In this document: piece by piece, positions 1 through 64,000 of the stretch
How positions within the stretch are numbered: the stretch's first letter is position 1
Layout of the letters: every line of letters begins with the position of its first letter
Assembly: GCA_902788095.1 (NCBI GenBank)
Contig: CADAIT010000010.1
Coordinates: 1-64,000, forward strand
Length of the DNA stretch: 64,000 nucleotides
From: an uncultured Bacteroidia bacterium
GTDB taxonomy: Bacteria > Bacteroidota > Bacteroidia > Bacteroidales > UBA932
Direction of reading: 5' to 3'
Notes under the pieces: generated by a model
Told to the model about the DNA's origin: nothing
The model's database searches: none
What the model saw: the letters and a program-made list of their open reading frames with translations, nothing else
Position numbers and translations under genes: made by a program

Positions 1-14
1 CGCCGAGAGGCGAT

Positions 15-46
15 GACCGCTCGCCAACAAAGATAAGACAGCGGTC
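15..46 (-). promoter_or_regulatory. Candidate leftward promoter inside an inverted repeat
   Basis: On the minus strand, TATCTTTG (35 to 28) matches the Bacteroidota -7 box TAnnTTTG. It lies between GACCGCT (15-21) and AGCGGTC (40-46), a perfect 7-bp inverted repeat. This could be an operator over a promoter reading out of the window to the left. The GC arms followed by TTGATTTTTAT could instead act as a terminator. The gene it would serve is outside the window. Confidence 0.35.
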
Positions 47-88
47 TTGATTTTTATATAAACTGGCCTATAATCGCCAGATTTTATA

Positions 89-96
89 TAAATTTG
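89..96 (+). promoter_or_regulatory. Promoter -7 box
   Basis: TAAATTTG fits the Bacteroidota -7 consensus TAnnTTTG. It ends 5 nt before the ATG at 102, which suggests a leaderless or nearly leaderless transcript if that ATG is used. No clear -33 TTTG is visible. Confidence 0.5.
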
Positions 97-101
97 TGAT
101 T

Positions 102-1292
102 ATGATAGTTCCGTCCATGTCCAATCTTGAGATCTGCGACGCCTTGTTTGCTGACCGCCCCAAGCTGCAAATCAAGGCAAACTCACTCATTCCCAAGATG
201 GCAAAGCAGTTCAAGAAGGAACGAAAGTTTCCGGCCTGGAAGTGGGCGGAATACACGCATCAGCAAAGCCACAACCGGTATCTCATCTGCTTCTACGCAG
301 CAACGCCGGCACAAGCAGACAAACCAGAAGTAGATTTCCTGGCATTCATGGAAGAAGACCGGCAGCGAATCGTCATCCAATGGGGCTGCTGGTTGTACCG
401 CAAGCACGGGAGTCTGGATAACATCGCTACCCGTTACATTGGCTATTTCTCCGGCCACTTCTTCAGCCGCTACCGGGAGCGCATCTGGAAAAACGTTGAT
501 ATGTCCTTCAACGAACTCCTTTGCCGTTATTTCTCCCGCAACGTCGCCACCATCCCGCTTGAACTGAATGAAGACATCCAACGCAACTACAAAGAATACG
601 GCGAGCTGGCGAAATACGCGTTCCAAGTACCCGATGGCACCTGCTTCATCCGCCACTGGAATGAAGGGGATGAAACTACCGTCGGCCAGAAGGACTGTGA
701 CTTCATTTCAGTCGTCCTCTACTACACCTTCGTCAATGGCGGAATGATGACCGAGACCCAGAACAAAGCCATCTTAAAAGAAGGCACACGGTATATCCGT
801 GACTATTACAAATCCCTGTTTGAGGACGTCATGAAGGAAACATTCTTCCGTCGCCTCAACACCCAGAAACAAGAACCCATTATTGAACAGGACCCTATGC
901 CACAGATGATTAGCATGGAAGAATGCGAACAGATTGGATGCCGGACAGAAGACAAAGTCTTCGACAATATCGTGGCAAAACTCAACCAGCGCCACCCCTC
1001 GGCAAACGCACTCTCATACTTCGACCAACTCTCAGTTGATCTCTCCCAGTCTGAAGAAATCATGCAGGATTCCTTCCCGGAAGCCTATGCCGAAATCCAA
1101 AACCTCATGCACGAAGAATACCGTGCCCTGGACGAACTCGAGCAGCACTGCCTCTTCATTTACCTCTTTACCAACGACAAAGACGAGAATGAAATCGTAG
1201 ACTCCATGTCCTGGCACTTCGAAGAGTGGATGGAAGACCGCGGTTACGACTTTCTCTCCAACGCAAAGGCGAACACGAAGTTAACAAACTAA
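102..1292 (+). CDS. Hypothetical protein (~396 aa)
   Basis: I do not recognise this family. The protein is soluble-looking, rich in aromatic and acidic residues, with no signal peptide or membrane segment. The N-terminal part is basic (around KQFKKERKFPAWKWAEY) and the C-terminal third is strongly acidic. ATG 102 is chosen because a -7 box ends at 96. GTG 96 and ATG 117 are alternatives, and ATG 117 would leave a short leader. It is followed 19 nt later by a lipoprotein gene on the same strand, possibly co-transcribed. It has the look of an accessory-region gene and no function can be assigned. Confidence 0.75.
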   Translation: MIVPSMSNLEICDALFADRPKLQIKANSLIPKMAKQFKKERKFPAWKWAEYTHQQSHNRYLICFYAATPAQADKPEVDFLAFMEEDRQRIVIQWGCWLYRKHGSLDNIATRYIGYFSGHFFSRYRERIWKNVDMSFNELLCRYFSRNVATIPLELNEDIQRNYKEYGELAKYAFQVPDGTCFIRHWNEGDETTVGQKDCDFISVVLYYTFVNGGMMTETQNKAILKEGTRYIRDYYKSLFEDVMKETFFRRLNTQKQEPIIEQDPMPQMISMEECEQIGCRTEDKVFDNIVAKLNQRHPSANALSYFDQLSVDLSQSEEIMQDSFPEAYAEIQNLMHEEYRALDELEQHCLFIYLFTNDKDENEIVDSMSWHFEEWMEDRGYDFLSNAKANTKLTN

Positions 1293-1311
1293 TAAACCAA
1301 CCCATATAGCC

Positions 1312-1728
1312 ATGAAAACCAATCGTATCATCATCACCCTGATATGCTTCATGCTCGGCTTTGCCGCATGCGCTCAGACCCCATCAGTCTCTTCCAAGAC
1401 AGGGAAGCAAACCGAAGTTCTCGTTCCCGGATACAAACTTTTCCCGACCACCAATATGTGGATTTTCCTCAAGCTGGATACCAGCAAAGGCCTCGTAAGT
1501 ATGGTCCAGTACAGCATGGAAGACAAGAACCGTCTGGAGATTCCGATTAACTATATTCCGTTTGCCAGCGGTGCAGACGCCATCCCTGGCCGCTTCAACC
1601 TCTATGCTACCCAGAACATGTGGACCTTCATCCTGCTCGATGAAGTGGATGGCCGCACCTGGCAAGTCCAGTGGTCCACCGACGGCAAGGAAGGCATCGT
1701 CCCTATCAGCACGGATTCATCTCTCTAA
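1312..1728 (+). CDS. Small lipoprotein with duplicated NMW motif
   Basis: 138 aa. The N-terminus is a lipoprotein signal (basic MKTNR, hydrophobic core, then GFAAC with Cys as lipidation site), so it is probably anchored in the periplasm or outer membrane. The mature part contains two related segments: LFPTTNMWIFLKLD (about residues 44-57) and LYATQNMWTFILLDEVDG (about 97-114), each followed by a VQ-containing strand. This points to an internally duplicated small beta domain. The function is unknown. It probably shares a transcript with the gene upstream. Confidence 0.75.
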   Translation: MKTNRIIITLICFMLGFAACAQTPSVSSKTGKQTEVLVPGYKLFPTTNMWIFLKLDTSKGLVSMVQYSMEDKNRLEIPINYIPFASGADAIPGRFNLYATQNMWTFILLDEVDGRTWQVQWSTDGKEGIVPISTDSSL

Positions 1729-1796
1729 CTTAGTATCCAGTTCATTTGGGGTATGGAACTTGCACACTCAATTCCAGACCATTTAGATGATACGCG

Positions 1797-2324
1797 ATGA
1801 AAAAGATAATTCCATTACTGTTTCTGTTCCTTTTCCTGATTTGTAGCTGTGACAAGACGTATCCATCTGTGGATGAAATGCTTCCTCCTGGGACTTTCAA
1901 CCTCAGCACGGTGATAACGGATGCCAATGGCAATAGTCTTGACCTTGCCGGGGATTGGGCGGTGTTTCAGAATCCGGATGAAACGAAGTTCACCAATTAT
2001 CTTCATTTCGACCAGACCGCTGAGACGGTGTTCAGTGTCAAGGAGAATGATGCTTTCATGCTGGAATACGACCAGGGGAGAGAATCCCTGCCGGTTTATG
2101 TCAATGGGATTGTAGATAAGCGTCGCAGTGTCTTCTTACAAGGAGCGACCAGGGACCTCATCTACAAAGACGGTCGGATTCACACAGACTACAGGGATGT
2201 ATATATTCTATATAATGCCGCTTATGGTGAACCGGATCTTCATGTTATTATTGACGATAATACGCTCACCTTCGAAGATCTTCCCAATGTGCGCCTCCGC
2301 CGAATAAAGGCCTTCGAGAAATGA
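1797..2324 (+). CDS. Hypothetical lipoprotein (175 aa)
   Basis: Clear type II signal: MKKIIPLLFLFLFLICSC, with Cys about residue 18 as the lipidation site. The mature sequence contains DANGNSLDLAGDWAVFQNPD and looks beta-rich, resembling small Bacteroidales surface lipoproteins, but I cannot name a family. It lies 68 nt after the preceding lipoprotein gene on the same strand. No partner gene gives a functional hint. Confidence 0.75.
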   Translation: MKKIIPLLFLFLFLICSCDKTYPSVDEMLPPGTFNLSTVITDANGNSLDLAGDWAVFQNPDETKFTNYLHFDQTAETVFSVKENDAFMLEYDQGRESLPVYVNGIVDKRRSVFLQGATRDLIYKDGRIHTDYRDVYILYNAAYGEPDLHVIIDDNTLTFEDLPNVRLRRIKAFEK

Positions 2325-2340
2325 CGACGAAATGTTTTTC

Positions 2341-2367
2341 TTGACTGGTTAATTATTTGTAAATTTG
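2341..2367 (+). promoter_or_regulatory. Promoter for the 84-aa gene
   Basis: TTG at 2341 and TAAATTTG at 2360-2367 are spaced about 16 nt apart, fitting the Bacteroidota -33/-7 layout. Transcription would start near 2373. This rules out upstream TTG starts and favours ATG 2392. Confidence 0.55.
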
Positions 2368-2391
2368 TTCATAACCCCAAACAAAACTATT

Positions 2392-2646
2392 ATGACCCAG
2401 ATTCTTGAATATGTAGCAATGGCGCATGAGCGCATTCAGAAGATTGAGTACAACAATCGAACTCCCCATATGGACTTGGTGGAAGACTTCGTCTATGACT
2501 TGGAACACAACCATCTGCATTTCAATACTGATGAGGATGTACTGAGCTATCTGGACAACGCTATACATGATGATGCTGTCCGAAGTGCCTTCAAAGACTT
2601 CAAAAGAAACTATAAGTCTTGGTGCCGCCGCCACTCTGACAAATAG
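2392..2646 (+). CDS. Hypothetical small protein (84 aa)
   Basis: Starts MTQILEYVAMAHERIQ. It is predicted mostly helical and acidic with a basic C-terminal tail (RNYKSWCRRHSDK). No signal peptide or membrane segment. The start follows from the promoter at 2341-2367; an in-frame upstream TTG at 2365 lies inside the -7 box and is unlikely. The CoiA-like gene begins 12 nt after its stop, so the two probably form an operon. No family recognised. Confidence 0.7.
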   Translation: MTQILEYVAMAHERIQKIEYNNRTPHMDLVEDFVYDLEHNHLHFNTDEDVLSYLDNAIHDDAVRSAFKDFKRNYKSWCRRHSDK

Positions 2647-2658
2647 GTCATCTCTGCA

Positions 2659-3975
2659 ATGTCATCCTCGCAAATTCAATTCCGCTACGCCCTTGATGAA
2701 AACGGTAAGGTTGTTTCCATCAATGACGTACCTATTGAGTATTCCAAACGAGGCCGGTACTTTTTCCCAGGTACCGGTGCCGAGATGATTGCGAGAAAGG
2801 GGAAGAAGGTTGCCTGGCACTTTGCCCACAAGGACGGAAATCCCGGTGCGCTTGAAACATATCTCCACAATACCGGAAAATACCTGTTCAAGCAAGTGTT
2901 TGAAGCGTCTGACAAATTCACCATATCGCTTCAGGCACCTGCAGTCTGCGTCCATGCCGGGGATTGTCCTGTTGAGGAACGATATCCTTGCCATTTCAAA
3001 GACTACACCACCTTCGACCTCAAAGTTTACTATGATAAGTGTGTGATAGAAAAGGACTTCACTGTTGGAGATGATACCTTCCGTCCAGATGTCCTTCTAT
3101 TACCAAAGAATGCCAAGCATGACCCCATATTTGTAGAAATTGAAGTCACCCACGCATCAACATACAAGAAACGCTATTCAGGCATAAGGATAATAGAAAT
3201 CAAACTGGAGAACGAGGACGATTTCAATCTCATCGAGAAGTGTCACATCGGCTTCCAGAAGAAGGTTAATCTTTACGGCTTTGATGTAAAGAAACCGGTA
3301 AGAAGAGATCGCGTAGCTAATAAAAAAAGTATTTATTCATTACGGGCAGAAGGGGAATATGGCTTCACCCATTGCGATGATTGTTTTTATCGCTGCTCCC
3401 AGGACGATTGGTATTCCAAGAACGAAGAGTTTGCGGTTTTCTATGACACTCAAGGCTACAAAATGGATGATGACGAAGCCATTTTTTTTCTGCGCCGAAA
3501 AGCGCTGGACTATGGCCACGACTACATTTACGAAAGCAATAGCCATTATGCGATGTCGGACGATGTTGTTGACGAACGATTTGATTCTTATTACATCTAC
3601 GAGAGAGCAAAAGGCCCCGGCCTTCAGCAAATCACAGAATCTCGGGATGGCTACGACATACTTATGGGGGAAATAACCAATTTCGACCTTCCCGGCAGCA
3701 CATATTCAAGTGAGGAGAAAAGGTATTGGCACGCGCTTTCCCGCGTGTACGACAATCTAAGGCTCTTCGATCTTGACGAGGAACGTTTATATCAGGCAGC
3801 TTATCTTGCTCACCAACGGCACAAGTACATCAGAATCATAAACAACCCGAGATACAGAAAGCCGGAATACAGTTTCCAACGTTCAGAGCACAGAGAATAC
3901 ATTCCCGTCCTGGTAAATACAATACCGCCACAACTCATTGAAGACCGCACAAACGATTGGCTCTTTTCTCTTTAA
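2659..3975 (+). CDS. CoiA-like / PD-(D/E)XK nuclease-like protein
   Basis: 438 aa. The N-terminal ~70 residues (FFPGTGAEMIARKGKKVAWHFAHK) resemble the start of competence CoiA-like proteins, whose N-terminal domain often carries a Trp-His-Phe-Ala-His motif. Further on, FRPDVLLLP (about 140) followed by FVEIEVTHASTYKKR (about 156-170) resembles a PD-(D/E)XK nuclease core, but the E-x-E-V-T arrangement is not the standard E-x-K, so catalysis is uncertain. The C-terminal ~200 residues are unrecognised and contain several Cys (CDDCFYRC) that might bind metal. Competence itself is not implied. Confidence 0.6.
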   Translation: MSSSQIQFRYALDENGKVVSINDVPIEYSKRGRYFFPGTGAEMIARKGKKVAWHFAHKDGNPGALETYLHNTGKYLFKQVFEASDKFTISLQAPAVCVHAGDCPVEERYPCHFKDYTTFDLKVYYDKCVIEKDFTVGDDTFRPDVLLLPKNAKHDPIFVEIEVTHASTYKKRYSGIRIIEIKLENEDDFNLIEKCHIGFQKKVNLYGFDVKKPVRRDRVANKKSIYSLRAEGEYGFTHCDDCFYRCSQDDWYSKNEEFAVFYDTQGYKMDDDEAIFFLRRKALDYGHDYIYESNSHYAMSDDVVDERFDSYYIYERAKGPGLQQITESRDGYDILMGEITNFDLPGSTYSSEEKRYWHALSRVYDNLRLFDLDEERLYQAAYLAHQRHKYIRIINNPRYRKPEYSFQRSEHREYIPVLVNTIPPQLIEDRTNDWLFSL

Positions 3976-4241
3976 CCCTCAATCCCTCCAAATCCGATAT
4001 CCAGAAATACATGATCGTGGATCAACGGCAACAATACGAATCTCGTCTATAACGTCAGACCAGTGCTCGGCTTTTAATGTAACTAAGCATAGGGCCCCTC
4101 CCTGTGCTTTTTTTGAGCGGTCAAGCCAGCGCACATAAGAATCCCGCCCGTCCTGAGACAGATTCAAATCCCTTCTAGGGGACACTCTTGATTCATGGTG
4201 CCAATGTAGATTGTTTTTCGTATTTTTGCAATACAGAATGT
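3976..4241 (+). other. Intergenic region with a tRNA-3'-end-like stretch
   Basis: No convincing gene. Positions 4156-4184 (ATTCAAATCCCTTCTAGGGG then ACA) look like the 3' half of a tRNA (TTCAAAT loop plus acceptor), but no matching 5' T-stem or full cloverleaf can be built. It could be a relic attachment site. A -7-like TATTTTTG at 4221-4228 probably serves the next gene. Confidence 0.35.
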
Positions 4242-4892
4242 ATGAAACGCGAATTTGGCACATGTTTCTTTGAGCAGTACGCTCAAATCTCGCTCTCGGC
4301 GCTGCTCGGAAGCGAGTTTGACTGCCTTGTGAACCGGGACCGGCCGGATTTGCAGAGCACTGACGGGCACTCCATCGGCATAGAAGTCACACGCGCCATG
4401 GAGGAGAGCAAGAACGCCCAACTGGAGCTGCTGAAAGACGTTGCCGGAATAACTCCGGGCGGCCGGGACGAAGAGATAGACCAGATTCTTGAATATGGCT
4501 ATGGATACGGCCTTCACAAGGGCAAGTATATCGGCGTAAAGGAACTATCCTACTGGTCCATGGCTCTTCCGCTGCGGCGGATTCTCGAAAGCAAAATATC
4601 CAAGGTGGGCAACGGATTCTATGGCCATTATGACAAAATGGGCCTTTTCGTGTTTTCCCGCGAGAATCTTCGTGAATCCGAGGCCGTCAAGGCCATGGAT
4701 TATACCATATCCCTCCAAAAGTATCTGGACATCCGCTACAATCGGCTTTACCTGGCCGATGTGGACGACCTCTTTGTCTGCAATCTGGACGATGGCCTTA
4801 AGGAAAGCTCCCGGCTCACACGGTATCCTGTGACACAAGAGCAGCGGAAAGCCTTCTATCTGGAGGCCGTTCAAAGACAACAAACCGAATAA
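4242..4892 (+). CDS. Hypothetical protein with RPD...IEVTRA motif
   Basis: 216 aa from ATG 4242 (MKREFGTCFFEQYAQ). That start lies 13 nt after TATTTTTG at 4221-4228; longer versions would begin inside the promoter. DCLVNRDRPDLQS followed by IGIEVTRAMEE is a D...E-x-V pattern like that in the CoiA-like gene upstream and may mark a PD-(D/E)XK-type fold, though no catalytic Lys is obvious. The remainder is helical with many Tyr. The link to nucleases is inference from the motif only. Confidence 0.6.
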   Translation: MKREFGTCFFEQYAQISLSALLGSEFDCLVNRDRPDLQSTDGHSIGIEVTRAMEESKNAQLELLKDVAGITPGGRDEEIDQILEYGYGYGLHKGKYIGVKELSYWSMALPLRRILESKISKVGNGFYGHYDKMGLFVFSRENLRESEAVKAMDYTISLQKYLDIRYNRLYLADVDDLFVCNLDDGLKESSRLTRYPVTQEQRKAFYLEAVQRQQTE

Positions 4893-4949
4893 ACGAACTA
4901 GTAAGCCGAAACATTCTTTCCGAAGACGCTTCAGCAACGCTCCCAAATA

Positions 4950-4970
4950 AACGATAGCAGGCCTTAGCGG
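4950..4970. repeat. 21-bp direct repeat, left copy
   Basis: ACGATAGCAGGCCTTAGCGG (4951-4970, plus one more A at 4950) is identical to 7507-7527. The two copies flank the AbiEi/nucleotidyltransferase/PP2C operon, in the same orientation. Similarity continues past one mismatch (GACCT in both). Confidence 0.85.
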
Positions 4971-4993
4971 AGACCTTCACAGGCGTCTGCAAA

Positions 4994-5583
4994 CTACTCT
5001 GATTCTCCTAAAATGTCAATTACGGATGAATCATCTTTGCTGTCGGGGTTATAAAAGCCGTCGGTACACATTCTTATATGAAAGACTTTCGGAAGGTCAA
5101 CCTTCTCTACGGTTGGTACTTCACGAAATCCTTTTCCACGGATACAATTTGTGAGATAGGAACCCCCCGAAAATCAGTGAATGTGCTGTCCTTGGTAACG
5201 GTGTTTGTAATGGCCCCATGCTCATCGCAGAATGAGATGCGGATATTGCCCAGCCCGAGGAAGAGCATTTGATTATGCTGGATGCTGACTATCGCAATGG
5301 CACACCCCATTTTCATTCCATGCAACCGAGATTCCTCCTCAATCGCTTCATCAGCAGAATACAAAGCCTTGATGATATCTGCCTCCGTGATTATCGTATT
5401 GGTTTCCAAGGACGAAATGATGACATGAACAGCAATATCCGCTGCGATTTCTCCATGGTCCAGGCCTCCCATCCCGTCTGCCATCACGGCTAGGATGTTA
5501 TCGTCAGACAGTTTTTTGACCTGTAAGCGGTCTTCATTAAGGGGGAACTGCCCCTTTATGCTCTTCTCGCTATACTGAATCAT
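4994..5583 (-). pseudogene. PP2C-family Ser/Thr phosphatase, frameshifted
   Basis: The frame from ATG 5583 gives 158 aa with PP2C hallmarks: NEDR near residue 17, VMADGMGGLDHGE (Asp for metal binding), and a GLGNIRI segment. It ends at 5107. The next frame (5119 down to TAG 4994-4996) continues with VEKVDLPKVFHIRMCTDGFY and DDSSVIDIL, the expected C-terminal PP2C metal-binding region (C-T-D-G plus D-D). One base near 5117-5121 is therefore missing relative to an intact ~196-aa protein. This is either a true inactivating frameshift, a sequencing error, or recoding. It overlaps the nucleotidyltransferase stop by 4 nt, so it is the third gene of the operon. Confidence 0.75.
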
Positions 5584-6437
5584 TCTTGCGTTGCTTTTTT
5601 GAATTCGCTTGCAATCATCGTCCAGGCATCCCTGACAATGTCATATCCGTATTCTGGGCCCATGCTCTGCGTAATGAGTTGGCTTCGCTGCTCCTTGGCC
5701 AGTTCTGTCTCAATATCAGAAACATAAGAGAGCAGGACATCCTTTTCGAGAAGCGGAATGATGTCCTTGGCAATCATATAGGCTCCTGCCACGAAAGGCT
5801 CAAACGGTTCTGGCAGTACGTCCAGGACTTCCAGATGTGCCGGGCTCGTAATCTCATGGAGATAATAGTTGGCCAAGATAAAAGACATATCTTTGGCGTC
5901 TTTGTCGTTGAGAAGATGACGGTCGAGCCAAGCGTCAAATTTCAAAACAAAGAAAGCCGGGGCGGACGGAATTTTGAAACTGAATTCATTGTCCACAATC
6001 ACATCCACGCAATCCTTGAGTACGGAGGCAAAACCTTTGACCGACATCATCGGACTCTCCTCGGGCGGCCAATAAATCTTTTCACCCGGAACAGTCACCC
6101 CGCCAAAAGGAACGACATCCAATTCATAATCTGCATCCGGATACGTTCCATAGTAGAAGCGCTGCTTCATGTGTCGATCTTTTCGGAAACCGTTTTGTTT
6201 AAGTATCTCGGATATTTTGAAGAAATCGTCCCAGCTGTCAACCGCGATGGCAATATCCAGGTCTCGTGTCCGCCTGGGGGATGGTTCAGCCTCCAAATAG
6301 CGCCTGAGGATGTCCCTTGAAGCGGCTCCTATCACAAAAAAATCCTTCCCGGCTTCCTTGAAGCAGGACGAGAGCGCTCTTAAGAGCTCAACCAACAGCG
6401 GGTTGGCAATGGTATCAGAGGAGATAGGATAAATCAT
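5580..6437 (-). CDS. AbiEii-type nucleotidyltransferase (toxin-like)
   Basis: 285 aa. FFVIGAASRDILRRY followed by TRDLDIAIAVDSW (about residues 34-68) is the G-[AS]-x(n)-D-x-D core of minimal/AbiEii nucleotidyltransferases, with the second Asp pair in DLDIAI and a third acidic strand at YELDVVPFG (about 104-112). Such proteins transfer nucleotides to tRNA or other targets and act as toxins in type IV AbiE systems. The gene starts inside the end of the AbiEi-like gene (23-nt overlap) and its stop overlaps the PP2C start, so translation is probably coupled. The actual target is unknown. Confidence 0.75.
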   Translation of the reverse strand: MIYPISSDTIANPLLVELLRALSSCFKEAGKDFFVIGAASRDILRRYLEAEPSPRRTRDLDIAIAVDSWDDFFKISEILKQNGFRKDRHMKQRFYYGTYPDADYELDVVPFGGVTVPGEKIYWPPEESPMMSVKGFASVLKDCVDVIVDNEFSFKIPSAPAFFVLKFDAWLDRHLLNDKDAKDMSFILANYYLHEITSPAHLEVLDVLPEPFEPFVAGAYMIAKDIIPLLEKDVLLSYVSDIETELAKEQRSQLITQSMGPEYGYDIVRDAWTMIASEFKKATQE

Positions 6438-7383
6438 TGTTCAAAAGGCGTTGTGCTTCCTCGCGGCAGCGTCCGTCAGCGGTTCCCATGAGGTCGGCAT
6501 AAAGGATTAGAGGATGAATGTCTTTCTCCGGCAGTTTCCAGAAAGACTGATAAACGGTGACAGTATTGTCCTTGGCAGGAATAAGTTGCCTCGTTTTTAT
6601 CAGCTCGCGGATAGGAACTGCCGTGTACAGTTCGAAGGATTGAGGGCTAAGATATCCGTCTCTTTTGAAGGCGCCGCATTCTCCGCCCCATTGGACGCCT
6701 TCCGGGAGGAGAACGTCGCCCCATTGAATTCCTGGAGCCAATGCAAGGTTTGTTGCATAAAGTCGCGGCTTATACACCTGGTTATACTGCTCCGCCCAGA
6801 AATCAAGAAGCTTTGGGAGGTTAGTAAGGTTGCGCCCCTCTTTGGATTCAAAACAGTATTGTGGCATCAATGCGTCTACGGTATTTTTTACCGTGGCTAC
6901 GGATACATCCGTATCTACCATGATTTTACGGTAGGGCTTTCGGATATTCTTCGGGTCTAAGAGGAAGTAGTAAACCACCCGAAGGCCGGCCGTGCGGAAA
7001 ACCATGGAGGAATTCTGCCGCCGGTATTCCGTCTTTCTGCCACGCAGCGACAAGAACGGACCGCCTTCGGGTGTGATTTCACAATTGCCAGCTGTATCCA
7101 GTGTAAAAATACCGTCGGCCTTGGCAATGGACATCATTTCTCCGGAGATGGAGCCGCACACCAAAAGTGGTAGAGCATTTGCAGCATGAGCGCGTTCTTT
7201 AAGCGTTTCAGCGATGAAATTATAGCTGGTTTTCGTCACAGTAGTCTCGGCCATTACGCAAAACTTCCGTCCGAGAATCTCCACAGTATCATCGTTTTGC
7301 AGGACGATGGCATTGCTCATTCCCAATTGCGTTTCCAACTGGAATAGCGCCATTTGGATTATTTCCTCTTTGCGTGTGTTCAT
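6415..7383 (-). CDS. AbiEi-like antitoxin / transcriptional regulator
   Basis: 322 aa from ATG 7383 (MNTRKEEIIQMALFQLE). Upstream extensions would cross the promoter at 7416-7446. The family pattern is that of AbiEi-type regulators: a central winged-helix segment (KIMVDTDVSVATVKNTVDAL) preceded by SSMVFRTAGLRVVYYFLLD and followed by a basic WW-rich region (WGDVLLPEGVQWGGECGA). In AbiE systems this partner binds the operon promoter and neutralises the nucleotidyltransferase. First gene of the operon. The assignment rests on gene order and motif resemblance. Confidence 0.7.
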   Translation of the reverse strand: MNTRKEEIIQMALFQLETQLGMSNAIVLQNDDTVEILGRKFCVMAETTVTKTSYNFIAETLKERAHAANALPLLVCGSISGEMMSIAKADGIFTLDTAGNCEITPEGGPFLSLRGRKTEYRRQNSSMVFRTAGLRVVYYFLLDPKNIRKPYRKIMVDTDVSVATVKNTVDALMPQYCFESKEGRNLTNLPKLLDFWAEQYNQVYKPRLYATNLALAPGIQWGDVLLPEGVQWGGECGAFKRDGYLSPQSFELYTAVPIRELIKTRQLIPAKDNTVTVYQSFWKLPEKDIHPLILYADLMGTADGRCREEAQRLLNNDLSYLL

Positions 7384-7415
7384 TACAAATTTCTGTTTAA
7401 AAATATTAAACATCG

Positions 7416-7446
7416 CAAAGATAATAAACAAATAGGTATTATCAAA
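7416..7446 (-). promoter_or_regulatory. Promoter of the AbiEi/NTase/PP2C operon
   Basis: On the minus strand, TTTG (7446-7443) and TATCTTTG (7423-7416) are separated by 19 nt, an almost perfect Bacteroidota -33/-7 promoter. The ATG at 7383 lies 32 nt downstream of the box. Confidence 0.75.
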
Positions 7447-7506
7447 ACAATCCGAAAAAATCGGCGACCTATCACAGGTCACATGTATCAATATATTTGG
7501 AAATAT

Positions 7507-7539
7507 AACGATAGCAGGCCTTAGCGGTGACCTGCTATC
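7507..7539. repeat. 21-bp direct repeat, right copy, with hairpin
   Basis: 7507-7527 is identical to 4950-4970. In this copy GATAGCAGG (7510-7518) pairs perfectly with CCTGCTATC (7531-7539), giving a 9-bp stem with a 12-nt loop. The left copy keeps only the first arm. It lies upstream of the operon promoter. Confidence 0.8.
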
Positions 7540-7547
7540 TTCCTGTA

Positions 7548-7573
7548 TGCACCGGCTGCGAGCCAGCCGTGCA
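7548..7573. other. Stem-loop next to the right direct repeat
   Basis: TGCAC (7548-7552) pairs with GTGCA (7569-7573), with a nested GGCTG/CAGCC stem and a short loop. It may be part of a longer untranslated RNA or a terminator. There is no U-run on either strand. Confidence 0.5.
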
Positions 7574-7614
7574 ACGGGTATGTATCTGGAACAAAGGGTA
7601 GGGAAGTGTGCATA

Positions 7615-7800
7615 AAAAGCAGGCACCTTACCCTTCCTGGCTAAATACCTTCCACAGTATCGAACGAAGGAATGGTAAGAGCGCCTGCAAGATGCAGGCG
7701 ATTACCACCTTTGGGCCCGTTCGATAAATAAGTGTGGAAGGATTTAGCCGGTCCAAAAGCGATAAAACGCTTGATATGTCTGTATGTAGCTTTCGCTGTT
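7615..7800 (-). ncRNA. Candidate structured RNA (long rod-like hairpin)
   Basis: Five nested stems can be read directly: 7639-7646/7742-7749 (GGCTAAAT/ATTTAGCC), 7649-7656/7733-7740 (CTTCCACA/TGTGGAAG), 7658-7666/7718-7726 (TATCGAACG/CGTTCGATA), 7674-7678/7702-7706 (GGTAA/TTACC) and 7682-7688/7694-7700 (CGCCTGC/GCAGGCG, loop AAGAT). On the minus strand a -7 box TATCTTTG (7814-7807) precedes it and a TTTTTA run follows near 7615, giving a ~185-nt transcript. The size and rod shape with internal loops recall 6S RNA, but I see no diagnostic sequence. A long inverted repeat with no transcript is the alternative. Confidence 0.45.
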
Positions 7801-7870
7801 ACAATGCAAAGATAGTCATTTTTCCTGAATACGGTAACACGCGAGGAATGGTGAGTTTATTTTAAAAGTT

Positions 7871-7905
7871 CAGACAGTAATTGTCTGAAACTGCATTTAC
7901 CTTTG
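7871..7905 (+). promoter_or_regulatory. Promoter with palindromic operator
   Basis: TACCTTTG at 7898-7905 is a -7 box. The perfect inverted repeat CAGACA-GTAAT-TGTCTG (7871-7887) sits where the -33 element is expected, so a regulator bound there would control the 97-aa gene downstream. Confidence 0.5.
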
Positions 7906-7986
7906 TTGCGGTGGCGTTTTATACCCATTCCGGGATTAGCGGCCCGGTACAGACCAACATAATTATCAACCTAAAATTTCTGCTCT

Positions 7987-8280
7987 ATGAAACAACAACG
8001 TAAAGAGACCCTCCAGCGAGCAAGTTTCCGGATGCTTCGGAGACTTGGACAGGTCATCAAGGAACTTCATCGGCTTGACGCTGCGGAAAGTGAATCTTCC
8101 TCTCAGATTCAGCGGATCACATCCCAGCTCGTATGCAATGCTGTCGATATCGCAGAACAGTTCAGCGGTCTTCCCGGGTGGGAGGACCGTCTTGCTTTCA
8201 TCCGCAGCGCTGGCATCGATGTTTCACAGGAGATGTACGAAGGCTTCGCAGAAGTGTATTCTGACCAAGAGAATGCCTAG
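7987..8280 (+). CDS. Hypothetical small helical protein (97 aa)
   Basis: Starts MKQQRKETLQRASFRMLRR. Basic amphipathic N-terminal helix, then mostly helical acidic sequence ending in SDQENA. No signal peptide, membrane segment or known domain. It has its own promoter with a palindromic site (7871-7905) and an ~80-nt leader. The stem at 8291-8322 follows it. It lies convergent to the pilus operon with no obvious functional tie. Confidence 0.7.
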   Translation: MKQQRKETLQRASFRMLRRLGQVIKELHRLDAAESESSSQIQRITSQLVCNAVDIAEQFSGLPGWEDRLAFIRSAGIDVSQEMYEGFAEVYSDQENA

Positions 8281-8290
8281 CAAAGAAAAA

Positions 8291-8322
8291 GATGGCGGAG
8301 GCCCTCCCGGGTGTCCGCCATC
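8291..8322 (-). terminator. Terminator of the pilus operon
   Basis: Perfect 9-bp stem GATGGCGGA (8291-8299) / TCCGCCATC (8314-8322). On the minus strand it is followed by TTTTTCTTTG, a Rho-independent terminator for the leftward pilus operon. On the plus strand the same stem may help end the 97-aa gene. Confidence 0.8.
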
Positions 8323-8353
8323 CAAACGTATGAAAGTGTATCAAAAAAGGAGT

Positions 8354-9130
8354 CTATATCGTCACGCTGAAACTCACCGGTCCGTCCCACTCCTTCACCG
8401 TAATGGTAAAGGTTGCCGTGGGCGTGTCAACCAAAATCTCAACGTCACTCAAGTCTGTCTTGTTCCAGTCAAAACCGGCCTGCTGAATCAACCATCCCAC
8501 GGGATAGGATTCCATCAAGCTCCCGTCATGGCTATATAGCGCGGCATTGAGATCGGCGTCCATCTGTCGGGGAACGCGAAAGGCAAACCCTCCCTCCAAA
8601 GGCTCTTCGGCCGTACAGGAAAACCGCCCGGGAACAGGCGCCAATGTCTGCACATCTATGCCGGCAACAGTCCCGCTGACATCCAACCGGCAATCGGCCG
8701 GCCTTCCGTTCTCTTCGTCCTTGAAGATGACGGACACAGTGGAAAAGTTCTTATGCAGCCGAATGGTTTCATGGGCGAATTCCGCATCCGTATTCACCTG
8801 CGTAGTGCTGGCGAACAGGCTGTCCATCTGGGAGCCTTCCGTAATGGAAAGAACCTCTCCTTCCAGAAACAGCCCAGGCGCCTCCCTATAGGCCGATAGC
8901 CGCACCTGCCCCCGAGGAACCCGGTATTCGTGAAAGTCGTCCCGCTGACTCCGAGGAATACTCTCCGAGAAAACCGGTGCCGGACACCAAGCCTTGAGCT
9001 GGACGTAGGCCCCATTCGTCTCCGAAAGATCCACCGTCAGCCAGCACGGGCAGTCGCTCCGGTCCTCTTTCACCGAGCAGGAACACAGGGCCATCAGCCC
9101 CAGTATCCCTATAATGGCAACATGTTTCAT
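8354..9130 (-). CDS. FimB/Mfa2-type pilus anchor lipoprotein
   Basis: 258 aa. Lipoprotein signal MKHVAIIGILGLMALCSC, then the DRSDCPCWLTVDLS block typical of the FimB/Mfa2 family near the mature N-terminus. In Bacteroidales type V pili this protein anchors the fimbria in the outer membrane and limits its length. It is the last gene of the operon and overlaps the preceding stop by 4 nt. The mature domain is a beta-sandwich of the expected size, slightly short for the family (about 300 aa). Confidence 0.8.
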   Translation of the reverse strand: MKHVAIIGILGLMALCSCSVKEDRSDCPCWLTVDLSETNGAYVQLKAWCPAPVFSESIPRSQRDDFHEYRVPRGQVRLSAYREAPGLFLEGEVLSITEGSQMDSLFASTTQVNTDAEFAHETIRLHKNFSTVSVIFKDEENGRPADCRLDVSGTVAGIDVQTLAPVPGRFSCTAEEPLEGGFAFRVPRQMDADLNAALYSHDGSLMESYPVGWLIQQAGFDWNKTDLSDVEILVDTPTATFTITVKEWDGPVSFSVTI

Positions 9131-10494
9131 AGGCCTCCCTCCAAAACCAGGTTGTCAATCTCTGCCACATTCCCGTGAACCCTCCATTGGTTTTCTGAAA
9201 TTTCATTCACTGCCGCCCGGCTCACGACTCCGCCCCTAGGCCATACATTCGCATACTCACTGGGCTCGCCTTTCAAGGTAATCGTGTTAATCTTGTAGCA
9301 CATATTGGGCTGCAAATGATGCAGGTAGAAAGGATAATAGTAGTTCTTTCCGTTGATTTTTACGGCAATCACCAGTTTATGGAAGCGGTCCTGACCACTT
9401 TCCGGGTCGAAGGCTGGCTGTGAAAAGTAGGCAAACAGGCAAGTCGGAAGCGTATAGAACACTTTGTTCACGGCAAAAGGTCCCAGACTGCCTTCGTACT
9501 CATCACACAGCTTGCCGCTGTTCTTGGGAAGGTAGGCATTGTTGTCCCAGCTTTGCTGCGACACGGTCACAAGCGATGCCGGAGCATCCAGGCAAATGGT
9601 GTTCTTCGGCTGCATGTAATTATTGTTGTACAAGTAGTCAAAGGCATCGTCCAACTTGCCACCAGCTCCCCAGTCGCCGGGGACGTAGGTGTTGTCCAGC
9701 TCGGCAAATGTGAGCCCGTATTGGCTCCATTCATCCTGCCCCAAGAACTGGTTGGCGTTGTAGTATAGGCTCGACAGACTCCCGAGAGTCTGTCCGCTAC
9801 TCCAGCCTTTGGGGCCGAAGATATCAGACGGTTCCCCTTCAAAGTTCGCCGCATTGGACTGGCAGATCCGGACAATGTCCCAGCTGTTGCTAAACACAAT
9901 GTGGCTTAGGTAGATGTTCCGGAATTTGTCCGGATCACCCCAAAACTGCGCGTCAATGCTGCCAATCTCGAACTTGGCAGCATAGCGCCATAAACTCACG
10001 GTAGCGCCCTGAGTGCCGTAACTGTTAAAGGTCGCTCTAGCCGTTCCTGCCATGATGGGCCTATTGGGACGGCAGTTTCCTGCGCTCCATGGGATATATC
10101 CCTTGGGGTAACCGTTTACCTCCGCTCCGCTGAGTGTAGCGATATAATCGGCGCTGTCTTCATCCAGGTTGGCCAGAAAAAGGTAATATCTTTTTTCACC
10201 GTTGGCTCCATAGTCCCTGAATGAAATACTGCTCAGATTCATCGCGTTCCCTTCGTCCTCGATGACCTTGTGGAAAAGCAGTGAGTTTGAGTCATCATAG
10301 GCGTACACATCGATGCGGTCAACTTCGTCATCCACGTTGTCTGCCGCCAGGCTTTTAGTGTCTGCCTGATCATACCCTTGTACACCCATTCCAAACTCCA
10401 CGAAGGCATCGGCTTCCGGTGTTTTTTCTTTGTCACATCCGGCCAGTGCCAGCAGCATTGCCGGAATCAGTAATCGGATGGTCGTTCTTCTCAT
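9127..10494 (-). CDS. Fimbrillin-like pilus subunit (probable tip/accessory)
   Basis: 455 aa lipoprotein (LLIPAMLLALAGC). Fimbrillin hallmarks: early DRIDVYAYDDSN strand, ANL at about 110, a basic RYAAKFEIG stretch, and the late block KINGKNYYYPFYLHHLQPNMCYKI, which in FimA/Mfa-type proteins begins the last strands. It is larger than stalk subunits and sits between another large subunit and the anchor, which suits an accessory or tip component such as Mfa3-5 or FimC-E. Exact role not determinable. Confidence 0.75.
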   Translation of the reverse strand: MRRTTIRLLIPAMLLALAGCDKEKTPEADAFVEFGMGVQGYDQADTKSLAADNVDDEVDRIDVYAYDDSNSLLFHKVIEDEGNAMNLSSISFRDYGANGEKRYYLFLANLDEDSADYIATLSGAEVNGYPKGYIPWSAGNCRPNRPIMAGTARATFNSYGTQGATVSLWRYAAKFEIGSIDAQFWGDPDKFRNIYLSHIVFSNSWDIVRICQSNAANFEGEPSDIFGPKGWSSGQTLGSLSSLYYNANQFLGQDEWSQYGLTFAELDNTYVPGDWGAGGKLDDAFDYLYNNNYMQPKNTICLDAPASLVTVSQQSWDNNAYLPKNSGKLCDEYEGSLGPFAVNKVFYTLPTCLFAYFSQPAFDPESGQDRFHKLVIAVKINGKNYYYPFYLHHLQPNMCYKINTITLKGEPSEYANVWPRGGVVSRAAVNEISENQWRVHGNVAEIDNLVLEGGL

Positions 10495-10497
10495 AGG

Positions 10498-11799
10498 TCA
10501 ATAGATTGCGGTACCGGTATCGTCGGTATAGCCGGTGTCAATATTGGAAATGGTCACTTCATCCCAGTCTTGAACAGACAGGCTGGCATCCATGCTGTAG
10601 TACTTGACGAAGAAATTGGAGTAAGGGGAGCCTTGGCTCTTGATAGTCACCTTATCCAACTTATACACCGTATTGGGCTGGGTACAGCTCATCAGCATGG
10701 GATAAAAGTAGGATGTCCCATCCACAGATAGCTCAATGACCAGTTTGGGATTGGTGTTCTGCGAGTAGTAGTCACAAAGCATATTCATAGATCCTCCCAA
10801 AGTACCACCGGCAAGGGCCAGGAAACTCTTGTTCACTATGAGCTCATGCGACTGGTTGGGATTTGTAGACGAGCATACCCGACCCTCCCCACTGGCAATG
10901 TCGTAACGCTGCGTCGAGAAATTTTGCATCGCGGCATTCTCTCCGTCCAGGGTAAGAACGCCTTTTTCCTTCAGGACGTTCCAGTTGTACATTACGTAGT
11001 ACGACCCTATTTCGGTGTTTTCGGTATCCCTCAGCGTATACTGCTTATTGCTGCTGAAGGATTCTCCGTGATAACCCTGTGTCAGCCCTCCGAATCCTTC
11101 AAAAAGGCTTCCCCTGAAACCCAGAAAAGAGGCCGGAACCTCGAAGGCGCGTCCACTATACCAGGAGCGGTTCAAAGAAATGACATTGGGGATATTGATA
11201 AGTGCAATGGTCTTCACAAAAACATCCTTATTCATCCAGCTCTCATCGTCAAAGTTCACTTGTATTTTCCCAAAATCGAGGCGGTACACATATCGGTATA
11301 GGTCAACATCAATAGTCCTGTCCATAGTGAAAGACGCCGTGGCACCACCGGCCATGGGAATATTATTTTCGGAAAGAAAACTGCTCAATTGGTAGTAGAC
11401 ACCCCTCATGTTCTCTCCAGTCAGTTTTTTTGCATGATTGACGATATCGTCAGTCAGGTTGGCGTAGAACAGATATGTAAAGCTGTCGTTGCTCAAGTCC
11501 ATCTGTTCATGGAGAGTCATCGAAGAAAGCTCCTCGGCTGTAAAACGGAAATGATCCGGCACAGTGTTGCATCCGTTGCGATAGCGGAAAACATCGATGC
11601 GGTTGATGGCTGAATAGTCTCCACCACCGCCATAGGTCAGGGCTTTGGTCTGTTGCGGATTCAGGCGAAACGTGACTGTACAGGTCCTGCCCTCCAGTTC
11701 GGTTCCGCTGTTTCCGGACACGCCGGGCATCTCCTTGTTACAGGAGACACCGGCGGCCAGAATAACAAGAGAAGATATTACATGCAAAATCTTTCTCAT
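10498..11799 (-). CDS. Fimbrillin-family subunit
   Basis: 433 aa from ATG 11799 (MRKILHVISSLVILAAGVSC, lipoprotein cleavage before Cys). The longer frame above it runs into the upstream gene. INRIDVFRYRNG, FYANLTDD and, near the C-terminus, VDGTSYFYPMLMSCTQPNTVYKL match the fimbrillin pattern of the neighbouring subunit. Gap to the upstream gene is 10 nt and to the downstream gene 3 nt, so they are co-transcribed. Probably a minor structural subunit of the same pilus. Confidence 0.75.
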   Translation of the reverse strand: MRKILHVISSLVILAAGVSCNKEMPGVSGNSGTELEGRTCTVTFRLNPQQTKALTYGGGGDYSAINRIDVFRYRNGCNTVPDHFRFTAEELSSMTLHEQMDLSNDSFTYLFYANLTDDIVNHAKKLTGENMRGVYYQLSSFLSENNIPMAGGATASFTMDRTIDVDLYRYVYRLDFGKIQVNFDDESWMNKDVFVKTIALINIPNVISLNRSWYSGRAFEVPASFLGFRGSLFEGFGGLTQGYHGESFSSNKQYTLRDTENTEIGSYYVMYNWNVLKEKGVLTLDGENAAMQNFSTQRYDIASGEGRVCSSTNPNQSHELIVNKSFLALAGGTLGGSMNMLCDYYSQNTNPKLVIELSVDGTSYFYPMLMSCTQPNTVYKLDKVTIKSQGSPYSNFFVKYYSMDASLSVQDWDEVTISNIDTGYTDDTGTAIY

Positions 11800-11809
11800 G
11801 GCTGTAAGT

Positions 11810-12823
11810 TTAGATGTTAACACCTTCGGTAACAGGAACCACATTCCAGGTCAGAACGTTCACCTCGAAGGTGGCGTCCTTGAAGGAAACAGGCTGGTCC
11901 GGGTCATTGGAACCGGGACGGGTCAGGGTGAGATTCTCAATCTCGTAACTCTTGTTGGACTCCAGGGCAGGGAGGGTGATAGGATAATAGTAAGTGTCCG
12001 TGCCCAGGGTGGTCTTCAATACCAGGCGCGTACGGCGAGGGCTCCATACGGCTGCGGAACTGTCATCGGCCGCATTCGGATAGGCAAAAAACGTATGGTC
12101 CGTGTCATAGTTGGCATTGTTGGCAATGGTGGCCGCCGGAGCGTCATGGGTGAAGGCTGGCTGCTCACTGGCGTAGGCCTGCTTGTTGAACCACACAGAA
12201 GGACTTGCCGTCTTGCCGAAATTGATGTCACCGGCTACGTTGGTGATGAAAATCTCATCCACCGTGAAGTTCTTGGCGGCCAGTGAAGACACCGTGAAGG
12301 CGCGGGTGATTTTCTTAATCACAATACGAGCTGCCATACGGGTTACATCCACCGTAATAGTGTTGGCCTGCGGAAGGGTTACCGACTTGCTGCCAATCAT
12401 CTGGAAGGAGTCGTCACTGTTCTGGGAGAGCAGCGAAGTGGTAGCCAGCAGGGCCGTCTTGGTGCTGATTTCAGCCAGGCTGGGCGCATTCACCACGGCG
12501 TACACCTCACGTTCACCAGCGGTGCAGCTCAGGGTGATTTCAGATGCATCGTCCACGCTACCATAGGCGTCCAGGGCGTCGCCACGGAACACCAGCACCT
12601 GCAGGTTGTTCACCTTCACCTCATCGGCCTCCGTGATGGTTGTGGACTTCGTCTCCCATGCGCCCTTGATGCCCACGCGCAGTTCACACAACTGCCCGTC
12701 ATTGCCGGCCTGACCGGCAATCTCTGTGTCATTCTGAGCGGAGCGAAGAATCTCCATGTTCTTGTTGCACGCCACGGTGCAAAGCGTTGCGGCCACGGCC
12801 GCGAGAAATGCAATTTTTTTCAT
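11810..12823 (-). CDS. Major fimbrillin (FimA/Mfa1-like) with repeat-encoded insert
   Basis: 337 aa. Lipoprotein signal MKKIAFLAAVAATLCTVAC. NNLQVLVFRGDALDAYGS, VYAVVNAP, RMAARIVIKKI and TYYYPITLPALESNKSYEI are standard fimbrillin blocks. The end (FEVNVLTWNVVPVTEGVNI) fits a donor strand used for type V pilus polymerisation. Its size suits the stalk subunit. Directly after the lipobox, MEILRSAQNDTEIAGQAGND is encoded by two palindromic repeats (12698-12724, 12727-12755) inserted in frame. Because they fall in the propeptide region, removed in known type V pilins, they may be tolerated. Confidence 0.8.
   Translation of the reverse strand: MKKIAFLAAVAATLCTVACNKNMEILRSAQNDTEIAGQAGNDGQLCELRVGIKGAWETKSTTITEADEVKVNNLQVLVFRGDALDAYGSVDDASEITLSCTAGEREVYAVVNAPSLAEISTKTALLATTSLLSQNSDDSFQMIGSKSVTLPQANTITVDVTRMAARIVIKKITRAFTVSSLAAKNFTVDEIFITNVAGDINFGKTASPSVWFNKQAYASEQPAFTHDAPAATIANNANYDTDHTFFAYPNAADDSSAAVWSPRRTRLVLKTTLGTDTYYYPITLPALESNKSYEIENLTLTRPGSNDPDQPVSFKDATFEVNVLTWNVVPVTEGVNI
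12698..12755. repeat. Two palindromic dispersed repeats inside the fimbrillin gene
   Basis: 12698-12724 contains ATTGCCGGCCTGACCGGCAA, self-complementary around CCGG. 12727-12755 contains TGTCATTCTGAGCGGAGCGA followed by AGAATCTCC. Related copies occur at 13481, 15707, 15760, 16597, 20388, 20435, 20476, 46891 and 50195. Confidence 0.85.
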
Positions 12824-12836
12824 AGATTTTAAAGAT

Positions 12837-14924
12837 TTAAAGGGTTTGTGAATAAATATCAGAAAGGTTATACCTTTTGATTAGTTCGCTGATTTCCGGG
12901 TCCAGATTGCCCCGGTGCCAATAGGATGGCGTTAGGTCGCAGGCTTTCAGATACCGTTCTACAGCCTCCTTATTCTTTCCCTGGCGGCTATAGATGACAG
13001 CCAGCATATAGTCAATCTGGGCCTTCATGCCCGGCTCCGACCGGGCATCTAGTGCCTCCAGAATGGCCAGCGCCGATGCATTGTAATCCATAGCGCAGAA
13101 AGCCACCGCCGTATTGTAATCCTGATAAGGCCTCAGAAGGGTGATGGCCGTTTCATAATCCCGGTCGCGGATGGCCTGCACACCGGCCATATACTCCTCA
13201 TCCAGCACGGTGGTTTGGATGGTATCCTTCACCATTCCTTTCCGGTGCAGGTGGAAGTCGAACTTCACCGTACGCAGCCTCGGATACAGGTCCTCACGCA
13301 AATGTCTGTAGTACTCGGCATGAGCCAGCGCCCATTCCCGCTGGTCCACGTCTGCAATAGCAGCCAAATCCTTGTACTCCTGCTTCTGGAATGCGGTCAA
13401 CAAGGTATCCTCAGCCACCAGCACATCCAACATCCGCCAGTTCTCCGGATTACTCCTGGAGATAAACCGTACCTCCGGGCTGTCATTCTGAGCGGAGCGA
13501 AGAATCTCATCGTCAAGACTATCGAAGTAATAAGCCGTTTCCGCTTCCTTCCTCATTTCCTCCCGGTACTCCCGGATAAAGTTGTCAAAGTACCGGCTCA
13601 CAGATTCACTTCTGCGTTGGGAAAGTCTTGTATTGAACGGCATCGTTCCTTCCGGAGAGCAGCTTGCAGTCACCACGATGGAATCCAAATCAAACTCCCG
13701 GTTTTCAATCAGGCTGGCCAAGTTCTCCTTGATGCGTCCCATCTCACTCTGGTTATGGCTCAAGCCCTCGACAATCTCGGCCGAGCCCTGCTCAAAGTCA
13801 ATGTAGCAAGCCGTATTCGCCTGCACCCTCCGGCTGATAATCTGCTTTTTGTATCGAGGCGTCCCATCCACAAAAGCCGATAGGCTGCTGATATAGTAAG
13901 TCAACGGCTCCGTAGCAGGAATCTCGTACAGGCGCTTGTCCTGCTTGTAGATGTCACCGGAAAGCACCACGTCCACCTTCCTAAGCTTCGGCCGGGTGGC
14001 AATGGTCTGCACATAGTTATAGACAAAGTCTCCATTCTCGGCCGTAATCACGGTATCCAGCCGCAAACCCTCATGAACGATGGGAACGCGGACGTACTTT
14101 TCGAACATCTCGTTTCTTCGTTCCCACCGACGGGCATTGCGGTGCTTGGATATCGTGTTGGTGTAGTGTTCGATGGCTTCACGCCCGGTAACGCCGAATT
14201 CAGAAGCAAAGCTGCTTGCAACCTGGGTATCCAGGATGGCATTGAAATGCTCATCGGCCACTTCGGTGGAATCGACCTTAAAGGCATACAGTTCCGGTAT
14301 ATTGCGCTGAATGAACAACTCAAGCAGGCGCATATTGATAAAACGGGTACTGTCAGTGACAATGCTGGCCAGAAACTTCTCATACTGCTGGTAACCGCGC
14401 AGCTGCGCCTTGCGATATTTGGCCCCGGTGATGATAACTTGGTCCATGTGCAGGGTGTCTTCCATGATGTGCATCTCCGGGTAGAACCGCAACTGCCACT
14501 CTTCGTCCTGCATCTCCTTCGGCACACGAATCTGGAAAGCGATATCTACCTTCCCGTGTCGCTCGGCCACATTCCGGAAACGGGCTTCCACCACAGCAGC
14601 GCTGATGACATCCGTCGCCACCATGTCGCCGTTCTCATCCTTGATGGCCTTCATTAGAATCATCTCATTTCCCTGAGCATCCTGAACCACCAGCGTGTCT
14701 GGCCGCACCACGTCACCTTCCCGGCTTTGGTCCTGCATTTCGTACTGCTCTACCAGGCCGATTTCCGCAGTCATCTGTTGTGCCTGCACCTTCTGAATCT
14801 TACTCGGCCCCGAGCAGCTCACCAGAAGAATGATAATCAGTATCCACTCCAGGATATGCATCATCATCCCGCAGCCCAGCAGAATGGCCATCTTTTCTTC
14901 TTTTGTGTATTCGTCCTGTTTCAT
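12837..14924 (-). CDS. OmpA-domain / TPR outer-membrane lipoprotein
   Basis: 695 aa. A charged ~25-residue cytoplasmic lead is followed by a hydrophobic stretch and LLVSCSG lipobox. Residues ~100-330 are unrecognised. About 395-480 is OmpA-like (IVVTASCSPEGTMPFNTRLSQRRSESV, the peptidoglycan-binding core). About 595-690 holds TPR-like helices (AGVQAIRDRDYETAITLLRPY ... AVIYSRQGKNKEAVERYLKA). Genes like this accompany fimbrillin loci in Bacteroidales and probably tie the assembly complex to the wall. DDEILRSAQND (about 475-485) is encoded by a palindromic repeat at 13481-13509 inserted between the OmpA and TPR parts. Confidence 0.7.
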   Translation of the reverse strand: MKQDEYTKEEKMAILLGCGMMMHILEWILIIILLVSCSGPSKIQKVQAQQMTAEIGLVEQYEMQDQSREGDVVRPDTLVVQDAQGNEMILMKAIKDENGDMVATDVISAAVVEARFRNVAERHGKVDIAFQIRVPKEMQDEEWQLRFYPEMHIMEDTLHMDQVIITGAKYRKAQLRGYQQYEKFLASIVTDSTRFINMRLLELFIQRNIPELYAFKVDSTEVADEHFNAILDTQVASSFASEFGVTGREAIEHYTNTISKHRNARRWERRNEMFEKYVRVPIVHEGLRLDTVITAENGDFVYNYVQTIATRPKLRKVDVVLSGDIYKQDKRLYEIPATEPLTYYISSLSAFVDGTPRYKKQIISRRVQANTACYIDFEQGSAEIVEGLSHNQSEMGRIKENLASLIENREFDLDSIVVTASCSPEGTMPFNTRLSQRRSESVSRYFDNFIREYREEMRKEAETAYYFDSLDDEILRSAQNDSPEVRFISRSNPENWRMLDVLVAEDTLLTAFQKQEYKDLAAIADVDQREWALAHAEYYRHLREDLYPRLRTVKFDFHLHRKGMVKDTIQTTVLDEEYMAGVQAIRDRDYETAITLLRPYQDYNTAVAFCAMDYNASALAILEALDARSEPGMKAQIDYMLAVIYSRQGKNKEAVERYLKACDLTPSYWHRGNLDPEISELIKRYNLSDIYSQTL
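13481..13509. repeat. Palindromic dispersed repeat inside the OmpA/TPR gene
   Basis: TGTCATTCTGAGCGGAGCGA then AGAATCTCA, 28 of 29 positions identical to 12727-12755, in the same orientation and same reading phase (EILRSAQND). Confidence 0.9.
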
Positions 14925-14925
14925 C

Positions 14926-15660
14926 TTATATGTGGATTTTTACATCACGGCCAAGGCCCAAGTCAGCCAGCATCGGGTCATTCCGGCGGGCGTTCGTCGG
15001 ATCCAGCGACGCCTTCACCAACTTGTCAAACTCCCTCTGGATGCCGTCCATAGAGTCGGGATGCAACCTGGGGTCCCGGAACCATTTCTCATGGCCCTGA
15101 ATATCGAACATGCCCAGTGTGCTTTCACGGTTACGCGTGGCCCAGTCCTGCGCCTTGTAGGCAAAGTGCTCCACGCCTTGCAGTTTTCCCAGGTACTTGA
15201 AATCCTGAATCACATCGTACCCGTGCATGGGAGAATGCATCACCCCGCCGATGGAATTCACCAGCGACATGCTCCCGTCATCGTAGCGTACGCTGTAGAA
15301 GCCGGGGCAGGCCTCCTTCACCTCCGTCACCACGTGTTCCTTTTGAAGTTGCTCAATCCCGGGGTTCCTGATCTTGAAAAGGTCCTCCCGCATGGCAGCG
15401 CGCTCCTTGGCGGCAATAATAAGCTCCTGGGCAAGGCGAACATCCTTAATGTCCTTGGCATTGACGCCCTCGCCGTCATGCTTCAACACCAGCAAGGCCT
15501 TCTTCCCGTCCACGTTCAGAAGCCTCATGCCCCGGATTTCCTGGTGTCCGGGAATGGGACGGACAAAGTCCATCACCCGGCTGGCCTTATCTTTTTCGTC
15601 CAGTGGCTTGCCATATTTCTCCACAAAATGGTACAACTCTTTGTAATTGATTTCTCTCAT
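14926..15660 (-). CDS. Hypothetical cytoplasmic protein in pilus operon
   Basis: 244 aa, no signal peptide. The C-terminal half (GYDVIQDFKYLGKLQGVEHFAYKAQDWATRNRESTLGMFDIQGHEKWF) and Pro/Asp-rich tail match no family I know. It lies 1 nt before the OmpA/TPR gene and 48 nt after the lipoprotein gene, inside a tightly packed operon. A cytoplasmic protein here is unexpected for pilus assembly and might be regulatory, but that is a guess. Confidence 0.65.
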   Translation of the reverse strand: MREINYKELYHFVEKYGKPLDEKDKASRVMDFVRPIPGHQEIRGMRLLNVDGKKALLVLKHDGEGVNAKDIKDVRLAQELIIAAKERAAMREDLFKIRNPGIEQLQKEHVVTEVKEACPGFYSVRYDDGSMSLVNSIGGVMHSPMHGYDVIQDFKYLGKLQGVEHFAYKAQDWATRNRESTLGMFDIQGHEKWFRDPRLHPDSMDGIQREFDKLVKASLDPTNARRNDPMLADLGLGRDVKIHI

Positions 15661-15706
15661 GGCTATATGGGTATTGTGTATTCATTTCCATTCTCCCAGC
15701 CGCTAT

Positions 15707-15787
15707 TGTCATTCTGAGCGGAGCGAAGAATCTCCTCCGTCATGCCCGCCGTTCTCCCCGTCATGCCCGACCTGATCGGGCATCTCC
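15707..15787. repeat. Palindromic repeats forming the 3' end of the lipoprotein gene
   Basis: 15707-15735 is the TGTCATTCTGAGCGGAGCGA-type repeat. 15760-15787 is a GTCATGCCCGACCTGATCGG-type repeat, palindromic around CCCGA..TCGGG. The last ~25 codons and stop codon of the 414-aa gene lie within these repeats. Confidence 0.85.
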
Positions 15788-16953
15788 ACCGACGCCACAC
15801 CTTCCTGCTGAAACTCCCCGTAAATCCAGAAGTTCCACCAAAGCGTTTCCTCCCGATTGCGGTCGTCCACCAGCTGGTCAATAATGACATACGGGTCACT
15901 CAGCGTAATGATATAGTTCAGTCTTGCCTCGTGAATATTGAACCAGGCCTTGTTCGCCCCCGTCCCAACAGTCATATTCTGTATCTCTTTCTGGATGGCC
16001 TCCGTATCGGCCAGCACAACAGGGGCCTGGTCTTCCTGGTATGTGAAATCCACCTGTCCGTTATACACGGGGATATCCTTCACGGCCTTGTTATTCACAT
16101 CATTCCAAGGCCATCCGGTAAGCGTCCCGGCCATATACACCTGGCCGGTGAGTTTAGAATATGAGTGTTCGGAAATGGATATTCCAGCCTCCGCCATCAG
16201 CGGGTCGTACTCCGCTGTCATGGTCACGTGGCCGTATGAGTAGAGTAGAAAGTAGTAGTCAAAGGCATTGCCAAGCGCATCCGTCACCGTCAGCTTCAGG
16301 AAGTCCCTTCCAGGCTTCTTCGTTTTCAGCATCCAGCTCTGCGCGCCGGTTCTCTCCACAGAGAAAACCTCATTGTCCAGGCTCTTCATGGAATAAGTGG
16401 CCCGCTCGCTGTCACTAGTCACAGTCAGGACCATATCATCCTTATCGGCCAGCACGGAAGGCGTATCCTCTGCCAGCTCCTTTTTGTTACCCATGTCGGT
16501 ACTCACCGCCATTTGCAGCGTCACTATCGGCCGCTGCGGCTTCACCCGCGAATCCACCAGCTGAAACTCTTCCGTCGCCGTCTTCTCCACGGGCCAGTCA
16601 CTCCCGGCTTGACCGGCAATCTCCCCATGACCAAAGGCCACCGCCGTCACAATCAGCTTTCCTTCACCGTTTGCCGTCACCTTGAACTGGTTCGGCAGCT
16701 CATTGGCTTTTAGCATCACCATCTCCGGATCGGAGAACCGCAGTTCAAACCGCTCGCAAATCGCCGTCTTGGGAGAGGGGACAATCGTAATAATTCGCTC
16801 CTCACCATACTCCCATTTCGGGCTGTCATTGTTTATCTCGATCGAGATACTTTTCAGCTCACTATTGTCCGTTACCTCCAGTATCCTGGGGTCACAAGAG
16901 CTTAGGGCTACCGCCGCCGTGGCCATCGCCACAGCTATAAATAACTGTCTCAT
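15709..16953 (-). CDS. Lipoprotein with repeat-derived C-terminus
   Basis: 414 aa. Signal MRQLFIAVAMATAAVALSSC, lipoprotein. Beta-rich mature part (FYF, TMTAEYDPLM) of unknown family. The C-terminal ~25 residues (VEMPDQVGHDGENGGHDGG...) and the stop come from palindromic repeats, so an insertion probably replaced the original end. A further repeat at 16597-16624 encodes EIAGQAGSDW inside the protein. It sits between the DUF3575 gene and the cytoplasmic gene, so it is likely an outer-membrane or periplasmic member of the pilus locus. Confidence 0.7.
   Translation of the reverse strand: MRQLFIAVAMATAAVALSSCDPRILEVTDNSELKSISIEINNDSPKWEYGEERIITIVPSPKTAICERFELRFSDPEMVMLKANELPNQFKVTANGEGKLIVTAVAFGHGEIAGQAGSDWPVEKTATEEFQLVDSRVKPQRPIVTLQMAVSTDMGNKKELAEDTPSVLADKDDMVLTVTSDSERATYSMKSLDNEVFSVERTGAQSWMLKTKKPGRDFLKLTVTDALGNAFDYYFLLYSYGHVTMTAEYDPLMAEAGISISEHSYSKLTGQVYMAGTLTGWPWNDVNNKAVKDIPVYNGQVDFTYQEDQAPVVLADTEAIQKEIQNMTVGTGANKAWFNIHEARLNYIITLSDPYVIIDQLVDDRNREETLWWNFWIYGEFQQEGVASVEMPDQVGHDGENGGHDGGDSSLRSE
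16597..16624. repeat. Palindromic dispersed repeat inside lipoprotein gene
   Basis: GTCACTCCCGGCTTGACCGG then CAATCTCC, the same family as 12698-12724, translated on the minus strand as EIAGQAGSD. Confidence 0.75.
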
Positions 16954-16966
16954 ATGATTTTACGTT

Positions 16967-17551
16967 TTAGAAGATGTATACGACTGAGAGTATCACTTCA
17001 TTCGGCAGGAAAAACCATTTATGCCCCTGCTCAATGAGTTTCCCGTTTTCTGGATACTCGTATTTCCGGTACTTGGTCCATCCGCCCCAGACGCCCAAGC
17101 CGAAGTCCAGGTTCCAGTGCTCCTTCAGCATCAGGGAATACCCTCCAGAAAGCGCCGCCCCAAAGTCATCTCCTTCCTCTGCCGTCTTGGTGAAGACACC
17201 ACCCCGGTTATATTCCTGGTACTGCGCCTTGCCTCCGACCCACCAGCCGGAATACACATTCCACGGCCACCAACGTGCGCCCACGGCATACACCTGCTTG
17301 CGGCTCTGCTTCTGGTCCGGGTCCGGTTCACTGAACAGCCCGTTCCAGGTGTTGTGCTTGTTGAAGGTCCAGGGATTTACCTTGGCCCCGGCATGCAGAC
17401 TCCAATGCTGCGAAACCGCAGCCGAGCCTTCCACGCTGATGGTGCCCAGGTCAATGGCATCGGCGGCGTTCACCGCCACGGCCCAGGTTTGGGCCATGGC
17501 AGCAGCCGCACTCATTATGAACAAGAAAAACAAAACAACTAACTTTTTCAT
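16967..17551 (-). CDS. DUF3575 outer-membrane protein
   Basis: 194 aa with a cleavable signal (MKKLVVLFFLFIMSAAAAMAQ). NAADAIDLGTISVEGS near the start and the tryptophan-rich YAVGARWWPWNVYSGWWVGG in the middle match DUF3575, a small beta-barrel-like family usually encoded beside fimbrillin genes. The last residue is Phe (VVYIF), as expected for an outer-membrane barrel. It is 14 nt from its neighbours on both sides. Confidence 0.8.
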   Translation of the reverse strand: MKKLVVLFFLFIMSAAAAMAQTWAVAVNAADAIDLGTISVEGSAAVSQHWSLHAGAKVNPWTFNKHNTWNGLFSEPDPDQKQSRKQVYAVGARWWPWNVYSGWWVGGKAQYQEYNRGGVFTKTAEEGDDFGAALSGGYSLMLKEHWNLDFGLGVWGGWTKYRKYEYPENGKLIEQGHKWFFLPNEVILSVVYIF

Positions 17552-17564
17552 ATTAACCTGTCAT

Positions 17565-18611
17565 TTAATAGTTTTTAACAATTACTTTATCCAGTTCTTC
17601 AATACGTTGCACACGAAGGTGAGCCGCCTTATATTCCGGAATAGTAGAGTTGTTTGGCTTCACAATCAGCATCCATTTTGCATCGCACCCATGAATCAGG
17701 TAGTCGGCCAAGGTCTTGTACTCCTCCGTCGAATAGCACCAAGTTCCAACTGATTTCTTCACCTCGTCCGGCGGATCCAGCAACACAAAATCATCGGCCG
17801 TCGGCTCATATTTTTTCAGAAATTCCAACGCATTCATGTTGCACAGCGTCGTACGCTCCATGTGCCTCTTGAGTTTGGCTGATGTCAGGATTCTTACCTT
17901 TTCACGCAGGTTCACATCAAACACCTTCTTTCCGCCAAATGGCAGGCGAATCTCCCGGAACTGGTCCTTCCTGTAGGGCACGTCGGCCGAAGTATTCAGG
18001 ATAAACGTAAGTGCTGCCGAGCGTATCTCGCTATCCGCCGATTTCCGGTTAAGCACTTCAGTCAAGAACGCGAACACGGATTGCTTGAGCGCAAGCTTCA
18101 GGTTGAACTCGATATCCTCGTCATCCAACTCCACCTGGCGCTCCATCCTTACAATTTCCTGAATAACCTGATGCCGCTTCTCCATTTTGAAGTCAACGGG
18201 GTCCGGTATTGCATAATGGAAAATATCCCCATAGCGAATCTGGTCCACCAGGGCATTTACGTCCTCTACAAGTTTGATAAACTCATGATAGGCGCCATTC
18301 GCATTGCGGATGGCCACCTCCTGCAGTTCCTCCAGAATGGGCAGATAGGCCACCTCCATGTCCTTCCAAGCCTTGCACATCATCTTGAACTGTGACAAGA
18401 ATTGCTTGTCCTCTTTCTTCACCAGCCGATAGATATGCATTAGGTCCCTGCATTTATCATTCACAAAGCAAGTCCTTCCATCCATCGAGAAGAACACGGC
18501 ACCTCCGCCCACGAACGGCTCGTAATAGTTTTCAAAGTTTCTCGGCATCATCGACTTGATAAGTTCCGTCTTGCCTTCAAGTCCTCCATACCATTTAATC
18601 AGTGGTTCCAT
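17565..18611 (-). CDS. Dam-like (D12 class) DNA adenine methyltransferase, DPPY altered
   Basis: 348 aa from ATG 18611, 4 nt after the upstream stop. IKWYGGLEGK (residues 5-14) and YYEPFVGGGAVFF (29-41) are the N-terminal SAM-binding motifs of D12-class enzymes. The catalytic motif, normally DPPY, reads LLDPPDEVKKS (about 280), with Asp replacing Tyr. The ~150-residue helical insert between is larger than in Dam. The enzyme may be inactive, or a SAM-dependent regulator. Its position as second gene of a pilus operon, with no restriction enzyme nearby, suggests an epigenetic or regulatory role, by inference only. Confidence 0.65.
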   Translation of the reverse strand: MEPLIKWYGGLEGKTELIKSMMPRNFENYYEPFVGGGAVFFSMDGRTCFVNDKCRDLMHIYRLVKKEDKQFLSQFKMMCKAWKDMEVAYLPILEELQEVAIRNANGAYHEFIKLVEDVNALVDQIRYGDIFHYAIPDPVDFKMEKRHQVIQEIVRMERQVELDDEDIEFNLKLALKQSVFAFLTEVLNRKSADSEIRSAALTFILNTSADVPYRKDQFREIRLPFGGKKVFDVNLREKVRILTSAKLKRHMERTTLCNMNALEFLKKYEPTADDFVLLDPPDEVKKSVGTWCYSTEEYKTLADYLIHGCDAKWMLIVKPNNSTIPEYKAAHLRVQRIEELDKVIVKNY

Positions 18612-18615
18612 ATAG

Positions 18616-19176
18616 CTACAATAGTATTTTAATTCCTGCCTCGCCGCCATAGTGCAGCATCGTTATCTTCGAAGAAAAGTTCACTGGAAGAACACCGCTC
18701 AAAGTCAGCGCCACCCGTGTACCCAAGAAGCATTCAACGCCCATGCGCATATATACACCATATAAGAATTGGACGGTCGGTAATCCTGTCACAATGTGCT
18801 TCGGTAACCTGCTGGCCGGGTCAATCCATTCCACACCAGCGAACACACCAACGCCGGCGTATAGGTTGAACGCCCGGTTCCTGGTCCCTACAAGCCGAAA
18901 CATGTAGCCACCTGCGGCGGCCACATCCATATAGCTCATCTTGTCACCGGTGGATAGGGGAGTGGCGTATAAGTCTCCTGTAATCCCTGCATTCCAATAA
19001 CCGTTTAACGTGTACTGAGAATAGAAGGCTTCAGCGCCCACGGATGTGCCATTGTAGCGGGCAGAAAGCCCAAGTGCAGACTGGCCAGAAATGGTCCGTT
19101 GCGCTGAAGCCGGGATTGAGAAAAACATCAGCATCGCGCCGATTATCATGCAATATTTTGTTCCTTTACTCATCAT
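18616..19176 (-). CDS. TraO-like outer-membrane barrel protein
   Basis: 186 aa. Signal peptide ends at IPASAQ. The sequence is small, alternating and Gly/Tyr-rich (AAAGGYMFRLVGTRNRAFNLYAGVGVFAGVEW), resembling conjugal transfer TraO proteins of Bacteroides. C-terminal GGEAGIKILL fits a last barrel strand. It is the first gene of the ten-gene operon. Whether it is a relic of a conjugation module or a pilus-specific barrel cannot be decided from sequence alone. Confidence 0.6.
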   Translation of the reverse strand: MMSKGTKYCMIIGAMLMFFSIPASAQRTISGQSALGLSARYNGTSVGAEAFYSQYTLNGYWNAGITGDLYATPLSTGDKMSYMDVAAAGGYMFRLVGTRNRAFNLYAGVGVFAGVEWIDPASRLPKHIVTGLPTVQFLYGVYMRMGVECFLGTRVALTLSGVLPVNFSSKITMLHYGGEAGIKILL

Positions 19177-19213
19177 CTTGTTTATCCTTATAATTAGTTA
19201 GCGACACTTTTCT

Positions 19214-19301
19214 ACAATTAGTATCACTGACCGCAAAGATACAGATAAAATTTTGTAACTTCCAAATAATTGCCCTAAATTTGCGCAGTATTACTAATTG
19301 T
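19214..19301. promoter_or_regulatory. Divergent promoters with paired inverted operators
   Basis: Leftward promoter: minus-strand TATCTTTG (19241-19234) with TTTG at 19266-19263. Rightward promoter: TTTG (19252-19255) and TAAATTTG (19276-19283). The 10-bp word ACAATTAGTA (19214-19223) recurs inverted as TACTAATTGT (19292-19301), each copy just downstream of one promoter's -7 box. One dimeric regulator, perhaps the Rep protein, could control both pilus operon and rep gene. Confidence 0.65.
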
Positions 19302-19315
19302 CGGTTTGTAGCAAT

Positions 19316-20383
19316 ATGGGAAAGTCAGCCATTAAAATAGATGCAAAGTCCTGTAATTCAGGCGATAACTTGTATCAAGTTAATGGTGTTGCCTATATCG
19401 AAGGGAATCTGAAGCTCATTCACCTCCGCATCCTCATAGTAATCATCTGTCATCTACAGGAACCTTTGCTGTATAAAATCGCGCGTAAGAAAGCGGGAAT
19501 AGTCATTCCTGAGAAGCTGTTACCACAGCAGGGGAGTCTCACACTAAGAGGCAAGACCAGGACCGTTCAAGTTAAAATTGCAGAATTCGGCCTGACTCCC
19601 CGAAACGGCGGACGCCTAAGGCAATACCTTGAGGAACTCATTGATATTCCCATCGCATTCCCTGGCTACAGAAAAGAAGGAATGATTTTCCCGGAACTAG
19701 TCCACACCTTTCCAGGGCTTATTTCCAATTACAGCTTTCCCATGTACAGCCGTGATGTAGAAATTACATTGCCGGAGCCGCTCGTTCAGCGCTTGCTGCT
19801 TACCGAGGAAGGCTATTCTTCCTATTCACATGCGGCAGCGTTCTCCATTACCAACAAATACACAGTCCGCATTTATTGGCTCATTTGTTCCTGGCGCGCA
19901 AAAGGAGGCTTTGTCATCACCCTGGAGAACCTCCGCAAGATACTTGCCCTGGGTCCCGGTTATGACCGCTTCGAGAACATTACCGCCCGTATCTTGCGTC
20001 CGGCCTCCGAAGAACTGGCGTCCCGTTTCCCCATCTGGTTTCTTTTCAAAACCTTCGGTAGCGGGGAAGACCGCATACTCGTTTTCAAAATCAAGACAAT
20101 CGTCTCGCCCGAACAAATAGCCCAGGACACCAAGTCCGTAAGGGACCTTTGCTGGCATCTGCTGCATAGTGTCGGCGCCAGCCCCACCATCCTGGATCCG
20201 GTCTTGCCGCAAATCGAGCACGAGGATCTCAAACCCTTCCTTTCCAAAATGATGGACCTAACGTCCTACATCAAAGAATCCCATTCATCTCCCCAGCGCA
20301 TCAAGGACGTAAACACCTACATCCGTACCGCCCTCGAAACCTGGCTCTCCGACTGGCGCCTCCGTTACCAAAACCTCGAGTAA
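19316..20383 (+). CDS. Plasmid-type replication initiator (Rep_3 superfamily)
   Basis: 355 aa from ATG 19316; upstream candidates fall in the operator. Two winged-helix halves typical of RepB/Rep_3 initiators: the first around residues 75-140 (PEKLLPQQGSLTL ... QYLEELI), the second around 170-250 (SITNKYTVRIYWLICSWRAK, then ITLENLRKILALGPGYDRFEN and RILRPASEELA). Such proteins bind iterons to start plasmid replication. Seven iterons follow at 20611-20862. A chromosomal location would make this an integrated plasmid or a domesticated regulator. Confidence 0.8.
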   Translation: MGKSAIKIDAKSCNSGDNLYQVNGVAYIEGNLKLIHLRILIVIICHLQEPLLYKIARKKAGIVIPEKLLPQQGSLTLRGKTRTVQVKIAEFGLTPRNGGRLRQYLEELIDIPIAFPGYRKEGMIFPELVHTFPGLISNYSFPMYSRDVEITLPEPLVQRLLLTEEGYSSYSHAAAFSITNKYTVRIYWLICSWRAKGGFVITLENLRKILALGPGYDRFENITARILRPASEELASRFPIWFLFKTFGSGEDRILVFKIKTIVSPEQIAQDTKSVRDLCWHLLHSVGASPTILDPVLPQIEHEDLKPFLSKMMDLTSYIKESHSSPQRIKDVNTYIRTALETWLSDWRLRYQNLE

Positions 20384-20387
20384 CGTC

Positions 20388-20505
20388 CGTCATGCACGGC
20401 TCCGACCGGGCATCTCTTTTTTCATTTCTCCCCTTGTCATACCGAGCGAAGCGAGCGTATCTCCTTCCTTTCCCTTGTCATACCGAGCGCAGCGAGAGTA
20501 TCTGC
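20388..20505. repeat. Three palindromic dispersed repeats after rep
   Basis: 20388-20416 (GTCATGCACGGCTCCGACCG type), 20435-20464 and 20476-20505 (both TGTCATACCGAGCG... with GTATCT ends). They belong to the same dispersed families as those inside the pilus genes but are intergenic here. Confidence 0.75.
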
Positions 20506-20610
20506 ATAGTAGAATATATAGTTAATCTATAGGATTCATATAGTACGGCCATTCCCGTCCTTTCAACACACTGACAACCAATCATTTCCGTACCTCCTCA
20601 TTCCCGTTTT

Positions 20611-20862
20611 CACTACATTTTGAAGACATTTTCGCCCAGATTCACTACATTTTGAAGAACACCAAACTACATTTTGAAGAACTTTATCACTACAAATTGA
20701 AGAACTTTTCCCAGCCTCACTACAAAATGAAGAACTTTCCGTCATCCAGCCCGTTTTTCCCGCCTCTCGAAACGCCATCCAACCTACGAATAGCCCCACA
20801 GGCTCCTACAGCCCACTACATTTTGAAGAACCCACTTTTCTGCTCACTACATTTTGAAGAAC
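20611..20862 (+). repeat. Iteron array, seven copies of an 18-bp repeat
   Basis: Consensus CACTACATTTTGAAGAAC. Copies start at 20611, 20643, 20665, 20688, 20718, 20814 and 20845; the copies at 20688 and 20718 vary inside the ATTTT stretch. Start-to-start spacings are 32, 22, 23, 30, 96 and 31 bp, all close to whole helical turns (about 3, 2, 2, 3, 9, 3), so all copies face the same side of the DNA. The array is the expected binding region for the Rep_3 protein upstream and a probable origin or operator. Confidence 0.85.
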
Positions 20863-20879
20863 TTCAACCAGCAATTCGC

Positions 20880-22145
20880 CTACTTCACCGACACCTTCGG
20901 CAGCTCCGTCCAGCGTGTCGTGTAGCGGGGAGACTTATGCTCCTGGGTCATGTGGAACCGTCCGTCGCCCTGAACCCCAAAGAGCACCGCTCCGGGACCG
21001 AAAACCTTGTTGATACTGTCGATGGAGGAAGACAGACGCTCATCCTTCTCCAGCGCCTTGCTGTCCTCGAAGAGCGAAGACACATGCGCCCCGTTCTGCT
21101 CAATCTTCGTGAAGACCACACCACCTTTCTTGTAGGCATAACCCTCCCGGAAAAGAAACCTCGCCGCATCGGCGGCAGCCACCACAACCTTCCGGTGGTC
21201 CTGCGTTCCTTCCGGGAACACGACATAGTGCCCTCCGCTGGTCTGGGGAAGATACTCCTTGAAGCGGTTGGTAATGGCGAAGACCACCATCTCCAGGGCA
21301 AAAGAATGCTGGGCACGGAGCTTTTCCGTGGCTTTCCCGGCAAAGGTGGTAATTTGCTCCGTGAACTCCTGCAGGGACGTCACATCATGGGAGAAGCTGC
21401 GGGAAACACAGATAGTCTGTTTGGGCTCAATCATGTCCTCAAACTCCACGCAGGGGATGCCCCGGAGCTCCTTCCAGGTCCGGAAGCCCGGTAGGTGGAA
21501 AAGTGTCCGTACCGTGGTCTCCGGAAGCTGCGTATAGTCCCAGGCTGACACAACGCCCATCCCCTCCAGCTTCCGCATGGAACGACGGCCGATGCCCCAC
21601 ACATCCTCCGCAGGGAACTTCCGAAGCACCTTCTCGATATCTTCGGGCCGAAACATATAGCACCCGCCCCGGAGTTTGGGGTATTTCTTGCAGAGCTTGG
21701 AGGCAATCTTCGCAAGGGTCTTTGTCGGGGCAATGCCGACGGAAACGGGGATGGAAGTCTGCTTCCAGCACTCCCGGGAGATGGTTTTTGCAAGGGCGTC
21801 GAAGTCCTGATGCTCCACGCCGGAGAGATCCAGGAAACATTCGTCGATGGAATAGGGCTCCACGGCAGGGGAGTAGGCCCTCAGCACCTCCTGCACCCTT
21901 CGGGACATGTCCCCGTACAGGGCGAAATTGGAGCTGAAGACGGCGATGCCGTGCTGCTCGATAAGGGGCCTCAGCTTGAAGTAAGGGTCTCCCATCTTGA
22001 TGCCCAGCGCCTTCGCCTCATTGGAACGTGCTACCGCGCAGCCGTCGTTGTTCGACAGCACGATGACCGGCCTCCCGTTCAGTTCCGGACGGAAGACCCT
22101 TTCGCACGAAGCGAAGAAGTTGTTGCAATCGGCCAGGGCGTACAT
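20880..22145 (-). CDS. umuC: DNA polymerase V catalytic subunit UmuC (Y-family)
   Basis: 421 aa, full length. MYALADCNNFFASCERVFRP opens the palm with the first catalytic Asp. SIDECFLDLSG (about 104-114) carries the Asp-Glu pair. A helix-hairpin-helix region follows (AEDVWGIGRRSMRKLEGMG). The C-terminal little-finger and UmuC tail are present. The enzyme performs error-prone translesion synthesis. It lies 9 nt after umuD on the same strand. Bacteroidales mobile elements often carry umuDC, and here it ends 17 bp from the last iteron. Confidence 0.92.
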   Translation of the reverse strand: MYALADCNNFFASCERVFRPELNGRPVIVLSNNDGCAVARSNEAKALGIKMGDPYFKLRPLIEQHGIAVFSSNFALYGDMSRRVQEVLRAYSPAVEPYSIDECFLDLSGVEHQDFDALAKTISRECWKQTSIPVSVGIAPTKTLAKIASKLCKKYPKLRGGCYMFRPEDIEKVLRKFPAEDVWGIGRRSMRKLEGMGVVSAWDYTQLPETTVRTLFHLPGFRTWKELRGIPCVEFEDMIEPKQTICVSRSFSHDVTSLQEFTEQITTFAGKATEKLRAQHSFALEMVVFAITNRFKEYLPQTSGGHYVVFPEGTQDHRKVVVAAADAARFLFREGYAYKKGGVVFTKIEQNGAHVSSLFEDSKALEKDERLSSSIDSINKVFGPGAVLFGVQGDGRFHMTQEHKSPRYTTRWTELPKVSVK

Positions 22146-22154
22146 AGGGAAGCG

Positions 22155-22571
22155 CTACGCTTTCTTGATGACCCATGTGACCACTCCCCAGATAAGGAAG
22201 TCATTGTCCGGCCCCACGGGGATGGGATGGTATTTGGTGTTATGCTCGTTGCAGGGGAGAAGGACGGCGCCGTCCTCATGGATTTCCACCCGTTTCACGG
22301 TGTACTCCCCGTCGATGAAGCAGACGGCCTTGCAGTCGTTGTAAGGTTCCACGGCGCGGTCAACGATGATGATGTCTCCTTCGTCCATGTCGGCATCCAC
22401 CATCGACACGCCATCAATGCGGAAGAAGAAGGTCGAGGCGGTATGGCGAACTAGGAGCTTCACCAGGTCCAGCTTCTCGCGGAAGTCATCCGCAGGGGAG
22501 GGAAACCCGGCCTTGACCGTGCCAAGGAGTGCCTGGAAGGAATCACCGTCGTGAATCGGATATGGTTTCAT
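22155..22571 (-). CDS. umuD: UmuD-like S24 peptidase
   Basis: 138 aa. AGFPSPADDF (about 21-30) is the self-cleavage region (C/A-G). GVSMVDADM (about 54-62) has the catalytic Ser and YTVKRVEI (about 90-97) the catalytic Lys. RecA-stimulated cleavage activates polymerase V. It is cotranscribed with umuC. Upstream, TTACTTGCGCA and TTAACTTGCGGG (minus strand, within 22572-22632) form a direct repeat that could be the SOS operator. Confidence 0.9.
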   Translation of the reverse strand: MKPYPIHDGDSFQALLGTVKAGFPSPADDFREKLDLVKLLVRHTASTFFFRIDGVSMVDADMDEGDIIIVDRAVEPYNDCKAVCFIDGEYTVKRVEIHEDGAVLLPCNEHNTKYHPIPVGPDNDFLIWGVVTWVIKKA

Positions 22572-22632
22572 GTTGTAAAATTTGCCCGCAAGTTAATCTT
22601 TGTTTGTGCCAAACCGCTGCGCAAGTAAATTC
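22572..22632 (-). promoter_or_regulatory. Candidate umuDC operator region
   Basis: Two copies of an ACTTGCG word about 27 bp apart on the minus strand precede umuD. The spacing suggests binding on one helix face. No clear TAnnTTTG box is visible, as might be expected for a LexA-repressed promoter. Confidence 0.35.
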
Positions 22633-22640
22633 TCATGCAG

Positions 22641-23243
22641 CTAGTTCTTCGTTTTGGCATTCATTTTCGGAATCTCCACGGCAGGCCAGCCGTAGTCCTT
22701 GTAGACCTTCACGGGGAGGCTGTTCTTGAACACATGGGCGGCGATGGCGCTTTTCCGAGCCTCTTCCCGGCCATCCTGGTCCGAATAGACTTTCTGGAAC
22801 TGCTCGAAGTGTTCCCCGAATATCTTTTTGGCAGTGGGAAGGAATGTGTTCCCGTCACCGACAGCTTCAAAGGAGGTCACGGCAAAATGACCTTCGCTGT
22901 CCTGCTTGACGAGCATCTTACCGGGATGGCTGCCGCCGGATACAGCCATGAGGGTGTCCCCGACCACATTGAAATTGTCCACCCAGAAATCGCCCCATAC
23001 CTGGATGTCGTCCGGATTGCTCTCGTCCACGGCAATGATCCGGTGTGACTGGATGCAGACCTCGCCCGGGGCATACTGGCTGCCGATGACATCGGAGAGG
23101 TACCTGTCGATGGCGGTGACGGGGGTCTCCGTCTCCTGCACTACCTTGGTCTCTGATGAGGCTTTCTTGCCGGAGCGCGTCCCGCAGGAGAGCGTGATGA
23201 TGGCTGCGGCAAGGCCGCAAAGAAGGAGTCGGGTGTTTCTCAT
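22641..23243 (-). CDS. Hypothetical lipoprotein
   Basis: 200 aa from the internal Met at MRNTRLLLCGLAAAIITLSC, which gives a proper lipoprotein signal; an in-frame ATG 47 codons upstream precedes a non-signal sequence. Mature part: Thr/Glu linker, then an NTF2-like-looking domain (IDRYLSDVIGSQYAPGEVCI ... DDIQVWGDFWVDNFNVVGD). Ends with MNAKTKN. It lies 9 nt beyond the umuD operator region but reads in the same direction, so it is independent. Function unknown. Confidence 0.7.
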   Translation of the reverse strand: MRNTRLLLCGLAAAIITLSCGTRSGKKASSETKVVQETETPVTAIDRYLSDVIGSQYAPGEVCIQSHRIIAVDESNPDDIQVWGDFWVDNFNVVGDTLMAVSGGSHPGKMLVKQDSEGHFAVTSFEAVGDGNTFLPTAKKIFGEHFEQFQKVYSDQDGREEARKSAIAAHVFKNSLPVKVYKDYGWPAVEIPKMNAKTKN

Positions 23244-23414
23244 AATATACTGTGCAGAGTGAATCGATATTGACATGTTACAAATATAGCACGAAAAAAG
23301 GTAAAACGAAACCGGAGCCCCGCGTGAATAGGACCCCGGACACACCTGAACGGTGTCACATGCGGAACGTAGCCATAAAGGCATTAAGCAAAAGAAGTCC
23401 CGCCGTGTCGTATT

Positions 23415-24089
23415 TTACTGCCAGATGAAGTTTTCCTTCCCGGCGCCAATCTCAAAATGATACTTCACGATTCCCAGGTCTATATGTGTATATCCGGCCA
23501 TTGAGAACAGCGTCTTGGTCTCAACCACATTGCCGGGATGGAGGATGAACTTGAATTTCTGCTGATTTACGGCAGTGGGGGCCAGCAGGGCTGCCTCCAA
23601 GCCACTCCGGAACCACTCAGGGGGAACACCATCGGATTCATAGAAGTTCTCCACGGGTTTCTGCGGGTGCTGTACGCCCGGATTGGTTCCATAGCCAAGG
23701 GCAATGACGCAGTGAACGGTGTCATCCTCTCTTAGCGTGAATGTCCCGGGAATCTTCTTGTAGGTAAGGCCCACCCAGCAGGTATTCAGTCCCAGCGTTT
23801 GTGCCAGCAGTACCAACTTTTCGCCATAGTAACCAATCTTCTCTTCGGCCTCCTTGCCTTTAGGACCGGCCATGACAAAGTAATTCTTCACGCCGGAGAA
23901 CTGGCCATACTTCCACATCCCGGAGGCAAAGGCCTTGGGCTCTTCCAGAACCAGCTGGATATTCAAGCCGGTATCGGCATTAATCCGTTCAACAGTTGCC
24001 TTAAGTTCGGCTACCTTAGTCACCTCAATGGGCTTGTCCGAATACTTCCGCACGGAATGCCGTGCCTTGATTGCATCAATTAGTTCCAT
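23415..24089 (-). CDS. Nitroreductase family protein
   Basis: 224 aa. The opening MELIDAIKARHSVRKYSDKP is the FMN-phosphate binding start of the nitroreductase fold. GLNTCWVGLTY (about 100-110) and the tail PPEWFRSGLEAALLAPTAVNQQKFKF supply the other flavin contacts. It is of the group that lacks the long C-terminal extension. It probably reduces quinones or nitro compounds with NAD(P)H. Single gene, divergent from crcB with a stem-loop repeat between them. Confidence 0.85.
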   Translation of the reverse strand: MELIDAIKARHSVRKYSDKPIEVTKVAELKATVERINADTGLNIQLVLEEPKAFASGMWKYGQFSGVKNYFVMAGPKGKEAEEKIGYYGEKLVLLAQTLGLNTCWVGLTYKKIPGTFTLREDDTVHCVIALGYGTNPGVQHPQKPVENFYESDGVPPEWFRSGLEAALLAPTAVNQQKFKFILHPGNVVETKTLFSMAGYTHIDLGIVKYHFEIGAGKENFIWQ

Positions 24090-24128
24090 GTCGCTAATTT
24101 ACACATTTTCCGGCACATGGCAAAGCTC

Positions 24129-24326
24129 ACCCACGCTCCGACCAAGCGTCCGGCAAGCCGTCCACTCCGTCGGAGCCTCCCGCGCTTTGGACCTCGACGT
24201 CAGCAGAGCTGCCGCCGAAGTCCAACCCGGTGACAGACTGGCACCGGCAAGCCGGCACCAGACTGTCCCTCGGGCCGCGCACCCACAGAGCCGGGCAGCC
24301 GGACAAGTCCGCCTGCCCGGCTCTCC
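24129..24326 (+). repeat. Stem-loop repeat, copy 1 (upstream of crcB)
   Basis: About 198 bp with four hairpins: GCTCCGAC/GTCGGAGC; TTGGAC/GTCCAA; GACAG..CTGG..CCGGC-AA-GCCGG..CCAG..CTGTC; and a 12-bp AGAGCCGGGCAG/CTGCCCGGCTCT stem at the end. It is closely matched at 24791-24954 and more loosely at 29523-29719, all in the same orientation and all just upstream of a plus-strand -7 box. Confidence 0.85.
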
Positions 24327-24343
24327 ATCTCATAGAAATTGAT

Positions 24344-24351
24344 TACATTTG
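24344..24351 (+). promoter_or_regulatory. crcB promoter -7 box
   Basis: TACATTTG, 24 nt before ATG 24376. The preceding stem-loop repeat ends 18 nt upstream, so the -33 region lies in or beside the repeat. Confidence 0.5.
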
Positions 24352-24375
24352 CAGAGTAAGACAAATCGTAATTCA

Positions 24376-24756
24376 ATGGTCTCAGACTTTATCAAGAATA
24401 TACTTGTCGTTGGTGCTGGCAGTTTCGTAGGTGGAGCGGCAAGATACCTGGTATCGCTGGCTATGAAGGGAGTCAGCAAGGGATTCCCGTGGGCGACGCT
24501 GGCGGTAAACCTTGTAGGCTGCTTCCTCATTGGCCTTCTGTGGGGTCTATTTAGCAAAAATGGCGCTGAGGGTAGCAACTGGGCGTTATTCCTTACCGTT
24601 GGTCTCTGTGGCGGTTTTACGACCTTCTCTACGTTCTCAAAGGAGGCGTTGGTAATGCTGCAAAGTGGCAATGTATGGGGATTCGCTGGGTATGTGACCA
24701 TCAGTGTGATTGCAGGTATTGCCCTCGTTGCGTTGGGGTATTTTCTGGTACGTTAA
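24376..24756 (+). CDS. crcB: Fluoride channel CrcB/Fluc
   Basis: 126 aa, the usual length, from ATG 24376 (MVSDFIKNILVVGAGSF), which follows the -7 box. Four membrane helices. Signature elements present: VGAGSFVGGAARYL, the Asn-containing TLAVNLVGCFLIG, and GLCGGFTTFSTFS with the phenylalanine-box and Na+-site region. It exports fluoride as a dimer in the inner membrane. No crcB-type fluoride riboswitch was recognised upstream, where the stem-loop repeat sits instead. Confidence 0.9.
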   Translation: MVSDFIKNILVVGAGSFVGGAARYLVSLAMKGVSKGFPWATLAVNLVGCFLIGLLWGLFSKNGAEGSNWALFLTVGLCGGFTTFSTFSKEALVMLQSGNVWGFAGYVTISVIAGIALVALGYFLVR

Positions 24757-24790
24757 ATTCGAATTTCTCGGTGTCTTCCTAACCTCAACT

Positions 24791-24954
24791 CATGCTCCGA
24801 CCAAGCGTCCGGCAAGCCGGCCACTTCGTCGGAGCCACTCCGCGCTTTGGACCTTGACGTCAGCAGAGCTGCCGCCGAAGTCCAACCCGGTGACAGACTG
24901 GCACCGGCAAGCCGGCACCAGACTGTCCCTCGGGCCGCGCACCCACAGAGCCGG
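24791..24954 (+). repeat. Stem-loop repeat, copy 2
   Basis: About 164 bp, nearly identical to copy 1 through the third hairpin, but ending at AGAGCCGG so the fourth stem is lost. The -7 box TATATTTG (24962-24969) of the next gene lies 8 nt beyond. Confidence 0.85.
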
Positions 24955-24988
24955 AAATGAGTATATTTGTTCACTTATAGAGTGAATC

Positions 24989-25390
24989 ATGAAAACGCTT
25001 CTTAAAATCTTGACCATCTTCATCGCTATCGGTGCCATTGCCGGTGCCGTGATGATGTGGATGGATCCGTCAGGAGTAAGCTGGGGAGGAGGGCCCATGC
25101 TGGACATGCTTCGTGCCAAAATGCCCTGGCCGGATGTCTTCTTCAAGGACTTCATTCCTTCCGGCTTTGTCCTTTTGGCTGTCAATGGAGTCCCGCAGAT
25201 TCTTGCCGCCATCATACTCTTCAAGAAGCATCCTCTGGCTTACTGGGTCTGCCTGGTCTGTGGAATCGTCCTCATGCTATGGATTGCCCTTGAGTGGTAT
25301 GTCTGGGGCTTTGTAGCCCTCAGCAATGTCTTCTTTATACTGGGCCTTGTCGAAACCCTCGTCGCCTGGTACGGGTTTAAAAATGTCTAA
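24989..25390 (+). CDS. Four-helix membrane protein, unknown
   Basis: 133 aa with four predicted membrane helices (about 5-25, 58-78, 82-101, 106-128). SGVSWGGGPMLDMLRAKMPW lies in the first outer loop. Preceded by TATATTTG (24962-24969) and stem-loop repeat copy 2. It could be a DoxX-like or small accessory membrane protein, but I cannot assign it. Confidence 0.7.
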   Translation: MKTLLKILTIFIAIGAIAGAVMMWMDPSGVSWGGGPMLDMLRAKMPWPDVFFKDFIPSGFVLLAVNGVPQILAAIILFKKHPLAYWVCLVCGIVLMLWIALEWYVWGFVALSNVFFILGLVETLVAWYGFKNV

Positions 25391-25448
25391 ATCGTCAATG
25401 AAACTGACCGAGCTTAACATATATTCACACCAGATATAAAATATACCC

Positions 25449-26933
25449 ATGACTAATAACGGTACTACAAACATAGATTACATTGCAATCATCAGGGTTG
25501 ACGACAATAATAAAACGGTATTTGATCGTATTCCCATTGAACAAAATCATTTAATAGAAAGCCTTGAGAAGGAATTGGTCGACAAGAATGCCACGGTTCT
25601 AATGATGCAAAGGATAATGGAAGATGAATTCCATCCAACAATCAGAAAGTTTTTCAATTTCTGTGCACCGCACGAATACAGCGATCGCTACATCCCCAAA
25701 TGCACCTATCCAAAGGCAATCAACCCTGAAGAGTATAGCAAAATGGTAGATACTGAGATTGCCAAAGCTCCTACGCGCCTGTGGGATAAGAACAGCAACC
25801 GTTATCTCTCGGAAGCGGAGACAATTCGCAGGGTAGTAGAAGCATTCAACATAAACACAAAGATTGATTATCTCAGAAGTGCAAAAAGATATATCTATGC
25901 CACCAACTATGAGAGAACGATGAACGAGAAGGTATCTCCTTTGAGTGGAATAAAGATGTACTCAACAGATACCATTGGGTGGACACATTTCGATTATCAG
26001 GTAACGGACGAGATTGCTATTCATCTGGCCACTAATTTCTGCTATGGAACGTCTGCATATTTCCGGTTGTGCTTGTGCTACAAAGGGATAAATATTCTTC
26101 CATACAGCTTTCTCGTGACTTACTACTATGCCTCCCAGTACGAACTGGCCAGGTATACAAGAAGTTATCGCGCAGAAAGGGATAGTTGGGAAAGGGCTTT
26201 TCTTTTCGTAGAAGAGACAGCCAATCTGGCATCAAAATCTCCTGAGGAGTTCGTTGAAAGATGGATTCGTAACGAAGTGGAGATGATGATGAAGGGATTG
26301 AGAATAATCCTGAGGAAACCTTCAGAGTTCATTGTGAAATGCCAAAAATCAGCGGGCGATTCAATCAGTGAAAGAGCACATCTGGTACGCAACATGGAAC
26401 TTACGGAAAGCACCCACTATGCAATTCTCAAGGATGAGATGGAACTTACCATAAAGGCTGAGAAAATTAGCGGCGCGGTCAATTTCCTTGATAATCTGTT
26501 AAAACTGTCCGACGAGATTTTGGAAATCAAGGATACCATAAAAGAAATCCGAACTCTAGCACAATCGATTCTACCAGAGATTCGGAGCATGTTGATGAAG
26601 ATTGAGGAGCATATAAATCAGCTGGAAGTAGAAAAGAAGAAGAAGGAGGATTCGTTGACCGCGGTTCAACGACAATTAGCCCCACACGAGAAGGTGATTA
26701 AACGTCGGGAAGATAAAGCAATGAAGGAAAACGGGGTCTGCTATCCAGGACTTATCCGGCAGGAGTATAGCGACGAGCATCCAATTTATGGTGAACTAGT
26801 CGAAAAGGAAAGCACTCTACAAAAAGATATTAATCAGCTGATGGGGGAAATCAACCTTCGACGGTCCTTCTATGACGAAATAGCTTCTTGTAAGAAGACT
26901 ATTACCGATGCTGGTATTGATGAAAATGATTAA
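25449..26933 (+). CDS. Hypothetical protein with C-terminal coiled coil
   Basis: 494 aa, no signal or membrane segments. Residues ~1-330 are a mixed domain of unknown family (YSDRYIPKCTYPKAINPEEY; FCYGTSAYFRLCLCYKGINILPYS). Residues ~330-480 form long charged heptad helices (IKEIRTLAQSILPEIRSMLMKIEEHINQLEVEKKKKED) consistent with a coiled coil. The lower GC content and the isolated position hint at horizontal acquisition. Only 2 nt separate its stop from the next gene, possibly by chance. Confidence 0.65.
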   Translation: MTNNGTTNIDYIAIIRVDDNNKTVFDRIPIEQNHLIESLEKELVDKNATVLMMQRIMEDEFHPTIRKFFNFCAPHEYSDRYIPKCTYPKAINPEEYSKMVDTEIAKAPTRLWDKNSNRYLSEAETIRRVVEAFNINTKIDYLRSAKRYIYATNYERTMNEKVSPLSGIKMYSTDTIGWTHFDYQVTDEIAIHLATNFCYGTSAYFRLCLCYKGINILPYSFLVTYYYASQYELARYTRSYRAERDSWERAFLFVEETANLASKSPEEFVERWIRNEVEMMMKGLRIILRKPSEFIVKCQKSAGDSISERAHLVRNMELTESTHYAILKDEMELTIKAEKISGAVNFLDNLLKLSDEILEIKDTIKEIRTLAQSILPEIRSMLMKIEEHINQLEVEKKKKEDSLTAVQRQLAPHEKVIKRREDKAMKENGVCYPGLIRQEYSDEHPIYGELVEKESTLQKDINQLMGEINLRRSFYDEIASCKKTITDAGIDEND

Positions 26934-26941
26934 CTATGACT

Positions 26942-27478
26942 ATGAAAAAAGTTCTAATTATTGCGGGTAGTCCCCGCAAAGGAGGCAACTCGGACATGTT
27001 GGCCCAGCAGTTCGCCAAAGGTGCCGACGAGAGTGGCAATGAAGTGGAGATTATTTATCTCCGCGAGAAGAAAATTAACTATTGCCAGGGCTGCCTGGTG
27101 TGTCTCCAGAAAGGGGAGTGCTTCCAGAAGGATGACGCCAACAGCCTCCTCCCCAAGATGATGGGAGCCGATGTCGTATGCTTCTCCTGCCCCGTGTACT
27201 ACTACTCCGTCTGCGGTCAGATGAAAGTCTTCCTGGACCGCATGAACCCACTATACGACAGGATGAAGGACAAGGACTTCTATTATATGGTCACCGCCCA
27301 GGACGATAACAAGGCCCAGCTGAACCGTGCCTTCGATGTCTTCGATGGTTTCGCCGACTGCTTTGCCGACATCCGCCGCTGCGGTCGCATCTACGGAGGC
27401 GGGGCCGACAAGAAGGGAGAGGTGGAAGCCCTTCCGGCCTTCATCGAGGCCTACGAGCTTGGGAAGTCCGTCCGCTGA
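26942..27478 (+). CDS. Flavodoxin-like NAD(P)H-dependent FMN reductase
   Basis: 178 aa from ATG 26942 (ATG 26936 adds two residues). KVLIIAGSPRKGGNSDMLA is the FMN-phosphate loop (SPRKGGNS). NYCQGCLVCLQKGECFQKDD has a CxxCxxC-type cysteine cluster seen in iron-sulfur flavoproteins. CPVYYYSVCGQMKVFLDR forms the isoalloxazine contact. Probably an electron-transfer flavoprotein. The next gene starts 1 nt after its stop. Confidence 0.8.
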   Translation: MKKVLIIAGSPRKGGNSDMLAQQFAKGADESGNEVEIIYLREKKINYCQGCLVCLQKGECFQKDDANSLLPKMMGADVVCFSCPVYYYSVCGQMKVFLDRMNPLYDRMKDKDFYYMVTAQDDNKAQLNRAFDVFDGFADCFADIRRCGRIYGGGADKKGEVEALPAFIEAYELGKSVR

Positions 27479-27479
27479 G

Positions 27480-28400
27480 ATGCCTGTCAGTATATTCCGC
27501 TATCATCTCCTGGCGCTCCTGGTTGTAGCCATCTGGGGCGTCACCTTCGTGTGTACCAAGGTGCTTATCGGCGCAGGAATGGCTCCGGCAGCCATCTTCT
27601 TCTGCCGCTTCGTCCTGGCATACGCGGGTATCTGGGCCTATACGCTGGTGGCCCGAAAAGAGCGCAGGGTCTGGAACGGGTGGAAGGATGAGGGGATATT
27701 CCTTCTTCTCGGTGTCACCGGCGGTTCGCTGTATTTCTTGACGGAAAACACGGCCCTCGTGTATACCCAGGCCAGCAATGCCGCCTTCCTGGTGGGAACC
27801 GCACCCCTCTGGACGGCAGTCCTGACACTGCTTTACAGCAGGATAGGGAAGGGGCGCTTCGCTGACAACCTGGAGAGGATTCATGTCGGGTGGCCACTCG
27901 TTGGAGGAACGCTGCTGGCCCTTTTCGGAATGGGGCTCATGGTCTTCGAAGGGACCCGGATACAGTTGTCAGCGAGGGGAGACCTCCTTGCCATTGGCGC
28001 CGCCCTGTGCTGGGCTGTCTACAGCCTTTTCATGGGAGAGATGACGCGCGAGTACGGCACGCTCACGGCAACGCGGAAAGTATTCATATACGGACTGCTA
28101 ACTATTATCCCGTTTCTCGGCGGATGCATGGATTCCTTCTCGATGGACATCCTCACGCAGCCTGCCGTATGGGGAAACTTGCTTTTCCTGGGCCTAGTTG
28201 CTTCACTAGCGTGTTTCCTCGCATGGAACCTTGTCATGGATCGTCTCGGGAACGTGACATCGACCAACTACGTGTACCTGAATCCCATCTTCACGCTGAT
28301 CTCTGCAATGGTTCTGCTCGGAGAGCACCTGACCCTGGCCGGAGCAATCGGTTCTGCAGCCATTCTCATTGGCGTGATATGGGCGGGACGGAAGAATTAG
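27480..28400 (+). CDS. EamA/DMT-family transporter
   Basis: 306 aa from ATG 27480, 1 nt after the upstream stop; longer frames run through the flavoprotein gene. Ten predicted helices in two EamA repeats. ALLVVAIWGVTFVCTKVLI opens repeat 1 and GDLLAIGAALCWAVYSLFMG repeat 2. The end YLNPIFTLISAMVLLGEHLT is a typical DMT block. A metabolite exporter with substrate unknown. Confidence 0.85.
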   Translation: MPVSIFRYHLLALLVVAIWGVTFVCTKVLIGAGMAPAAIFFCRFVLAYAGIWAYTLVARKERRVWNGWKDEGIFLLLGVTGGSLYFLTENTALVYTQASNAAFLVGTAPLWTAVLTLLYSRIGKGRFADNLERIHVGWPLVGGTLLALFGMGLMVFEGTRIQLSARGDLLAIGAALCWAVYSLFMGEMTREYGTLTATRKVFIYGLLTIIPFLGGCMDSFSMDILTQPAVWGNLLFLGLVASLACFLAWNLVMDRLGNVTSTNYVYLNPIFTLISAMVLLGEHLTLAGAIGSAAILIGVIWAGRKN

Positions 28401-28432
28401 GGAGTTGGCAGTCCGGACCATCTCTGCGGCCG

Positions 28433-29365
28433 TCAAGGAGTTGCTGTCGTAGGGGAGTAGAGCCGCCCCTGGAAGGAGTTCCGTCCATTGAGGCAGCCGA
28501 TGAGCTCCCGCATGAGCCCGTCCTGCCGGAGAAGTCCCCAGGGTGTATCCGTAAAGCGGGGAGGAACGCTGCTCACGATTCTTCCTATGGCGATATTCGG
28601 TCGGAGCTGCTCCAGGATGTCGGCAAGAAGAGCAATATAGTCTTGAGGCCCGGGTCGGAGGAAATCCCCGGGCCTTTCTTTGTACTCCGCCGCCATGGGT
28701 GTCCCCTTCAGGATCTGGAGTTGATGAAACTTGAGGAAACTCACTGGCAGGGTATTCAGCACCTGGGCCGATTCAACCATCATCTCGCGGGTTTCTCCCG
28801 GAAGGCCGAGGATAAGGTGTCCTCCGGCCTCCAGTCCGGCCTCAGCGGTCATCTCGAACGCCTTACGCGTGCACGCGAAATCATGTCCCCGGTTGACCCT
28901 CCGGAGCGTTTGGTCATAGACGGACTCGATGCCGTATTCAAGCTCGACGATGAATCCCCGCGACTTGATGTCGGCAAGGAGCTGGAGTTTGTCCGTGTCT
29001 ATGCAGTCTGGTCGCGTCCCCACCACAAGACCGCGAACGCCGGGGAAGGAAAGCGCTTCCTCGTAGCGGCTGGCGAGAGTGTCAAGGTCAGCGTAAGTAT
29101 TGGAAAAGGGCTGGAAGTAGGCTAGGTAGCCATCCGTCTTTCGGGAACGCTTCCCGTGGAAGGCAACCCCGGCTTCCAGCTGCCGGGAAATGCTTTTCCC
29201 GTGGGTGTACCCCGGGTGAAAGGCGTCGTTGTCGCAGAAGGTGCAGCCGCCGGTTCCCAGTGCCCCGTCCCTGTTCGGGCAGGTGAATCCGCCATCCACC
29301 GTCAGCCGCTGGAGGCGCATCCCATAGCGGGCCTGATAACTGTAAAGCGTGACAGGGCCTTTCAT
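28433..29365 (-). CDS. TIGR01212-type radical SAM protein (YhcC-like)
   Basis: 310 aa. CPNRDGALGTGGCTFCDND has the CX11CX2C spacing of the TIGR01212/Elp3-related group instead of CX3CX2C. YFQPFSNTYADLDTL, GTRPDCIDTDKL, ELEYGIES and HLILGLPGETREMM follow in family order. The biological substrate of this family is not settled; tRNA modification or anaerobic sulfur chemistry have been considered. It ends convergent to the EamA gene with 32 nt between stops. Confidence 0.88.
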   Translation of the reverse strand: MKGPVTLYSYQARYGMRLQRLTVDGGFTCPNRDGALGTGGCTFCDNDAFHPGYTHGKSISRQLEAGVAFHGKRSRKTDGYLAYFQPFSNTYADLDTLASRYEEALSFPGVRGLVVGTRPDCIDTDKLQLLADIKSRGFIVELEYGIESVYDQTLRRVNRGHDFACTRKAFEMTAEAGLEAGGHLILGLPGETREMMVESAQVLNTLPVSFLKFHQLQILKGTPMAAEYKERPGDFLRPGPQDYIALLADILEQLRPNIAIGRIVSSVPPRFTDTPWGLLRQDGLMRELIGCLNGRNSFQGRLYSPTTATP

Positions 29366-29736
29366 CCGTTGAGTGTGTCTATAAACCCGAGCCAGAAGCC
29401 CGGCCTATTGGTCTGCTTGAACCTCATGGTACGAAGATACACATTTTAAACGAAAATCGGCAATCTCCTCCATCCGGGCCGACCTGCGGTTGGCGAGCAT
29501 AAAGTACGACTCTCCTGTTACCACCCACGCTCCGACCAAGTGTCCGGCAAGCCGTCCACTCCGTCGGAGCTTTCCCGCGCTTTGGCCATTCACGTCGGCA
29601 AGCCGCCGCGAAAGACCAACCCGGTGACAGACAGGCGTCAGCAAGCTGCCGCCAGACTGCCCCCGGGGCGCGCCACCCACAGAGCCCCGCAGCCGGACAA
29701 GTCCGCCTGCCCGGCTCTCTTTTCTCAAAAGATTCT
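29366..29736 (+). other. Intergenic region, mostly stem-loop repeat
   Basis: Positions 29366-29522 show no gene or clear signal. The rest is repeat copy 3 followed by a short AT-rich leader. Confidence 0.5.
29523..29719 (+). repeat. Stem-loop repeat, copy 3 (diverged)
   Basis: Same architecture as copies 1-2, with the first stem GCTCCGAC/GTCGGAGC kept exactly. In the third hairpin the inner pair CCGGC/GCCGG of copies 1-2 is replaced by AGC/GCT plus flanking GGCG/CGCC, so pairing is kept while sequence changes. The fourth stem has two mismatches. Confidence 0.8.
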
Positions 29737-29744
29737 TATCTTTG
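29737..29744 (+). promoter_or_regulatory. -7 box for the FKBP remnant
   Basis: TATCTTTG ends 5 nt before ATG 29750, again a nearly leaderless arrangement, and lies 17 nt after repeat copy 3. Confidence 0.55.
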
Positions 29745-29749
29745 TTGTC

Positions 29750-29912
29750 ATGTTCCACAAAAAGAAGAAAAGCAATCCTTACAAACAGGCCAATGAAGCC
29801 TTCCTTGATGTCAAGGCCCGGGAAGATGGGATATGGGGCCACCAAGATGGACGACATTCCCGCCCATAGCGCGCTCATCTTTGAGCTCAAACTAGTCAAG
29901 ATAGAACGTTAA
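29750..29912 (+). pseudogene. FKBP-type peptidyl-prolyl isomerase, internally deleted
   Basis: The first 28 codons (MFHKKKKSNPYKQANEAFLD then VKAREDGI) match the N-terminal helix of Bacteroidales FKBP proteins. A second frame, 29823-29912, reads MGYGATKMDDIPAHSALIFE then LKLVKIER, the universal FKBP C-terminus (YG...IP...LIFE..L). The central ~100 residues are missing and the halves are out of frame. They share GAAGATGGGATA at the joint, suggesting deletion between short repeats. The promoter remains intact. Its stop overlaps the next ATG. Confidence 0.8.
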
Positions 29913-30103
29913 TGCCCACCCGCATCCAGTATACCGGCACCAACTACGAAGCGCTCAAGGCCCTTCTTGGCGAGCGTCTCCTGGCACCATACTTCTGCAT
30001 GGGTTTTTCCATGCTCTCCCTGATGACCCCTGACGGTCCCATTACCATCCACGAAGGCGATTACATTGTCCTCTCCGATGATGGTACAGTCACCATCGAA
30101 TAA
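29912..30103 (+). CDS. Small conserved-looking protein (63 aa)
   Basis: Begins within the TAATG junction after the FKBP remnant. MPTRIQYTGTNYEALKALLG and the tail ITIHEGDYIVLSDDGTVTIE resemble short phage/Bacteroidales proteins that end in a G-D-x-I beta motif. Probably translated by coupling from the remnant upstream, so its expression may depend on the broken gene's promoter. Function unknown. Confidence 0.6.
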   Translation: MPTRIQYTGTNYEALKALLGERLLAPYFCMGFSMLSLMTPDGPITIHEGDYIVLSDDGTVTIE

Positions 30104-30163
30104 CTCCGTCTCCACTTCACTTTTCTCTCTGCTTTTTGGCTTTTTCAGTAAAGACCTTGTGTA

Positions 30164-30964
30164 TCATCTTAAGGTCCGTCCAAGAAAGAGCCCGGTCACA
30201 CTGGCTGCACCTTCCCCTTTGATCTTCTCGGCGCACTGCGTAAAAGATACGCCACGGGTAATGATGTCATCAAAAAGCAGAACGTGCTTGTTCTCTACAC
30301 CATTGCCGAATTGGAGATTCCAAACGGTATCATCCTCCTTCTGATGCCGGGAGTCCGTTCTGTCGTATAGTATGAAGATATTCTTGTAACCATTTCCGAT
30401 GCCGGTTTGATGGGACACTTGCTCGCAAAAGTCCCTGTTTCTTTTTTCATTCTTCTCCCGGGTTGACGCCGGTATTACGCAGAAAACCCAGTTCTCCCGG
30501 TCACGTTCAGGGATATGTCGGAAGATGTATTCCGTAACCAAATACACTGGAACTTCATGCTTTCCGTCCTTGAATCCCAGAATCAAATCCCGGTTCCTTT
30601 CATCTCTTGGTTTCCGGTCTTCTTTGTCTGGACAGTAGTCAAAGAAGTATGCCGACTTGAAGCCCCCTACGGTCAAAGTCTTATTCAATTTCCTAGGTGG
30701 AAAGATGCGTAGCCATTTACGGATGACATCCGGCCACTTCGGGAGCTTCTTGACTTCCTTTTCTTCACCAGTCCCGATTGCTTGCTGAAATCCAACCTTC
30801 GAGCGCTCATTTTCCTTATTTGCTGCTTCCTCCAGCCTGATTCTTCTGCGTTCCCATTTGGAAACTCGGGTTTTACGAATAGCAATGATGAGAATGACTA
30901 TGCAGATGGGTTCTACAACAGTGAGGAGCACTTCCCACAGAAATGGTAGCTGAGTTTTGTCCAT
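30164..30964 (-). CDS. Membrane-anchored phosphoribosyltransferase-like protein
   Basis: 266 aa from ATG 30964 (MDKTQLPFLWEVLLTVVEPI). One N-terminal membrane helix (about 10-30), a basic linker, then a PRTase-like domain ending with HVLLFDDIITRGVSFTQCAE (about 232-251), the PRPP-binding motif of ComF/type I PRTases. Upstream parts VPVYLVTEYIFRHIPERDRE and CVIPASTREKNEKRNRDF resemble ComF. An N-terminal anchor is unusual for the family. It lies at the edge of the mobile element and may be cargo. Role unknown. Confidence 0.7.
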   Translation of the reverse strand: MDKTQLPFLWEVLLTVVEPICIVILIIAIRKTRVSKWERRRIRLEEAANKENERSKVGFQQAIGTGEEKEVKKLPKWPDVIRKWLRIFPPRKLNKTLTVGGFKSAYFFDYCPDKEDRKPRDERNRDLILGFKDGKHEVPVYLVTEYIFRHIPERDRENWVFCVIPASTREKNEKRNRDFCEQVSHQTGIGNGYKNIFILYDRTDSRHQKEDDTVWNLQFGNGVENKHVLLFDDIITRGVSFTQCAEKIKGEGAASVTGLFLGRTLR

Positions 30965-31202
30965 AATGCTTGCGGAGGGGTTACCGCCCGGCACCGTTGC
31001 CGCTTCGGGCCCTCCGAAGCCACAAAAATATACAAAATTATCCGTGTTATCCGTTTTTAAACGTTTAACTTTCTTTTCGCTGAAAATCAGCAAGTTACAA
31101 AGGTTACTAAACGGCTTTTTGTGCGTTTTTTGTTCAAAAACTGCATTCAGCGCATCTCTAAGGCCATTTTTACCGAAACGGATTTGTACTAATTTTGAGC
31201 TC

Positions 31203-31514
31203 TCAAGCACCACCATCCACAAAATGCTTCGCGTCAGGGTGCTTCTCCAGGTATATATCTATGAGCACATCAATCAGCTCCGACAGCGTCATCTTCTTTT
31301 CACCATTTCTGTACAACCAGAATGCGAGCGCATGGAGTTTTACATGCGTATCTTCACGAATGGTGACACACTTTAGGTGACGCCCGTCTTTTCGTGTAGA
31401 TGAACGACCATCGTTTCTCACTTGCATTTCAGGCTGTTCATCTTGCCTCTGTTCTTTGTCCTGTCCGGGCTCCGGAAGCCCTAGTACTTTTCTGAAATTG
31501 TCCATCTGTGTCAT
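31203..31514 (-). CDS. Ribbon-helix-helix-like DNA-binding protein of mobile element
   Basis: 103 aa. A disordered, charged N-terminal ~45 residues leads to RHLKCVTIREDTHVKLHALA and ELIDVLIDIYLEKHP, the strand-helix-helix order of RHH proteins (similar in layout to DUF3408/ParG-like mobile-element proteins). Four ordered 16-bp repeats start right at its ATG (31513-31617), the expected autoregulatory site. It may control transfer or partition of the element. Confidence 0.65.
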   Translation of the reverse strand: MTQMDNFRKVLGLPEPGQDKEQRQDEQPEMQVRNDGRSSTRKDGRHLKCVTIREDTHVKLHALAFWLYRNGEKKMTLSELIDVLIDIYLEKHPDAKHFVDGGA

Positions 31515-31617
31515 ACTGCAATCCTGTTATCATGTTATACTGTAATACTGTTTTCGTTGAATCCTGCAATCCTGTTGTACTGTTTTATGGGTATACAGGA
31601 CATACTGCAATACTGTT
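31513..31617. repeat. Iteron-like operator, four 16-bp repeats
   Basis: Consensus ATMCTGYAATMCTGTT at 31513-31528, 31537-31552, 31561-31576 and 31602-31617. The first three are exactly 24 bp apart. Each unit is itself two 8-bp half-sites (ATMCTGYA and ATMCTGTT). The first overlaps the RHH gene's start codon. Confidence 0.75.
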
Positions 31618-31774
31618 ATACTGCTGCAAAAATAGCGCAATTTGGTTAGTGTTGCAAATTATAGGGGTGCTATGCTGATTTAATAAATAGTATTACTTAC
31701 TTTTGCATCGAATTCAGATAGGCGCAAAAGATGCCTCCCGCCGTCAGTCCATTTGACCCGTTAAGGGCAAATTG

Positions 31775-31824
31775 CAAGATGTGCGTTTGTGCTACAAACG
31801 CCGCGCCCTGAAGGGCTCATCTTG
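31775..31824 (+). other. Candidate oriT hairpin
   Basis: Outer stem CAAGATG (31775-31781)/CATCTTG (31818-31824) encloses a perfect 8-bp stem GCGTTTGT (31783-31790)/ACAAACGC (31794-31801) with a 3-nt loop. It lies between the RHH gene and the MobC-like gene, upstream of the relaxase, where Bacteroides mobilizable elements carry oriT. The nick site was not identified. Confidence 0.6.
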
Positions 31825-31882
31825 TACGCCTGCGGCGGACGAAAGGCTCCGGAGTCGCCTTTCTGAGGCCAACGGCCTATTA

Positions 31883-32311
31883 ATGAAAAAGAAAATGAAA
31901 AAAAAGACCGTACATCTATCTCTCCGTATAACGGAGGATGAGGCCATCAAGATGAAGCACTTGATGAACATGATGGGATACAGGAGTATGTCGTTATTCA
32001 TTCGTGACCAGCTCTTCAGAAGCCGGGTGCAGCGGAGGAACCTGCGAAAGACGGAAGCGAACCTGACCCGGCAGATGGAGCAGGTGAGGATGGAAATCAA
32101 GCGTATCGGCGTCAATTACAACCAGGTCGTTCGCTCAATAAACACGTTATCGAAGCTGCGCGACAAACATGGCAACTCCGTAGTGTCGGCGGCAGCCATT
32201 GACGGGAACCTGACAGATATGAAGAAGATGATGGAAGCCCTCCTGCAGAAAGTGGCCGTCATCGAGAATGAAGTAGGACAAGTTAAGTCCGGGGAACCGG
32301 AACATGTTTAA
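31883..32311 (+). CDS. MobC-like relaxosome accessory protein
   Basis: 142 aa from ATG 31883 (MKKKMKKKTVHLSLRITEDE); the longer frame upstream runs through the oriT hairpin. KKTVHLSLRITEDEAIKMKH is an RHH-like start, followed by GYRSMSLFIRDQLF and a long coiled-coil with RIGVNYNQVVRSINTLSK, the MobC/BmgB family signature (I-x-x-N-x-N-Q). It binds oriT and recruits the relaxase. It is followed by ssb and the relaxase. Confidence 0.8.
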   Translation: MKKKMKKKTVHLSLRITEDEAIKMKHLMNMMGYRSMSLFIRDQLFRSRVQRRNLRKTEANLTRQMEQVRMEIKRIGVNYNQVVRSINTLSKLRDKHGNSVVSAAAIDGNLTDMKKMMEALLQKVAVIENEVGQVKSGEPEHV

Positions 32312-32330
32312 CCAATAACTATTATGCTTT

Positions 32331-32639
32331 ATGCAAACCATTATTCTTTCTGGAAATCTCGCTGCTGATTGCGAGATTGTAAAAGGCAAGGATGAAGCCG
32401 AGTTCATCCGTTTCACAGTAGCAGCCAACGACCCTCTGGCCGACAAGGACGAGAAGCCGACCTATTACAGCTGCCGCATGCGCAAGACCGGCGTCTCTGA
32501 ACGTCTGAAGAAGGGACGCTATGTTTCGCTGGTCGGCGCTCTCCGGGTATGGGAAAACATCAAGGACGGCAAGTCTTACATCAATCACGATGTTTGGATT
32601 TACAATCTGGATGTGCCCTCGCTCTCCGGAGGTGAGTGA
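32331..32639 (+). CDS. ssb: Single-stranded DNA-binding protein of mobile element
   Basis: 102 aa OB-fold protein: MQTIILSGNLAADCEIVKGK, FIRFTVAAND, YYSCRMRKTGVSERLKKGRY and VSLVGALRVW match SSB strands in order. It lacks the acidic C-terminal tail of chromosomal SSB, as is usual for short mobile-element versions. It lies between mobC and the relaxase and likely protects transferred single-stranded DNA. Confidence 0.8.
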   Translation: MQTIILSGNLAADCEIVKGKDEAEFIRFTVAANDPLADKDEKPTYYSCRMRKTGVSERLKKGRYVSLVGALRVWENIKDGKSYINHDVWIYNLDVPSLSGGE

Positions 32640-32676
32640 ATCATCAAACGCTTTTCTGTAGACCTTACTTCCTGCG

Positions 32677-33915
32677 ATGGTTGTCAAGATTTACAAGGCG
32701 GCGCCAAGCTGTAGTTCGGCCGTCACCTACAATGAACAGAAGGTTGCCGAGGGTCATGCCTCGGTAATCTTCTCTTCTGGTATAGAAGACCCCTCCAAAG
32801 CGATGGAAACGTTTTCCATATATGAGCGGGGGAGCCTAAGGTGCCAGAATCTGTCTTTTCATGCGTCCGTTAATCCCGGGAAGGATGACAAGATGAGTGA
32901 TGAGAAGGTCCGTGAAATGATTAAGGACTATATGGAGAAAATGGGTTATGGGAAGCAGCCCTACATTATCTATAAACACACAGATCTGGAGCGCATCCAT
33001 TACCACATCGTTTCTGTCCGGGTGGATAAGAATGGGAGGAAGATTCCCGACTCATATGAACGTAAACGCAGCCATGAAGTCCTGAAGGAACTTTCCAAAG
33101 AATATGGCTTTGCAGTTGGGAAGAAGAAGGAAATGGAAGAGGTGCTGGAGCAGGATGTCAAGGAAGAGAAGAAAGAACAGAAGCTGGACTTCAATCCCTA
33201 TAATGGTTTTGACCCAGCCAAGGGGGATGTCAGGAAGCAGATAGAGGCTATCACCGACCTGGCGCTCAAGTATTATTTCAAGGAGCCGCAACAGTTTGAC
33301 ATGATCATGGAGGACCTTGGCGTAAAGGTGTCCCGGGGGAGCACTGGAGGGCGTGAGTGGATTCTCTTGCAAGGCCTGGATCGGAAAACGAAGGGCCCCT
33401 GCACCCCGCTCATCGACCTCTCGGAGAAGTACGGTGATCTGCATGATACTGTCACCCAGCATGCCGAGCAATGTAAAGGGCAGCGCAAGACCAAGGAAAA
33501 GGAGAAAGTCGCCAACATCGCCAAAACCGCTCTGACTAAGGTAAAATCCGAAAAGCACTTCAAGAACTACTTGAAGAAGTTTGGCATTACCGTGGTGTTG
33601 AATAGGAATGTGAACAATCAAATCTTCGGCGCCACTTTTATCGACCATAAGAATAAATGCGTCTTCAAAGCCAGTGACCTGCCCAAGTTTAGCGTCAAGA
33701 TGATTGAAGAGGCGCGTCAGGAGAAATGGTATGGGGAGGAGCGGAAGAATTCCGAACACATCAAGCACTTCCAGCATTCCCAGCAATCCGAGCATACCTC
33801 CAAATCTACAGCAGAGGAAGCCACGGACCTTTTGTTAACAGCGCTGGGCTCTGAAAGCAGCCGTCGGCACGAGGATGAAAAAATCATGAGAAGGGGCAGG
33901 AAAGGGCCCAATTAA
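32677..33915 (+). CDS. MOBP-type relaxase (MobA/BmgA-like)
   Basis: 412 aa. The N-terminal relaxase domain has an early Tyr (AVTYNEQKV, likely the nicking Tyr near residue 18), FHASVNPGKDD, and IIYKHTDLERIHYHIVSVRV (about 97-115), containing the H-x-D-x-x-R-x-H-x-H metal-binding motif. Then ERKRSHEVLKELSKEYGF. The second half is a charged region that likely contacts accessory proteins. It nicks oriT and pilots DNA transfer. Its stop precedes the coupling protein by 5 nt. Confidence 0.88.
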   Translation: MVVKIYKAAPSCSSAVTYNEQKVAEGHASVIFSSGIEDPSKAMETFSIYERGSLRCQNLSFHASVNPGKDDKMSDEKVREMIKDYMEKMGYGKQPYIIYKHTDLERIHYHIVSVRVDKNGRKIPDSYERKRSHEVLKELSKEYGFAVGKKKEMEEVLEQDVKEEKKEQKLDFNPYNGFDPAKGDVRKQIEAITDLALKYYFKEPQQFDMIMEDLGVKVSRGSTGGREWILLQGLDRKTKGPCTPLIDLSEKYGDLHDTVTQHAEQCKGQRKTKEKEKVANIAKTALTKVKSEKHFKNYLKKFGITVVLNRNVNNQIFGATFIDHKNKCVFKASDLPKFSVKMIEEARQEKWYGEERKNSEHIKHFQHSQQSEHTSKSTAEEATDLLLTALGSESSRRHEDEKIMRRGRKGPN

Positions 33916-33920
33916 AACAA

Positions 33921-35816
33921 ATGCTTATGGATTCAAGAACCAAACCTATGTTTTCAATGTTCCTGATGCTTTCAGGAGCGTTATTGCTTATTATCCTGTA
34001 TTACTATGCTTACCCGATGTGGGCGGAACTGGGGCTTCGTAGCAGTCTCACGGATTCTTTGATGCTTACCTTGTATCATTCTGGCAGTTTCAAGAATCCC
34101 TATGCCGTCAGTTTCGTCTGCCTGTTTTTCTGCTGTATCTCCGTTATTATCCGGAGCGGCAGCTCCAAGGATTCGTCATGGAAGGAAATCCTGATTCCGC
34201 TGGTCTTGGGCCTGTCTCTATTCTTCGCGGCTCCTCTGATGGGGAATCGGTGGCTGTTTGTGCTGGCGACATTCACTGGATTCGTCTTGTTTTTTGTGGG
34301 AGCCGTCCGGCTGGGGAGGAAGTATCGCAGCTTCGATGCGCATTTACCGGACTATTGGGATACATTCGAACAGTGTGAGCAACTTATTGAAAATGAGTAC
34401 AGCGTCAATATCCCGATGACCTATCAGATAGAGGGGAAACTAAGGCAGGGCTACATCAATGTCGTCAACCCGTTCCGCGGCTCTATGGTCATTGGAACAC
34501 CCGGTTCCGGTAAATCATACAGCATCTATGGCCCGTTCATCCGGCAGATGATACAAAAGGGATACTCTCTGTTTGTTTACGACTACAAGTTCCCGGACCT
34601 GACTACTCGCGTGATGAATGAGCTCCTGGACAATTATGGATGCTACGGGGAGCTAAAGCCCAAAATGTATATTGTCAACTTCGATGACCCGCTGTACTCG
34701 CACCGATTCAACCCCATCCATCCGCGCTACCTCCAGGACCCTATCGACTCAACGGAAATTGCCGAGGTAATCCTCAAAAACGCCAACCGGGAAAACGCAA
34801 AAGGCGATAACTTCTTCAGTTTGTCGGCCCGATGTTACCTGGACCTCCTGATTTGGTTCCTCAAAATCTATAAAGGCGGCATTTACTGCACGTTCCCGCA
34901 TTTAATTGAATTGATGGGTCAAGACTACCGGGAAGTCCTAGATGTCCTGAAGAAGTTCCCGGAACTGGACGTCAAGCGGACCACTTTTGCCGATGCCATG
35001 AAAGACCAGGCCTATGAGCAGTTACAGGGACAAATCGCCTCGGCGCGTGTTCCGCTGATTCGCTTCTCTTCCAAAACCCTCTATTGGACGCTTTCCGGAG
35101 ATGATTTCTCACTTGAGATGAACGACCCCAAGGCGCCCAAAATCATCTGCGTAGGCAACAATCCCAAGCGCCAGTCCGTCTACGGCACCACGCTTGCCAT
35201 GCTGATGTCACAGCTTTTCAAAATCATCAACAATCCCGGCAAGCGTCACAGCGCCGTGCTCATTGATGAGCTGCCGACCATCTACCTGAAAGGGCTGGAC
35301 AACCTCATCAATACAGCCCGTTCCAATCACGTTGCCGTAGTCATCGGTGCGCAAGATAAAAGCCAGCTAGTAAAAGACTACGACCAGAAGGAGTCCGATG
35401 TCATCTTCAACACAGTAGGGAACGTCTTTTCCGGAGCGGTGAAGGGGAGTACGGCCGAAAGTCTCAGCAAATCCTTCGGCAAGGTGGAACGGGAGATGCG
35501 CTCTTATCAGGAAAGCGAATCCTCCGACCATGTATCCTATTCCTATCAGCAGCGAGAAGTCTTGCCTCCGAACAAGATAGAAGCCCTGTCACAGGGTTCA
35601 TTCTGCGGCTATATTGCTGATAATTATGACCAGAAGATCCATCCCAAGATATTCTGCGGAGAAGTGAATGCAGGAGAAGGGCCGAGGCATAATATGTCCA
35701 TACCCAAAATCGCCAGTCTGAGCCGCAGGCAGATAGAAAACGAAGTGGCCAAGAACTACGATAAGGTCCGCATCGAAATTGCGAACCTTATCTGGTCTGA
35801 GATAAATGAGCCGTGA
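33921..35816 (+). CDS. Type IV coupling protein (VirD4/TraG family)
   Basis: 631 aa. Three N-terminal membrane helices (about 10-34, 50-70, 90-125). Walker A MVIGTPGSGKSYSIYGP (about 190-205) and Walker B HSAVLIDELPTIYLKG (about 442-457), plus ATPase features such as TARSNHVAVVIGAQD. It couples the relaxase-DNA complex to a conjugation channel. No mating-pair genes are present here, so the element needs a helper. Carrying its own coupling protein is a trait of some Bacteroidales mobilizable islands. Confidence 0.88.
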   Translation: MLMDSRTKPMFSMFLMLSGALLLIILYYYAYPMWAELGLRSSLTDSLMLTLYHSGSFKNPYAVSFVCLFFCCISVIIRSGSSKDSSWKEILIPLVLGLSLFFAAPLMGNRWLFVLATFTGFVLFFVGAVRLGRKYRSFDAHLPDYWDTFEQCEQLIENEYSVNIPMTYQIEGKLRQGYINVVNPFRGSMVIGTPGSGKSYSIYGPFIRQMIQKGYSLFVYDYKFPDLTTRVMNELLDNYGCYGELKPKMYIVNFDDPLYSHRFNPIHPRYLQDPIDSTEIAEVILKNANRENAKGDNFFSLSARCYLDLLIWFLKIYKGGIYCTFPHLIELMGQDYREVLDVLKKFPELDVKRTTFADAMKDQAYEQLQGQIASARVPLIRFSSKTLYWTLSGDDFSLEMNDPKAPKIICVGNNPKRQSVYGTTLAMLMSQLFKIINNPGKRHSAVLIDELPTIYLKGLDNLINTARSNHVAVVIGAQDKSQLVKDYDQKESDVIFNTVGNVFSGAVKGSTAESLSKSFGKVEREMRSYQESESSDHVSYSYQQREVLPPNKIEALSQGSFCGYIADNYDQKIHPKIFCGEVNAGEGPRHNMSIPKIASLSRRQIENEVAKNYDKVRIEIANLIWSEINEP

Positions 35817-35818
35817 TG

Positions 35819-36304
35819 TTACTTTTCTTCGGGTACTTCCTCCCAGCTCCAGACGAACTTATAGCCAGCAGCATCGGCCATTTCTTCCATCTGGGACATC
35901 ATGCAAACCCCTTCACGAATTCGGAAGGCCATGCCTCCGGGGGTCAGATTGCATTTCTTGGCCAGTTCGGGAACGCTGATGTTTTTCTCAAAGAGGTAGC
36001 CCATAACCGGCTTAAGTAATTCGCTATGGAAGACGGTGAGGGGACGAATGGCACGTTTGGAGGAAATCTCCACAGGGCGCACATCTTCCCAGTGCCATAC
36101 AAACTTATATCCGGCAGCCTCGGCCATGTCCACCATATCGGCCATCAGGCAGTCGCCGACACGGACTCGATAGCCGACACCGCCTCTGGAAATTTTGTGC
36201 TGGCAGCGGCGGCTGAGCTCTGACATAGTAAGCCCCTTTTTGAAGAGGTATCCACGGATGGGTTGGAGCCGGTTACTTCCGGCAGTGGTGTTAGCTGTTT
36301 CCAT
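35819..36304 (-). CDS. Protein with duplicated HTH-like domain
   Basis: 161 aa from ATG 36304 (METANTTAGSN). Two ~65-residue repeats, each ending in AAGYKFVW.WE: first MSELSRRCQHKISRGGVGYR and MADMVDMAEAAGYKFVWHWE, then VPELAKKCNLTPGGMAFRIR and MSQMEEMADAAGYKFVWSWE. Each has a helix-turn-helix-like core as in XRE-type regulators, so one chain may mimic a dimer. It reads opposite to the mobilization genes and its stop is 2 nt past the coupling gene's stop. Possible regulator of the element. Confidence 0.65.
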   Translation of the reverse strand: METANTTAGSNRLQPIRGYLFKKGLTMSELSRRCQHKISRGGVGYRVRVGDCLMADMVDMAEAAGYKFVWHWEDVRPVEISSKRAIRPLTVFHSELLKPVMGYLFEKNISVPELAKKCNLTPGGMAFRIREGVCMMSQMEEMADAAGYKFVWSWEEVPEEK

Positions 36305-36331
36305 TTGAACGCGATATTTTGTTTTTCTCAA

Positions 36332-36530
36332 TTTTTGTCCTTTCCTTTGCGGTTAGTATTGCTAACTATTGCGTAGTAACAATGCAATTTAGCAAACGAA
36401 AAAGCCAGTAGAAGTGAGTTTCGTGGCATAAGTTATTGCTTTCTTTTGTTCATTATTGCTCACTAATACTAAGCAAAGGTACAAATTATTATATTAAATG
36501 CAATACTTTTATTGACAAAATTTTTGAAAA
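36332..36530. promoter_or_regulatory. Divergent intergenic region with repeats
   Basis: AT-rich, with TAGTATTGCTAACTATTGC and inverted-looking ATTATTGCTCACTAATACTA segments sharing a TATTGCT/AGTATTGC word. Minus-strand TACCTTTG (36481-36474) is a -7 box for the leftward duplicated-domain gene, giving a ~165-nt leader. The repeated words may be its operator. Confidence 0.45.
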
Positions 36531-37424
36531 ATGTCAGAAGAAATTTTAAGATACCCACTGGAGAAGATTCTGGAGTCTTTGGGAAGCCAGAAGGGGAGTG
36601 CCAAGAACATGTGGATGTCTCCTTTCCGGCAGGAAAACAATGCCTCTTTGCACGTGGACCCGGCAAAGAATGTCTGGTATGACCATGGGGCCGGTATCGG
36701 TGGCTCCAGCATCCAGCTGGTGATGTTCGCCAAACATTGCAGCGCTAAGGAAGCCGTAAATTATATAGCCTCCCTCAGTCCCGCCCTTGCGAATGAGATA
36801 CGGTCAGAAGAGTCATCGGAGCCCTCAATCGAAATCAAAAAGGTGGAGCCCCTAACCAGCGGATACCTCACACGCTATGTAGAGAGCCGAAAGATTCCGC
36901 TAAATCTGGCCCGTATCTATCTGAAAGAAGTCCTTATCTATAGTAGGAACAAGGAGCGTCATTTCAAACTGGTGGGATTCCCTAACAACATGGGTGCATA
37001 CGCCCTCAGTGCGCCAAGCGGATTCAAGCAAACTACCAAAGCGGCCATCACTACCATCAATACAGACGGAAAGATGTCCGTATCGCCCAGTTCCAAGCGC
37101 GTAGCCATCTTCGAGGGATTCTTTGATTTCCTGTCCTGGCAAGTGATGCAGTCCAGCGTGAATCCCACCTGTGACGTTGTCGTGCTGAATTCAGTGAATA
37201 ATCTGGAGAAGGCACGGGCCTACATAAGCGCACACGACAGCGCTCTCTGTTTTCTGGACAACGATGCGGCCGGGCAGCGCTGCACCACTGCTATCGAGAA
37301 TATGATGAAGGGGAAGGAAGTAATTGACATGTCCGATCTCTACGGCTCACACAAAGACCTGAACGAGATGCTACAGGCCTCACGTGGCTATACTCCTCAA
37401 ATGCGTTTAACCCCAAGCTTGTGA
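36531..37424 (+). CDS. Toprim-domain primase-like protein
   Basis: 297 aa. N-terminal MWMSPFRQENNASLHVDPAK and YDHGAGIGGSSIQLVMF follow the CHC2 zinc-finger primase pattern but lack the cysteines, so the finger is degenerate. Toprim motifs are complete: AIFEGFFDFLSWQ (catalytic Glu, about 192-204) and CFLDNDAAGQRC (Asp-x-Asp, about 242-253). Such proteins serve plasmid and integrative element replication. It is followed 4 nt later by an HTH gene. Confidence 0.8.
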   Translation: MSEEILRYPLEKILESLGSQKGSAKNMWMSPFRQENNASLHVDPAKNVWYDHGAGIGGSSIQLVMFAKHCSAKEAVNYIASLSPALANEIRSEESSEPSIEIKKVEPLTSGYLTRYVESRKIPLNLARIYLKEVLIYSRNKERHFKLVGFPNNMGAYALSAPSGFKQTTKAAITTINTDGKMSVSPSSKRVAIFEGFFDFLSWQVMQSSVNPTCDVVVLNSVNNLEKARAYISAHDSALCFLDNDAAGQRCTTAIENMMKGKEVIDMSDLYGSHKDLNEMLQASRGYTPQMRLTPSL

Positions 37425-37428
37425 AGCG

Positions 37429-37749
37429 ATGACAGAAGAATACATGGAAAATCTGGCGGGCCGAATTCTGCGCCAGCTCAGTAGCCTCCGGAAAGAGGTT
37501 CGGGGCATCCGTCAGGCCGTCCTGGAGGAGAAGAAAATCTGCTATACCAATAAGGAGGTCATGGACCTGCTGGGAACCACCTCCCAAATGCTGAAAACCT
37601 GGCGTGATTCCGGTCTGCTCGGTTATTCCATGATAGGCCGATTCTACTACTATACACGTGATGACATCCAGAAGCTCTTGCAGCAAACCCACTTCGATGC
37701 CTTCACCTTCGACAAAACCGATAATGAGACAAGTGATGGAAACAGTTAA
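37429..37749 (+). CDS. Excisionase-like HTH protein (106 aa)
   Basis: An N-terminal helix (residues 1-35) then CYTNKEVMDLLGTTSQMLKTWRD and SMIGRFYYYTRDDIQKLL, the winged-helix pattern of MerR-like/HTH_17 proteins used as excisionases or transfer regulators in Bacteroides elements. It lies between the primase and a second HTH gene and overlaps the latter by about 26 nt. Likely helps control excision by the integrase downstream. Confidence 0.75.
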   Translation: MTEEYMENLAGRILRQLSSLRKEVRGIRQAVLEEKKICYTNKEVMDLLGTTSQMLKTWRDSGLLGYSMIGRFYYYTRDDIQKLLQQTHFDAFTFDKTDNETSDGNS

Positions 37750-38023
37750 GAACATAATGCAGGAGTTAGAGCAGTGCTCCAACCTGATTGCCGATGCCAT
37801 TATCAAAAAAACGACGCCCTGTGAGGATGACTTGAGTGAGAACCAGGCAAAAAAAGCCTATGGAGACAGGTGGATTCGCAAAATGCGGAAGTACGGACTT
37901 GCAAAATGCACCCGCGTTGGTGGTCGCATCCTTTATAGCCGACATCAACTCGATTGCCTGAGAGAAGCCGAGCGAGAATATGTTAAAGTGACATATAATC
38001 AAAGAAAAAACGGCCCCAAATAA
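37724..38023 (+). CDS. Small HTH protein, excisionase-like
   Basis: 99 aa from ATG 37724 (MRQVMETVKNIMQELEQ), or 95 from ATG 37736. KKAYGDRWIRKMRKYGLAKC and GGRILYSRHQLDCLREAE again give a helix-turn-helix followed by a wing, close to the preceding protein in design. Overlap of the reading frames implies coupled translation. Two tandem small HTH proteins next to an integrase are common in Bacteroidales islands. Confidence 0.7.
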   Translation: MRQVMETVKNIMQELEQCSNLIADAIIKKTTPCEDDLSENQAKKAYGDRWIRKMRKYGLAKCTRVGGRILYSRHQLDCLREAEREYVKVTYNQRKNGPK

Positions 38024-38056
38024 GCCTGGAGGGCCGTGTACAACTGATACCTTTCG

Positions 38057-38090
38057 AAGGGCCGATGTCGTGATGATACCGGCCTTTTAT
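38057..38090. terminator. Terminator between HTH gene and integrase
   Basis: AAGGGCCG (38057-38064) pairs with CGGCCTT (38080-38086) apart from one bulged G, and TTTTATTTA follows. It terminates the plus-strand genes and possibly the convergent integrase transcript. Confidence 0.65.
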
Positions 38091-38093
38091 TTA

Positions 38094-39323
38094 CTAGGCA
38101 GCCCAATTAAAGCTGCTCAGAACCTTCTCATTTGCCTTCCATAAGACGCTCCAATCCTTTTTGATATAGATGTCTGTCACTTTCACATCTCGATCCACGT
38201 GGCAAAGACAGTCATTTATTACACCCTTCGTGACACCCTGCTCATATGCGATAGTTGCCCAGGAATGGCGAGCAGAATAGAGGGTAAGTTTTCCATTATA
38301 GCCAACACGTGATGCGAAAGCCCTAAGACCAGCATTTACGTTTGCGCCGAATATCTGGTAGGTAGTGTACCGTTTATTGAAGTCAAACGTAAGACCATCC
38401 TTCCCGTGATATTCATCTACAATGGGCTTAATGGCTTTCAATATTTTTACTTGCATTTCGGCTTCGTCATCACGACGGTCGCGCGTCTTCGTTCTGTTAT
38501 ACGTTATAATATTATTTTCCGGCGCCTTGCATGTATATAGATCCGGGCTGTTCATGCCCATCAGGCCAAAGCTGATAAGGAATACATCTACCCCCAGCTT
38601 TTCGCGACCAGTCAGGGTAGGGCGCAAGTCAATCATCTGTTGAATGAGCGTTGCATCTATGTTCCGGTGTTTAGCCACCTTTTGGCGGGGCGGTTTATAA
38701 TACATGAAAGGATTGTTGATGTTGATGAGTCCTGTCTCCTCATTATTGTATTTGAGCCTGGCTTGACCGTGAAGAAAAGAAATGCAGGCCGTATAGGCGC
38801 TGACGGAACGGGCATTGTTGCCGTACTTCTCTTTAAGCCATGCTTCCCATCCATGCATAAACGAAGATGTTATCTCTGAAATATCCATCTTCTCCTTGTC
38901 AACATAGGTCTTCAATGAGTTGACTGCACAGCGGTAAACCTTCCTAGGTTGTCCTTGTTTTGCTTCAATAATGGTGTCGGCAAATTCAAAGAAGTCCAGA
39001 CGGAAGCGTCCATCGTCATCAGAGTTATTCAGGAAGGACATCACATCGTCAATGGTCTTATCTTCATTCTCCAAGGTGTCCAGCTGCATGCATTCCACCT
39101 TTTTCTCAATTTTTCGCACCACATCGGCGAGCTTGTAAACAACAGCCCGTTCTTTGGGTTGTCCATCCTCGTTCAAATCAGAACGATGTACGAGAATCTC
39201 TGTTTTAAGGAACTTGCTCTTGCGCTTGTAAGTAATGCGCAGGCGATAGTAGTTAGTTCCATTTTCTTTCCAAGCCCAGTCAAGTAGTACTGGCGTCACA
39301 GTGACAGTGTTTTTTTGAGCCAT
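38094..39323 (-). CDS. Tyrosine recombinase / integrase
   Basis: 409 aa from ATG 39323 (MAQKNTVTVTPVLLDWAWKE). An arm-binding N-terminus, then a SAM-like core (FEFADTIIEAKQGQPRKVYR...) and a catalytic domain with ARHSWATIAYEQG (Arg, His) and CLCHVDRDVKVTDIYIK (His, Tyr). The first catalytic Arg expected in the G-[LM]-x-x-x-D-L block (FGLMGMNSPDL) appears to be Met, similar to the CTnDOT integrase, which also lacks it. It reads away from tRNA-Ala, its likely attachment site. Confidence 0.85.
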   Translation of the reverse strand: MAQKNTVTVTPVLLDWAWKENGTNYYRLRITYKRKSKFLKTEILVHRSDLNEDGQPKERAVVYKLADVVRKIEKKVECMQLDTLENEDKTIDDVMSFLNNSDDDGRFRLDFFEFADTIIEAKQGQPRKVYRCAVNSLKTYVDKEKMDISEITSSFMHGWEAWLKEKYGNNARSVSAYTACISFLHGQARLKYNNEETGLININNPFMYYKPPRQKVAKHRNIDATLIQQMIDLRPTLTGREKLGVDVFLISFGLMGMNSPDLYTCKAPENNIITYNRTKTRDRRDDEAEMQVKILKAIKPIVDEYHGKDGLTFDFNKRYTTYQIFGANVNAGLRAFASRVGYNGKLTLYSARHSWATIAYEQGVTKGVINDCLCHVDRDVKVTDIYIKKDWSVLWKANEKVLSSFNWAA

Positions 39324-39339
39324 AAAACCTCCATTTTTT

Positions 39340-39380
39340 TTGCAACATTCTTGCAACATTTTGCAACATTCTTGCAACAA
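39340..39380. repeat. Arm-type direct repeats upstream of integrase
   Basis: TTGCAACATT recurs (TTGCAACATTCTTGCAACATTTTGCAACATTCTTGCAACAA in spaced form), four TGCAACA words within about 40 bp. They resemble integrase arm-binding sites between the integrase gene and the tRNA. Confidence 0.6.
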
Positions 39381-39459
39381 GGCCGTCAAAATGCCATAAA
39401 ACACCGTGTACAGACTGTCAATTTACTGGCCAAAACAGGTCGAAATACCCTAAAAAATG

Positions 39460-39486
39460 CGAGCCAAGCTTGTTCAGCCTGGCTCG
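39460..39486. other. Inverted repeat near the attachment region
   Basis: CGAGCCA (39460-39466) pairs with TGGCTCG (39480-39486) around a 13-nt loop, 31 bp from the tRNA 3' end. It may be part of the att region or a tRNA terminator. Confidence 0.4.
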
Positions 39487-39517
39487 TAACTTGTTGGTTT
39501 TCAATATCTTACCTTTG

Positions 39518-39590
39518 TGGAGCATAGGAGAATCGAACTCCTGACCTTTTGAATGCCATTCAAACGCTCTACCAACTGAGCTAATACCCC
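39518..39590 (-). tRNA. tRNA-Ala(GGC)
   Basis: 73 nt, CCA not encoded. Acceptor GGGGTAT/ATGCTCC(A) with one G-U pair. D arm GCTCAGTTGGTAGAGC. Anticodon loop ATGGCAT gives anticodon GGC (Ala). T arm AGGAGTTCGAATCTCCT. Its 3' end faces the integrase gene, so this is the probable integration target of the mobile element. Confidence 0.92.
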
Positions 39591-39705
39591 GTTTCCCATT
39601 TGGGATTACAAAGGTAGGTACTTTTTTTGAATTTGCAAATGTTTTTTTAGTTTTTTTCAAAAAATAGGCACAAAAAGGGGAGTTGCGGACATGAAAGAAA
39701 AAAGG

Positions 39706-39713
39706 TATATTTG
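39706..39713 (+). promoter_or_regulatory. -7 box, probable leaderless promoter
   Basis: TATATTTG ends 5 nt before ATG 39719, so transcription would start at or near the A of the start codon. Confidence 0.6.
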
Positions 39714-39718
39714 CAAGT

Positions 39719-40756
39719 ATGAAACATTTGATAACTGGCAGCATGCTTTTATCCATCCTGGGGCTCTTTTCCTGCAAGGCCCAGAACATGAACAATTTAT
39801 CCGCAGAGGCATTTGCAGATGCCCTCACGCCGGAAACGCATCTTCTGGATGTACGCACGGCGGAGGAATTTGATGCGGGCCATCTTCGCGGTGCGGATAA
39901 CATCGACTGGTTCCAAGCCGGCTTCGTGGACAGTGTCAAAGCCAAGTACGGGCAGGACAAACCCATCTATCTGTATTGCCGAAGCGGCAGACGCAGCGCC
40001 GACGCGGCCGGCAAACTGGCCAAGGCGGGTTATACGGTCTATAACATGCTGGGCGGCTACCAAGCCTGGACGGAAGCGGGCAGGGAAGTGACCAGGTATG
40101 AGGTGGAGCGCTTCCGGACGCCCCAGGGCACGGCGGTGGAAATCACCCTCATCAAGCACGCCAGCCTCGAAATCCGCTTCAAAGGCCTCTCCATCCAGGT
40201 GGACCCGGTAACGGAACTGGGCAAAAAGACGGATTACGCGACGGAGTTCCCCAAGGCCGATTATATCCTCGTAACCCACGAGCACTTCGACCACTTTGAC
40301 CAGGGCGCCATCGACGCACTGCGCAAGGACGGAACGAATCTGGTTACCAACGCCCGCTGTGCCGATATGGCCGGCTGGGGAAAGGCGTTGGCCAATGGAG
40401 AAAGCCTCCAACTGGCCTTCGGCATCGAGGCTGTGCCGGCATACAATACCACCGAAGGGCACCTCCAGTTCCATCCGAAGGGCCGCGACAACGGCTATGT
40501 GCTCACGCTGGACGGCCTGCGCATTTACATCGCCGGCGACACAGAAGACATTCCGGAAATGGCGGCGTTGAAGGATATCGACATCGCATTCCTGCCGTGC
40601 AATCAGCCATATACCATGACGGCGGAGCAATGCGTCCGTGCTGCGCAAATGATTGAGCCCAAGGTGCTTATTCCGTACCATTTCAACGATACGGACTTGA
40701 GCGGACTGTCGGCGCAACTGCCCGGAATGGATGTCCGCCTGCGTGCGCTCCAGTAG
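39719..40756 (+). CDS. Rhodanese and metallo-beta-lactamase fusion lipoprotein
   Basis: 345 aa. Lipoprotein signal ending LFSCKAQ. Residues ~25-120 are a rhodanese domain: LLDVRTAEEFDAGHLRGADN and the active-site loop YLYCRSGRRSADAA with catalytic Cys. Residues ~140-340 are an MBL-fold domain of the UlaG-like type: TLIKHASLEIRF, VTHEHFDHFDQGA (H-x-H-x-D-H), IAGDTED and a late IPYHFND. Rhodanese plus MBL is known in persulfide dioxygenases, but the order here (rhodanese first) and the UlaG-like partner are unusual. Probably periplasmic sulfur chemistry or hydrolysis. Confidence 0.8.
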   Translation: MKHLITGSMLLSILGLFSCKAQNMNNLSAEAFADALTPETHLLDVRTAEEFDAGHLRGADNIDWFQAGFVDSVKAKYGQDKPIYLYCRSGRRSADAAGKLAKAGYTVYNMLGGYQAWTEAGREVTRYEVERFRTPQGTAVEITLIKHASLEIRFKGLSIQVDPVTELGKKTDYATEFPKADYILVTHEHFDHFDQGAIDALRKDGTNLVTNARCADMAGWGKALANGESLQLAFGIEAVPAYNTTEGHLQFHPKGRDNGYVLTLDGLRIYIAGDTEDIPEMAALKDIDIAFLPCNQPYTMTAEQCVRAAQMIEPKVLIPYHFNDTDLSGLSAQLPGMDVRLRALQ

Positions 40757-41629
40757 TTAGCGGGAGCCCAGATACAGCAGAATCATGCTCAGGAAAACCA
40801 GGGCCAGGTCGAAAGCCTTGGCCTTGATATTCTTTTCTTTCAGGAAAAACGCGCCGATGCCAAAACTGACCAGCACGGAGCCGCGGCGTATCATGGACAC
40901 GACGGAGATAAGTGCATCCTGCTGGCCCAGTGCCTGCAGATAACAGAAGTCGGCCGCGCAGAGGAAAAGGGAAATGAAGGGGATGCTCCAGCGCCAGCGG
41001 AACGGCGTGGTGGAAGTGCGCCGGGGCGCCCATACAAGGGCCAGGATGCCGCTCATCATCAGGAACTGATAGAATGTGTACCAGCTCAAAACCTGCACAT
41101 TATCCATTCCCAGACCGCTGGAAGGCGACATCAAAAACTTGTCGTACAACCCGCTGGCGGCGCCCAGCAATACGGCCGCTATCAGCGACCAAATCCACCG
41201 GTTGTGTCGGAAATCGATGCCTTCTTTTTTCCCGGACATGCGCATCAGGAAATAGGCGACGATGGCCGTGCCCACTCCCAGACTCTGCAGCAGATTCAGC
41301 CTTTCGCCGAACAGCAGTACGGCGCCCAGCAGCACCAGTACCGGCCGGGTGGCGTTGAGCGGTCCCACAATGGTGAGCGGCAAGTGCTTCATGGCATAGT
41401 AGCCGGCCAGCCAGGAGGAAAGCACAATGACGCTTTTAAGTACAATCCAGCGCTGCACTTCCCAGCTTCCGAAACCGGTTCTGAACAGTAGCGGAGAGAG
41501 AAGTAAAGTGGAAATCAAGGTGTTAAAAAACAGCACGGGGATAACCGCGTTATCCCGCAACGCCAGTTTCTTGAAGGAGTCGTAGCAGCCCAGCAATCCG
41601 GCCGAAACAAAGGAAAGAATCCACCACAT
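40757..41629 (-). CDS. EamA/DMT-family exporter
   Basis: 290 aa from MWWILSFVSAGLLGCYDSFK. About ten membrane helices. PLNATRPVLVLLGAVLLFGE and SMIRRGSVLVSFGIGAFFLKE close each half, as in EamA proteins. Transcribed toward the rhodanese/MBL gene, with stops abutting. Minus-strand TAAATTTG (41661-41654) lies 24 nt upstream. Substrate unknown. Confidence 0.8.
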   Translation of the reverse strand: MWWILSFVSAGLLGCYDSFKKLALRDNAVIPVLFFNTLISTLLLSPLLFRTGFGSWEVQRWIVLKSVIVLSSWLAGYYAMKHLPLTIVGPLNATRPVLVLLGAVLLFGERLNLLQSLGVGTAIVAYFLMRMSGKKEGIDFRHNRWIWSLIAAVLLGAASGLYDKFLMSPSSGLGMDNVQVLSWYTFYQFLMMSGILALVWAPRRTSTTPFRWRWSIPFISLFLCAADFCYLQALGQQDALISVVSMIRRGSVLVSFGIGAFFLKEKNIKAKAFDLALVFLSMILLYLGSR

Positions 41630-41672
41630 GACACTACTCGCAAAAAGTGGCTGCAAATTTACAAAAATTCGT

Positions 41673-41694
41673 TATATTTGTACACTTGTACAAA
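41673..41694 (+). promoter_or_regulatory. pdxB promoter with 18-bp palindrome at the start site
   Basis: -7 box TATATTTG (41673-41680) overlaps TTTGTACACTTGTACAAA (41677-41694), a perfect palindrome ending 1 nt before ATG 41696. It covers the expected transcription start. It may be an operator or a 5'-end hairpin on the mRNA. Confidence 0.6.
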
Positions 41695-41695
41695 A

Positions 41696-44230
41696 ATGAA
41701 AATTGTCGCAGATACCAATATCCCTTTCTTGAAGGGCGTCCTGGAGCCTTACGCGCAGGTGGAATACCTGGACGGTCGATGCATTGACCATCATGCCATA
41801 TCCGATGCGGATGCGCTCATTATCCGCACCCGCACCAAGTGTAACGAGGAAATGCTGAAAGGCACCCGCGTGCAGATGATATCCAGCGCCACCATCGGCA
41901 CGGATCATATAGACCTGGACTGGTGTGCCAGGAACGGCATCGACGTACAGAACGCGGAAGGGTGCAATGCCGGCGGCGTGGCGGATTACGTGTTCTCCGC
42001 CCTCTTCGGCGTCGCATCCCGCAGGGCCATCAAGTTGGACGGCAAGGTGATAGGCATTGTCGGTGTCGGCAATGTGGGAAAGAAGGTGGCGCAGATGGCC
42101 CGGAACCTGGGTTTCAAGGTTCTCCTGAACGACCCTCCACGGGCGGCGAAGGAAGGACCGCGCGGCTTCGTTTCGCTGGATAAATTGCTGGCGGAGGCCG
42201 ATGTGGTCACCCTGCATGTCCCGCTGGACGCCACTACGCGCGGGATGGCCAATGACGCTTTCTTCGAAATGATGCGCCCCGGTGCTTTTTTCATCAACGC
42301 TTCGCGCGGAGAAGTCGTGGACGAACAGGCCCTTCTGCGGAATCTTCCCAAACTGGGCCCGTTGGTGCTGGATACCTGGTGCAACGAACCCACTCCCAAT
42401 CCAATCCTGATAGAAAGTTGCGACATTGCCACGCCGCACATCGCCGGCTACTCTTATCAGGGTAAGCAGAACGGCACGGCCATGGCGGTACAGGCGCTTG
42501 CACGCCATTTCGGGATAGAGGCGCTGTACCATTTCCATCCGGCGCTGGAAGAAGGTTCGCTACAACCGGTAGAGATAGATTTGAGCGGAAAGACACAGGG
42601 AGAAATCGCCGCCATCCTGCAGTACAATTACCCCATTTTCACGGACGATTTTCTCTTCCGCAGCAACCCGTCCAGTTTTGAGACGCTGCGCAGCGAGTAC
42701 AACTACAGACAGGAATTTTATATCAAACCACGTAACACTATGTTTAACCAAAAAGACATCCAGCAGATTGAAGAACGCGGTGCCGGCGTACGCCAGGTGA
42801 AGCAGCAGGTTGAGTATTTCAAAAGCGGTTTCCCCTGGATGAAAATCGTAGGCCCCGCTACGCCGGAACGTGGCATCCTGGTATTGGACAAAAATGCCGT
42901 AGGGGATGCCGTGGCCTATTATAATAAGGCGGTCATTCATGGCAAGAGCAAGTTCGTTCCCGCGTCCGGTGCAGCCTCCCGCATGTTCAAGGACATGTTC
43001 AGCGGTCTGGCCGCCCTGGAGGAAGGGAAGGATTTGGAGGCCGATGCTCCCGGAGCCCGACTGGCCGCCCGCATCAAGGACTTCGCTTTCTATACGCCGG
43101 AACTCTTCGGAGAGCCCGCGGACAATGCCGATTACCGCAAGGAGGTCCTCCGCAAGCTTCTCAAGGAAGACGGACTGGCATACGGGACCAAGCCCAAGGG
43201 CGTGCTTAAATTCCACCGTTATCCCGACGAGGTGCGTACGGCCATCGCCGAGCACTTGGTAGAGGCCCAGCAGTACATGCGCAACGCGGACGGAACCTGC
43301 AACCTCACCGTCACCATTTCTCCGGAGCACCGGGAACTGTTCGAAACCGCCATTGCGGAAGTCAAGCCGCTCTATGAGAAACGTTACGGCGTCAAATACA
43401 ACATCCGCTTCACCTTCCAGGACAAGGCGACGGACACCATCGCCGTAGATCCGGACAACAAGCCTTTCAGAAAGGCCGACGGCTCGCTTCTCTTCCGCCC
43501 CGCCGGACACGGCGCCCTCATCCACAACCTGAACAAGGTGGAGGAAGAACTGGTGAGCATCAAGAACATAGACAATGTAGCCCACGAGAAATTATTGCCT
43601 GTCACGGCCGAATACAAACAGGTGCTCATGGGGGTTGCGCTGGAGCTGCGCGACAAGATTTTCGGCTATTTGCGCAGCCTGGACCAGGCGCCCTCCCTGC
43701 AGCTTTGCAACGAGATAGAGAACTTCCTGGACAAAACCCTCTGCGTGCAAATGCCGCTGGCCCATTCGGAAGAGGAACGTGTGCAAATGCTGCGTGCCAA
43801 GCTCGACCGGCCCATCCGCGTGTGCGGCATGGTGAAGAACGAAGGGGAGCCCGGCGGCGGCCCGTACATTATCGCCGGCAAGGATGGTTGCACCAGCCTG
43901 CAGATTCTGGAAAGCGTGCAAATCAACCGCGCGGACCGGGGCGCCATGGAAGCCATGTCCCATGCCACGCACTTCAACCCGGTGGACCTGGTCTGCTGCC
44001 TGCACAATTACAAGGGCGGGAAGTTCGACCTGCTTCAGTACGTGGACCCGGAAGCCGGCTTCATCAGCTCCAAGAGCTATGAGGGCCGTGAGCTCAAAGC
44101 CCTGGAACTGCCCGGTCTTTGGAACGGCGCCATGAGCGACTGGAACACCCTTTTCGTAGAGGTGCCTATCGAAACCTTCAATCCTGTAAAAGTCGTGCTG
44201 GACCTTCTGCGCCCTGCACATCAAAAATAA
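41696..44230 (+). CDS. pdxB: PdxB (erythronate-4-phosphate dehydrogenase) fused to DUF4301
   Basis: 844 aa. Residues 1-~343 are PdxB: MKIVADTNIPFLKG, Rossmann GIVGVGNVGKKVAQMA, INASRGEVVDE (catalytic Arg region) and TPHIAGYSYQGK (catalytic His). It oxidises 4-phosphoerythronate in vitamin B6 synthesis. From about 350 (MFNQKDIQQIEERGAGVRQV) to the end is DUF4301 (KFVPASGAASRMFKDMF). No stop separates them; the joint reads RQEFYIKPRNTMFNQKD. Either a genuine fusion or a lost stop codon. An internal start at ATG 42740 could still make DUF4301 alone. Confidence 0.85.
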   Translation: MKIVADTNIPFLKGVLEPYAQVEYLDGRCIDHHAISDADALIIRTRTKCNEEMLKGTRVQMISSATIGTDHIDLDWCARNGIDVQNAEGCNAGGVADYVFSALFGVASRRAIKLDGKVIGIVGVGNVGKKVAQMARNLGFKVLLNDPPRAAKEGPRGFVSLDKLLAEADVVTLHVPLDATTRGMANDAFFEMMRPGAFFINASRGEVVDEQALLRNLPKLGPLVLDTWCNEPTPNPILIESCDIATPHIAGYSYQGKQNGTAMAVQALARHFGIEALYHFHPALEEGSLQPVEIDLSGKTQGEIAAILQYNYPIFTDDFLFRSNPSSFETLRSEYNYRQEFYIKPRNTMFNQKDIQQIEERGAGVRQVKQQVEYFKSGFPWMKIVGPATPERGILVLDKNAVGDAVAYYNKAVIHGKSKFVPASGAASRMFKDMFSGLAALEEGKDLEADAPGARLAARIKDFAFYTPELFGEPADNADYRKEVLRKLLKEDGLAYGTKPKGVLKFHRYPDEVRTAIAEHLVEAQQYMRNADGTCNLTVTISPEHRELFETAIAEVKPLYEKRYGVKYNIRFTFQDKATDTIAVDPDNKPFRKADGSLLFRPAGHGALIHNLNKVEEELVSIKNIDNVAHEKLLPVTAEYKQVLMGVALELRDKIFGYLRSLDQAPSLQLCNEIENFLDKTLCVQMPLAHSEEERVQMLRAKLDRPIRVCGMVKNEGEPGGGPYIIAGKDGCTSLQILESVQINRADRGAMEAMSHATHFNPVDLVCCLHNYKGGKFDLLQYVDPEAGFISSKSYEGRELKALELPGLWNGAMSDWNTLFVEVPIETFNPVKVVLDLLRPAHQK

Positions 44231-44241
44231 TCTTCTTTTTC

Positions 44242-44511
44242 ATGAAAAACTCAATTGCCGGAACATTGGAAAGTGGTGACATCATGGTCACCATCGGGCC
44301 GGGAGAGGGCTTGCAGGTGGACCTGCAGAGCTCCGTGGCCGCACAGTTCGGACGGCAGATCAAAGCCGTCATCATTCAAACCCTTGAGGGCCTGGGCGTA
44401 AAAGACGCCCATGTGCAGGCCGTCGATAAGGGAGCACTCGATTGTACCATCCGGGCACGCGTTACCGCCGCGGCTGTCCGGGCAACGGGAAAAGACGTAT
44501 GGAAAGACTAA
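44242..44511 (+). CDS. citD: Citrate lyase acyl carrier protein (gamma subunit)
   Basis: 89 aa, standard size. AGTLESGDIMVTI near the N-terminus contains the Ser carrying the 2'-(5''-triphosphoribosyl)-3'-dephospho-CoA group. The C-terminus has ARVTAAAVRATGKD. It carries the acetyl and citryl thioesters between CitF and CitE. It starts 11 nt after the pdxB fusion and overlaps citE by 13 nt, so translation is coupled. Confidence 0.92.
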   Translation: MKNSIAGTLESGDIMVTIGPGEGLQVDLQSSVAAQFGRQIKAVIIQTLEGLGVKDAHVQAVDKGALDCTIRARVTAAAVRATGKDVWKD

Positions 44512-45389
44512 GGAGAACCATGATGTTCGTTCCGGGCAACAATCCCGGAATGATGGCCGATGCCCACATTTACGGCCCTGACAGCATAATGCTGGACCTG
44601 GAAGATTCCGTAACCATGGCGGAGAAGGACGCTGCGCGCCTGTTGGTGCATAACGCCCTCAAATCCATCGATTACGGCACCACGGAAATGGTGGTGCGCA
44701 TCAATCCGCTCAATACGCCTTACGGCAAGAAGGATGTGGAGGCCGTCGTCAAGGCGGGCGTGGACGTCATCCGCATGCCCAAGACGGAAACGGCCGACGA
44801 AGTCCGCGAACTGGAAGCGGAGATACTGAAGGTGGAAACCGAGATAGGCCGGGTAGGGGAAACCAAAATTATGGCTGCCATCGAGAGTGCGCTGGGTGTT
44901 GTGAATGCCTATGCCATCGCCACCGCCTCCAAGCGCATGATGGGCATCGCCCTCGGCGCCGAGGACTATTCGGCCAACCTGAAGACCAATCGTACGCCCG
45001 GCGGCGCAGAGCTGCTGCTGGCCCGCGAGCAGATTGTGGTGGCCGCCCGTGCAGCCGGCATCGCCTGCTTCGACACGGTATATTCCAACCTGGACGATAT
45101 GGAAACCTTCCGCAAGGAAGTGGAACTTATCAAGACGCTGGGTTTTGACGGAAAATCCATCATCAACCCGCGCCAGATTGAGGTGGTGAACAGCGTGTTC
45201 ACGCCTACGGAGAAAGAAATCACCAAGGCCCGCGCCGTGGTGGCCGCCATCAAGGAGGCCCAGGCCAAGGGTTCGGGCGTTATTTCGCTCAACGGTAAAA
45301 TGGTGGACCGTCCGGTCGTGCTTCGCGCAGAGCGTACCATCGCCCTGGCCGTGGCTGCCGGCGTAATTGACAAGGAGGAAGTGCAATGA
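44499..45389 (+). CDS. citE: Citrate lyase beta subunit (citryl-ACP lyase)
   Basis: 296 aa from ATG 44499 (MERLRRTMMFVPGNNPGMMA). HpcH/HpaI aldolase-type barrel: MLDLEDSV (Mg site), VVRINPLNTPYG, IRMPKTETADEV, AAIESALGVVNAY (Glu metal ligand) and IALGAEDYSANL. It cleaves citryl-CitD to oxaloacetate and acetyl-CitD. It overlaps both neighbours (13 nt with citD, 4 nt with citF). Confidence 0.93.
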   Translation: MERLRRTMMFVPGNNPGMMADAHIYGPDSIMLDLEDSVTMAEKDAARLLVHNALKSIDYGTTEMVVRINPLNTPYGKKDVEAVVKAGVDVIRMPKTETADEVRELEAEILKVETEIGRVGETKIMAAIESALGVVNAYAIATASKRMMGIALGAEDYSANLKTNRTPGGAELLLAREQIVVAARAAGIACFDTVYSNLDDMETFRKEVELIKTLGFDGKSIINPRQIEVVNSVFTPTEKEITKARAVVAAIKEAQAKGSGVISLNGKMVDRPVVLRAERTIALAVAAGVIDKEEVQ

Positions 45390-46804
45390 GAAACTCGAAA
45401 GTAGTAACGCTGGAAGAAGCCGTCAAGCGTTCCGGCCTCAAGGATGGAATGACCATCAGTTTTCACCATCATTTCCGCGGTGGAGACAAAGTGGTGAACC
45501 TGGTTGTTGACAAACTCGCGGAAATGGGCTTCAAGAACCTCAAACTGGCTGCTTCCAGCCTCTCGGACGTTCACAAGCCGCTCATCGAGCACATCAAGAA
45601 CGGGGTTATCACCGGCATTTCCACTTCCGGCCTTCGCGGAGAACTGGCCGATGCCATCTCCCACGGCCTGCTGAATGAACCGGTGATTTTCCGCTCCCAC
45701 GGCGGTCGCGGCAGTGCCATTGCCGACGGGGAACTCAAGATAGATGTCGCCTTCCTGGGCGCATCGGCCTGCGATGAATTGGGCAACGCCTGTGGTGTTC
45801 CCCGCAGCGAAAACGCCAAGTCCATCTGCGGCTCGCTGGGCTATGCCCTTCCGGATGCCCGCTACGCCAAGCACGTGGTGGTAATCACGGATGACCTGGT
45901 GGCTTATCCCAATCTTCCTGCCGGCATCCGCGGTGCGGACGTGGAGTCCGTCGTTGTGGTAGAGAGCGTGGGCGACAGCTCCAAGATTTCTGCGGGCGCT
46001 ATCCGTGACTCCAAGAATCCGCGCGATATCCTGCTCGCAAAACAGGCTGCTAAAGTGGTGATTAACTCCGGTTACTTCCAGGATGGCTTCAGCATCCAGA
46101 CCGGCACCGGCGGGGCCTCGCTGGCCGTTGTCAAGTACATCCGCGAGGAAATGCTCAACCGGGGCATCAAGGCTTCCTTCGCCCTGGGCGGCATCACGGC
46201 CCACATGGTCAAGCTCCATGAGGAGGGGCTGATCGGCCGACTTATCGACGTACAGTCCTTCGACAAGGTGGCGGCGGAGTCCATCGCCAAGGACCCTTCC
46301 CATGTGGAAGTGTCTTCCGTGGAGTATGCTTCGGGCGTACATACGGGTTCTGCGACACATGCACTGGACATCGTGATTCTGAGTGCGCTGGAAGTGGATA
46401 CGCAGTTCAACGTGAACGTGCTGGTGGGCTCCGACGGCATCATCCGCGGCGCCATCGGTGGTCACCAGGATACGGCGGCCGACAGCGCCTTGAGCATCAT
46501 TGTGTGCCCGCTCCTGCGCGGACGCATCCCTTGCGTGGTGCCCAAAGTTACCACCCTGATTACGCCCGGCAAGTCCGTGGACGTTGTGGTCACGGAGTAC
46601 GGTATCGCCGTGAATCCGGCGCGTCCGGAGATTGCGGAGAAACTCAAGGCTGCCGGATTGCACCTGGTCGATATCAAGGAACTGGCCGCCAAGGCTACGG
46701 CCATCATCGGCACGCCGGACCCGCTGCCGTTCGGTGACAAGGTAGTGGGCGTGGTGATGAACCGCGACGGCTCGGTGCTGGATAAAATCTACAATGTCAA
46801 ATGA
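45386..46804 (+). CDS. citF: Citrate lyase alpha subunit (citrate:acetyl-ACP transferase)
   Basis: 472 aa (typical ~500). SFHHHFRGGDKVVN, GVPRSENAKSICGSLGYALP and SVEYASGVHTGSATHALDIV are CitF motifs of a CoA-transferase-like fold. It exchanges acetyl for citryl on CitD. Last gene of the citDEF unit, followed by a long inverted repeat that looks like a terminator. Confidence 0.93.
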   Translation: MRNSKVVTLEEAVKRSGLKDGMTISFHHHFRGGDKVVNLVVDKLAEMGFKNLKLAASSLSDVHKPLIEHIKNGVITGISTSGLRGELADAISHGLLNEPVIFRSHGGRGSAIADGELKIDVAFLGASACDELGNACGVPRSENAKSICGSLGYALPDARYAKHVVVITDDLVAYPNLPAGIRGADVESVVVVESVGDSSKISAGAIRDSKNPRDILLAKQAAKVVINSGYFQDGFSIQTGTGGASLAVVKYIREEMLNRGIKASFALGGITAHMVKLHEEGLIGRLIDVQSFDKVAAESIAKDPSHVEVSSVEYASGVHTGSATHALDIVILSALEVDTQFNVNVLVGSDGIIRGAIGGHQDTAADSALSIIVCPLLRGRIPCVVPKVTTLITPGKSVDVVVTEYGIAVNPARPEIAEKLKAAGLHLVDIKELAAKATAIIGTPDPLPFGDKVVGVVMNRDGSVLDKIYNVK

Positions 46805-46815
46805 TGAATGAAAGA

Positions 46816-46929
46816 GGCTGACTGAAACAGATTCTTCGGCTGGTGAACCTGCCTCAGAACGACACCGCATGGTCATACTGACACGAGCCTGTCATTCTGA
46901 ACGCAGTGAAGAATCTGTTTCAGTCAGCC
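46816..46929. repeat. 22-bp perfect inverted repeat around a palindromic element
   Basis: The arm 46816-46837 (GGCTGACTGAAACAGATTCT + TC) is exactly complementary to 46908-46929, with CCTTTTTC next. The 70-nt loop contains a GTCATTCTGAACGCAGTGAA repeat (46891-46918), part of which forms the right arm. Likely terminates citDEF. Confidence 0.8.
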
Positions 46930-46947
46930 CCTTTTTCAGATTTATTG

Positions 46948-46955
46948 TATATTTG
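46948..46955 (+). promoter_or_regulatory. -7 box, leaderless hydrolase promoter
   Basis: TATATTTG ends 4 nt before ATG 46960. Confidence 0.55.
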
Positions 46956-46959
46956 CGGC

Positions 46960-47883
46960 ATGAAAAGGATAATGATGCTTTCGCTTCTCCTGCTGCTGGC
47001 CGTTCCTATGCTGGCGCAGAAGACGTATCTCTATGCAACGCGTGACACGTTGAACCTGTATTTGGATGTGTATCAGCCGGATTCGAGCGCGGTAACTACG
47101 TTTGAGGGCCATCGGAAGCCCTCCGTCCTCTTTGTGTTCGGGGGCGGTTTTATCGGCGGAGAACGGGATAACGCGTTCCAGAAAGCCTGGTTCGAGCGTC
47201 TTACGCAGGCCGGATATGGCGTTGTGGCCATAGATTATCGGCTTGGAATGAAAGGATATCAGATGGAGAAAGGTCTGTCCGGCTTATTCAAGGCCTCCGA
47301 CCAGTTCCTCCTTTCGCAGGAGATGGGCGTGGAAGATGTCTGCTCGGCCGTGAATTATCTTGCCTGGAACGACGTGGGCGTGGATGTGAACAACCTGGTG
47401 CTGGCCGGCTCATCGGCCGGAGCCATCATTTCCGTCGCAACGGAGTATCATATCGTCAACGGAGACGCCCCGGAACTGCCGGACGGTTTTAATTTCAAAG
47501 GCGTGATGTCCTTTGCCGGAGCCGTGATTTCCGTCACTGGAAAACCTGAATTTCGTGCGCAGCCTTGTCCCATCGTCTTTTTCCATGGCACGGAGGACCA
47601 GGCCGTCGCGTATGAGAAGTTTGCGTATTTCGGCCGCGGTCTTTGGGGAAGCAGTTATTTGGACAAACAGTTCGACAAGAAGGGCTATCCTCACCTGATT
47701 TATCGTTTTCAGGGCCGTACGCACGACGTCGCCGCATACATGAATGCGCTTTGGGAGGAGGAAATGAATTTCCTGGAGCAGGACGTAATGCTGGGCAAGG
47801 GCCGCACCATCGACGCCCTTGTCACCGACAGCACCTTGCCTTCCTGGGGCAATGTCTCCATGGATTCCATTTACAGGAAGTGA
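46960..47883 (+). CDS. Secreted alpha/beta hydrolase (esterase-like)
   Basis: 307 aa from ATG 46960. Signal peptide MKRIMMLSLLLLLAVPMLAQ. Fold motifs: FVFGGGFIGGERDN (oxyanion HGGG-like), LVLAGSSAGAIISV (nucleophile Ser in G-S-S-A-G), FFHGTEDQAV (Asp region) and RTHDVAAYM (catalytic His). Probably a periplasmic esterase related to the BD-FAE/carboxylesterase group. It lies between citF and the cit accessory genes but has its own promoter, so may not be part of citrate metabolism. Confidence 0.8.
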   Translation: MKRIMMLSLLLLLAVPMLAQKTYLYATRDTLNLYLDVYQPDSSAVTTFEGHRKPSVLFVFGGGFIGGERDNAFQKAWFERLTQAGYGVVAIDYRLGMKGYQMEKGLSGLFKASDQFLLSQEMGVEDVCSAVNYLAWNDVGVDVNNLVLAGSSAGAIISVATEYHIVNGDAPELPDGFNFKGVMSFAGAVISVTGKPEFRAQPCPIVFFHGTEDQAVAYEKFAYFGRGLWGSSYLDKQFDKKGYPHLIYRFQGRTHDVAAYMNALWEEEMNFLEQDVMLGKGRTIDALVTDSTLPSWGNVSMDSIYRK

Positions 47884-47926
47884 ATTACCTTTAAGGAGAA
47901 AACTTCTCGGTTAAGAACGAAGCAGA

Positions 47927-48691
47927 ATGAAGAAGTTCACTATATTTATACTTGCCTTGTTGCCGCTGATGGCTTTTGTGCCGGTGCGGAAGGCATTGCC
48001 GGAATCGGCAAAAGGGGAGACCCACTACGCAGTTCATTACAACCGGGGCGCCATACGGGCCAAAATGGCTACGGCCACCCTGACGCTGGATGAAGGCACG
48101 TGGCAGGAGAAACCGGCCTATTACGGCAGTTTTTCCGTACGTGCGGCCAACGTATTCAAGCTGTTCCTGCTTAACGAATACAAAGTGCGGATCTTCCTCT
48201 CCAAGGACGACATGCAGCCGTACTACTACACGTTTCCGCACAAGAAAAAAGGCAAGCAGCACCAGCTGGAGTTCTTTTACAAGGAAAATGAGGTGGAGTC
48301 CATACTCCAGATAGAAGACTATCCGGAACCGACACGCAAGGTTTATCCCGCGGAGGGAAAAGTGACGATGGAGATAGCCTCCTTCGCGTTTTTCTTGCGC
48401 TGCCTGGATCCGGCCGCCCTGCGGGGCGAACCGCTGCGGGTGAATCTGCTTCTGGCTTCCGAATGTGTTCCTTCGGAACTGAAGTACCTGGGACAGGACA
48501 AAGATTACTGGCCGGGAGAAGCGGCACATCATTATGAGATCAAGATGCTGAGCAGGGGACTGATGGAAAACGGAGCCGGGAATGAAATCCACGTATGGAT
48601 TTCTCCGGAGCCGGAACGCATGCTCCGCGGCCTGCAGGTCGTTTTGGGAAAAGGCTTCGTGTCAGCCCAGATGGTGTTGCCTGAGAAATGA
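47927..48691 (+). CDS. DUF3108 periplasmic protein
   Basis: 254 aa with a signal peptide (MKKFTIFILALLPLMAFVPV). ETHYAVHYNRGAIRAKMATA, and the late VWISPEPERMLRGLQVVLGKG, fit DUF3108 proteins, beta-rich and of unknown role. Its stop overlaps the citX start (ATGA), so the two are co-translated, tying this protein genetically to citrate lyase maturation although a chemical link is unclear. Confidence 0.8.
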   Translation: MKKFTIFILALLPLMAFVPVRKALPESAKGETHYAVHYNRGAIRAKMATATLTLDEGTWQEKPAYYGSFSVRAANVFKLFLLNEYKVRIFLSKDDMQPYYYTFPHKKKGKQHQLEFFYKENEVESILQIEDYPEPTRKVYPAEGKVTMEIASFAFFLRCLDPAALRGEPLRVNLLLASECVPSELKYLGQDKDYWPGEAAHHYEIKMLSRGLMENGAGNEIHVWISPEPERMLRGLQVVLGKGFVSAQMVLPEK

Positions 48692-49215
48692 TTACACTGG
48701 AGCAACTTCTCGCCAGCCGGGATGACCGGGCGCAGCACCAGCAGGCGCTGCTGACAGCGTGGCCGGGGCATACGCTCATCTGCCTGACCGTCCAGTTTCC
48801 CGGAACCATAAAAAGGTCCGCATCCTCGCTGCTTGTCGGCGGCGCAGGCCTGGCGGCGCTGTTGGACAAATTCGGCAGCGTGGTGCGTCATGCGCAGGTT
48901 CGGGACCTGGAAACCGGATATGAGGCTTATCTGCTGGTTCCGCTGCCGGCCCTGCTGGTCAAAAAGACCTGCTGCGGGATAGAGGATTCGCATCCGCTGG
49001 GCCGACTCATGGACATCGACGTGATAGAAGCCGGCGACAGCCTCCCCGATGCCGAGATGCCAAGCGTGCGTCTGCTGGACCGGGCTTCCCTGGGCCTTCC
49101 TCCGCGCCGATGCCTGCTTTGCGACCAGCCGGCGCGCTATTGCATGCGGGCACATTCTCACACCCAGGAGGCCCTTTTAACCAAAATTGAGCAGATTGTT
49201 TCAAATTTTGCTTAA
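48688..49215 (+). CDS. citX: Apo-citrate lyase phosphoribosyl-dephospho-CoA transferase
   Basis: 175 aa. MITLEQLLASRDDRAQHQQA, SHPLGRLMDIDVIE and RRCLLCDQPARYCMRAHSHT are CitX motifs. It transfers the prosthetic group from its triphosphate precursor to the Ser of CitD. Start set by the ATGA overlap with DUF3108. Confidence 0.9.
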   Translation: MITLEQLLASRDDRAQHQQALLTAWPGHTLICLTVQFPGTIKRSASSLLVGGAGLAALLDKFGSVVRHAQVRDLETGYEAYLLVPLPALLVKKTCCGIEDSHPLGRLMDIDVIEAGDSLPDAEMPSVRLLDRASLGLPPRRCLLCDQPARYCMRAHSHTQEALLTKIEQIVSNFA

Positions 49216-49312
49216 AATCTGAAACAAATCCTTGCTTATTCTCTTATTAATTCGTACATTCGCGGAAGAATTGTTTTGCGGGTCAAACCGGGAGTATTGG
49301 GAAGCCCGCGGG

Positions 49313-51082
49313 ATGATGGAACTATATAAGAACAACCACATAGAGGAGATGCCTCTGCAGTCTCCGTTCTTCCGCAAAAAAGTGGATGGTTTCCTTCAGG
49401 CCAACGGCCTTCGGATGGAAACATTAGACGTATATTACACACTGCAAAATACTGAAGGGGACATTCTGGCGGGCGCCGGCCTGGCCGGAGATGTGCTCAA
49501 GTGCGTCGCCGTGGCGCCGGAGGCCCGTGAAGAGGGCCTGGTGGCACCCCTGGTTTCGCATATCCTTTCCCAGCACGGCCCCGGCAATGTGAAAGTGTTC
49601 ACCAAGCCGGAATACGAAAGCGTCTTTGCCAGTCTGGGTTTTCACCTCATCGCCCGCGCTCCGCTTGCCATCCTGATGGAGAACGGCAGGGGACTGGAAA
49701 CGTATTGTGCCTATCTTCGCTCCTTGGCGGGAGACGCACGGGCTTCGTCCGCCCATACGACCGGCGTCGTGGTCATGAACGCCAATCCCTTCACGCTGGG
49801 ACATCAGTACCTGCTGGAGCAGGCGGCCGCTCAGGTGGACCGCCTGGTCGTCATTCCCGTCAGGGAGGATGTATCGGCCTTCACCTACGAGGAACGCCTT
49901 GCCATGATTCGTGCCGGAGCCGCTACCGTAAGCGCATCTCCCGTTATCGTGGCCGATGGCAGCGACTACCAAATCTCCGCTGCTACCTTCCCGACCTACT
50001 TCCTGAAAGACCTCTCGGACGCGGCCCGGACCCAGATGCAACTGGACCTGGACCTGTTCGCCCGCCATATTGCGCCGGCACTGGGCGCCACGGTCCGCTT
50101 TGTGGGCAGCGAACCGCTGGATGCGCTCACGGCCGGATACAACGCCCTCATGCAGGAGCGCCTTCCCGTCAGGGTGGTGGAAATTCCCCGCCTCTGTCAT
50201 TCTGCGCAGCGCGAAGAATCGGTCATTTCGGCAAGCCTGGTCCGGCAGGCGCTGGAGCAGGGGAGCTATAGCCGTGCAGCCGCCTTGTGCCCGGAAAGTA
50301 CCCGTCCGTATTTGCTGGCCTTTCTGGCCGACAGGGCCCTCCGCAAGGAACTGGACACCCCCCTGAAACCCGGACTGGTATGCCCGGACAGCAAGGGGGC
50401 GCACAAGGACATGGACTATGCGCTCATGCAGAAGGGAATTGCGGCGCTCCGTCCGTACTGGAGCCGGATGGCGAAGGCCACCGTACCGCCGCTCCTGCAG
50501 CTGATCGGCATCGAGGCGGAAAAAGCCATGAAAAAAGCCACCGGCGGGGTGAATACCCATCGCGGAGCCATTTTCGCCTTGGGCCTGGCTCTGAATGCCC
50601 GTGGAGTGGAAGTATCTGTTTCCGAAGAAGTTATGCAAAACAATTTGGCCCGAATCGCCCAGGCTATTTTGTGTAATTCGGTTACGGACAACGACTCACA
50701 TTCCACGCACGGCGGACAGGCGGTGAAGCAGTACGGCGTCAAAGGCGCACGGGAAATGGCCCTGGAAGGCTACAAGGACCTCTGGGCCGACTGGCTCCCG
50801 TATTATCGTTCCCTGTCGGGAATGGAGACTGCCTCCTGCCCGCTGCAACGGACACTGCTGCGCATCATGTCCACCCTGGACGATACATGTGTCATCCACC
50901 GCGCAGGCTATGCGCGTGCACAGCAGGTGAAGCGGGAGGCCGCAGACCTGCTCTCGTGCCCGGAGCCGTGCGGACGACTGCAGACCCTGTGCGACCAATA
51001 CGCCGCGGAGGGCATTTCTCCCGGCGGGGCGGCCGACATGCTCGCATTAACTCTATTAACCAACTCCTTAATCAACTTATAA
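49313..51082 (+). CDS. citCG: Fused [citrate lyase] ligase and triphosphoribosyl-dephospho-CoA synthase (CitC-CitG)
   Basis: 589 aa from ATG 49313 (MMELYKNNHIEEMPL; ATG 49316 also possible, TTG 49232 unlikely). Residues ~1-135 are the GNAT-like start of CitC (GAGLAGDVLKCVAVAPEARE). ~145-340 is the nucleotidyltransferase with VMNANPFTLGHQYLLEQA (HxGH-type). ~345-589 is CitG: KPGLVCPDSKGAHKDMDY, ATGGVNTHRGAIFALGL and DNDSHSTHGGQAV. So one chain both acetylates holo-CitD and makes its cofactor. LCHSAQREESV (about 295-305) is encoded by a palindromic repeat at 50195-50222. Confidence 0.88.
   Translation: MMELYKNNHIEEMPLQSPFFRKKVDGFLQANGLRMETLDVYYTLQNTEGDILAGAGLAGDVLKCVAVAPEAREEGLVAPLVSHILSQHGPGNVKVFTKPEYESVFASLGFHLIARAPLAILMENGRGLETYCAYLRSLAGDARASSAHTTGVVVMNANPFTLGHQYLLEQAAAQVDRLVVIPVREDVSAFTYEERLAMIRAGAATVSASPVIVADGSDYQISAATFPTYFLKDLSDAARTQMQLDLDLFARHIAPALGATVRFVGSEPLDALTAGYNALMQERLPVRVVEIPRLCHSAQREESVISASLVRQALEQGSYSRAAALCPESTRPYLLAFLADRALRKELDTPLKPGLVCPDSKGAHKDMDYALMQKGIAALRPYWSRMAKATVPPLLQLIGIEAEKAMKKATGGVNTHRGAIFALGLALNARGVEVSVSEEVMQNNLARIAQAILCNSVTDNDSHSTHGGQAVKQYGVKGAREMALEGYKDLWADWLPYYRSLSGMETASCPLQRTLLRIMSTLDDTCVIHRAGYARAQQVKREAADLLSCPEPCGRLQTLCDQYAAEGISPGGAADMLALTLLTNSLINL
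50195..50222. repeat. Palindromic repeat inside citCG
   Basis: TGTCATTCTGCGCAGCGCGA then AGAATCGG, a variant of the dispersed repeat, in the opposite frame orientation to the pilus copies (reads CHSAQREES). The frame is kept through the insert. Confidence 0.8.
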
Positions 51083-51087
51083 CTATT

Positions 51088-53322
51088 ATGGTAGAACTCA
51101 TTCCTCATGGTGTTTATCTGCTGGACGGTAAAACCGTTGCAGAAAAAGCAGAAATGACCCCGGACCAGGCCCGGGAGAACACCATTGCCTATCAAATCCT
51201 CCGTGCACATGACGTGTCAGGTGCGGGCGACAAGCTCCGCATCCGCTTCGACGCCATGGTCTCCCATGACATCACCTACGTGGGCATCATCCAGACGGCC
51301 CGCGCCAGCGGACTGGAGAAATTCCCGCTGCCGTATGCCATGACCAACTGCCACAACTCCCTGTGTGCGGTGGGTGGTACCATCAACGAGGACGACCACG
51401 TGTTCGGCCTCTCCGCCGCCAAGAAATACGGCGGCATCTATGTGCCTGCCAATCAGGCGGTTATTCACCAGTATGCCCGTGAGGCCCTCGCCGCCTGCGG
51501 CAATATGATTCTGGGCTCCGATTCCCATACCCGTTACGGCTCCCTGGGAAACATGGGCGTTGGCGAAGGTGGCGGCGAGCTGGTGAAACAACTGCTCAAG
51601 AACACCTGGGACATCAATGCCCCCGAGGTGGTGCTTGTATGGCTTGAAGGCAAGCCCAAGCACGGTATCGGCCCGCATGACGTAGCCATCTCCCTGGTGA
51701 AAGCCACCTTCGAGAGCGGTTTCGTGAAGAACAAGGTGCTGGAGTTCGCCGGCCCCGGCGTCAAGCACCTGCCCATCGACTTCCGTAACGGCATCGACGT
51801 CATGACCACCGAAACTACCTGCCTCAGCTCCATCTGGGTTACGGATGACGAGGTGAAGAATTACTTCGAGATGCATGGCCGTCCGGAGGCTTACAAAGAG
51901 CTGAAACCGGGCAAGGTGGCCTATTATGACTCCATGATTCGCATCGACCTGGACACCCAGGAGAGCATGATAGCCCTGCCGTACCATCCCTCCAACGCCG
52001 TGACCATCCACGAACTGCAGGCCAATCCCGAGAAGGTGCTCAAGGCCATCGAGGAAGACACCAAGAAGCGCTTTGGCGACAAAGTGCACCCGGACCTGCT
52101 TTCCAAGGTCCGTAACGGCAAGGTCTATGCCGACCAGGGCATCATCGCCGGCTGCTCCGGCGGTACCTACGACAACCTCTCCGAGGCGGCCACCATCCTC
52201 AAGGGCAAATCCATCGGCAACGATTACTTTACGATGAGCGCCTATCCGCAGAGCACGCCCGTTTACCTTGCCACCACGCGCAATCACATTGCCGAAGAGC
52301 TGCTGGAGGCCGGCGTGGTAATCAAACCCGCCTTCTGCGGTCCTTGTTTCGGCGCCGGCGACGTACCGTCCAACAACGGTCTGTCCATCCGTCATACCAC
52401 CCGTAACTTCCCCAACCGCGAAGGCTCCAAGCCCGGTCAGGGCCAGATTTCCTTGGTAGCGCTGATGGACGCCCGTTCCATCGCCGCGACGGCGGCCAAC
52501 GGTGGCGTTATCACCGCCGCCACGGATATCGAATATGACGACAAGCACAAGCCTTACAGCTTCGACGGCCGTATTTATGAAAAACGTGTCTACAACGGCT
52601 TCGGCAAGGCCGATTTGTCTCAGGAACTGCGCTACGGCCCCAACATCAAGGACTGGCCTGTCATGTATCCCATGCAGGAGAACATGCTGGTGGAACTGGC
52701 CGCCGTCATCCACGATCCGGTAACTACCACCGACGAGCTCATCCCGTCCGGTGAAACCTCCAGCTATCGTTCCAATCCGCTCAAGCTCAGCGAGTTCGCC
52801 CTTAGCCGTCGCGTACCGGAGTACGTCGGCCGCAGCAAACGCATCCAGGCCGATGACCTGGCCCGCCGCGAAGGGAAGGTGACGCCGGAAATGGCCGCGG
52901 CGCTGAAGGCCGTAGGCGCTTCGGCAGCCGACACCTCCTTCGGCTCCTGCGTGTTTGCCAACAAGCCCGGTGACGGCTCTGCCCGCGAGCAGGCCGCTTC
53001 CTGCCAGAAGGTGCTGGGCGGCGACGCCAACATCTGCTACGAGTACGCCACCAAGCGTTATCGTTCCAACTGCATCAACTGGGGTATCGTTCCGTTTACC
53101 ATCGGAGCGGATACGCCCTTCGATTATGAGGTGGGGGACTACGTATTTGTGCCGGGTATCCGGAAGGCCATCCTGAACGGCGCCGAAGAAATTGACGCAC
53201 AGGTTGTTACCAAATCCGGTTCGGTAAAACCCATCCACCTTTTCTTCCGTAACCTTACCGCCGACGAGCGCCAAATCCTCGCCGACGGTTGCCTGATGAA
53301 CTATTACAAAAACCGTAAATAA
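51088..53322 (+). CDS. acn: Aconitate hydratase
   Basis: 744 aa from ATG 51088, 5 nt after the citCG stop. [47 protein letters not shown], and [14 protein letters not shown] with the Cys ligands of the [4Fe-4S] cluster. The C-terminal swivel domain has [13 protein letters not shown]. The architecture is that of the mitochondrial-like/AcnX-unrelated bacterial group in Bacteroidota. Interconverts citrate and isocitrate. Confidence 0.9.
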
Positions 53323-53327
53323 AAACC

Positions 53328-54542
53328 ATGGAAAAAATTAAAATGACCACGCCGCTCGTCGAGATGGACGGCGACGAAATGACCAGAATCCTCTGGAAAA
53401 TGATTAAGGACGAACTCATTATCCCGTTCGTGGACCTCAAATCCGAGTACTACGACCTGGGTCTTGAGTACCGCGACAAGACCGGCGACCAGGTTACTGT
53501 GGACTCGGCCAACGCGACCAAGAAGTATGGCGTCGCCGTGAAGTGCGCCACCATCACGCCCAACGTGCAGCGCATGAGCGAGTACAACCTGCACCAGATG
53601 TGGAAGAGCCCCAACGGCACCATCCGTGCCATGTTGGACGGCACCGTGTTCCGTACACCCATCACCATCCCTTCCATCCATCCGGCCGTGAAATTCTGGA
53701 AAAAACCCATCACCATCGCCCGTCATGCCTACGGCGACGTGTACCGCGATGTGGAAATCCAGACCAAGGAAGCCGGCGTTGCCAAGCTGGTGTTCGAAGG
53801 CGTATCCGGTGAACGCATCGAGGAAATCGTCCATGAGTTCAAGGGCCCCGGCATCATCGAGGGCATGCACAATACCGACGCTTCCATCCGCAGCTTCGCG
53901 CATGCTTGTTTCACCTACGCCCTGGATGTAAAGCAGAGCCTCTGGTTCGCCACCAAGGACACCATTTCCAAGAAGTACGACGGCCGTTTCAAAGCCATTT
54001 TCGAGGAAATCTTCGAGGCCGAATACAAGGAGAAGTTCGAAGCCGCCGGCATCGAGTACTTCTACACCCTCATTGACGATGCCGTCGCCCGTGTCATGCG
54101 TTCGGAAGGCGGTTTCATCTGGGCCTGCAAGAACTACGACGGCGACGTGATGTCCGACATGGTCTCCACTGCCTTCGGTTCCCTGGCCATGATGACCTCC
54201 GTGCTGGTGAGCCCGGACGGCAAGTACGAGTATGAGGCCGCTCACGGCACCGTGACCCGCCACTATTACAAGTACCTGAAGGGCGAAGAGACTTCCACCA
54301 ACCCGATGGCTACCATCTTTGCCTGGAGCGGCGCCTTCCGCAAGCGCGGCGAACTGGACAACCTCCCGGAACTGGTGAACTACGCCGACCAGCTGGAGGC
54401 AGCCTGCTTCGACACCCTCAACGAAGGCCTGGTGACCAAGGACCTGGTAAACCTCATGGAAGGCATTACCCCCAAGGCCCTTACCTCCCTGCAGTTCCTC
54501 CAGGAAATCCGCAAGCGTCTGGAGAAGCGCCTCAGCGCTTAA
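53328..54542 (+). CDS. icd: NADP-dependent isocitrate dehydrogenase, eukaryotic type
   Basis: 404 aa. [52 protein letters not shown] (substrate loop) and [19 protein letters not shown] are hallmarks of subfamily II homodimeric [25 protein letters not shown] with Thr-Arg-His marks the NADP-binding region. Produces 2-oxoglutarate for glutamate synthesis. It follows aconitase by 5 nt. Confidence 0.93.
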
Positions 54543-54552
54543 TTGCCTCTCC

Positions 54553-54625
54553 TGTCAGTCGGCTTATAAGCGGCTGACAATCAGTTAAATGCTTATAATC
54601 CTCGGTGCTTTTTGCGCCGGGGATT
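54553..54625 (+). terminator. Two hairpins after icd
   Basis: TGTCAG (54553-54558)/CTGACA (54574-54579) with a self-complementary GCTTATAAGC core. Then AATCC-CGG-GC/GC-CCG-GGATT (54597-54625), followed by TTCGC. They end the citrate operon. Confidence 0.7.
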
Positions 54626-54686
54626 TTCGCTATATTGTAAATGGACAGCTTGTTATCGGCCAGTAGTTATTTCTGGAATATTTCTG

Positions 54687-54694
54687 TATATTTG
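54687..54694 (+). promoter_or_regulatory. -7 box for ABC importer
   Basis: TATATTTG. It rules out the ATG at 54641, which lies upstream, and sets the start at GTG 54707 or GTG 54716. Confidence 0.6.
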
Positions 54695-54706
54695 TACGAT
54701 ATATAC

Positions 54707-57406
54707 GTGATTATCGTGAATTTAGCTGACAGCATCAAGAACAACCTACTGGTGGAAGAGCGTTACAGGATGATCCTGGACGGCCTGCAGGTGACGCTGC
54801 TCATTACCCTGTGTGCGGCTGTGCTGGGCACGCTGCTGGGCGGGGTGGTCTGTTGGGCACGCATGAACCGGAGGGGCTGGCTGCGGCAGTCTGCCAAGGC
54901 GTACATCAAGCTGATGCGCGGCACGCCGGTATTGGTGCTGTTGATGCTGATGTACTATGTATTCATGGCGCCGCTGGGGGCGACGGGCGTCGTCGTCGCC
55001 ATAGTGACCTTCGCGATGAACGTATCGGCCTATGTGGGTGAGATGCTGCGTGCGGCCATCGGCGGCATCGACCGTGGGCAGACCGAAGCCGGCCTGGCGC
55101 TGGGACATACGCCCCGACAGACATTTTTCCGGATTGTGCTGCCGCAGGTGGTGAAGTCCGTGATGCCTGTCTATGAAGGCGAGCTGGTTACCCTGCTCAA
55201 AGGCACCAGCATCGTGGGCTATATTGCCGTCATGGATATGACACGGGCCTCCGACCTTATCCGCAGCCGCACCTTCGACGCCTTTTTTCCGCTGCTGGTC
55301 ACTGCAGCCCTCTATTTCCTCGTCGCCTGGCTCATCGGCCTGTTGCTGGAAGGACTTGTCCGGAAGCGTGCCCGTCCGGCGATACTGGCAGCGGCGGCAC
55401 TGCTGGTGCTGGGCGTGGCCGGCTATGTTCCCTCCATGGTAAACCGCGTGGCGGGGGATACTGCCGTTGAAGACTCCCTGCCGGTTTTCGAGGCGCTGAA
55501 AGGTAAACGCGTGGGTGTGGTAATCGGCAGCATTCAGGACATGGCCGTTACGCGTCATGCCCCTGAGGCCGATATCCAGCGTTTCTCCAGCTTGACCGAC
55601 ATGTTAGCCGCCTTGCAGAACCACAAAGTGGATGCCGTGTGCCAGGAGAATGTGACGGTCACGATAAACAAAGAAATTGCCGCCGTTGTGGATACGGTGG
55701 ATGCCGGATTGCCGCCCCGCCCGGTGGCTGCCTGCTTCCCGCTGGGGGACACCCTCCTGCAGCAGGATTTCAGCCGCTACATGGCCGACATCCGGGCCGA
55801 CGGAACGTACTGCACCATCCACGACCGCTGGTTCAGGACCGACGATATCTCCGGGATTCCCGTTCCGCAGCAGAAGGGCACGGGCCGGACCTTACGCGTG
55901 GCCACTTCCCCCTTGTCGCCTCCGTACAACTTTATCGCATCGGGTCAACCCTCCGGCTTCGAAATTGACCTGCTGACCGAATGGGCCAACCGCCGCGGCT
56001 GCCGCATCGCGTATCTGGTGATGGATTTTGCCGCGCAGATTCCCGCCCTGCAAAGCGGGAAGGCCGATATGGCGATAGGCTCCGTGGCCATTACCGAGGA
56101 GCGGGCGAAACAGGTGCTTTTCTCGGCCCCCTACAATGCGGCGCGCATTATGTTCTATACCCGCAAGGGGGAAGCGGAACTGCTGACGGGGGGTGGCGAT
56201 TCGGCCCCGGACGCTGCTCCGGACAAGGCTTGGTGGCTGCTTCTTGCCGCCCTGCTGGCCGGGGGAGGCGTGGTATTCGTCCTTGCCCGCAGCAAGGGGA
56301 AAGGGCAGGAAGCGCAGGGCGAGGTTCAGCCGTTTTCCGGCATTTCCATCTCCGGACTGAAGAAGCGTTACGGGGACCTGGAGGTGCTCAAAGACATCCA
56401 TCTTGAAATCCGGAAAGGAGAGGTGATATCCGTCATCGGCCCTTCCGGCTGCGGAAAAAGCACCTTCCTGCGCTGCCTCAATCTGCTGGAACGTCCCGAC
56501 GGCGGCAGCATTTGCATCGACGGGCAGGACATCCTTGCGGACGGGGCCGACACGCCGGCACTGCGCCGCAGGATGGGCATGGTGTTCCAGGGCTTCAACC
56601 TGTTTCACGACAAGACCGTACTGGAGAATGTGACCATGAGCCCCATCCTGTTGCTGGGGAAAAGCCCCCAGGAGGCCCGGGAGCAGGCGCTCCGGTTGCT
56701 GGAAACGGTGGGTTTGGCCGAGCGTGCCGACGCCATGCCGGACGAACTGTCCGGCGGTCAGAAACAGCGTGTGGCCATTGCACGTGCGCTGGCGATGGAA
56801 CCGGATATTCTGCTGTTCGACGAGCCTACTTCGGCCCTGGACCCTACGATGGTGAGTGAGGTGCTGGGCGTGATGACCCGGCTGGCCCGGCAGGGCATGA
56901 CCATGATTGTGGTCACCCATGAACTCCGTTTTGCCCGTCAGGTCAGTTCCCGCGTACTGTTTCTTGCCCAAGGCGTTATCTATGAGGAGGGTACGCCGCA
57001 GGAAATCTTCGAGCATCCCAGGCGGGAACTTACGCAGCAGTTTATCCGGCAGATATACCGCTCCACCTTCCTGATTGGCAGTGAGCGCTTCGACTGGTTT
57101 GCCATGACCGCGCAGATGGAGCAGTTCTGTATGCGCTACAATCTGCCCCGCAGTGTGACGGACAGCGTACTTCATGTGATAGAGGAGTCCCTGACCGTGC
57201 TGGAAACACAGGCCGGAACGTGCCTTACGCTGGCCTATTCCCAGCAGGACGGCACCTTGACCTGGGAGGTCCAATGTCCCCATGCCATTCCTGCCGGGGT
57301 GTTTGAGGAAAGCCAAAACAACCTGGCCGTCACGCTCCTTCGTCACTTCAGCCGGGAAATCAAGATTGAAGGAGACACGGTACGTATAATGATTAACAGT
57401 TTATGA
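54707..57406 (+). CDS. Fused amino-acid ABC importer: permease, binding domains and ATPase in one chain
   Basis: About 899 aa from GTG 54707. Domains in order: HisM/GlnP-type permease (~20-235; EAA loop [20 protein letters not shown]), two periplasmic SBP-like stretches (~250-390, a partial copy; ~395-505, [20 protein letters not shown]), a membrane helix (~525), ATPase (~560-790; [55 protein letters not shown]), and a C-terminal ~105-aa domain with [21 protein letters not shown] resembling anti-sigma/HATPase helices. Likely a polar amino-acid or glutamine importer. ATGA overlap with the next gene. Confidence 0.8.
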
Positions 57407-58863
57407 TACAATTGAACCGCATCGTATTTGCAATTTTTGTGTCCCTGCCCCTGATGCTCGCATGCAGCGGAGGCGGGGAAAAGGTCCAAGAGTTCAAGAG
57501 CGAAGCAGACCTCTCCGGTCATGTCCTCAGCACATCGGCCGGCAATTATTTCGACAACAAATATGCCGGTCGTGACGACATTACGCTTTTCCTCGTGAAC
57601 TCGGAGGCCGACGGCATCCAGGCTTTGCGCCAGGGACTTGCCGATGTCCATGTCACGGATGAGGTCGCCTTTCCCAAGGACGCTCGTGACCAGCTCGGTA
57701 TCGAACTGGCTTTCCGGGGGGAGGAGCAATTTGAAGTGGGCTTCGCCCTCCAAAAAGGGAACAATGCGCTGCGGGCGGAGCTGAACCGCTTTATAGAGGC
57801 TTCCAAGGCCGACGGCACGCTGGATGCCATTATCAACCACTGGCTGAACGGTACGCCTGCACCGCCTATGCCTGCTGCGGCTGCGACCGCACGCGGGGGA
57901 GCCTTCAAATGTTTTACCGCCATCAATATGGAACCGGTCTGCTTTCTGGGCGAGGGCGGGCAGTGGAAGGGCATGGATACCGACATCCTCCGTCGTTTTG
58001 CCATCTGGAGCGGCAGGGATTTCCAGATGTCTTTCATGGACCTGGGCTCGGGCATCATCGCCCTGAACACCGGCCAGTGCGACGTGGTGAATGCGTGTCT
58101 GTATGTGACGGAGGAACGGAAGAAGTCCGTAGATTTCACCACGCCGTACTACTTGTGCCGCGGCGGTTATTTCGTCCTTGACAGGGACAGGAAATCGGGA
58201 ATGGGCCTGAAGGAGCGCCTGGAGATGAACCTGCTGGCCGAATCCAGATGGAAACTCATTACAGACGGTCTTTGGGAAACCCTCCGGATAACCCTTTTGT
58301 CCATCCTGCTCGGGACCCTGCTGGGAATAGGCGTCTGCGCCATGCTCCGCAGCCGCCGCAAGTGGGCGAGGAAAGCGGCGACGCTTTACGGCGCGTTCAT
58401 CCAGGGCATTCCTACACTGGTGCTGCTTCTTATCATGTTCTATGTGGTATTGTCCAAGTCCGGAGTGAGCGGGACGCTGGTCGCCGTCGTTACTTTTGCC
58501 ATGTGCTTTGCCTGGTCGGCCGGAAGCATTTTTGATACGTCCATTTCTTCCGTGCCTGCGGGCCAGACCGAGGCCGGCCTCAGCCTTGGACTCACGCCGC
58601 TGAAGACTTTTGTCGGCATTGTGGTTCCCCAGGCCCTCAGAAAAGGCCTGCCGCTCTATTCCGGTGAATGTGTGGCTCTTCTCAAGAGTACCTCCATAGT
58701 GGGGTATATCGCCATCATGGACCTCACGCGTGCGAGCGACCTTATCCGCAGCCGTACCTTCGACGCTTTTATTCCGCTGTTGGTAGTCACTGTCGCCTAT
58801 TTTGTACTGGCCTGGCTCATCCGCCTCCTGCTCAGGCTCCTTTTCCCCCGGAAGGCCGCTTGA
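57403..58863 (+). CDS. Second importer subunit: binding-protein and permease fusion lipoprotein
   Basis: 486 aa. Lipoprotein signal ([12 protein letters not shown]). About 20-150 is a truncated SBP_bac_3-like lobe, 160-260 a second lobe ([33 protein letters not shown]), and 275-480 a HisM-like permease with EAA loop [23 protein letters not shown]. Complements the permease-ATPase chain upstream to complete a two-polypeptide importer. The permease halves share [14 protein letters not shown], implying gene duplication. Confidence 0.8.
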
Positions 58864-59044
58864 CGGCTTTTTTCGGGGTGGGCTGGCGGTGTTATTTTGC
58901 TGGTAGGCTGCCGGTGGTTCTTGGGGAGACTGCCGGTGGTTTTTGGGTGGGCTGGCGGTGGCATTTTGCTGGTAGGCTGCCGGTGGCTCTTGGGGAGACT
59001 GCCGGCAGCTCTTGTAAGGTGCTAGGCTGCATGACGGCTTTTTT
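58861..59044 (+). repeat. Tandem 69-bp repeat inside a 13-bp direct duplication
   Basis: GGGTGGGCTGGCGG units start at 58876 and 58945 (period 69). TGACGGCTTTTTT occurs at 58861-58873, including the gene's stop codon, and again at 59032-59044, flanking the array. It looks like an insertion or slipped duplication. Confidence 0.7.
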
Positions 59045-59087
59045 GTCGGCGAAGGGAATTCCCCTTGGAAAATTTACGAAGAAAGTG

Positions 59088-59095
59088 TATATTTG
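59088..59095 (+). promoter_or_regulatory. Promoter of the 48-aa peptide operon
   Basis: TATATTTG. It is followed by a very short ORF (ATG 59098) and a 50-codon ORF (ATG 59126 to TGA 59278, MKWHFISPVRVFIFTPIIAL...) whose stop overlaps the ATG of the 48-aa gene. The latter could be a leader or could be chance. Confidence 0.5.
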
Positions 59096-59274
59096 CGATG
59101 AAAAGAGCGGCAATGTAGTTCCATCATGAAGTGGCATTTTATTTCCCCTGTGCGGGTGTTTATTTTTACACCCATTATTGCACTTATGAATACGATAAGG
59201 GTAAATTTTGCCATCCCCATCCCGAGAAAAACAACATCGCTTCCCTGCAACAAACCCATTAATCCATATTTTCT

Positions 59275-59421
59275 ATGACCAAACAAAAACAACTCTACTG
59301 TGCCCCCTGCACAGAAGTCCTCGTAGTACAAACCGAGGAAGGTATCCTTAGTGTGTCGGGAACTGGGAATCCCAATTCCTGGTCCAATGGCAATACGAAC
59401 TGGTTTAACGATGAAGACTAG
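59275..59421 (+). CDS. 48-aa small protein
   Basis: MTKQKQLYCAPCTEVLVVQT, then EEGILSVSGTGNPN and a Trp-rich SWSNGNTNWFNDED tail. Its pattern (polar start, A-P-x-T-E-x-L-x-V, then Gly-rich end) is like many small Bacteroidales peptides encoded next to surface lipoproteins. Function unknown. It lies 16 nt upstream of the fimbrillin-like gene and is likely co-transcribed. Confidence 0.7.
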   Translation: MTKQKQLYCAPCTEVLVVQTEEGILSVSGTGNPNSWSNGNTNWFNDED

Positions 59422-59437
59422 TGCCACACCCAAAACC

Positions 59438-61774
59438 ATGAAACTTATGAAAAAGTATTTTATTCTTTTGAGTGCCGCATTTGTATCTATAGCACTCGCT
59501 TCGTGTCAGAAAGAGACGAACAAGCCCGAGGGACCCGTTGTTGAACCGAAGGTTGAAGAAGGGGTTATTCCTTTCGAACTGAATGCAGATATTACTGAAA
59601 CCAAAACTACGCTTAACACATCTACGTATGCAGTTACCTGGGATGCTTCAGATGTCTTGTACGCCGTAACAACGGATGCTGTCTGGGGTGACGGAACCTC
59701 TTCAACAGATGCAGAAGGTGCAAATATTGCCACCTTCACTTATAACGGTGAGAAATTTACTACTGATAAGGTCATAGCTAAGGGTGAGCATACATTCAAT
59801 TTTATCTATGCGGGAAGCGGACAGAAGAAATATCACAGAGCAACAGGCTCTACTCATCAACTCTATGCTAACCAATCTGTTGATGCCGAGAATCCTGCTC
59901 AGAATCTGAAAGCCAACGATGCACTTGTAGGACAAATCACAAAGACGATTCCTGCATCTTTAGCAGATATCACTATGAGTCACATTTACACGCTCATGAA
60001 GGTGACGATCAAGAATAAGATTGGTGCTGCCGTGACTGCCTCAAAGTTTGAGATTCAGATTGATGGTGAAGCTATTGCTGGCATTTTTGATGTGTCGTTT
60101 GATACTCCTGGGGTAACTCTCAAGTCGAGTGCCTCTGACAAGATTACAGTGAATATTTCTAATGGTTCAATTGCCGACAATGGCTCCATTGATATTTACT
60201 TTGTCATGGCGCCGGTGGCGGACTTTACAGGTAACGTAACGTTCTCTGTCACGGATAGCAACGGTATTGTATATACAAAGACCAATTCGGTTTCGAATCT
60301 TACGTTTGCTGCAGGCTCATATAATACGGCAAATTTCTCTTTAAAGCCGGAACCTGTTAAGACTTTCTATCGTATAACTCAACTCGAAGAACTTGAAACC
60401 GGAGATTATATCATAGTCGGAACAAAAACCTCAAGTAGTTTTGGACTGCTTACTTATGGCTCGCTTAGTAGTAGTCGAATTCCTTATACTGAGAGTTATA
60501 CATCGTATGTTTCATTACCCACTTCGGTGGACAGCAATGATGGACTATCTATATGGCACTTGACGGTGTCGGGAACATCTCCAAAGTCAGTAAAAATTTA
60601 CAACGAAAAAAAGGATGTATATTTATCCAGTACTATTGCATATGTCAATGAAGAATCAGCGACTTCTTTCAATGCAACAGTAGATAGTGATATGTTTGCA
60701 TTCCAATCAGAGTCGAACTATTTAGGAGTGAATAAGAGTGCCAATTTCTGGAAAGTTTATGCAGCAAGCACGTTGAATCAGACTAATGGGCTTGTATTAT
60801 ATAAATATGAGGAACCTTCTAATTTGGCATCAATCGCAATTGATCCTAGCAGTACACATCCAATCGAATTTTATAAGGATGATGTGTTCTCTTCAGAGGG
60901 ACTGATTGTAAAGGCTACGTATGAAAATGCGAAAGTTAAAACAGTGACCCCTACCAGTATCTCTGCTCCTGACATGACCACTGTCGCAAATGATGTAGTA
61001 GTTACTGTTTCATATACAGAAGCGGGTATTACGAAGAATACGTCATATACAATTGATATTCTTACCCGTCCTCTTTTTAGCGTTACTTTGGGAGATACCT
61101 CTGGGCCAGAAGTTGTACTGACGGAGGCTTCTGCCGGATCGGGTATAGAACTCCCGACACGCACAGCTCCGAGTGGCTATACTTTTGAAGGATGGTGTGA
61201 AACCGAGGTTACATCTGCTACATCAACGGAACCTACGATTATTCCTGTTGGGACCTATCATCCCTCCGCAAATTTGACGGTATATCCTGTATACAGTTAT
61301 AGTGAAAATACTACTACTTGGACGAAAATAACTGACCTGTCTTCTGTTACGGCAGGAACTTACGCACTCCTCACTGAAAATGATTATGCGTTTAACGGAA
61401 ATTTGAGCAGTAAGTTTATCGGGCAACATACGGAAGCAGCATTCACTTTTACCTCGGGAGTCGCTACAAGCGCTCCTGCAGGAACACTTGAAATAACCAT
61501 TGCAGCATCAGGTTCTGGTTTCACTATGTATGCGGAGGGGAAAGGATACTTATATGCGGCTGCTGCTTCAAAAGAAAACTTAAAATGGCATGATACAGAA
61601 ACCAGTTTCTGGATAAGTGACAATGGCTGGAAATATAATGCAAATAATGCTTTTTTAAGAACGTTATCTTCCGATAATACATTTAGGACATATGGATCCA
61701 GACAAAATCAGGTTCTTAATATGGCGAGAAAAGGTTCTAGTGCTATGACTTATTACATCTCGAATCCAACCTAG
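59438..61774 (+). CDS. Large fimbrillin-like surface lipoprotein
   Basis: 778 aa from ATG 59438 (or 59447). Signal MKKYFILLSAAFVSIALASC, lipoprotein. About 30-300 is a fimbrillin-like domain (TKTTLNTSTYAVTWDASDVL, SVTDSNGIVYTKTN). About 310-460 (RITQLEELETGDYIIVG) and ~620-770 (ITDLSSVTAGTYALLTENDY) look like two copies of one beta domain. Between them is an Ig-like segment and an InlB-type GYTFEGWCETEV repeat. Lower GC than its neighbours suggests horizontal transfer. Probably a cell-surface adhesin rather than a pilus stalk. Confidence 0.75.
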   Translation: MKLMKKYFILLSAAFVSIALASCQKETNKPEGPVVEPKVEEGVIPFELNADITETKTTLNTSTYAVTWDASDVLYAVTTDAVWGDGTSSTDAEGANIATFTYNGEKFTTDKVIAKGEHTFNFIYAGSGQKKYHRATGSTHQLYANQSVDAENPAQNLKANDALVGQITKTIPASLADITMSHIYTLMKVTIKNKIGAAVTASKFEIQIDGEAIAGIFDVSFDTPGVTLKSSASDKITVNISNGSIADNGSIDIYFVMAPVADFTGNVTFSVTDSNGIVYTKTNSVSNLTFAAGSYNTANFSLKPEPVKTFYRITQLEELETGDYIIVGTKTSSSFGLLTYGSLSSSRIPYTESYTSYVSLPTSVDSNDGLSIWHLTVSGTSPKSVKIYNEKKDVYLSSTIAYVNEESATSFNATVDSDMFAFQSESNYLGVNKSANFWKVYAASTLNQTNGLVLYKYEEPSNLASIAIDPSSTHPIEFYKDDVFSSEGLIVKATYENAKVKTVTPTSISAPDMTTVANDVVVTVSYTEAGITKNTSYTIDILTRPLFSVTLGDTSGPEVVLTEASAGSGIELPTRTAPSGYTFEGWCETEVTSATSTEPTIIPVGTYHPSANLTVYPVYSYSENTTTWTKITDLSSVTAGTYALLTENDYAFNGNLSSKFIGQHTEAAFTFTSGVATSAPAGTLEITIAASGSGFTMYAEGKGYLYAAAASKENLKWHDTETSFWISDNGWKYNANNAFLRTLSSDNTFRTYGSRQNQVLNMARKGSSAMTYYISNPT

Positions 61775-61800
61775 AGATTAGTCGTACTTAATAAAATGCA

Positions 61801-61851
61801 AGTGGCAGCAACTATTCCGAAGTAATGGTAAGTTGCTGCTACTTTTTTTAT
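61801..61851 (+). terminator. Terminator of the fimbrillin-like gene
   Basis: AGTGGCAGCAACT (61801-61813) pairs with AGTTGCTGCTACT (61831-61843), 12 of 13 pairs with one G-U, then TTTTTTT. Confidence 0.85.
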
Positions 61852-61854
61852 CGC

Positions 61855-63180
61855 TTGCCGCGTTTGCAGTTGGAGTGCCGTAGAAGGCCGGTTTCGTGCA
61901 ATCGCGGCTGGAGAAATGCCCCCTGCGGTCGGAATGTTTGCCGCGTTTGCAGCTGGAGTGCCGCAGAAGGGCGATTTCGTGCAATCGCGGCCGGGAGAAC
62001 ACCCGCCGCGAACTGCTCACGCTGTATGCTCCGGTGTGATAGCTTGCCACGTTTGCAGCTGGAGTGCCGTAGAAGGCCGGTTTCGTGCAATCGCGGCCGG
62101 GAAGATGCCCCTTTGGGCCGGAATGCTTGCCACGTTTGCAGCTGGAGTGGCGCAGAAGGCCGATTTCATGCAATCGCGGCCAGGAAGATGCCCCTTTGGG
62201 CCGGAATGCTTGCCGCGTTTGCAGCTGGAGTGCCGTAGAAGGCCGTTTTCGTGCAATCGTGGCTGGAGAAACGCCCCGTCGCGACTGCTCACGTTGTATG
62301 CTCCGGTGTGACAGCTTGCCGCGTTTGCAGCTGGAGTGGCGCAGAATGGCGATTTTGTGCAATCGCGGTTGGGAAGATGCTCCTTTGGGCCGGAATGCTT
62401 GCCGCGTTTGCAATTAGAGTGCTGCAGAAGGCCGATTTCATGCAATCGCGGCCAGGAGAACACCCCGTCGCAACTGCTCACGCTGTATGCTCCGGTGTGA
62501 CAGCTTGCCGCGTTTGCAGCTGGAGTGGCGCAGAAGGCCGATTTCGTGCAATCGCGGCCGGGAAGATGCCCCTTTCGGCCAGAATGCTTGCCGCGTTTGC
62601 AGCTGGAGTGCCGTAGAAGGGCGATTTTGTGCAATCGCGGCCGGGAAGATGCCCTTTTTGGTCGGAATGTTTGCCGCGTTTGCAGCTGGAGTGCCGCAGA
62701 AGGCCGGTTTCATGCAATCGCGGCTGGGAAGATGCCCCTTTTGGTCGGAATGTTTGCCGCGTTTGCAACTGGAGTGGCGTAGAAGGCAGATTTCATGCAA
62801 TCGCGGCTGGAGAAACGCCCCGTCGCGACTGCTCACGCTGTATGCTCCGGTGTGACAGCTTGCCGCTTTTGCAGCTGGAGTGGCGCAGAAGGCAGATTTT
62901 GTGCAATCGCGGCCGGGAAGATGCCCCTTTGGGCCGGAATGCTTGCCACGTTTGCAGCTGGAGTGCCGCAGATGGCCAGTTTCGTGCAATCGTGGCCGGG
63001 AAGATGCCCCTTTTGGCCGGAATGCTTGCCACGTTTGCAGCTGGAGTGCCGTAGAAGGCCGATTTCGTGCAATCGCGGCCGGGAAGATGCCCCTTTTGGT
63101 CGGAATGTTTGCCGCGTTTGCAGCTGGAGTGCCGCAGATGGCCAGTTTCGTTCAATCGCGGCCCGCAAAACGCCTCCCTT
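61855..63180. repeat. Fifteen-unit minisatellite with two unit types
   Basis: Units begin with GTTTGCAGCTGGAGTG near 61862, 61945, 62051, 62134, 62217, 62323, 62406, 62512, 62595, 62678, 62761, 62867, 62950, 63033 and 63116. Ten complete short units are 83 bp (GGAAGATGCCCCTTT tail), four are 106 bp (CTCACGCTGTATGCTCC tail), and the last is partial. All share ~50 bp at the front. Few stop codons occur in several frames on both strands, but the length is not a multiple of three. No gene is claimed. Not a CRISPR array: the spacers repeat. Confidence 0.9.
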
Positions 63181-63198
63181 CGGCCCGCGAAACAAAAA

Positions 63199-63729
63199 TT
63201 ACCCCAGGGGATAGAAGAGGGAATCGTAGCGGCTGTTCCAGCTGCGGTCGTAGTGCATGCGGACGGTGCGGGCGCTGGCGAATTCGTTGAAGTTGGCCCA
63301 GGCCTCCAGGAAGAGGACGGCGAAGTCCGTGCGGTCATGCAACTCCAGCGCGAAGAGGGTGTACACCGCCGTAATGTACACGCAGGCGCGCTCCCGGTCG
63401 TCGGCCTGGGGCGATGCCGGCTCCGTAAGGGTAAGCCGCTGGGACTGCGCAAAAGCGAGGTCTGCGATGACATCGGCCAGCAAAGCCTCGCCGGCGGGCT
63501 TGTACAACTGCACGCAATAGCGCTCCGCTGCATGTTTGAGGGCCGATGCTTCCGCATCCAGCACGGGCAGGGGAGACGGCAGGGCGCTTTGGAAGTATTG
63601 CTGCGGCTGGGCCTCTCCCTTCAGGAACTGCAAGGCCAGTACGCAGTAATCCCGTACGCTGGCCTCGATGACCATCGCGTAGGGCGCTTTTTCGTCTATG
63701 CGCGCAAGTATTTCTGCTGCTGTAGCCAT
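63199..63729 (-). CDS. Hypothetical protein (176 aa)
   Basis: From ATG 63729 (MATAAEILARIDEKAPYAMV). Mostly helical, no signal. Central LALQFLKGEAQPQQYFQSAL and AERYCVQLYKPAGEALLAD, aromatic C-terminus (FNEFASARTVRMHYDRSWNS). Minus-strand TATATTTA, one base off the -7 consensus, lies just upstream. Its 3' end is separated from the minisatellite by about 20 bp. Family not recognised. Confidence 0.7.
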   Translation of the reverse strand: MATAAEILARIDEKAPYAMVIEASVRDYCVLALQFLKGEAQPQQYFQSALPSPLPVLDAEASALKHAAERYCVQLYKPAGEALLADVIADLAFAQSQRLTLTEPASPQADDRERACVYITAVYTLFALELHDRTDFAVLFLEAWANFNEFASARTVRMHYDRSWNSRYDSLFYPLG

Positions 63730-63811
63730 ATTACGTTGTAAATATACGAATTTTTCTGTTAATTTGTACAGGAATTGTTCGGACTGCAAAGTGGGCTCAA
63801 ATTCAAATCGT

Positions 63812-64000
63812 ATGAAAATTGTATTTTTAGATGCTATCACCATGGGAGATACCTCCCTGGAGGAAATGGCTGCGCTGGGAGAGCTGGTCTGCTATCCCAA
63901 CTCAACGGCGGAAGAAGCCCGTGAACGGGTAAAAGATGCGGACGTGGCCTGTTTAAACAAAGTGATTGTAGATCAGGCATTTCTTGATGCTGCTCCCCGT
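63812..64000 (+). CDS. D-2-hydroxyacid dehydrogenase, N-terminal fragment
   Basis: 63 codons, open to the end of the window. MKIVFLDAITMGDTSLEEMA, a Cys-Tyr-Pro-Asn-Ser strand, and DADVACLNKVIVDQAFLDAAP fit the substrate-binding start of D-2-hydroxyacid dehydrogenases such as glycerate or phosphoglycerate dehydrogenases. The nucleotide-binding domain lies outside. Confidence 0.75.
   Translation, partial: MKIVFLDAITMGDTSLEEMAALGELVCYPNSTAEEARERVKDADVACLNKVIVDQAFLDAAPR

Follow-up and report, generated by a model that had tools for sequence, protein, structure and literature searches.

A probable integrative mobilizable element of Bacteroidales with a Rep_3/iteron replicon and a divergent type V pilus operon

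The rep gene and the pilus operon

In the stretch of 64,000 nucleotides that we analysed (hereafter the window), a gene encoding a Rep_3-type replication initiator lies back to back with ten minus-strand ORFs that form a pilus operon, which runs from 19176 down to 8354. The rep ORF spans 19298-20383 on the plus strand and its first ATG is at 19316, placing the gene at 19316-20383 (+). The divergent arrangement of a plasmid-type initiator and a ten-gene pilus operon, claimed by a first-pass annotation of this DNA, is thus borne out.

The operon, all of it on the minus strand, opens with a gene for a TraO-like protein (18616-19176; Pfam TraO, 9e-11), followed by genes for a D12-class DNA methyltransferase homologue (gene 2, 17565-18650; Pfam, 1.5e-12) and a DUF3575 protein (gene 3, 16967-17551; Pfam). 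Genes 4 (15709-16953) and 5 (14926-15660) have no Pfam match, and gene 6 (12837-14924) encodes an OmpA/TPR protein whose Pfam matches are below the cut-off. Gene 7 (11810-12823) encodes a FimA-type fimbrillin (P_gingi_FimA, 3.8e-7, above the cut-off) and gene 9 (9127-10494) an Mfa2-like anchor with a Pfam match of 4.5e-4, just below the cut-off, while genes 8 (10498-11844) and 10 (8354-9130) have none. FimA/Mfa-type stalk and anchor pilins are therefore found in one operon, as in type V pilus operons. The D12 homologue, perhaps lacking catalytic motif IV, may be a DNA-binding protein instead of an enzyme, since the [DNS]PP[YFW] motif was found in none of the seven homologues tested (those of the window and of loci L028, L035, L037, L038, L043, and L131). 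No such homologue was found in L026, L027, L030, L032-L034, L047, and L048. To the left of the operon, at 5107-7626, genes for an AbiEi-type antitoxin, an unknown protein, and a PP2C phosphatase stand in a row, the latter two with weak PDC-M21 matches.

When compared with Pfam, the product of rep matches Rep3_C above the cut-off (1.1e-4) and Rep3_N below it (0.002). Among solved structures, a profile built from 21 relatives matches plasmid F RepE (2e-10) and the pi protein (5.5e-5). In the predicted structure (pLDDT 87, pTM 0.85), which has RepE54 as its best PDB match (TM-scores of 0.80 and 0.52 when normalized by target and query length, respectively), there are two winged helices (WH1 and WH2) and an extra C-terminal helical domain that distinguishes it from RepE. 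As modelled, Rep is thus RepE-like in fold and profile, with the WH1 and WH2 of Rep_3/RepE-type initiators; the comparison with the RepE/ori2 system of plasmid F concerns the protein. By analogy, Rep is a putative iteron-binding protein. The alignment of Rep (A2) has 21 rows, of which the window's corresponds to 19316-20383 and nine begin at the start of similarity rather than at a start codon. The gene appears to be under selection to work, since dN/dS was 0.04-0.18 in each of eight pairs of rep relatives, although these share members and are not all independent. We discarded a viral origin of rep, no relative having been found among the viral contigs searched.

A candidate origin downstream of rep

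Seven iterons with the consensus CACTACATTTTGAAGAAC form a candidate oriV array at 20611-20862 (+), identified by repeat search, shuffles, and comparison with relatives. They start at 20613, 20645, 20667, 20690, 20720, 20816, and 20847, which confirms the spacings of 32, 22, 23, 30, 96, and 31 bp reported in the first pass. While the window has seven copies, no more than three were found in any of 40 dinucleotide shuffles, and a degenerate pattern (CTACANNNTGAAGAAC) has six matches in the assembly (2.16 Mb, 83% complete), every one of them inside this array. Phased direct repeats thus lie beside rep, as in iteron replicons. Two near-identical 32-nt copies around TGTCATACCGAGCGAAGCGAG, a motif with five matches in the assembly at one mismatch or fewer, occupy 20431-20503 between rep and the iterons. 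Directly after the iterons, at 20880-22571, are UmuC and UmuD homologues, which among 29 loci are otherwise near rep only in the distant L053.

The iteron scan covered 24 loci (the window and 23 from a named collection), with L036, L044, and L051-L054 outside it. Copy numbers were above all 40 shuffles in 21 of these loci, tied with them in L026, and were not above them in L042 and L047, the latter having no iterons that we could find near rep. A 32-22-22 spacing (each within 1) was found forward in 15 of the 24 loci and mirrored in another 5 (L030-L034), a conservation on which the first-pass annotation had counted. Spacings were 31, 22, 32, and 22 in L049 and L050, and 32, 22, and 52 in L042, where the array lies ~1.1 kb further on. 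Two distant loci have 31, 23, 22, and 20 (L051) and 31, 23, 22, and 22 (L052). The sequence of the iterons varies from lineage to lineage while this layout recurs, and plasmid pBF9343 has yet another iteron sequence 3' of its rep, with spacings of 32, 22, 22, 22, 253, and 42. Since the layout recurs in relatives with different iterons and in pBF9343, the array is most likely an oriV, from which autonomous replication is predicted. A 32-22-22 layout that is common to pBF9343 and is kept as the iterons change makes initiator-iteron specificity testable across lineages.

An AT-rich stretch at 20508-20547 (+), with 75% A+T and 5' of the iterons, is a candidate unwinding element. We drew up a motif for it, GATTCWATTTGTA, by eye from some of the same 13 loci that were then searched with it. 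It matches in nine of the 13 at a distance of 77-82 bp ahead of the first iteron, and in one (L045) at 58 bp, outdoing all 200 shuffles in 7 of these 10 loci. The match in the window itself is weak, its three mismatches being equalled in 12 of 200 shuffles, and those of L027 (17/200) and L026 (83/200) are not above shuffles either; none was found in L028, L029, and L048. In L030, a match with three mismatches, taken without a shuffle control, is found beyond the mirrored array, where box and array look to have been inverted together. No DnaA box was found at 20381-20900 using the one consensus TTATCCACA with up to two mismatches.

Could Rep and its iterons have ceased to replicate anything and act solely as a pilus switch? 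The conserved linkage of rep to pilus genes (see below) and the chromosomal position of the locus speak for such an exaptation. We consider it highly improbable, because the spacing of the iterons matches that of a plasmid origin and an AT-rich box is found in several relatives, because the array lies downstream of rep, away from the pilus promoter, and its searched pattern is nowhere else in the assembly, and because mobilization genes travel along. Moreover, compared with other lineages, L030-L034 have the whole array turned around, yet it still lies downstream of rep.

A mobilizable element that ends at a tRNA gene

To the right of the origin lies a set of plus-strand genes encoding a MobC-like protein (31772-32311), a single-strand binding protein (SSB, 32331-32639), a MobA/VirD2-type relaxase (32677-33915), a TraG/VirD4-type coupling protein (33921-35816), a DnaG-like (CHC2/Toprim) primase (36531-37424), and an HTH_17 protein (37429-37749), which by its inferred role is a candidate excisionase. 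They are followed on the minus strand by a gene for a tyrosine integrase (38094-39404; Phage_int_SAM_5, 1.7e-8; Phage_integrase, 1.7e-4, below the cut-off) and by a tRNA-Ala(GGC) gene (39517-39590), the 3' end of which is toward the integrase and which is the candidate attachment gene. Ahead of the mobilization genes, the C-terminal part of the product of 30164-31222 resembles ShosT of PADLOC (1.2e-12), so that the element may carry a defence gene here.

The tRNA gene coincides with a step in sequence identity. When compared in 250-base steps with G005, a genome of another species in our genus sample, the window is 94-100% identical up to tRNA-Ala and 75-88% beyond it, and the step that contains the tRNA is 91% identical. 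This marks the right boundary of the element and argues for recent transfer. At E values up to 1e-80, we found homologues of the gene on the right of tRNA-Ala in 30 of 101 genomes. An integrase of the same family (56-57%) adjoins tRNA-Ala(GGC) in G047 and G104, while in G103 a different integrase lies beside tRNA-Asp. The mobilization module has tRNA-Lys genes nearby in G065 and tRNA-Pro in G053, two loci at which we saw no homologue of the window's integrase.

No attL was found: the window begins at the start of the contig and contains no repeat of the tRNA neighbourhood, the whole assembly has no second copy of the tRNA 3' end at three mismatches or fewer, and repeats in the contigs of G047, G103, G104, and G065 include no att pair. 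No empty site was read among the 14 loci scanned, in which this tRNA-Ala is present only at the G005 locus. An attL that was not found, in an assembly without reads, would suit a stably integrated and decayed plasmid remnant without function. We nevertheless regard a remnant as very unlikely, since the rep genes of relatives are under purifying selection and the mobilization end is far better conserved in another species than the adjoining chromosome, as seen above with G005.

With a tyrosine integrase at one end and a relaxase with other mobilization genes, the locus has the components of an integrative mobilizable element (IME). Apart from the OmpA/TPR protein and TraG, no VirB4-sized ORF was found in 1-39.5 kb, with the left end lying beyond the contig and small ORFs partly scanned. 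We think it very probable, judging from gene content and sequence comparison, that the window from 1 to ~39.5 kb is an IME of gut/rumen Bacteroidales with a Rep_3/iteron replicon. The integrase would excise the element, which would then replicate as a plasmid from the candidate oriV through Rep and would be moved by a helper conjugation system, the need for a helper being inferred from the lack of a VirB4-sized gene in the available part of the element. The rep locus is thus neither a stray plasmid scar nor the site of a lone regulator. The integrated plasmid proposed in the first pass came close, in that the replicon is of the pBF9343 Rep_3/iteron type, but an integrase and a tRNA-Ala boundary point to an IME rather than a plasmid. 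Further to the right, the region 59000-62000 has a lower G+C, of ~0.42, around an ORF of 807 aa (59351-61774).

Several known elements share parts of this design. The Rep of pBF9343 is 28% identical to that of the window over 84% of the query, and in both cases rep is followed by iterons and then by mobC and a relaxase gene. However, pBF9343 is a free circular conjugative plasmid of Bacteroides with tra genes and another iteron sequence, and its gene table, which PLSDB calls incomplete, shows no pilus operon or tRNA-linked integrase. Salmonella genomic island 1 (SGI1), as described in the part of PMC7433901 available to us, is likewise integrated, has a rep gene with an iteron oriV immediately downstream, and, given a helper plasmid, replicates once excised; its rep is preceded by an HTH_17 gene, which we count as a further likeness. 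In contrast, its Rep is of the RepA_C type and its rep is activated by AcaCD of the helper, and that part of the paper mentions no pilus operon divergent from rep. According to the available section of PMC5704250, the Burkholderia IME BcenGI2 resembles our element in its Rep_3 protein, its tyrosine integrase, and its location at the 3' end of tRNA-Ala, although it belongs to a different phylum and no pilus is stated there. The Bacteroides IMEs NBU1 and NBU2 also have a tyrosine integrase at tRNA 3' ends and a MobP relaxase, but their table rows in the same section give no Rep_3 replicon or pilus. Replicating IMEs with Rep replicons are thus already known (SGI1 and BcenGI2), and the new part is the recurrent pairing of a replicon with a pilus. 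Searches of titles and abstract openings, with most subscription journals outside their scope, found no Rep-linked pilus operon in the literature and no pBF9343-like origin in tRNA-linked Bacteroidales IMEs paired with a type V pilus.

Pairing of rep with pilus genes and control of their promoters

Nine of 101 genomes in the genus sample, the window's own included, have a match to rep, one of which is distant (G021, 25%). In all seven other homologues with at least 37% identity, a TraO-like gene lies divergently beside rep. Similarly, rep is head to head with a TraO-like gene in 22 of the 29 loci of the named collection (7 of the 22 being the same contigs as in the genus sample), so that the linkage in related genomes that the first pass asked to be checked is present. 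In L031 the contig edge is reached beside rep, and L049, L050, and L051-L054 have no head-to-head TraO-like gene; L049 and L050 have rep with mobilization genes and no pilus within the stretch fetched. MobC follows within the fetched stretch in 12 of the 22 linked loci and further on in L035, and in the remaining nine the contig stops within 5.6 kb of rep. Two linked loci, L036 and L044, are from bins titled Erysipelotrichaceae and Fibrobacter, on contigs of 7.3 and 3.1 kb that are probably misplaced. Since DUF3575 is found in 91 of the 101 genomes and a close rep in 8, most DUF3575 loci of the genus are without such a rep.

We compared gene distances across 13 elements, some of them near-identical, using element genes only and no chromosomal control. 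Distances of rep, the TraO-like gene, the relaxase, and TraG correlate at r 0.89-0.97, and those of DUF3575 at 0.71-0.82. By this measure, the pilus leader gene belongs with the backbone, and rep tracks it (r 0.95) no more closely than it tracks TraG (r 0.97).

Two related elements differ in their initiator. In G019 (L131), where mobilization genes are also present, the pilus operon is close to that of the window (94% protein identity for FimA and 97% for OmpA/TPR), but the element (L131 15470-19480) has no rep homologue and no iteron array; by eye, a palindrome-like stretch is left at about 15713-15737. On contig C46 of G065 (L130), a different Rep_3 gene (Rep3_N, 9e-17) is the first gene before a pilus operon of the TraO-like/DUF3575 kind; the contig also carries mobilization genes and, upstream of rep, GGGACTT-type repeats seen by eye. 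In the stretches fetched around relatives of this second Rep in G030, G087, G095, G003, and G067, pilus genes of this kind were not seen.

The intergenic region of the window contains the only two copies of ACAATTAGTA in the 64 kb, an inverted pair of candidate operators at 19214-19223 (+) on the operon side and at 19292-19301 (-) on the rep side. Each lies just past a -7-like box, TATCTTTG for the operon (19234-19241, -) and TAAATTTG for rep (19276-19283, +), both assigned with the -7 consensus TAnnTTTG. The 10-mers start 10 nt (operon) and 8 nt (rep) past the box, so the inverted word described in the first pass is where it was said to be. Divergent and overlapping, the two promoters share a core whose length hardly varies among lineages.

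The inverted arms reach 16 nt, are 88% complementary, and are 56 nt apart. Since they flank both promoters, and surface loci of Bacteroidales often have invertible promoters, the arms might be recombination sites. We give this hardly any weight: inversion of the 88-bp span would leave the promoters paired, and in the assemblies of three near-identical groups (L028/29/36, L030/32/33/34, and L041/42/46) the ~50-nt core has the same orientation throughout, with no second orientation found. Palindromic operators, which we seemed to see by eye in several leaders, were also rejected, as only 2 of 16 leaders had p < 0.05 against shuffles.

We compared the 32 nt after each -7 box. The two leaders of the window are more similar locally than base shuffles (p = 0.003). 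Across 13 lineages, including L048, whose box looks misplaced yet stayed in the permutation test, a lineage's own leaders match better than cross pairs (mean 13.7 versus 10.7, p = 0.001; positional score, p = 5e-5). Singly, the match has p < 0.006 in 4 of 12 lineages (the window, L027 with 0.004, L028, and L044) and 0.051 in L026, while in the other 7 (L030, L035, L037, L038, L043, L045, and L047) leaders are no better than shuffles. In L035, an inverted word pair further from the promoters was noted by eye. The matched words differ by lineage, as expected if the site follows its protein. Their occurrence in both leaders of 4 to 5 of 12 lineages suggests shared control, and for some lineages it is likely that one protein binds both promoters.

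The protein that suggests itself is Rep, since RepE-type dimers bind their own operator (as in the title of PDB entry 2z9o, for repE), and a reference title in PMC4980987 describes pi as an autorepressor. Autorepression by Rep would perhaps also cover the pilus promoter. In this proposal, to which we attach less weight than to the element itself, Rep dimers would bind the matched sites just inside both back-to-back promoters, repressing rep and holding the pilus operon down as well. As excised copies multiply, their iterons would draw Rep off and relieve the pilus operon, so that pilus production would coincide with the mobile state of the element, in which cell contact aids its transfer. The regulatory step from Rep to the pilus, taken alone and drawn by analogy, is tentative, and we would sooner doubt it than rely on it. 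The full scheme, a family of replicating IMEs in which one Rep-bound operator pair sets both rep and a type V pilus and iteron titration frees the pilus when the element is ready for transfer, is speculative and, taken whole, unlikely.

Alternatively, the pilus operon might simply ride along, the matched words serving another protein (the methyltransferase-like protein, the HTH_17 protein, or a host regulator) and Rep only replicating. This explanation, which accepts the element and its replicon and departs only at the control step, falls somewhat short of an even chance in our estimate. It accords with the retention of the pilus operon without rep in G019, with rep tracking TraG as closely as the pilus gene, with the seven lineages whose leaders are unmatched, and with the lack of a clear match between operator and iteron, whose similarity within lineages was not clearly better than between them (p = 0.09, 10 lineages). 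Against it are the head-to-head position of rep in 22 of 29 loci, the matched leaders of L027 and L026, where no methyltransferase homologue was found, and the second element, in which a different Rep_3 gene comes first in front of a pilus operon. As for the first-pass idea of a Rep protein repurposed to switch the pilus, it is unneeded to account for Rep and the iterons, since the array has an oriV layout shared with a plasmid and the distances of rep follow those of TraG as closely as those of the pilus gene, but shared control of the promoters retains some support, as matched leader words recur.

If our reading is right, pili would in some cases be a mobile-element trait of gut Bacteroidales, and a replication initiator may double as a regulator of a surface fibre. 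With control by Rep, the element would itself encode an adhesive fibre that aids contact, while borrowing its mating pore. The family offers natural variants: matched and unmatched leaders, inverted origins, an element without rep, and a second Rep in a like role.
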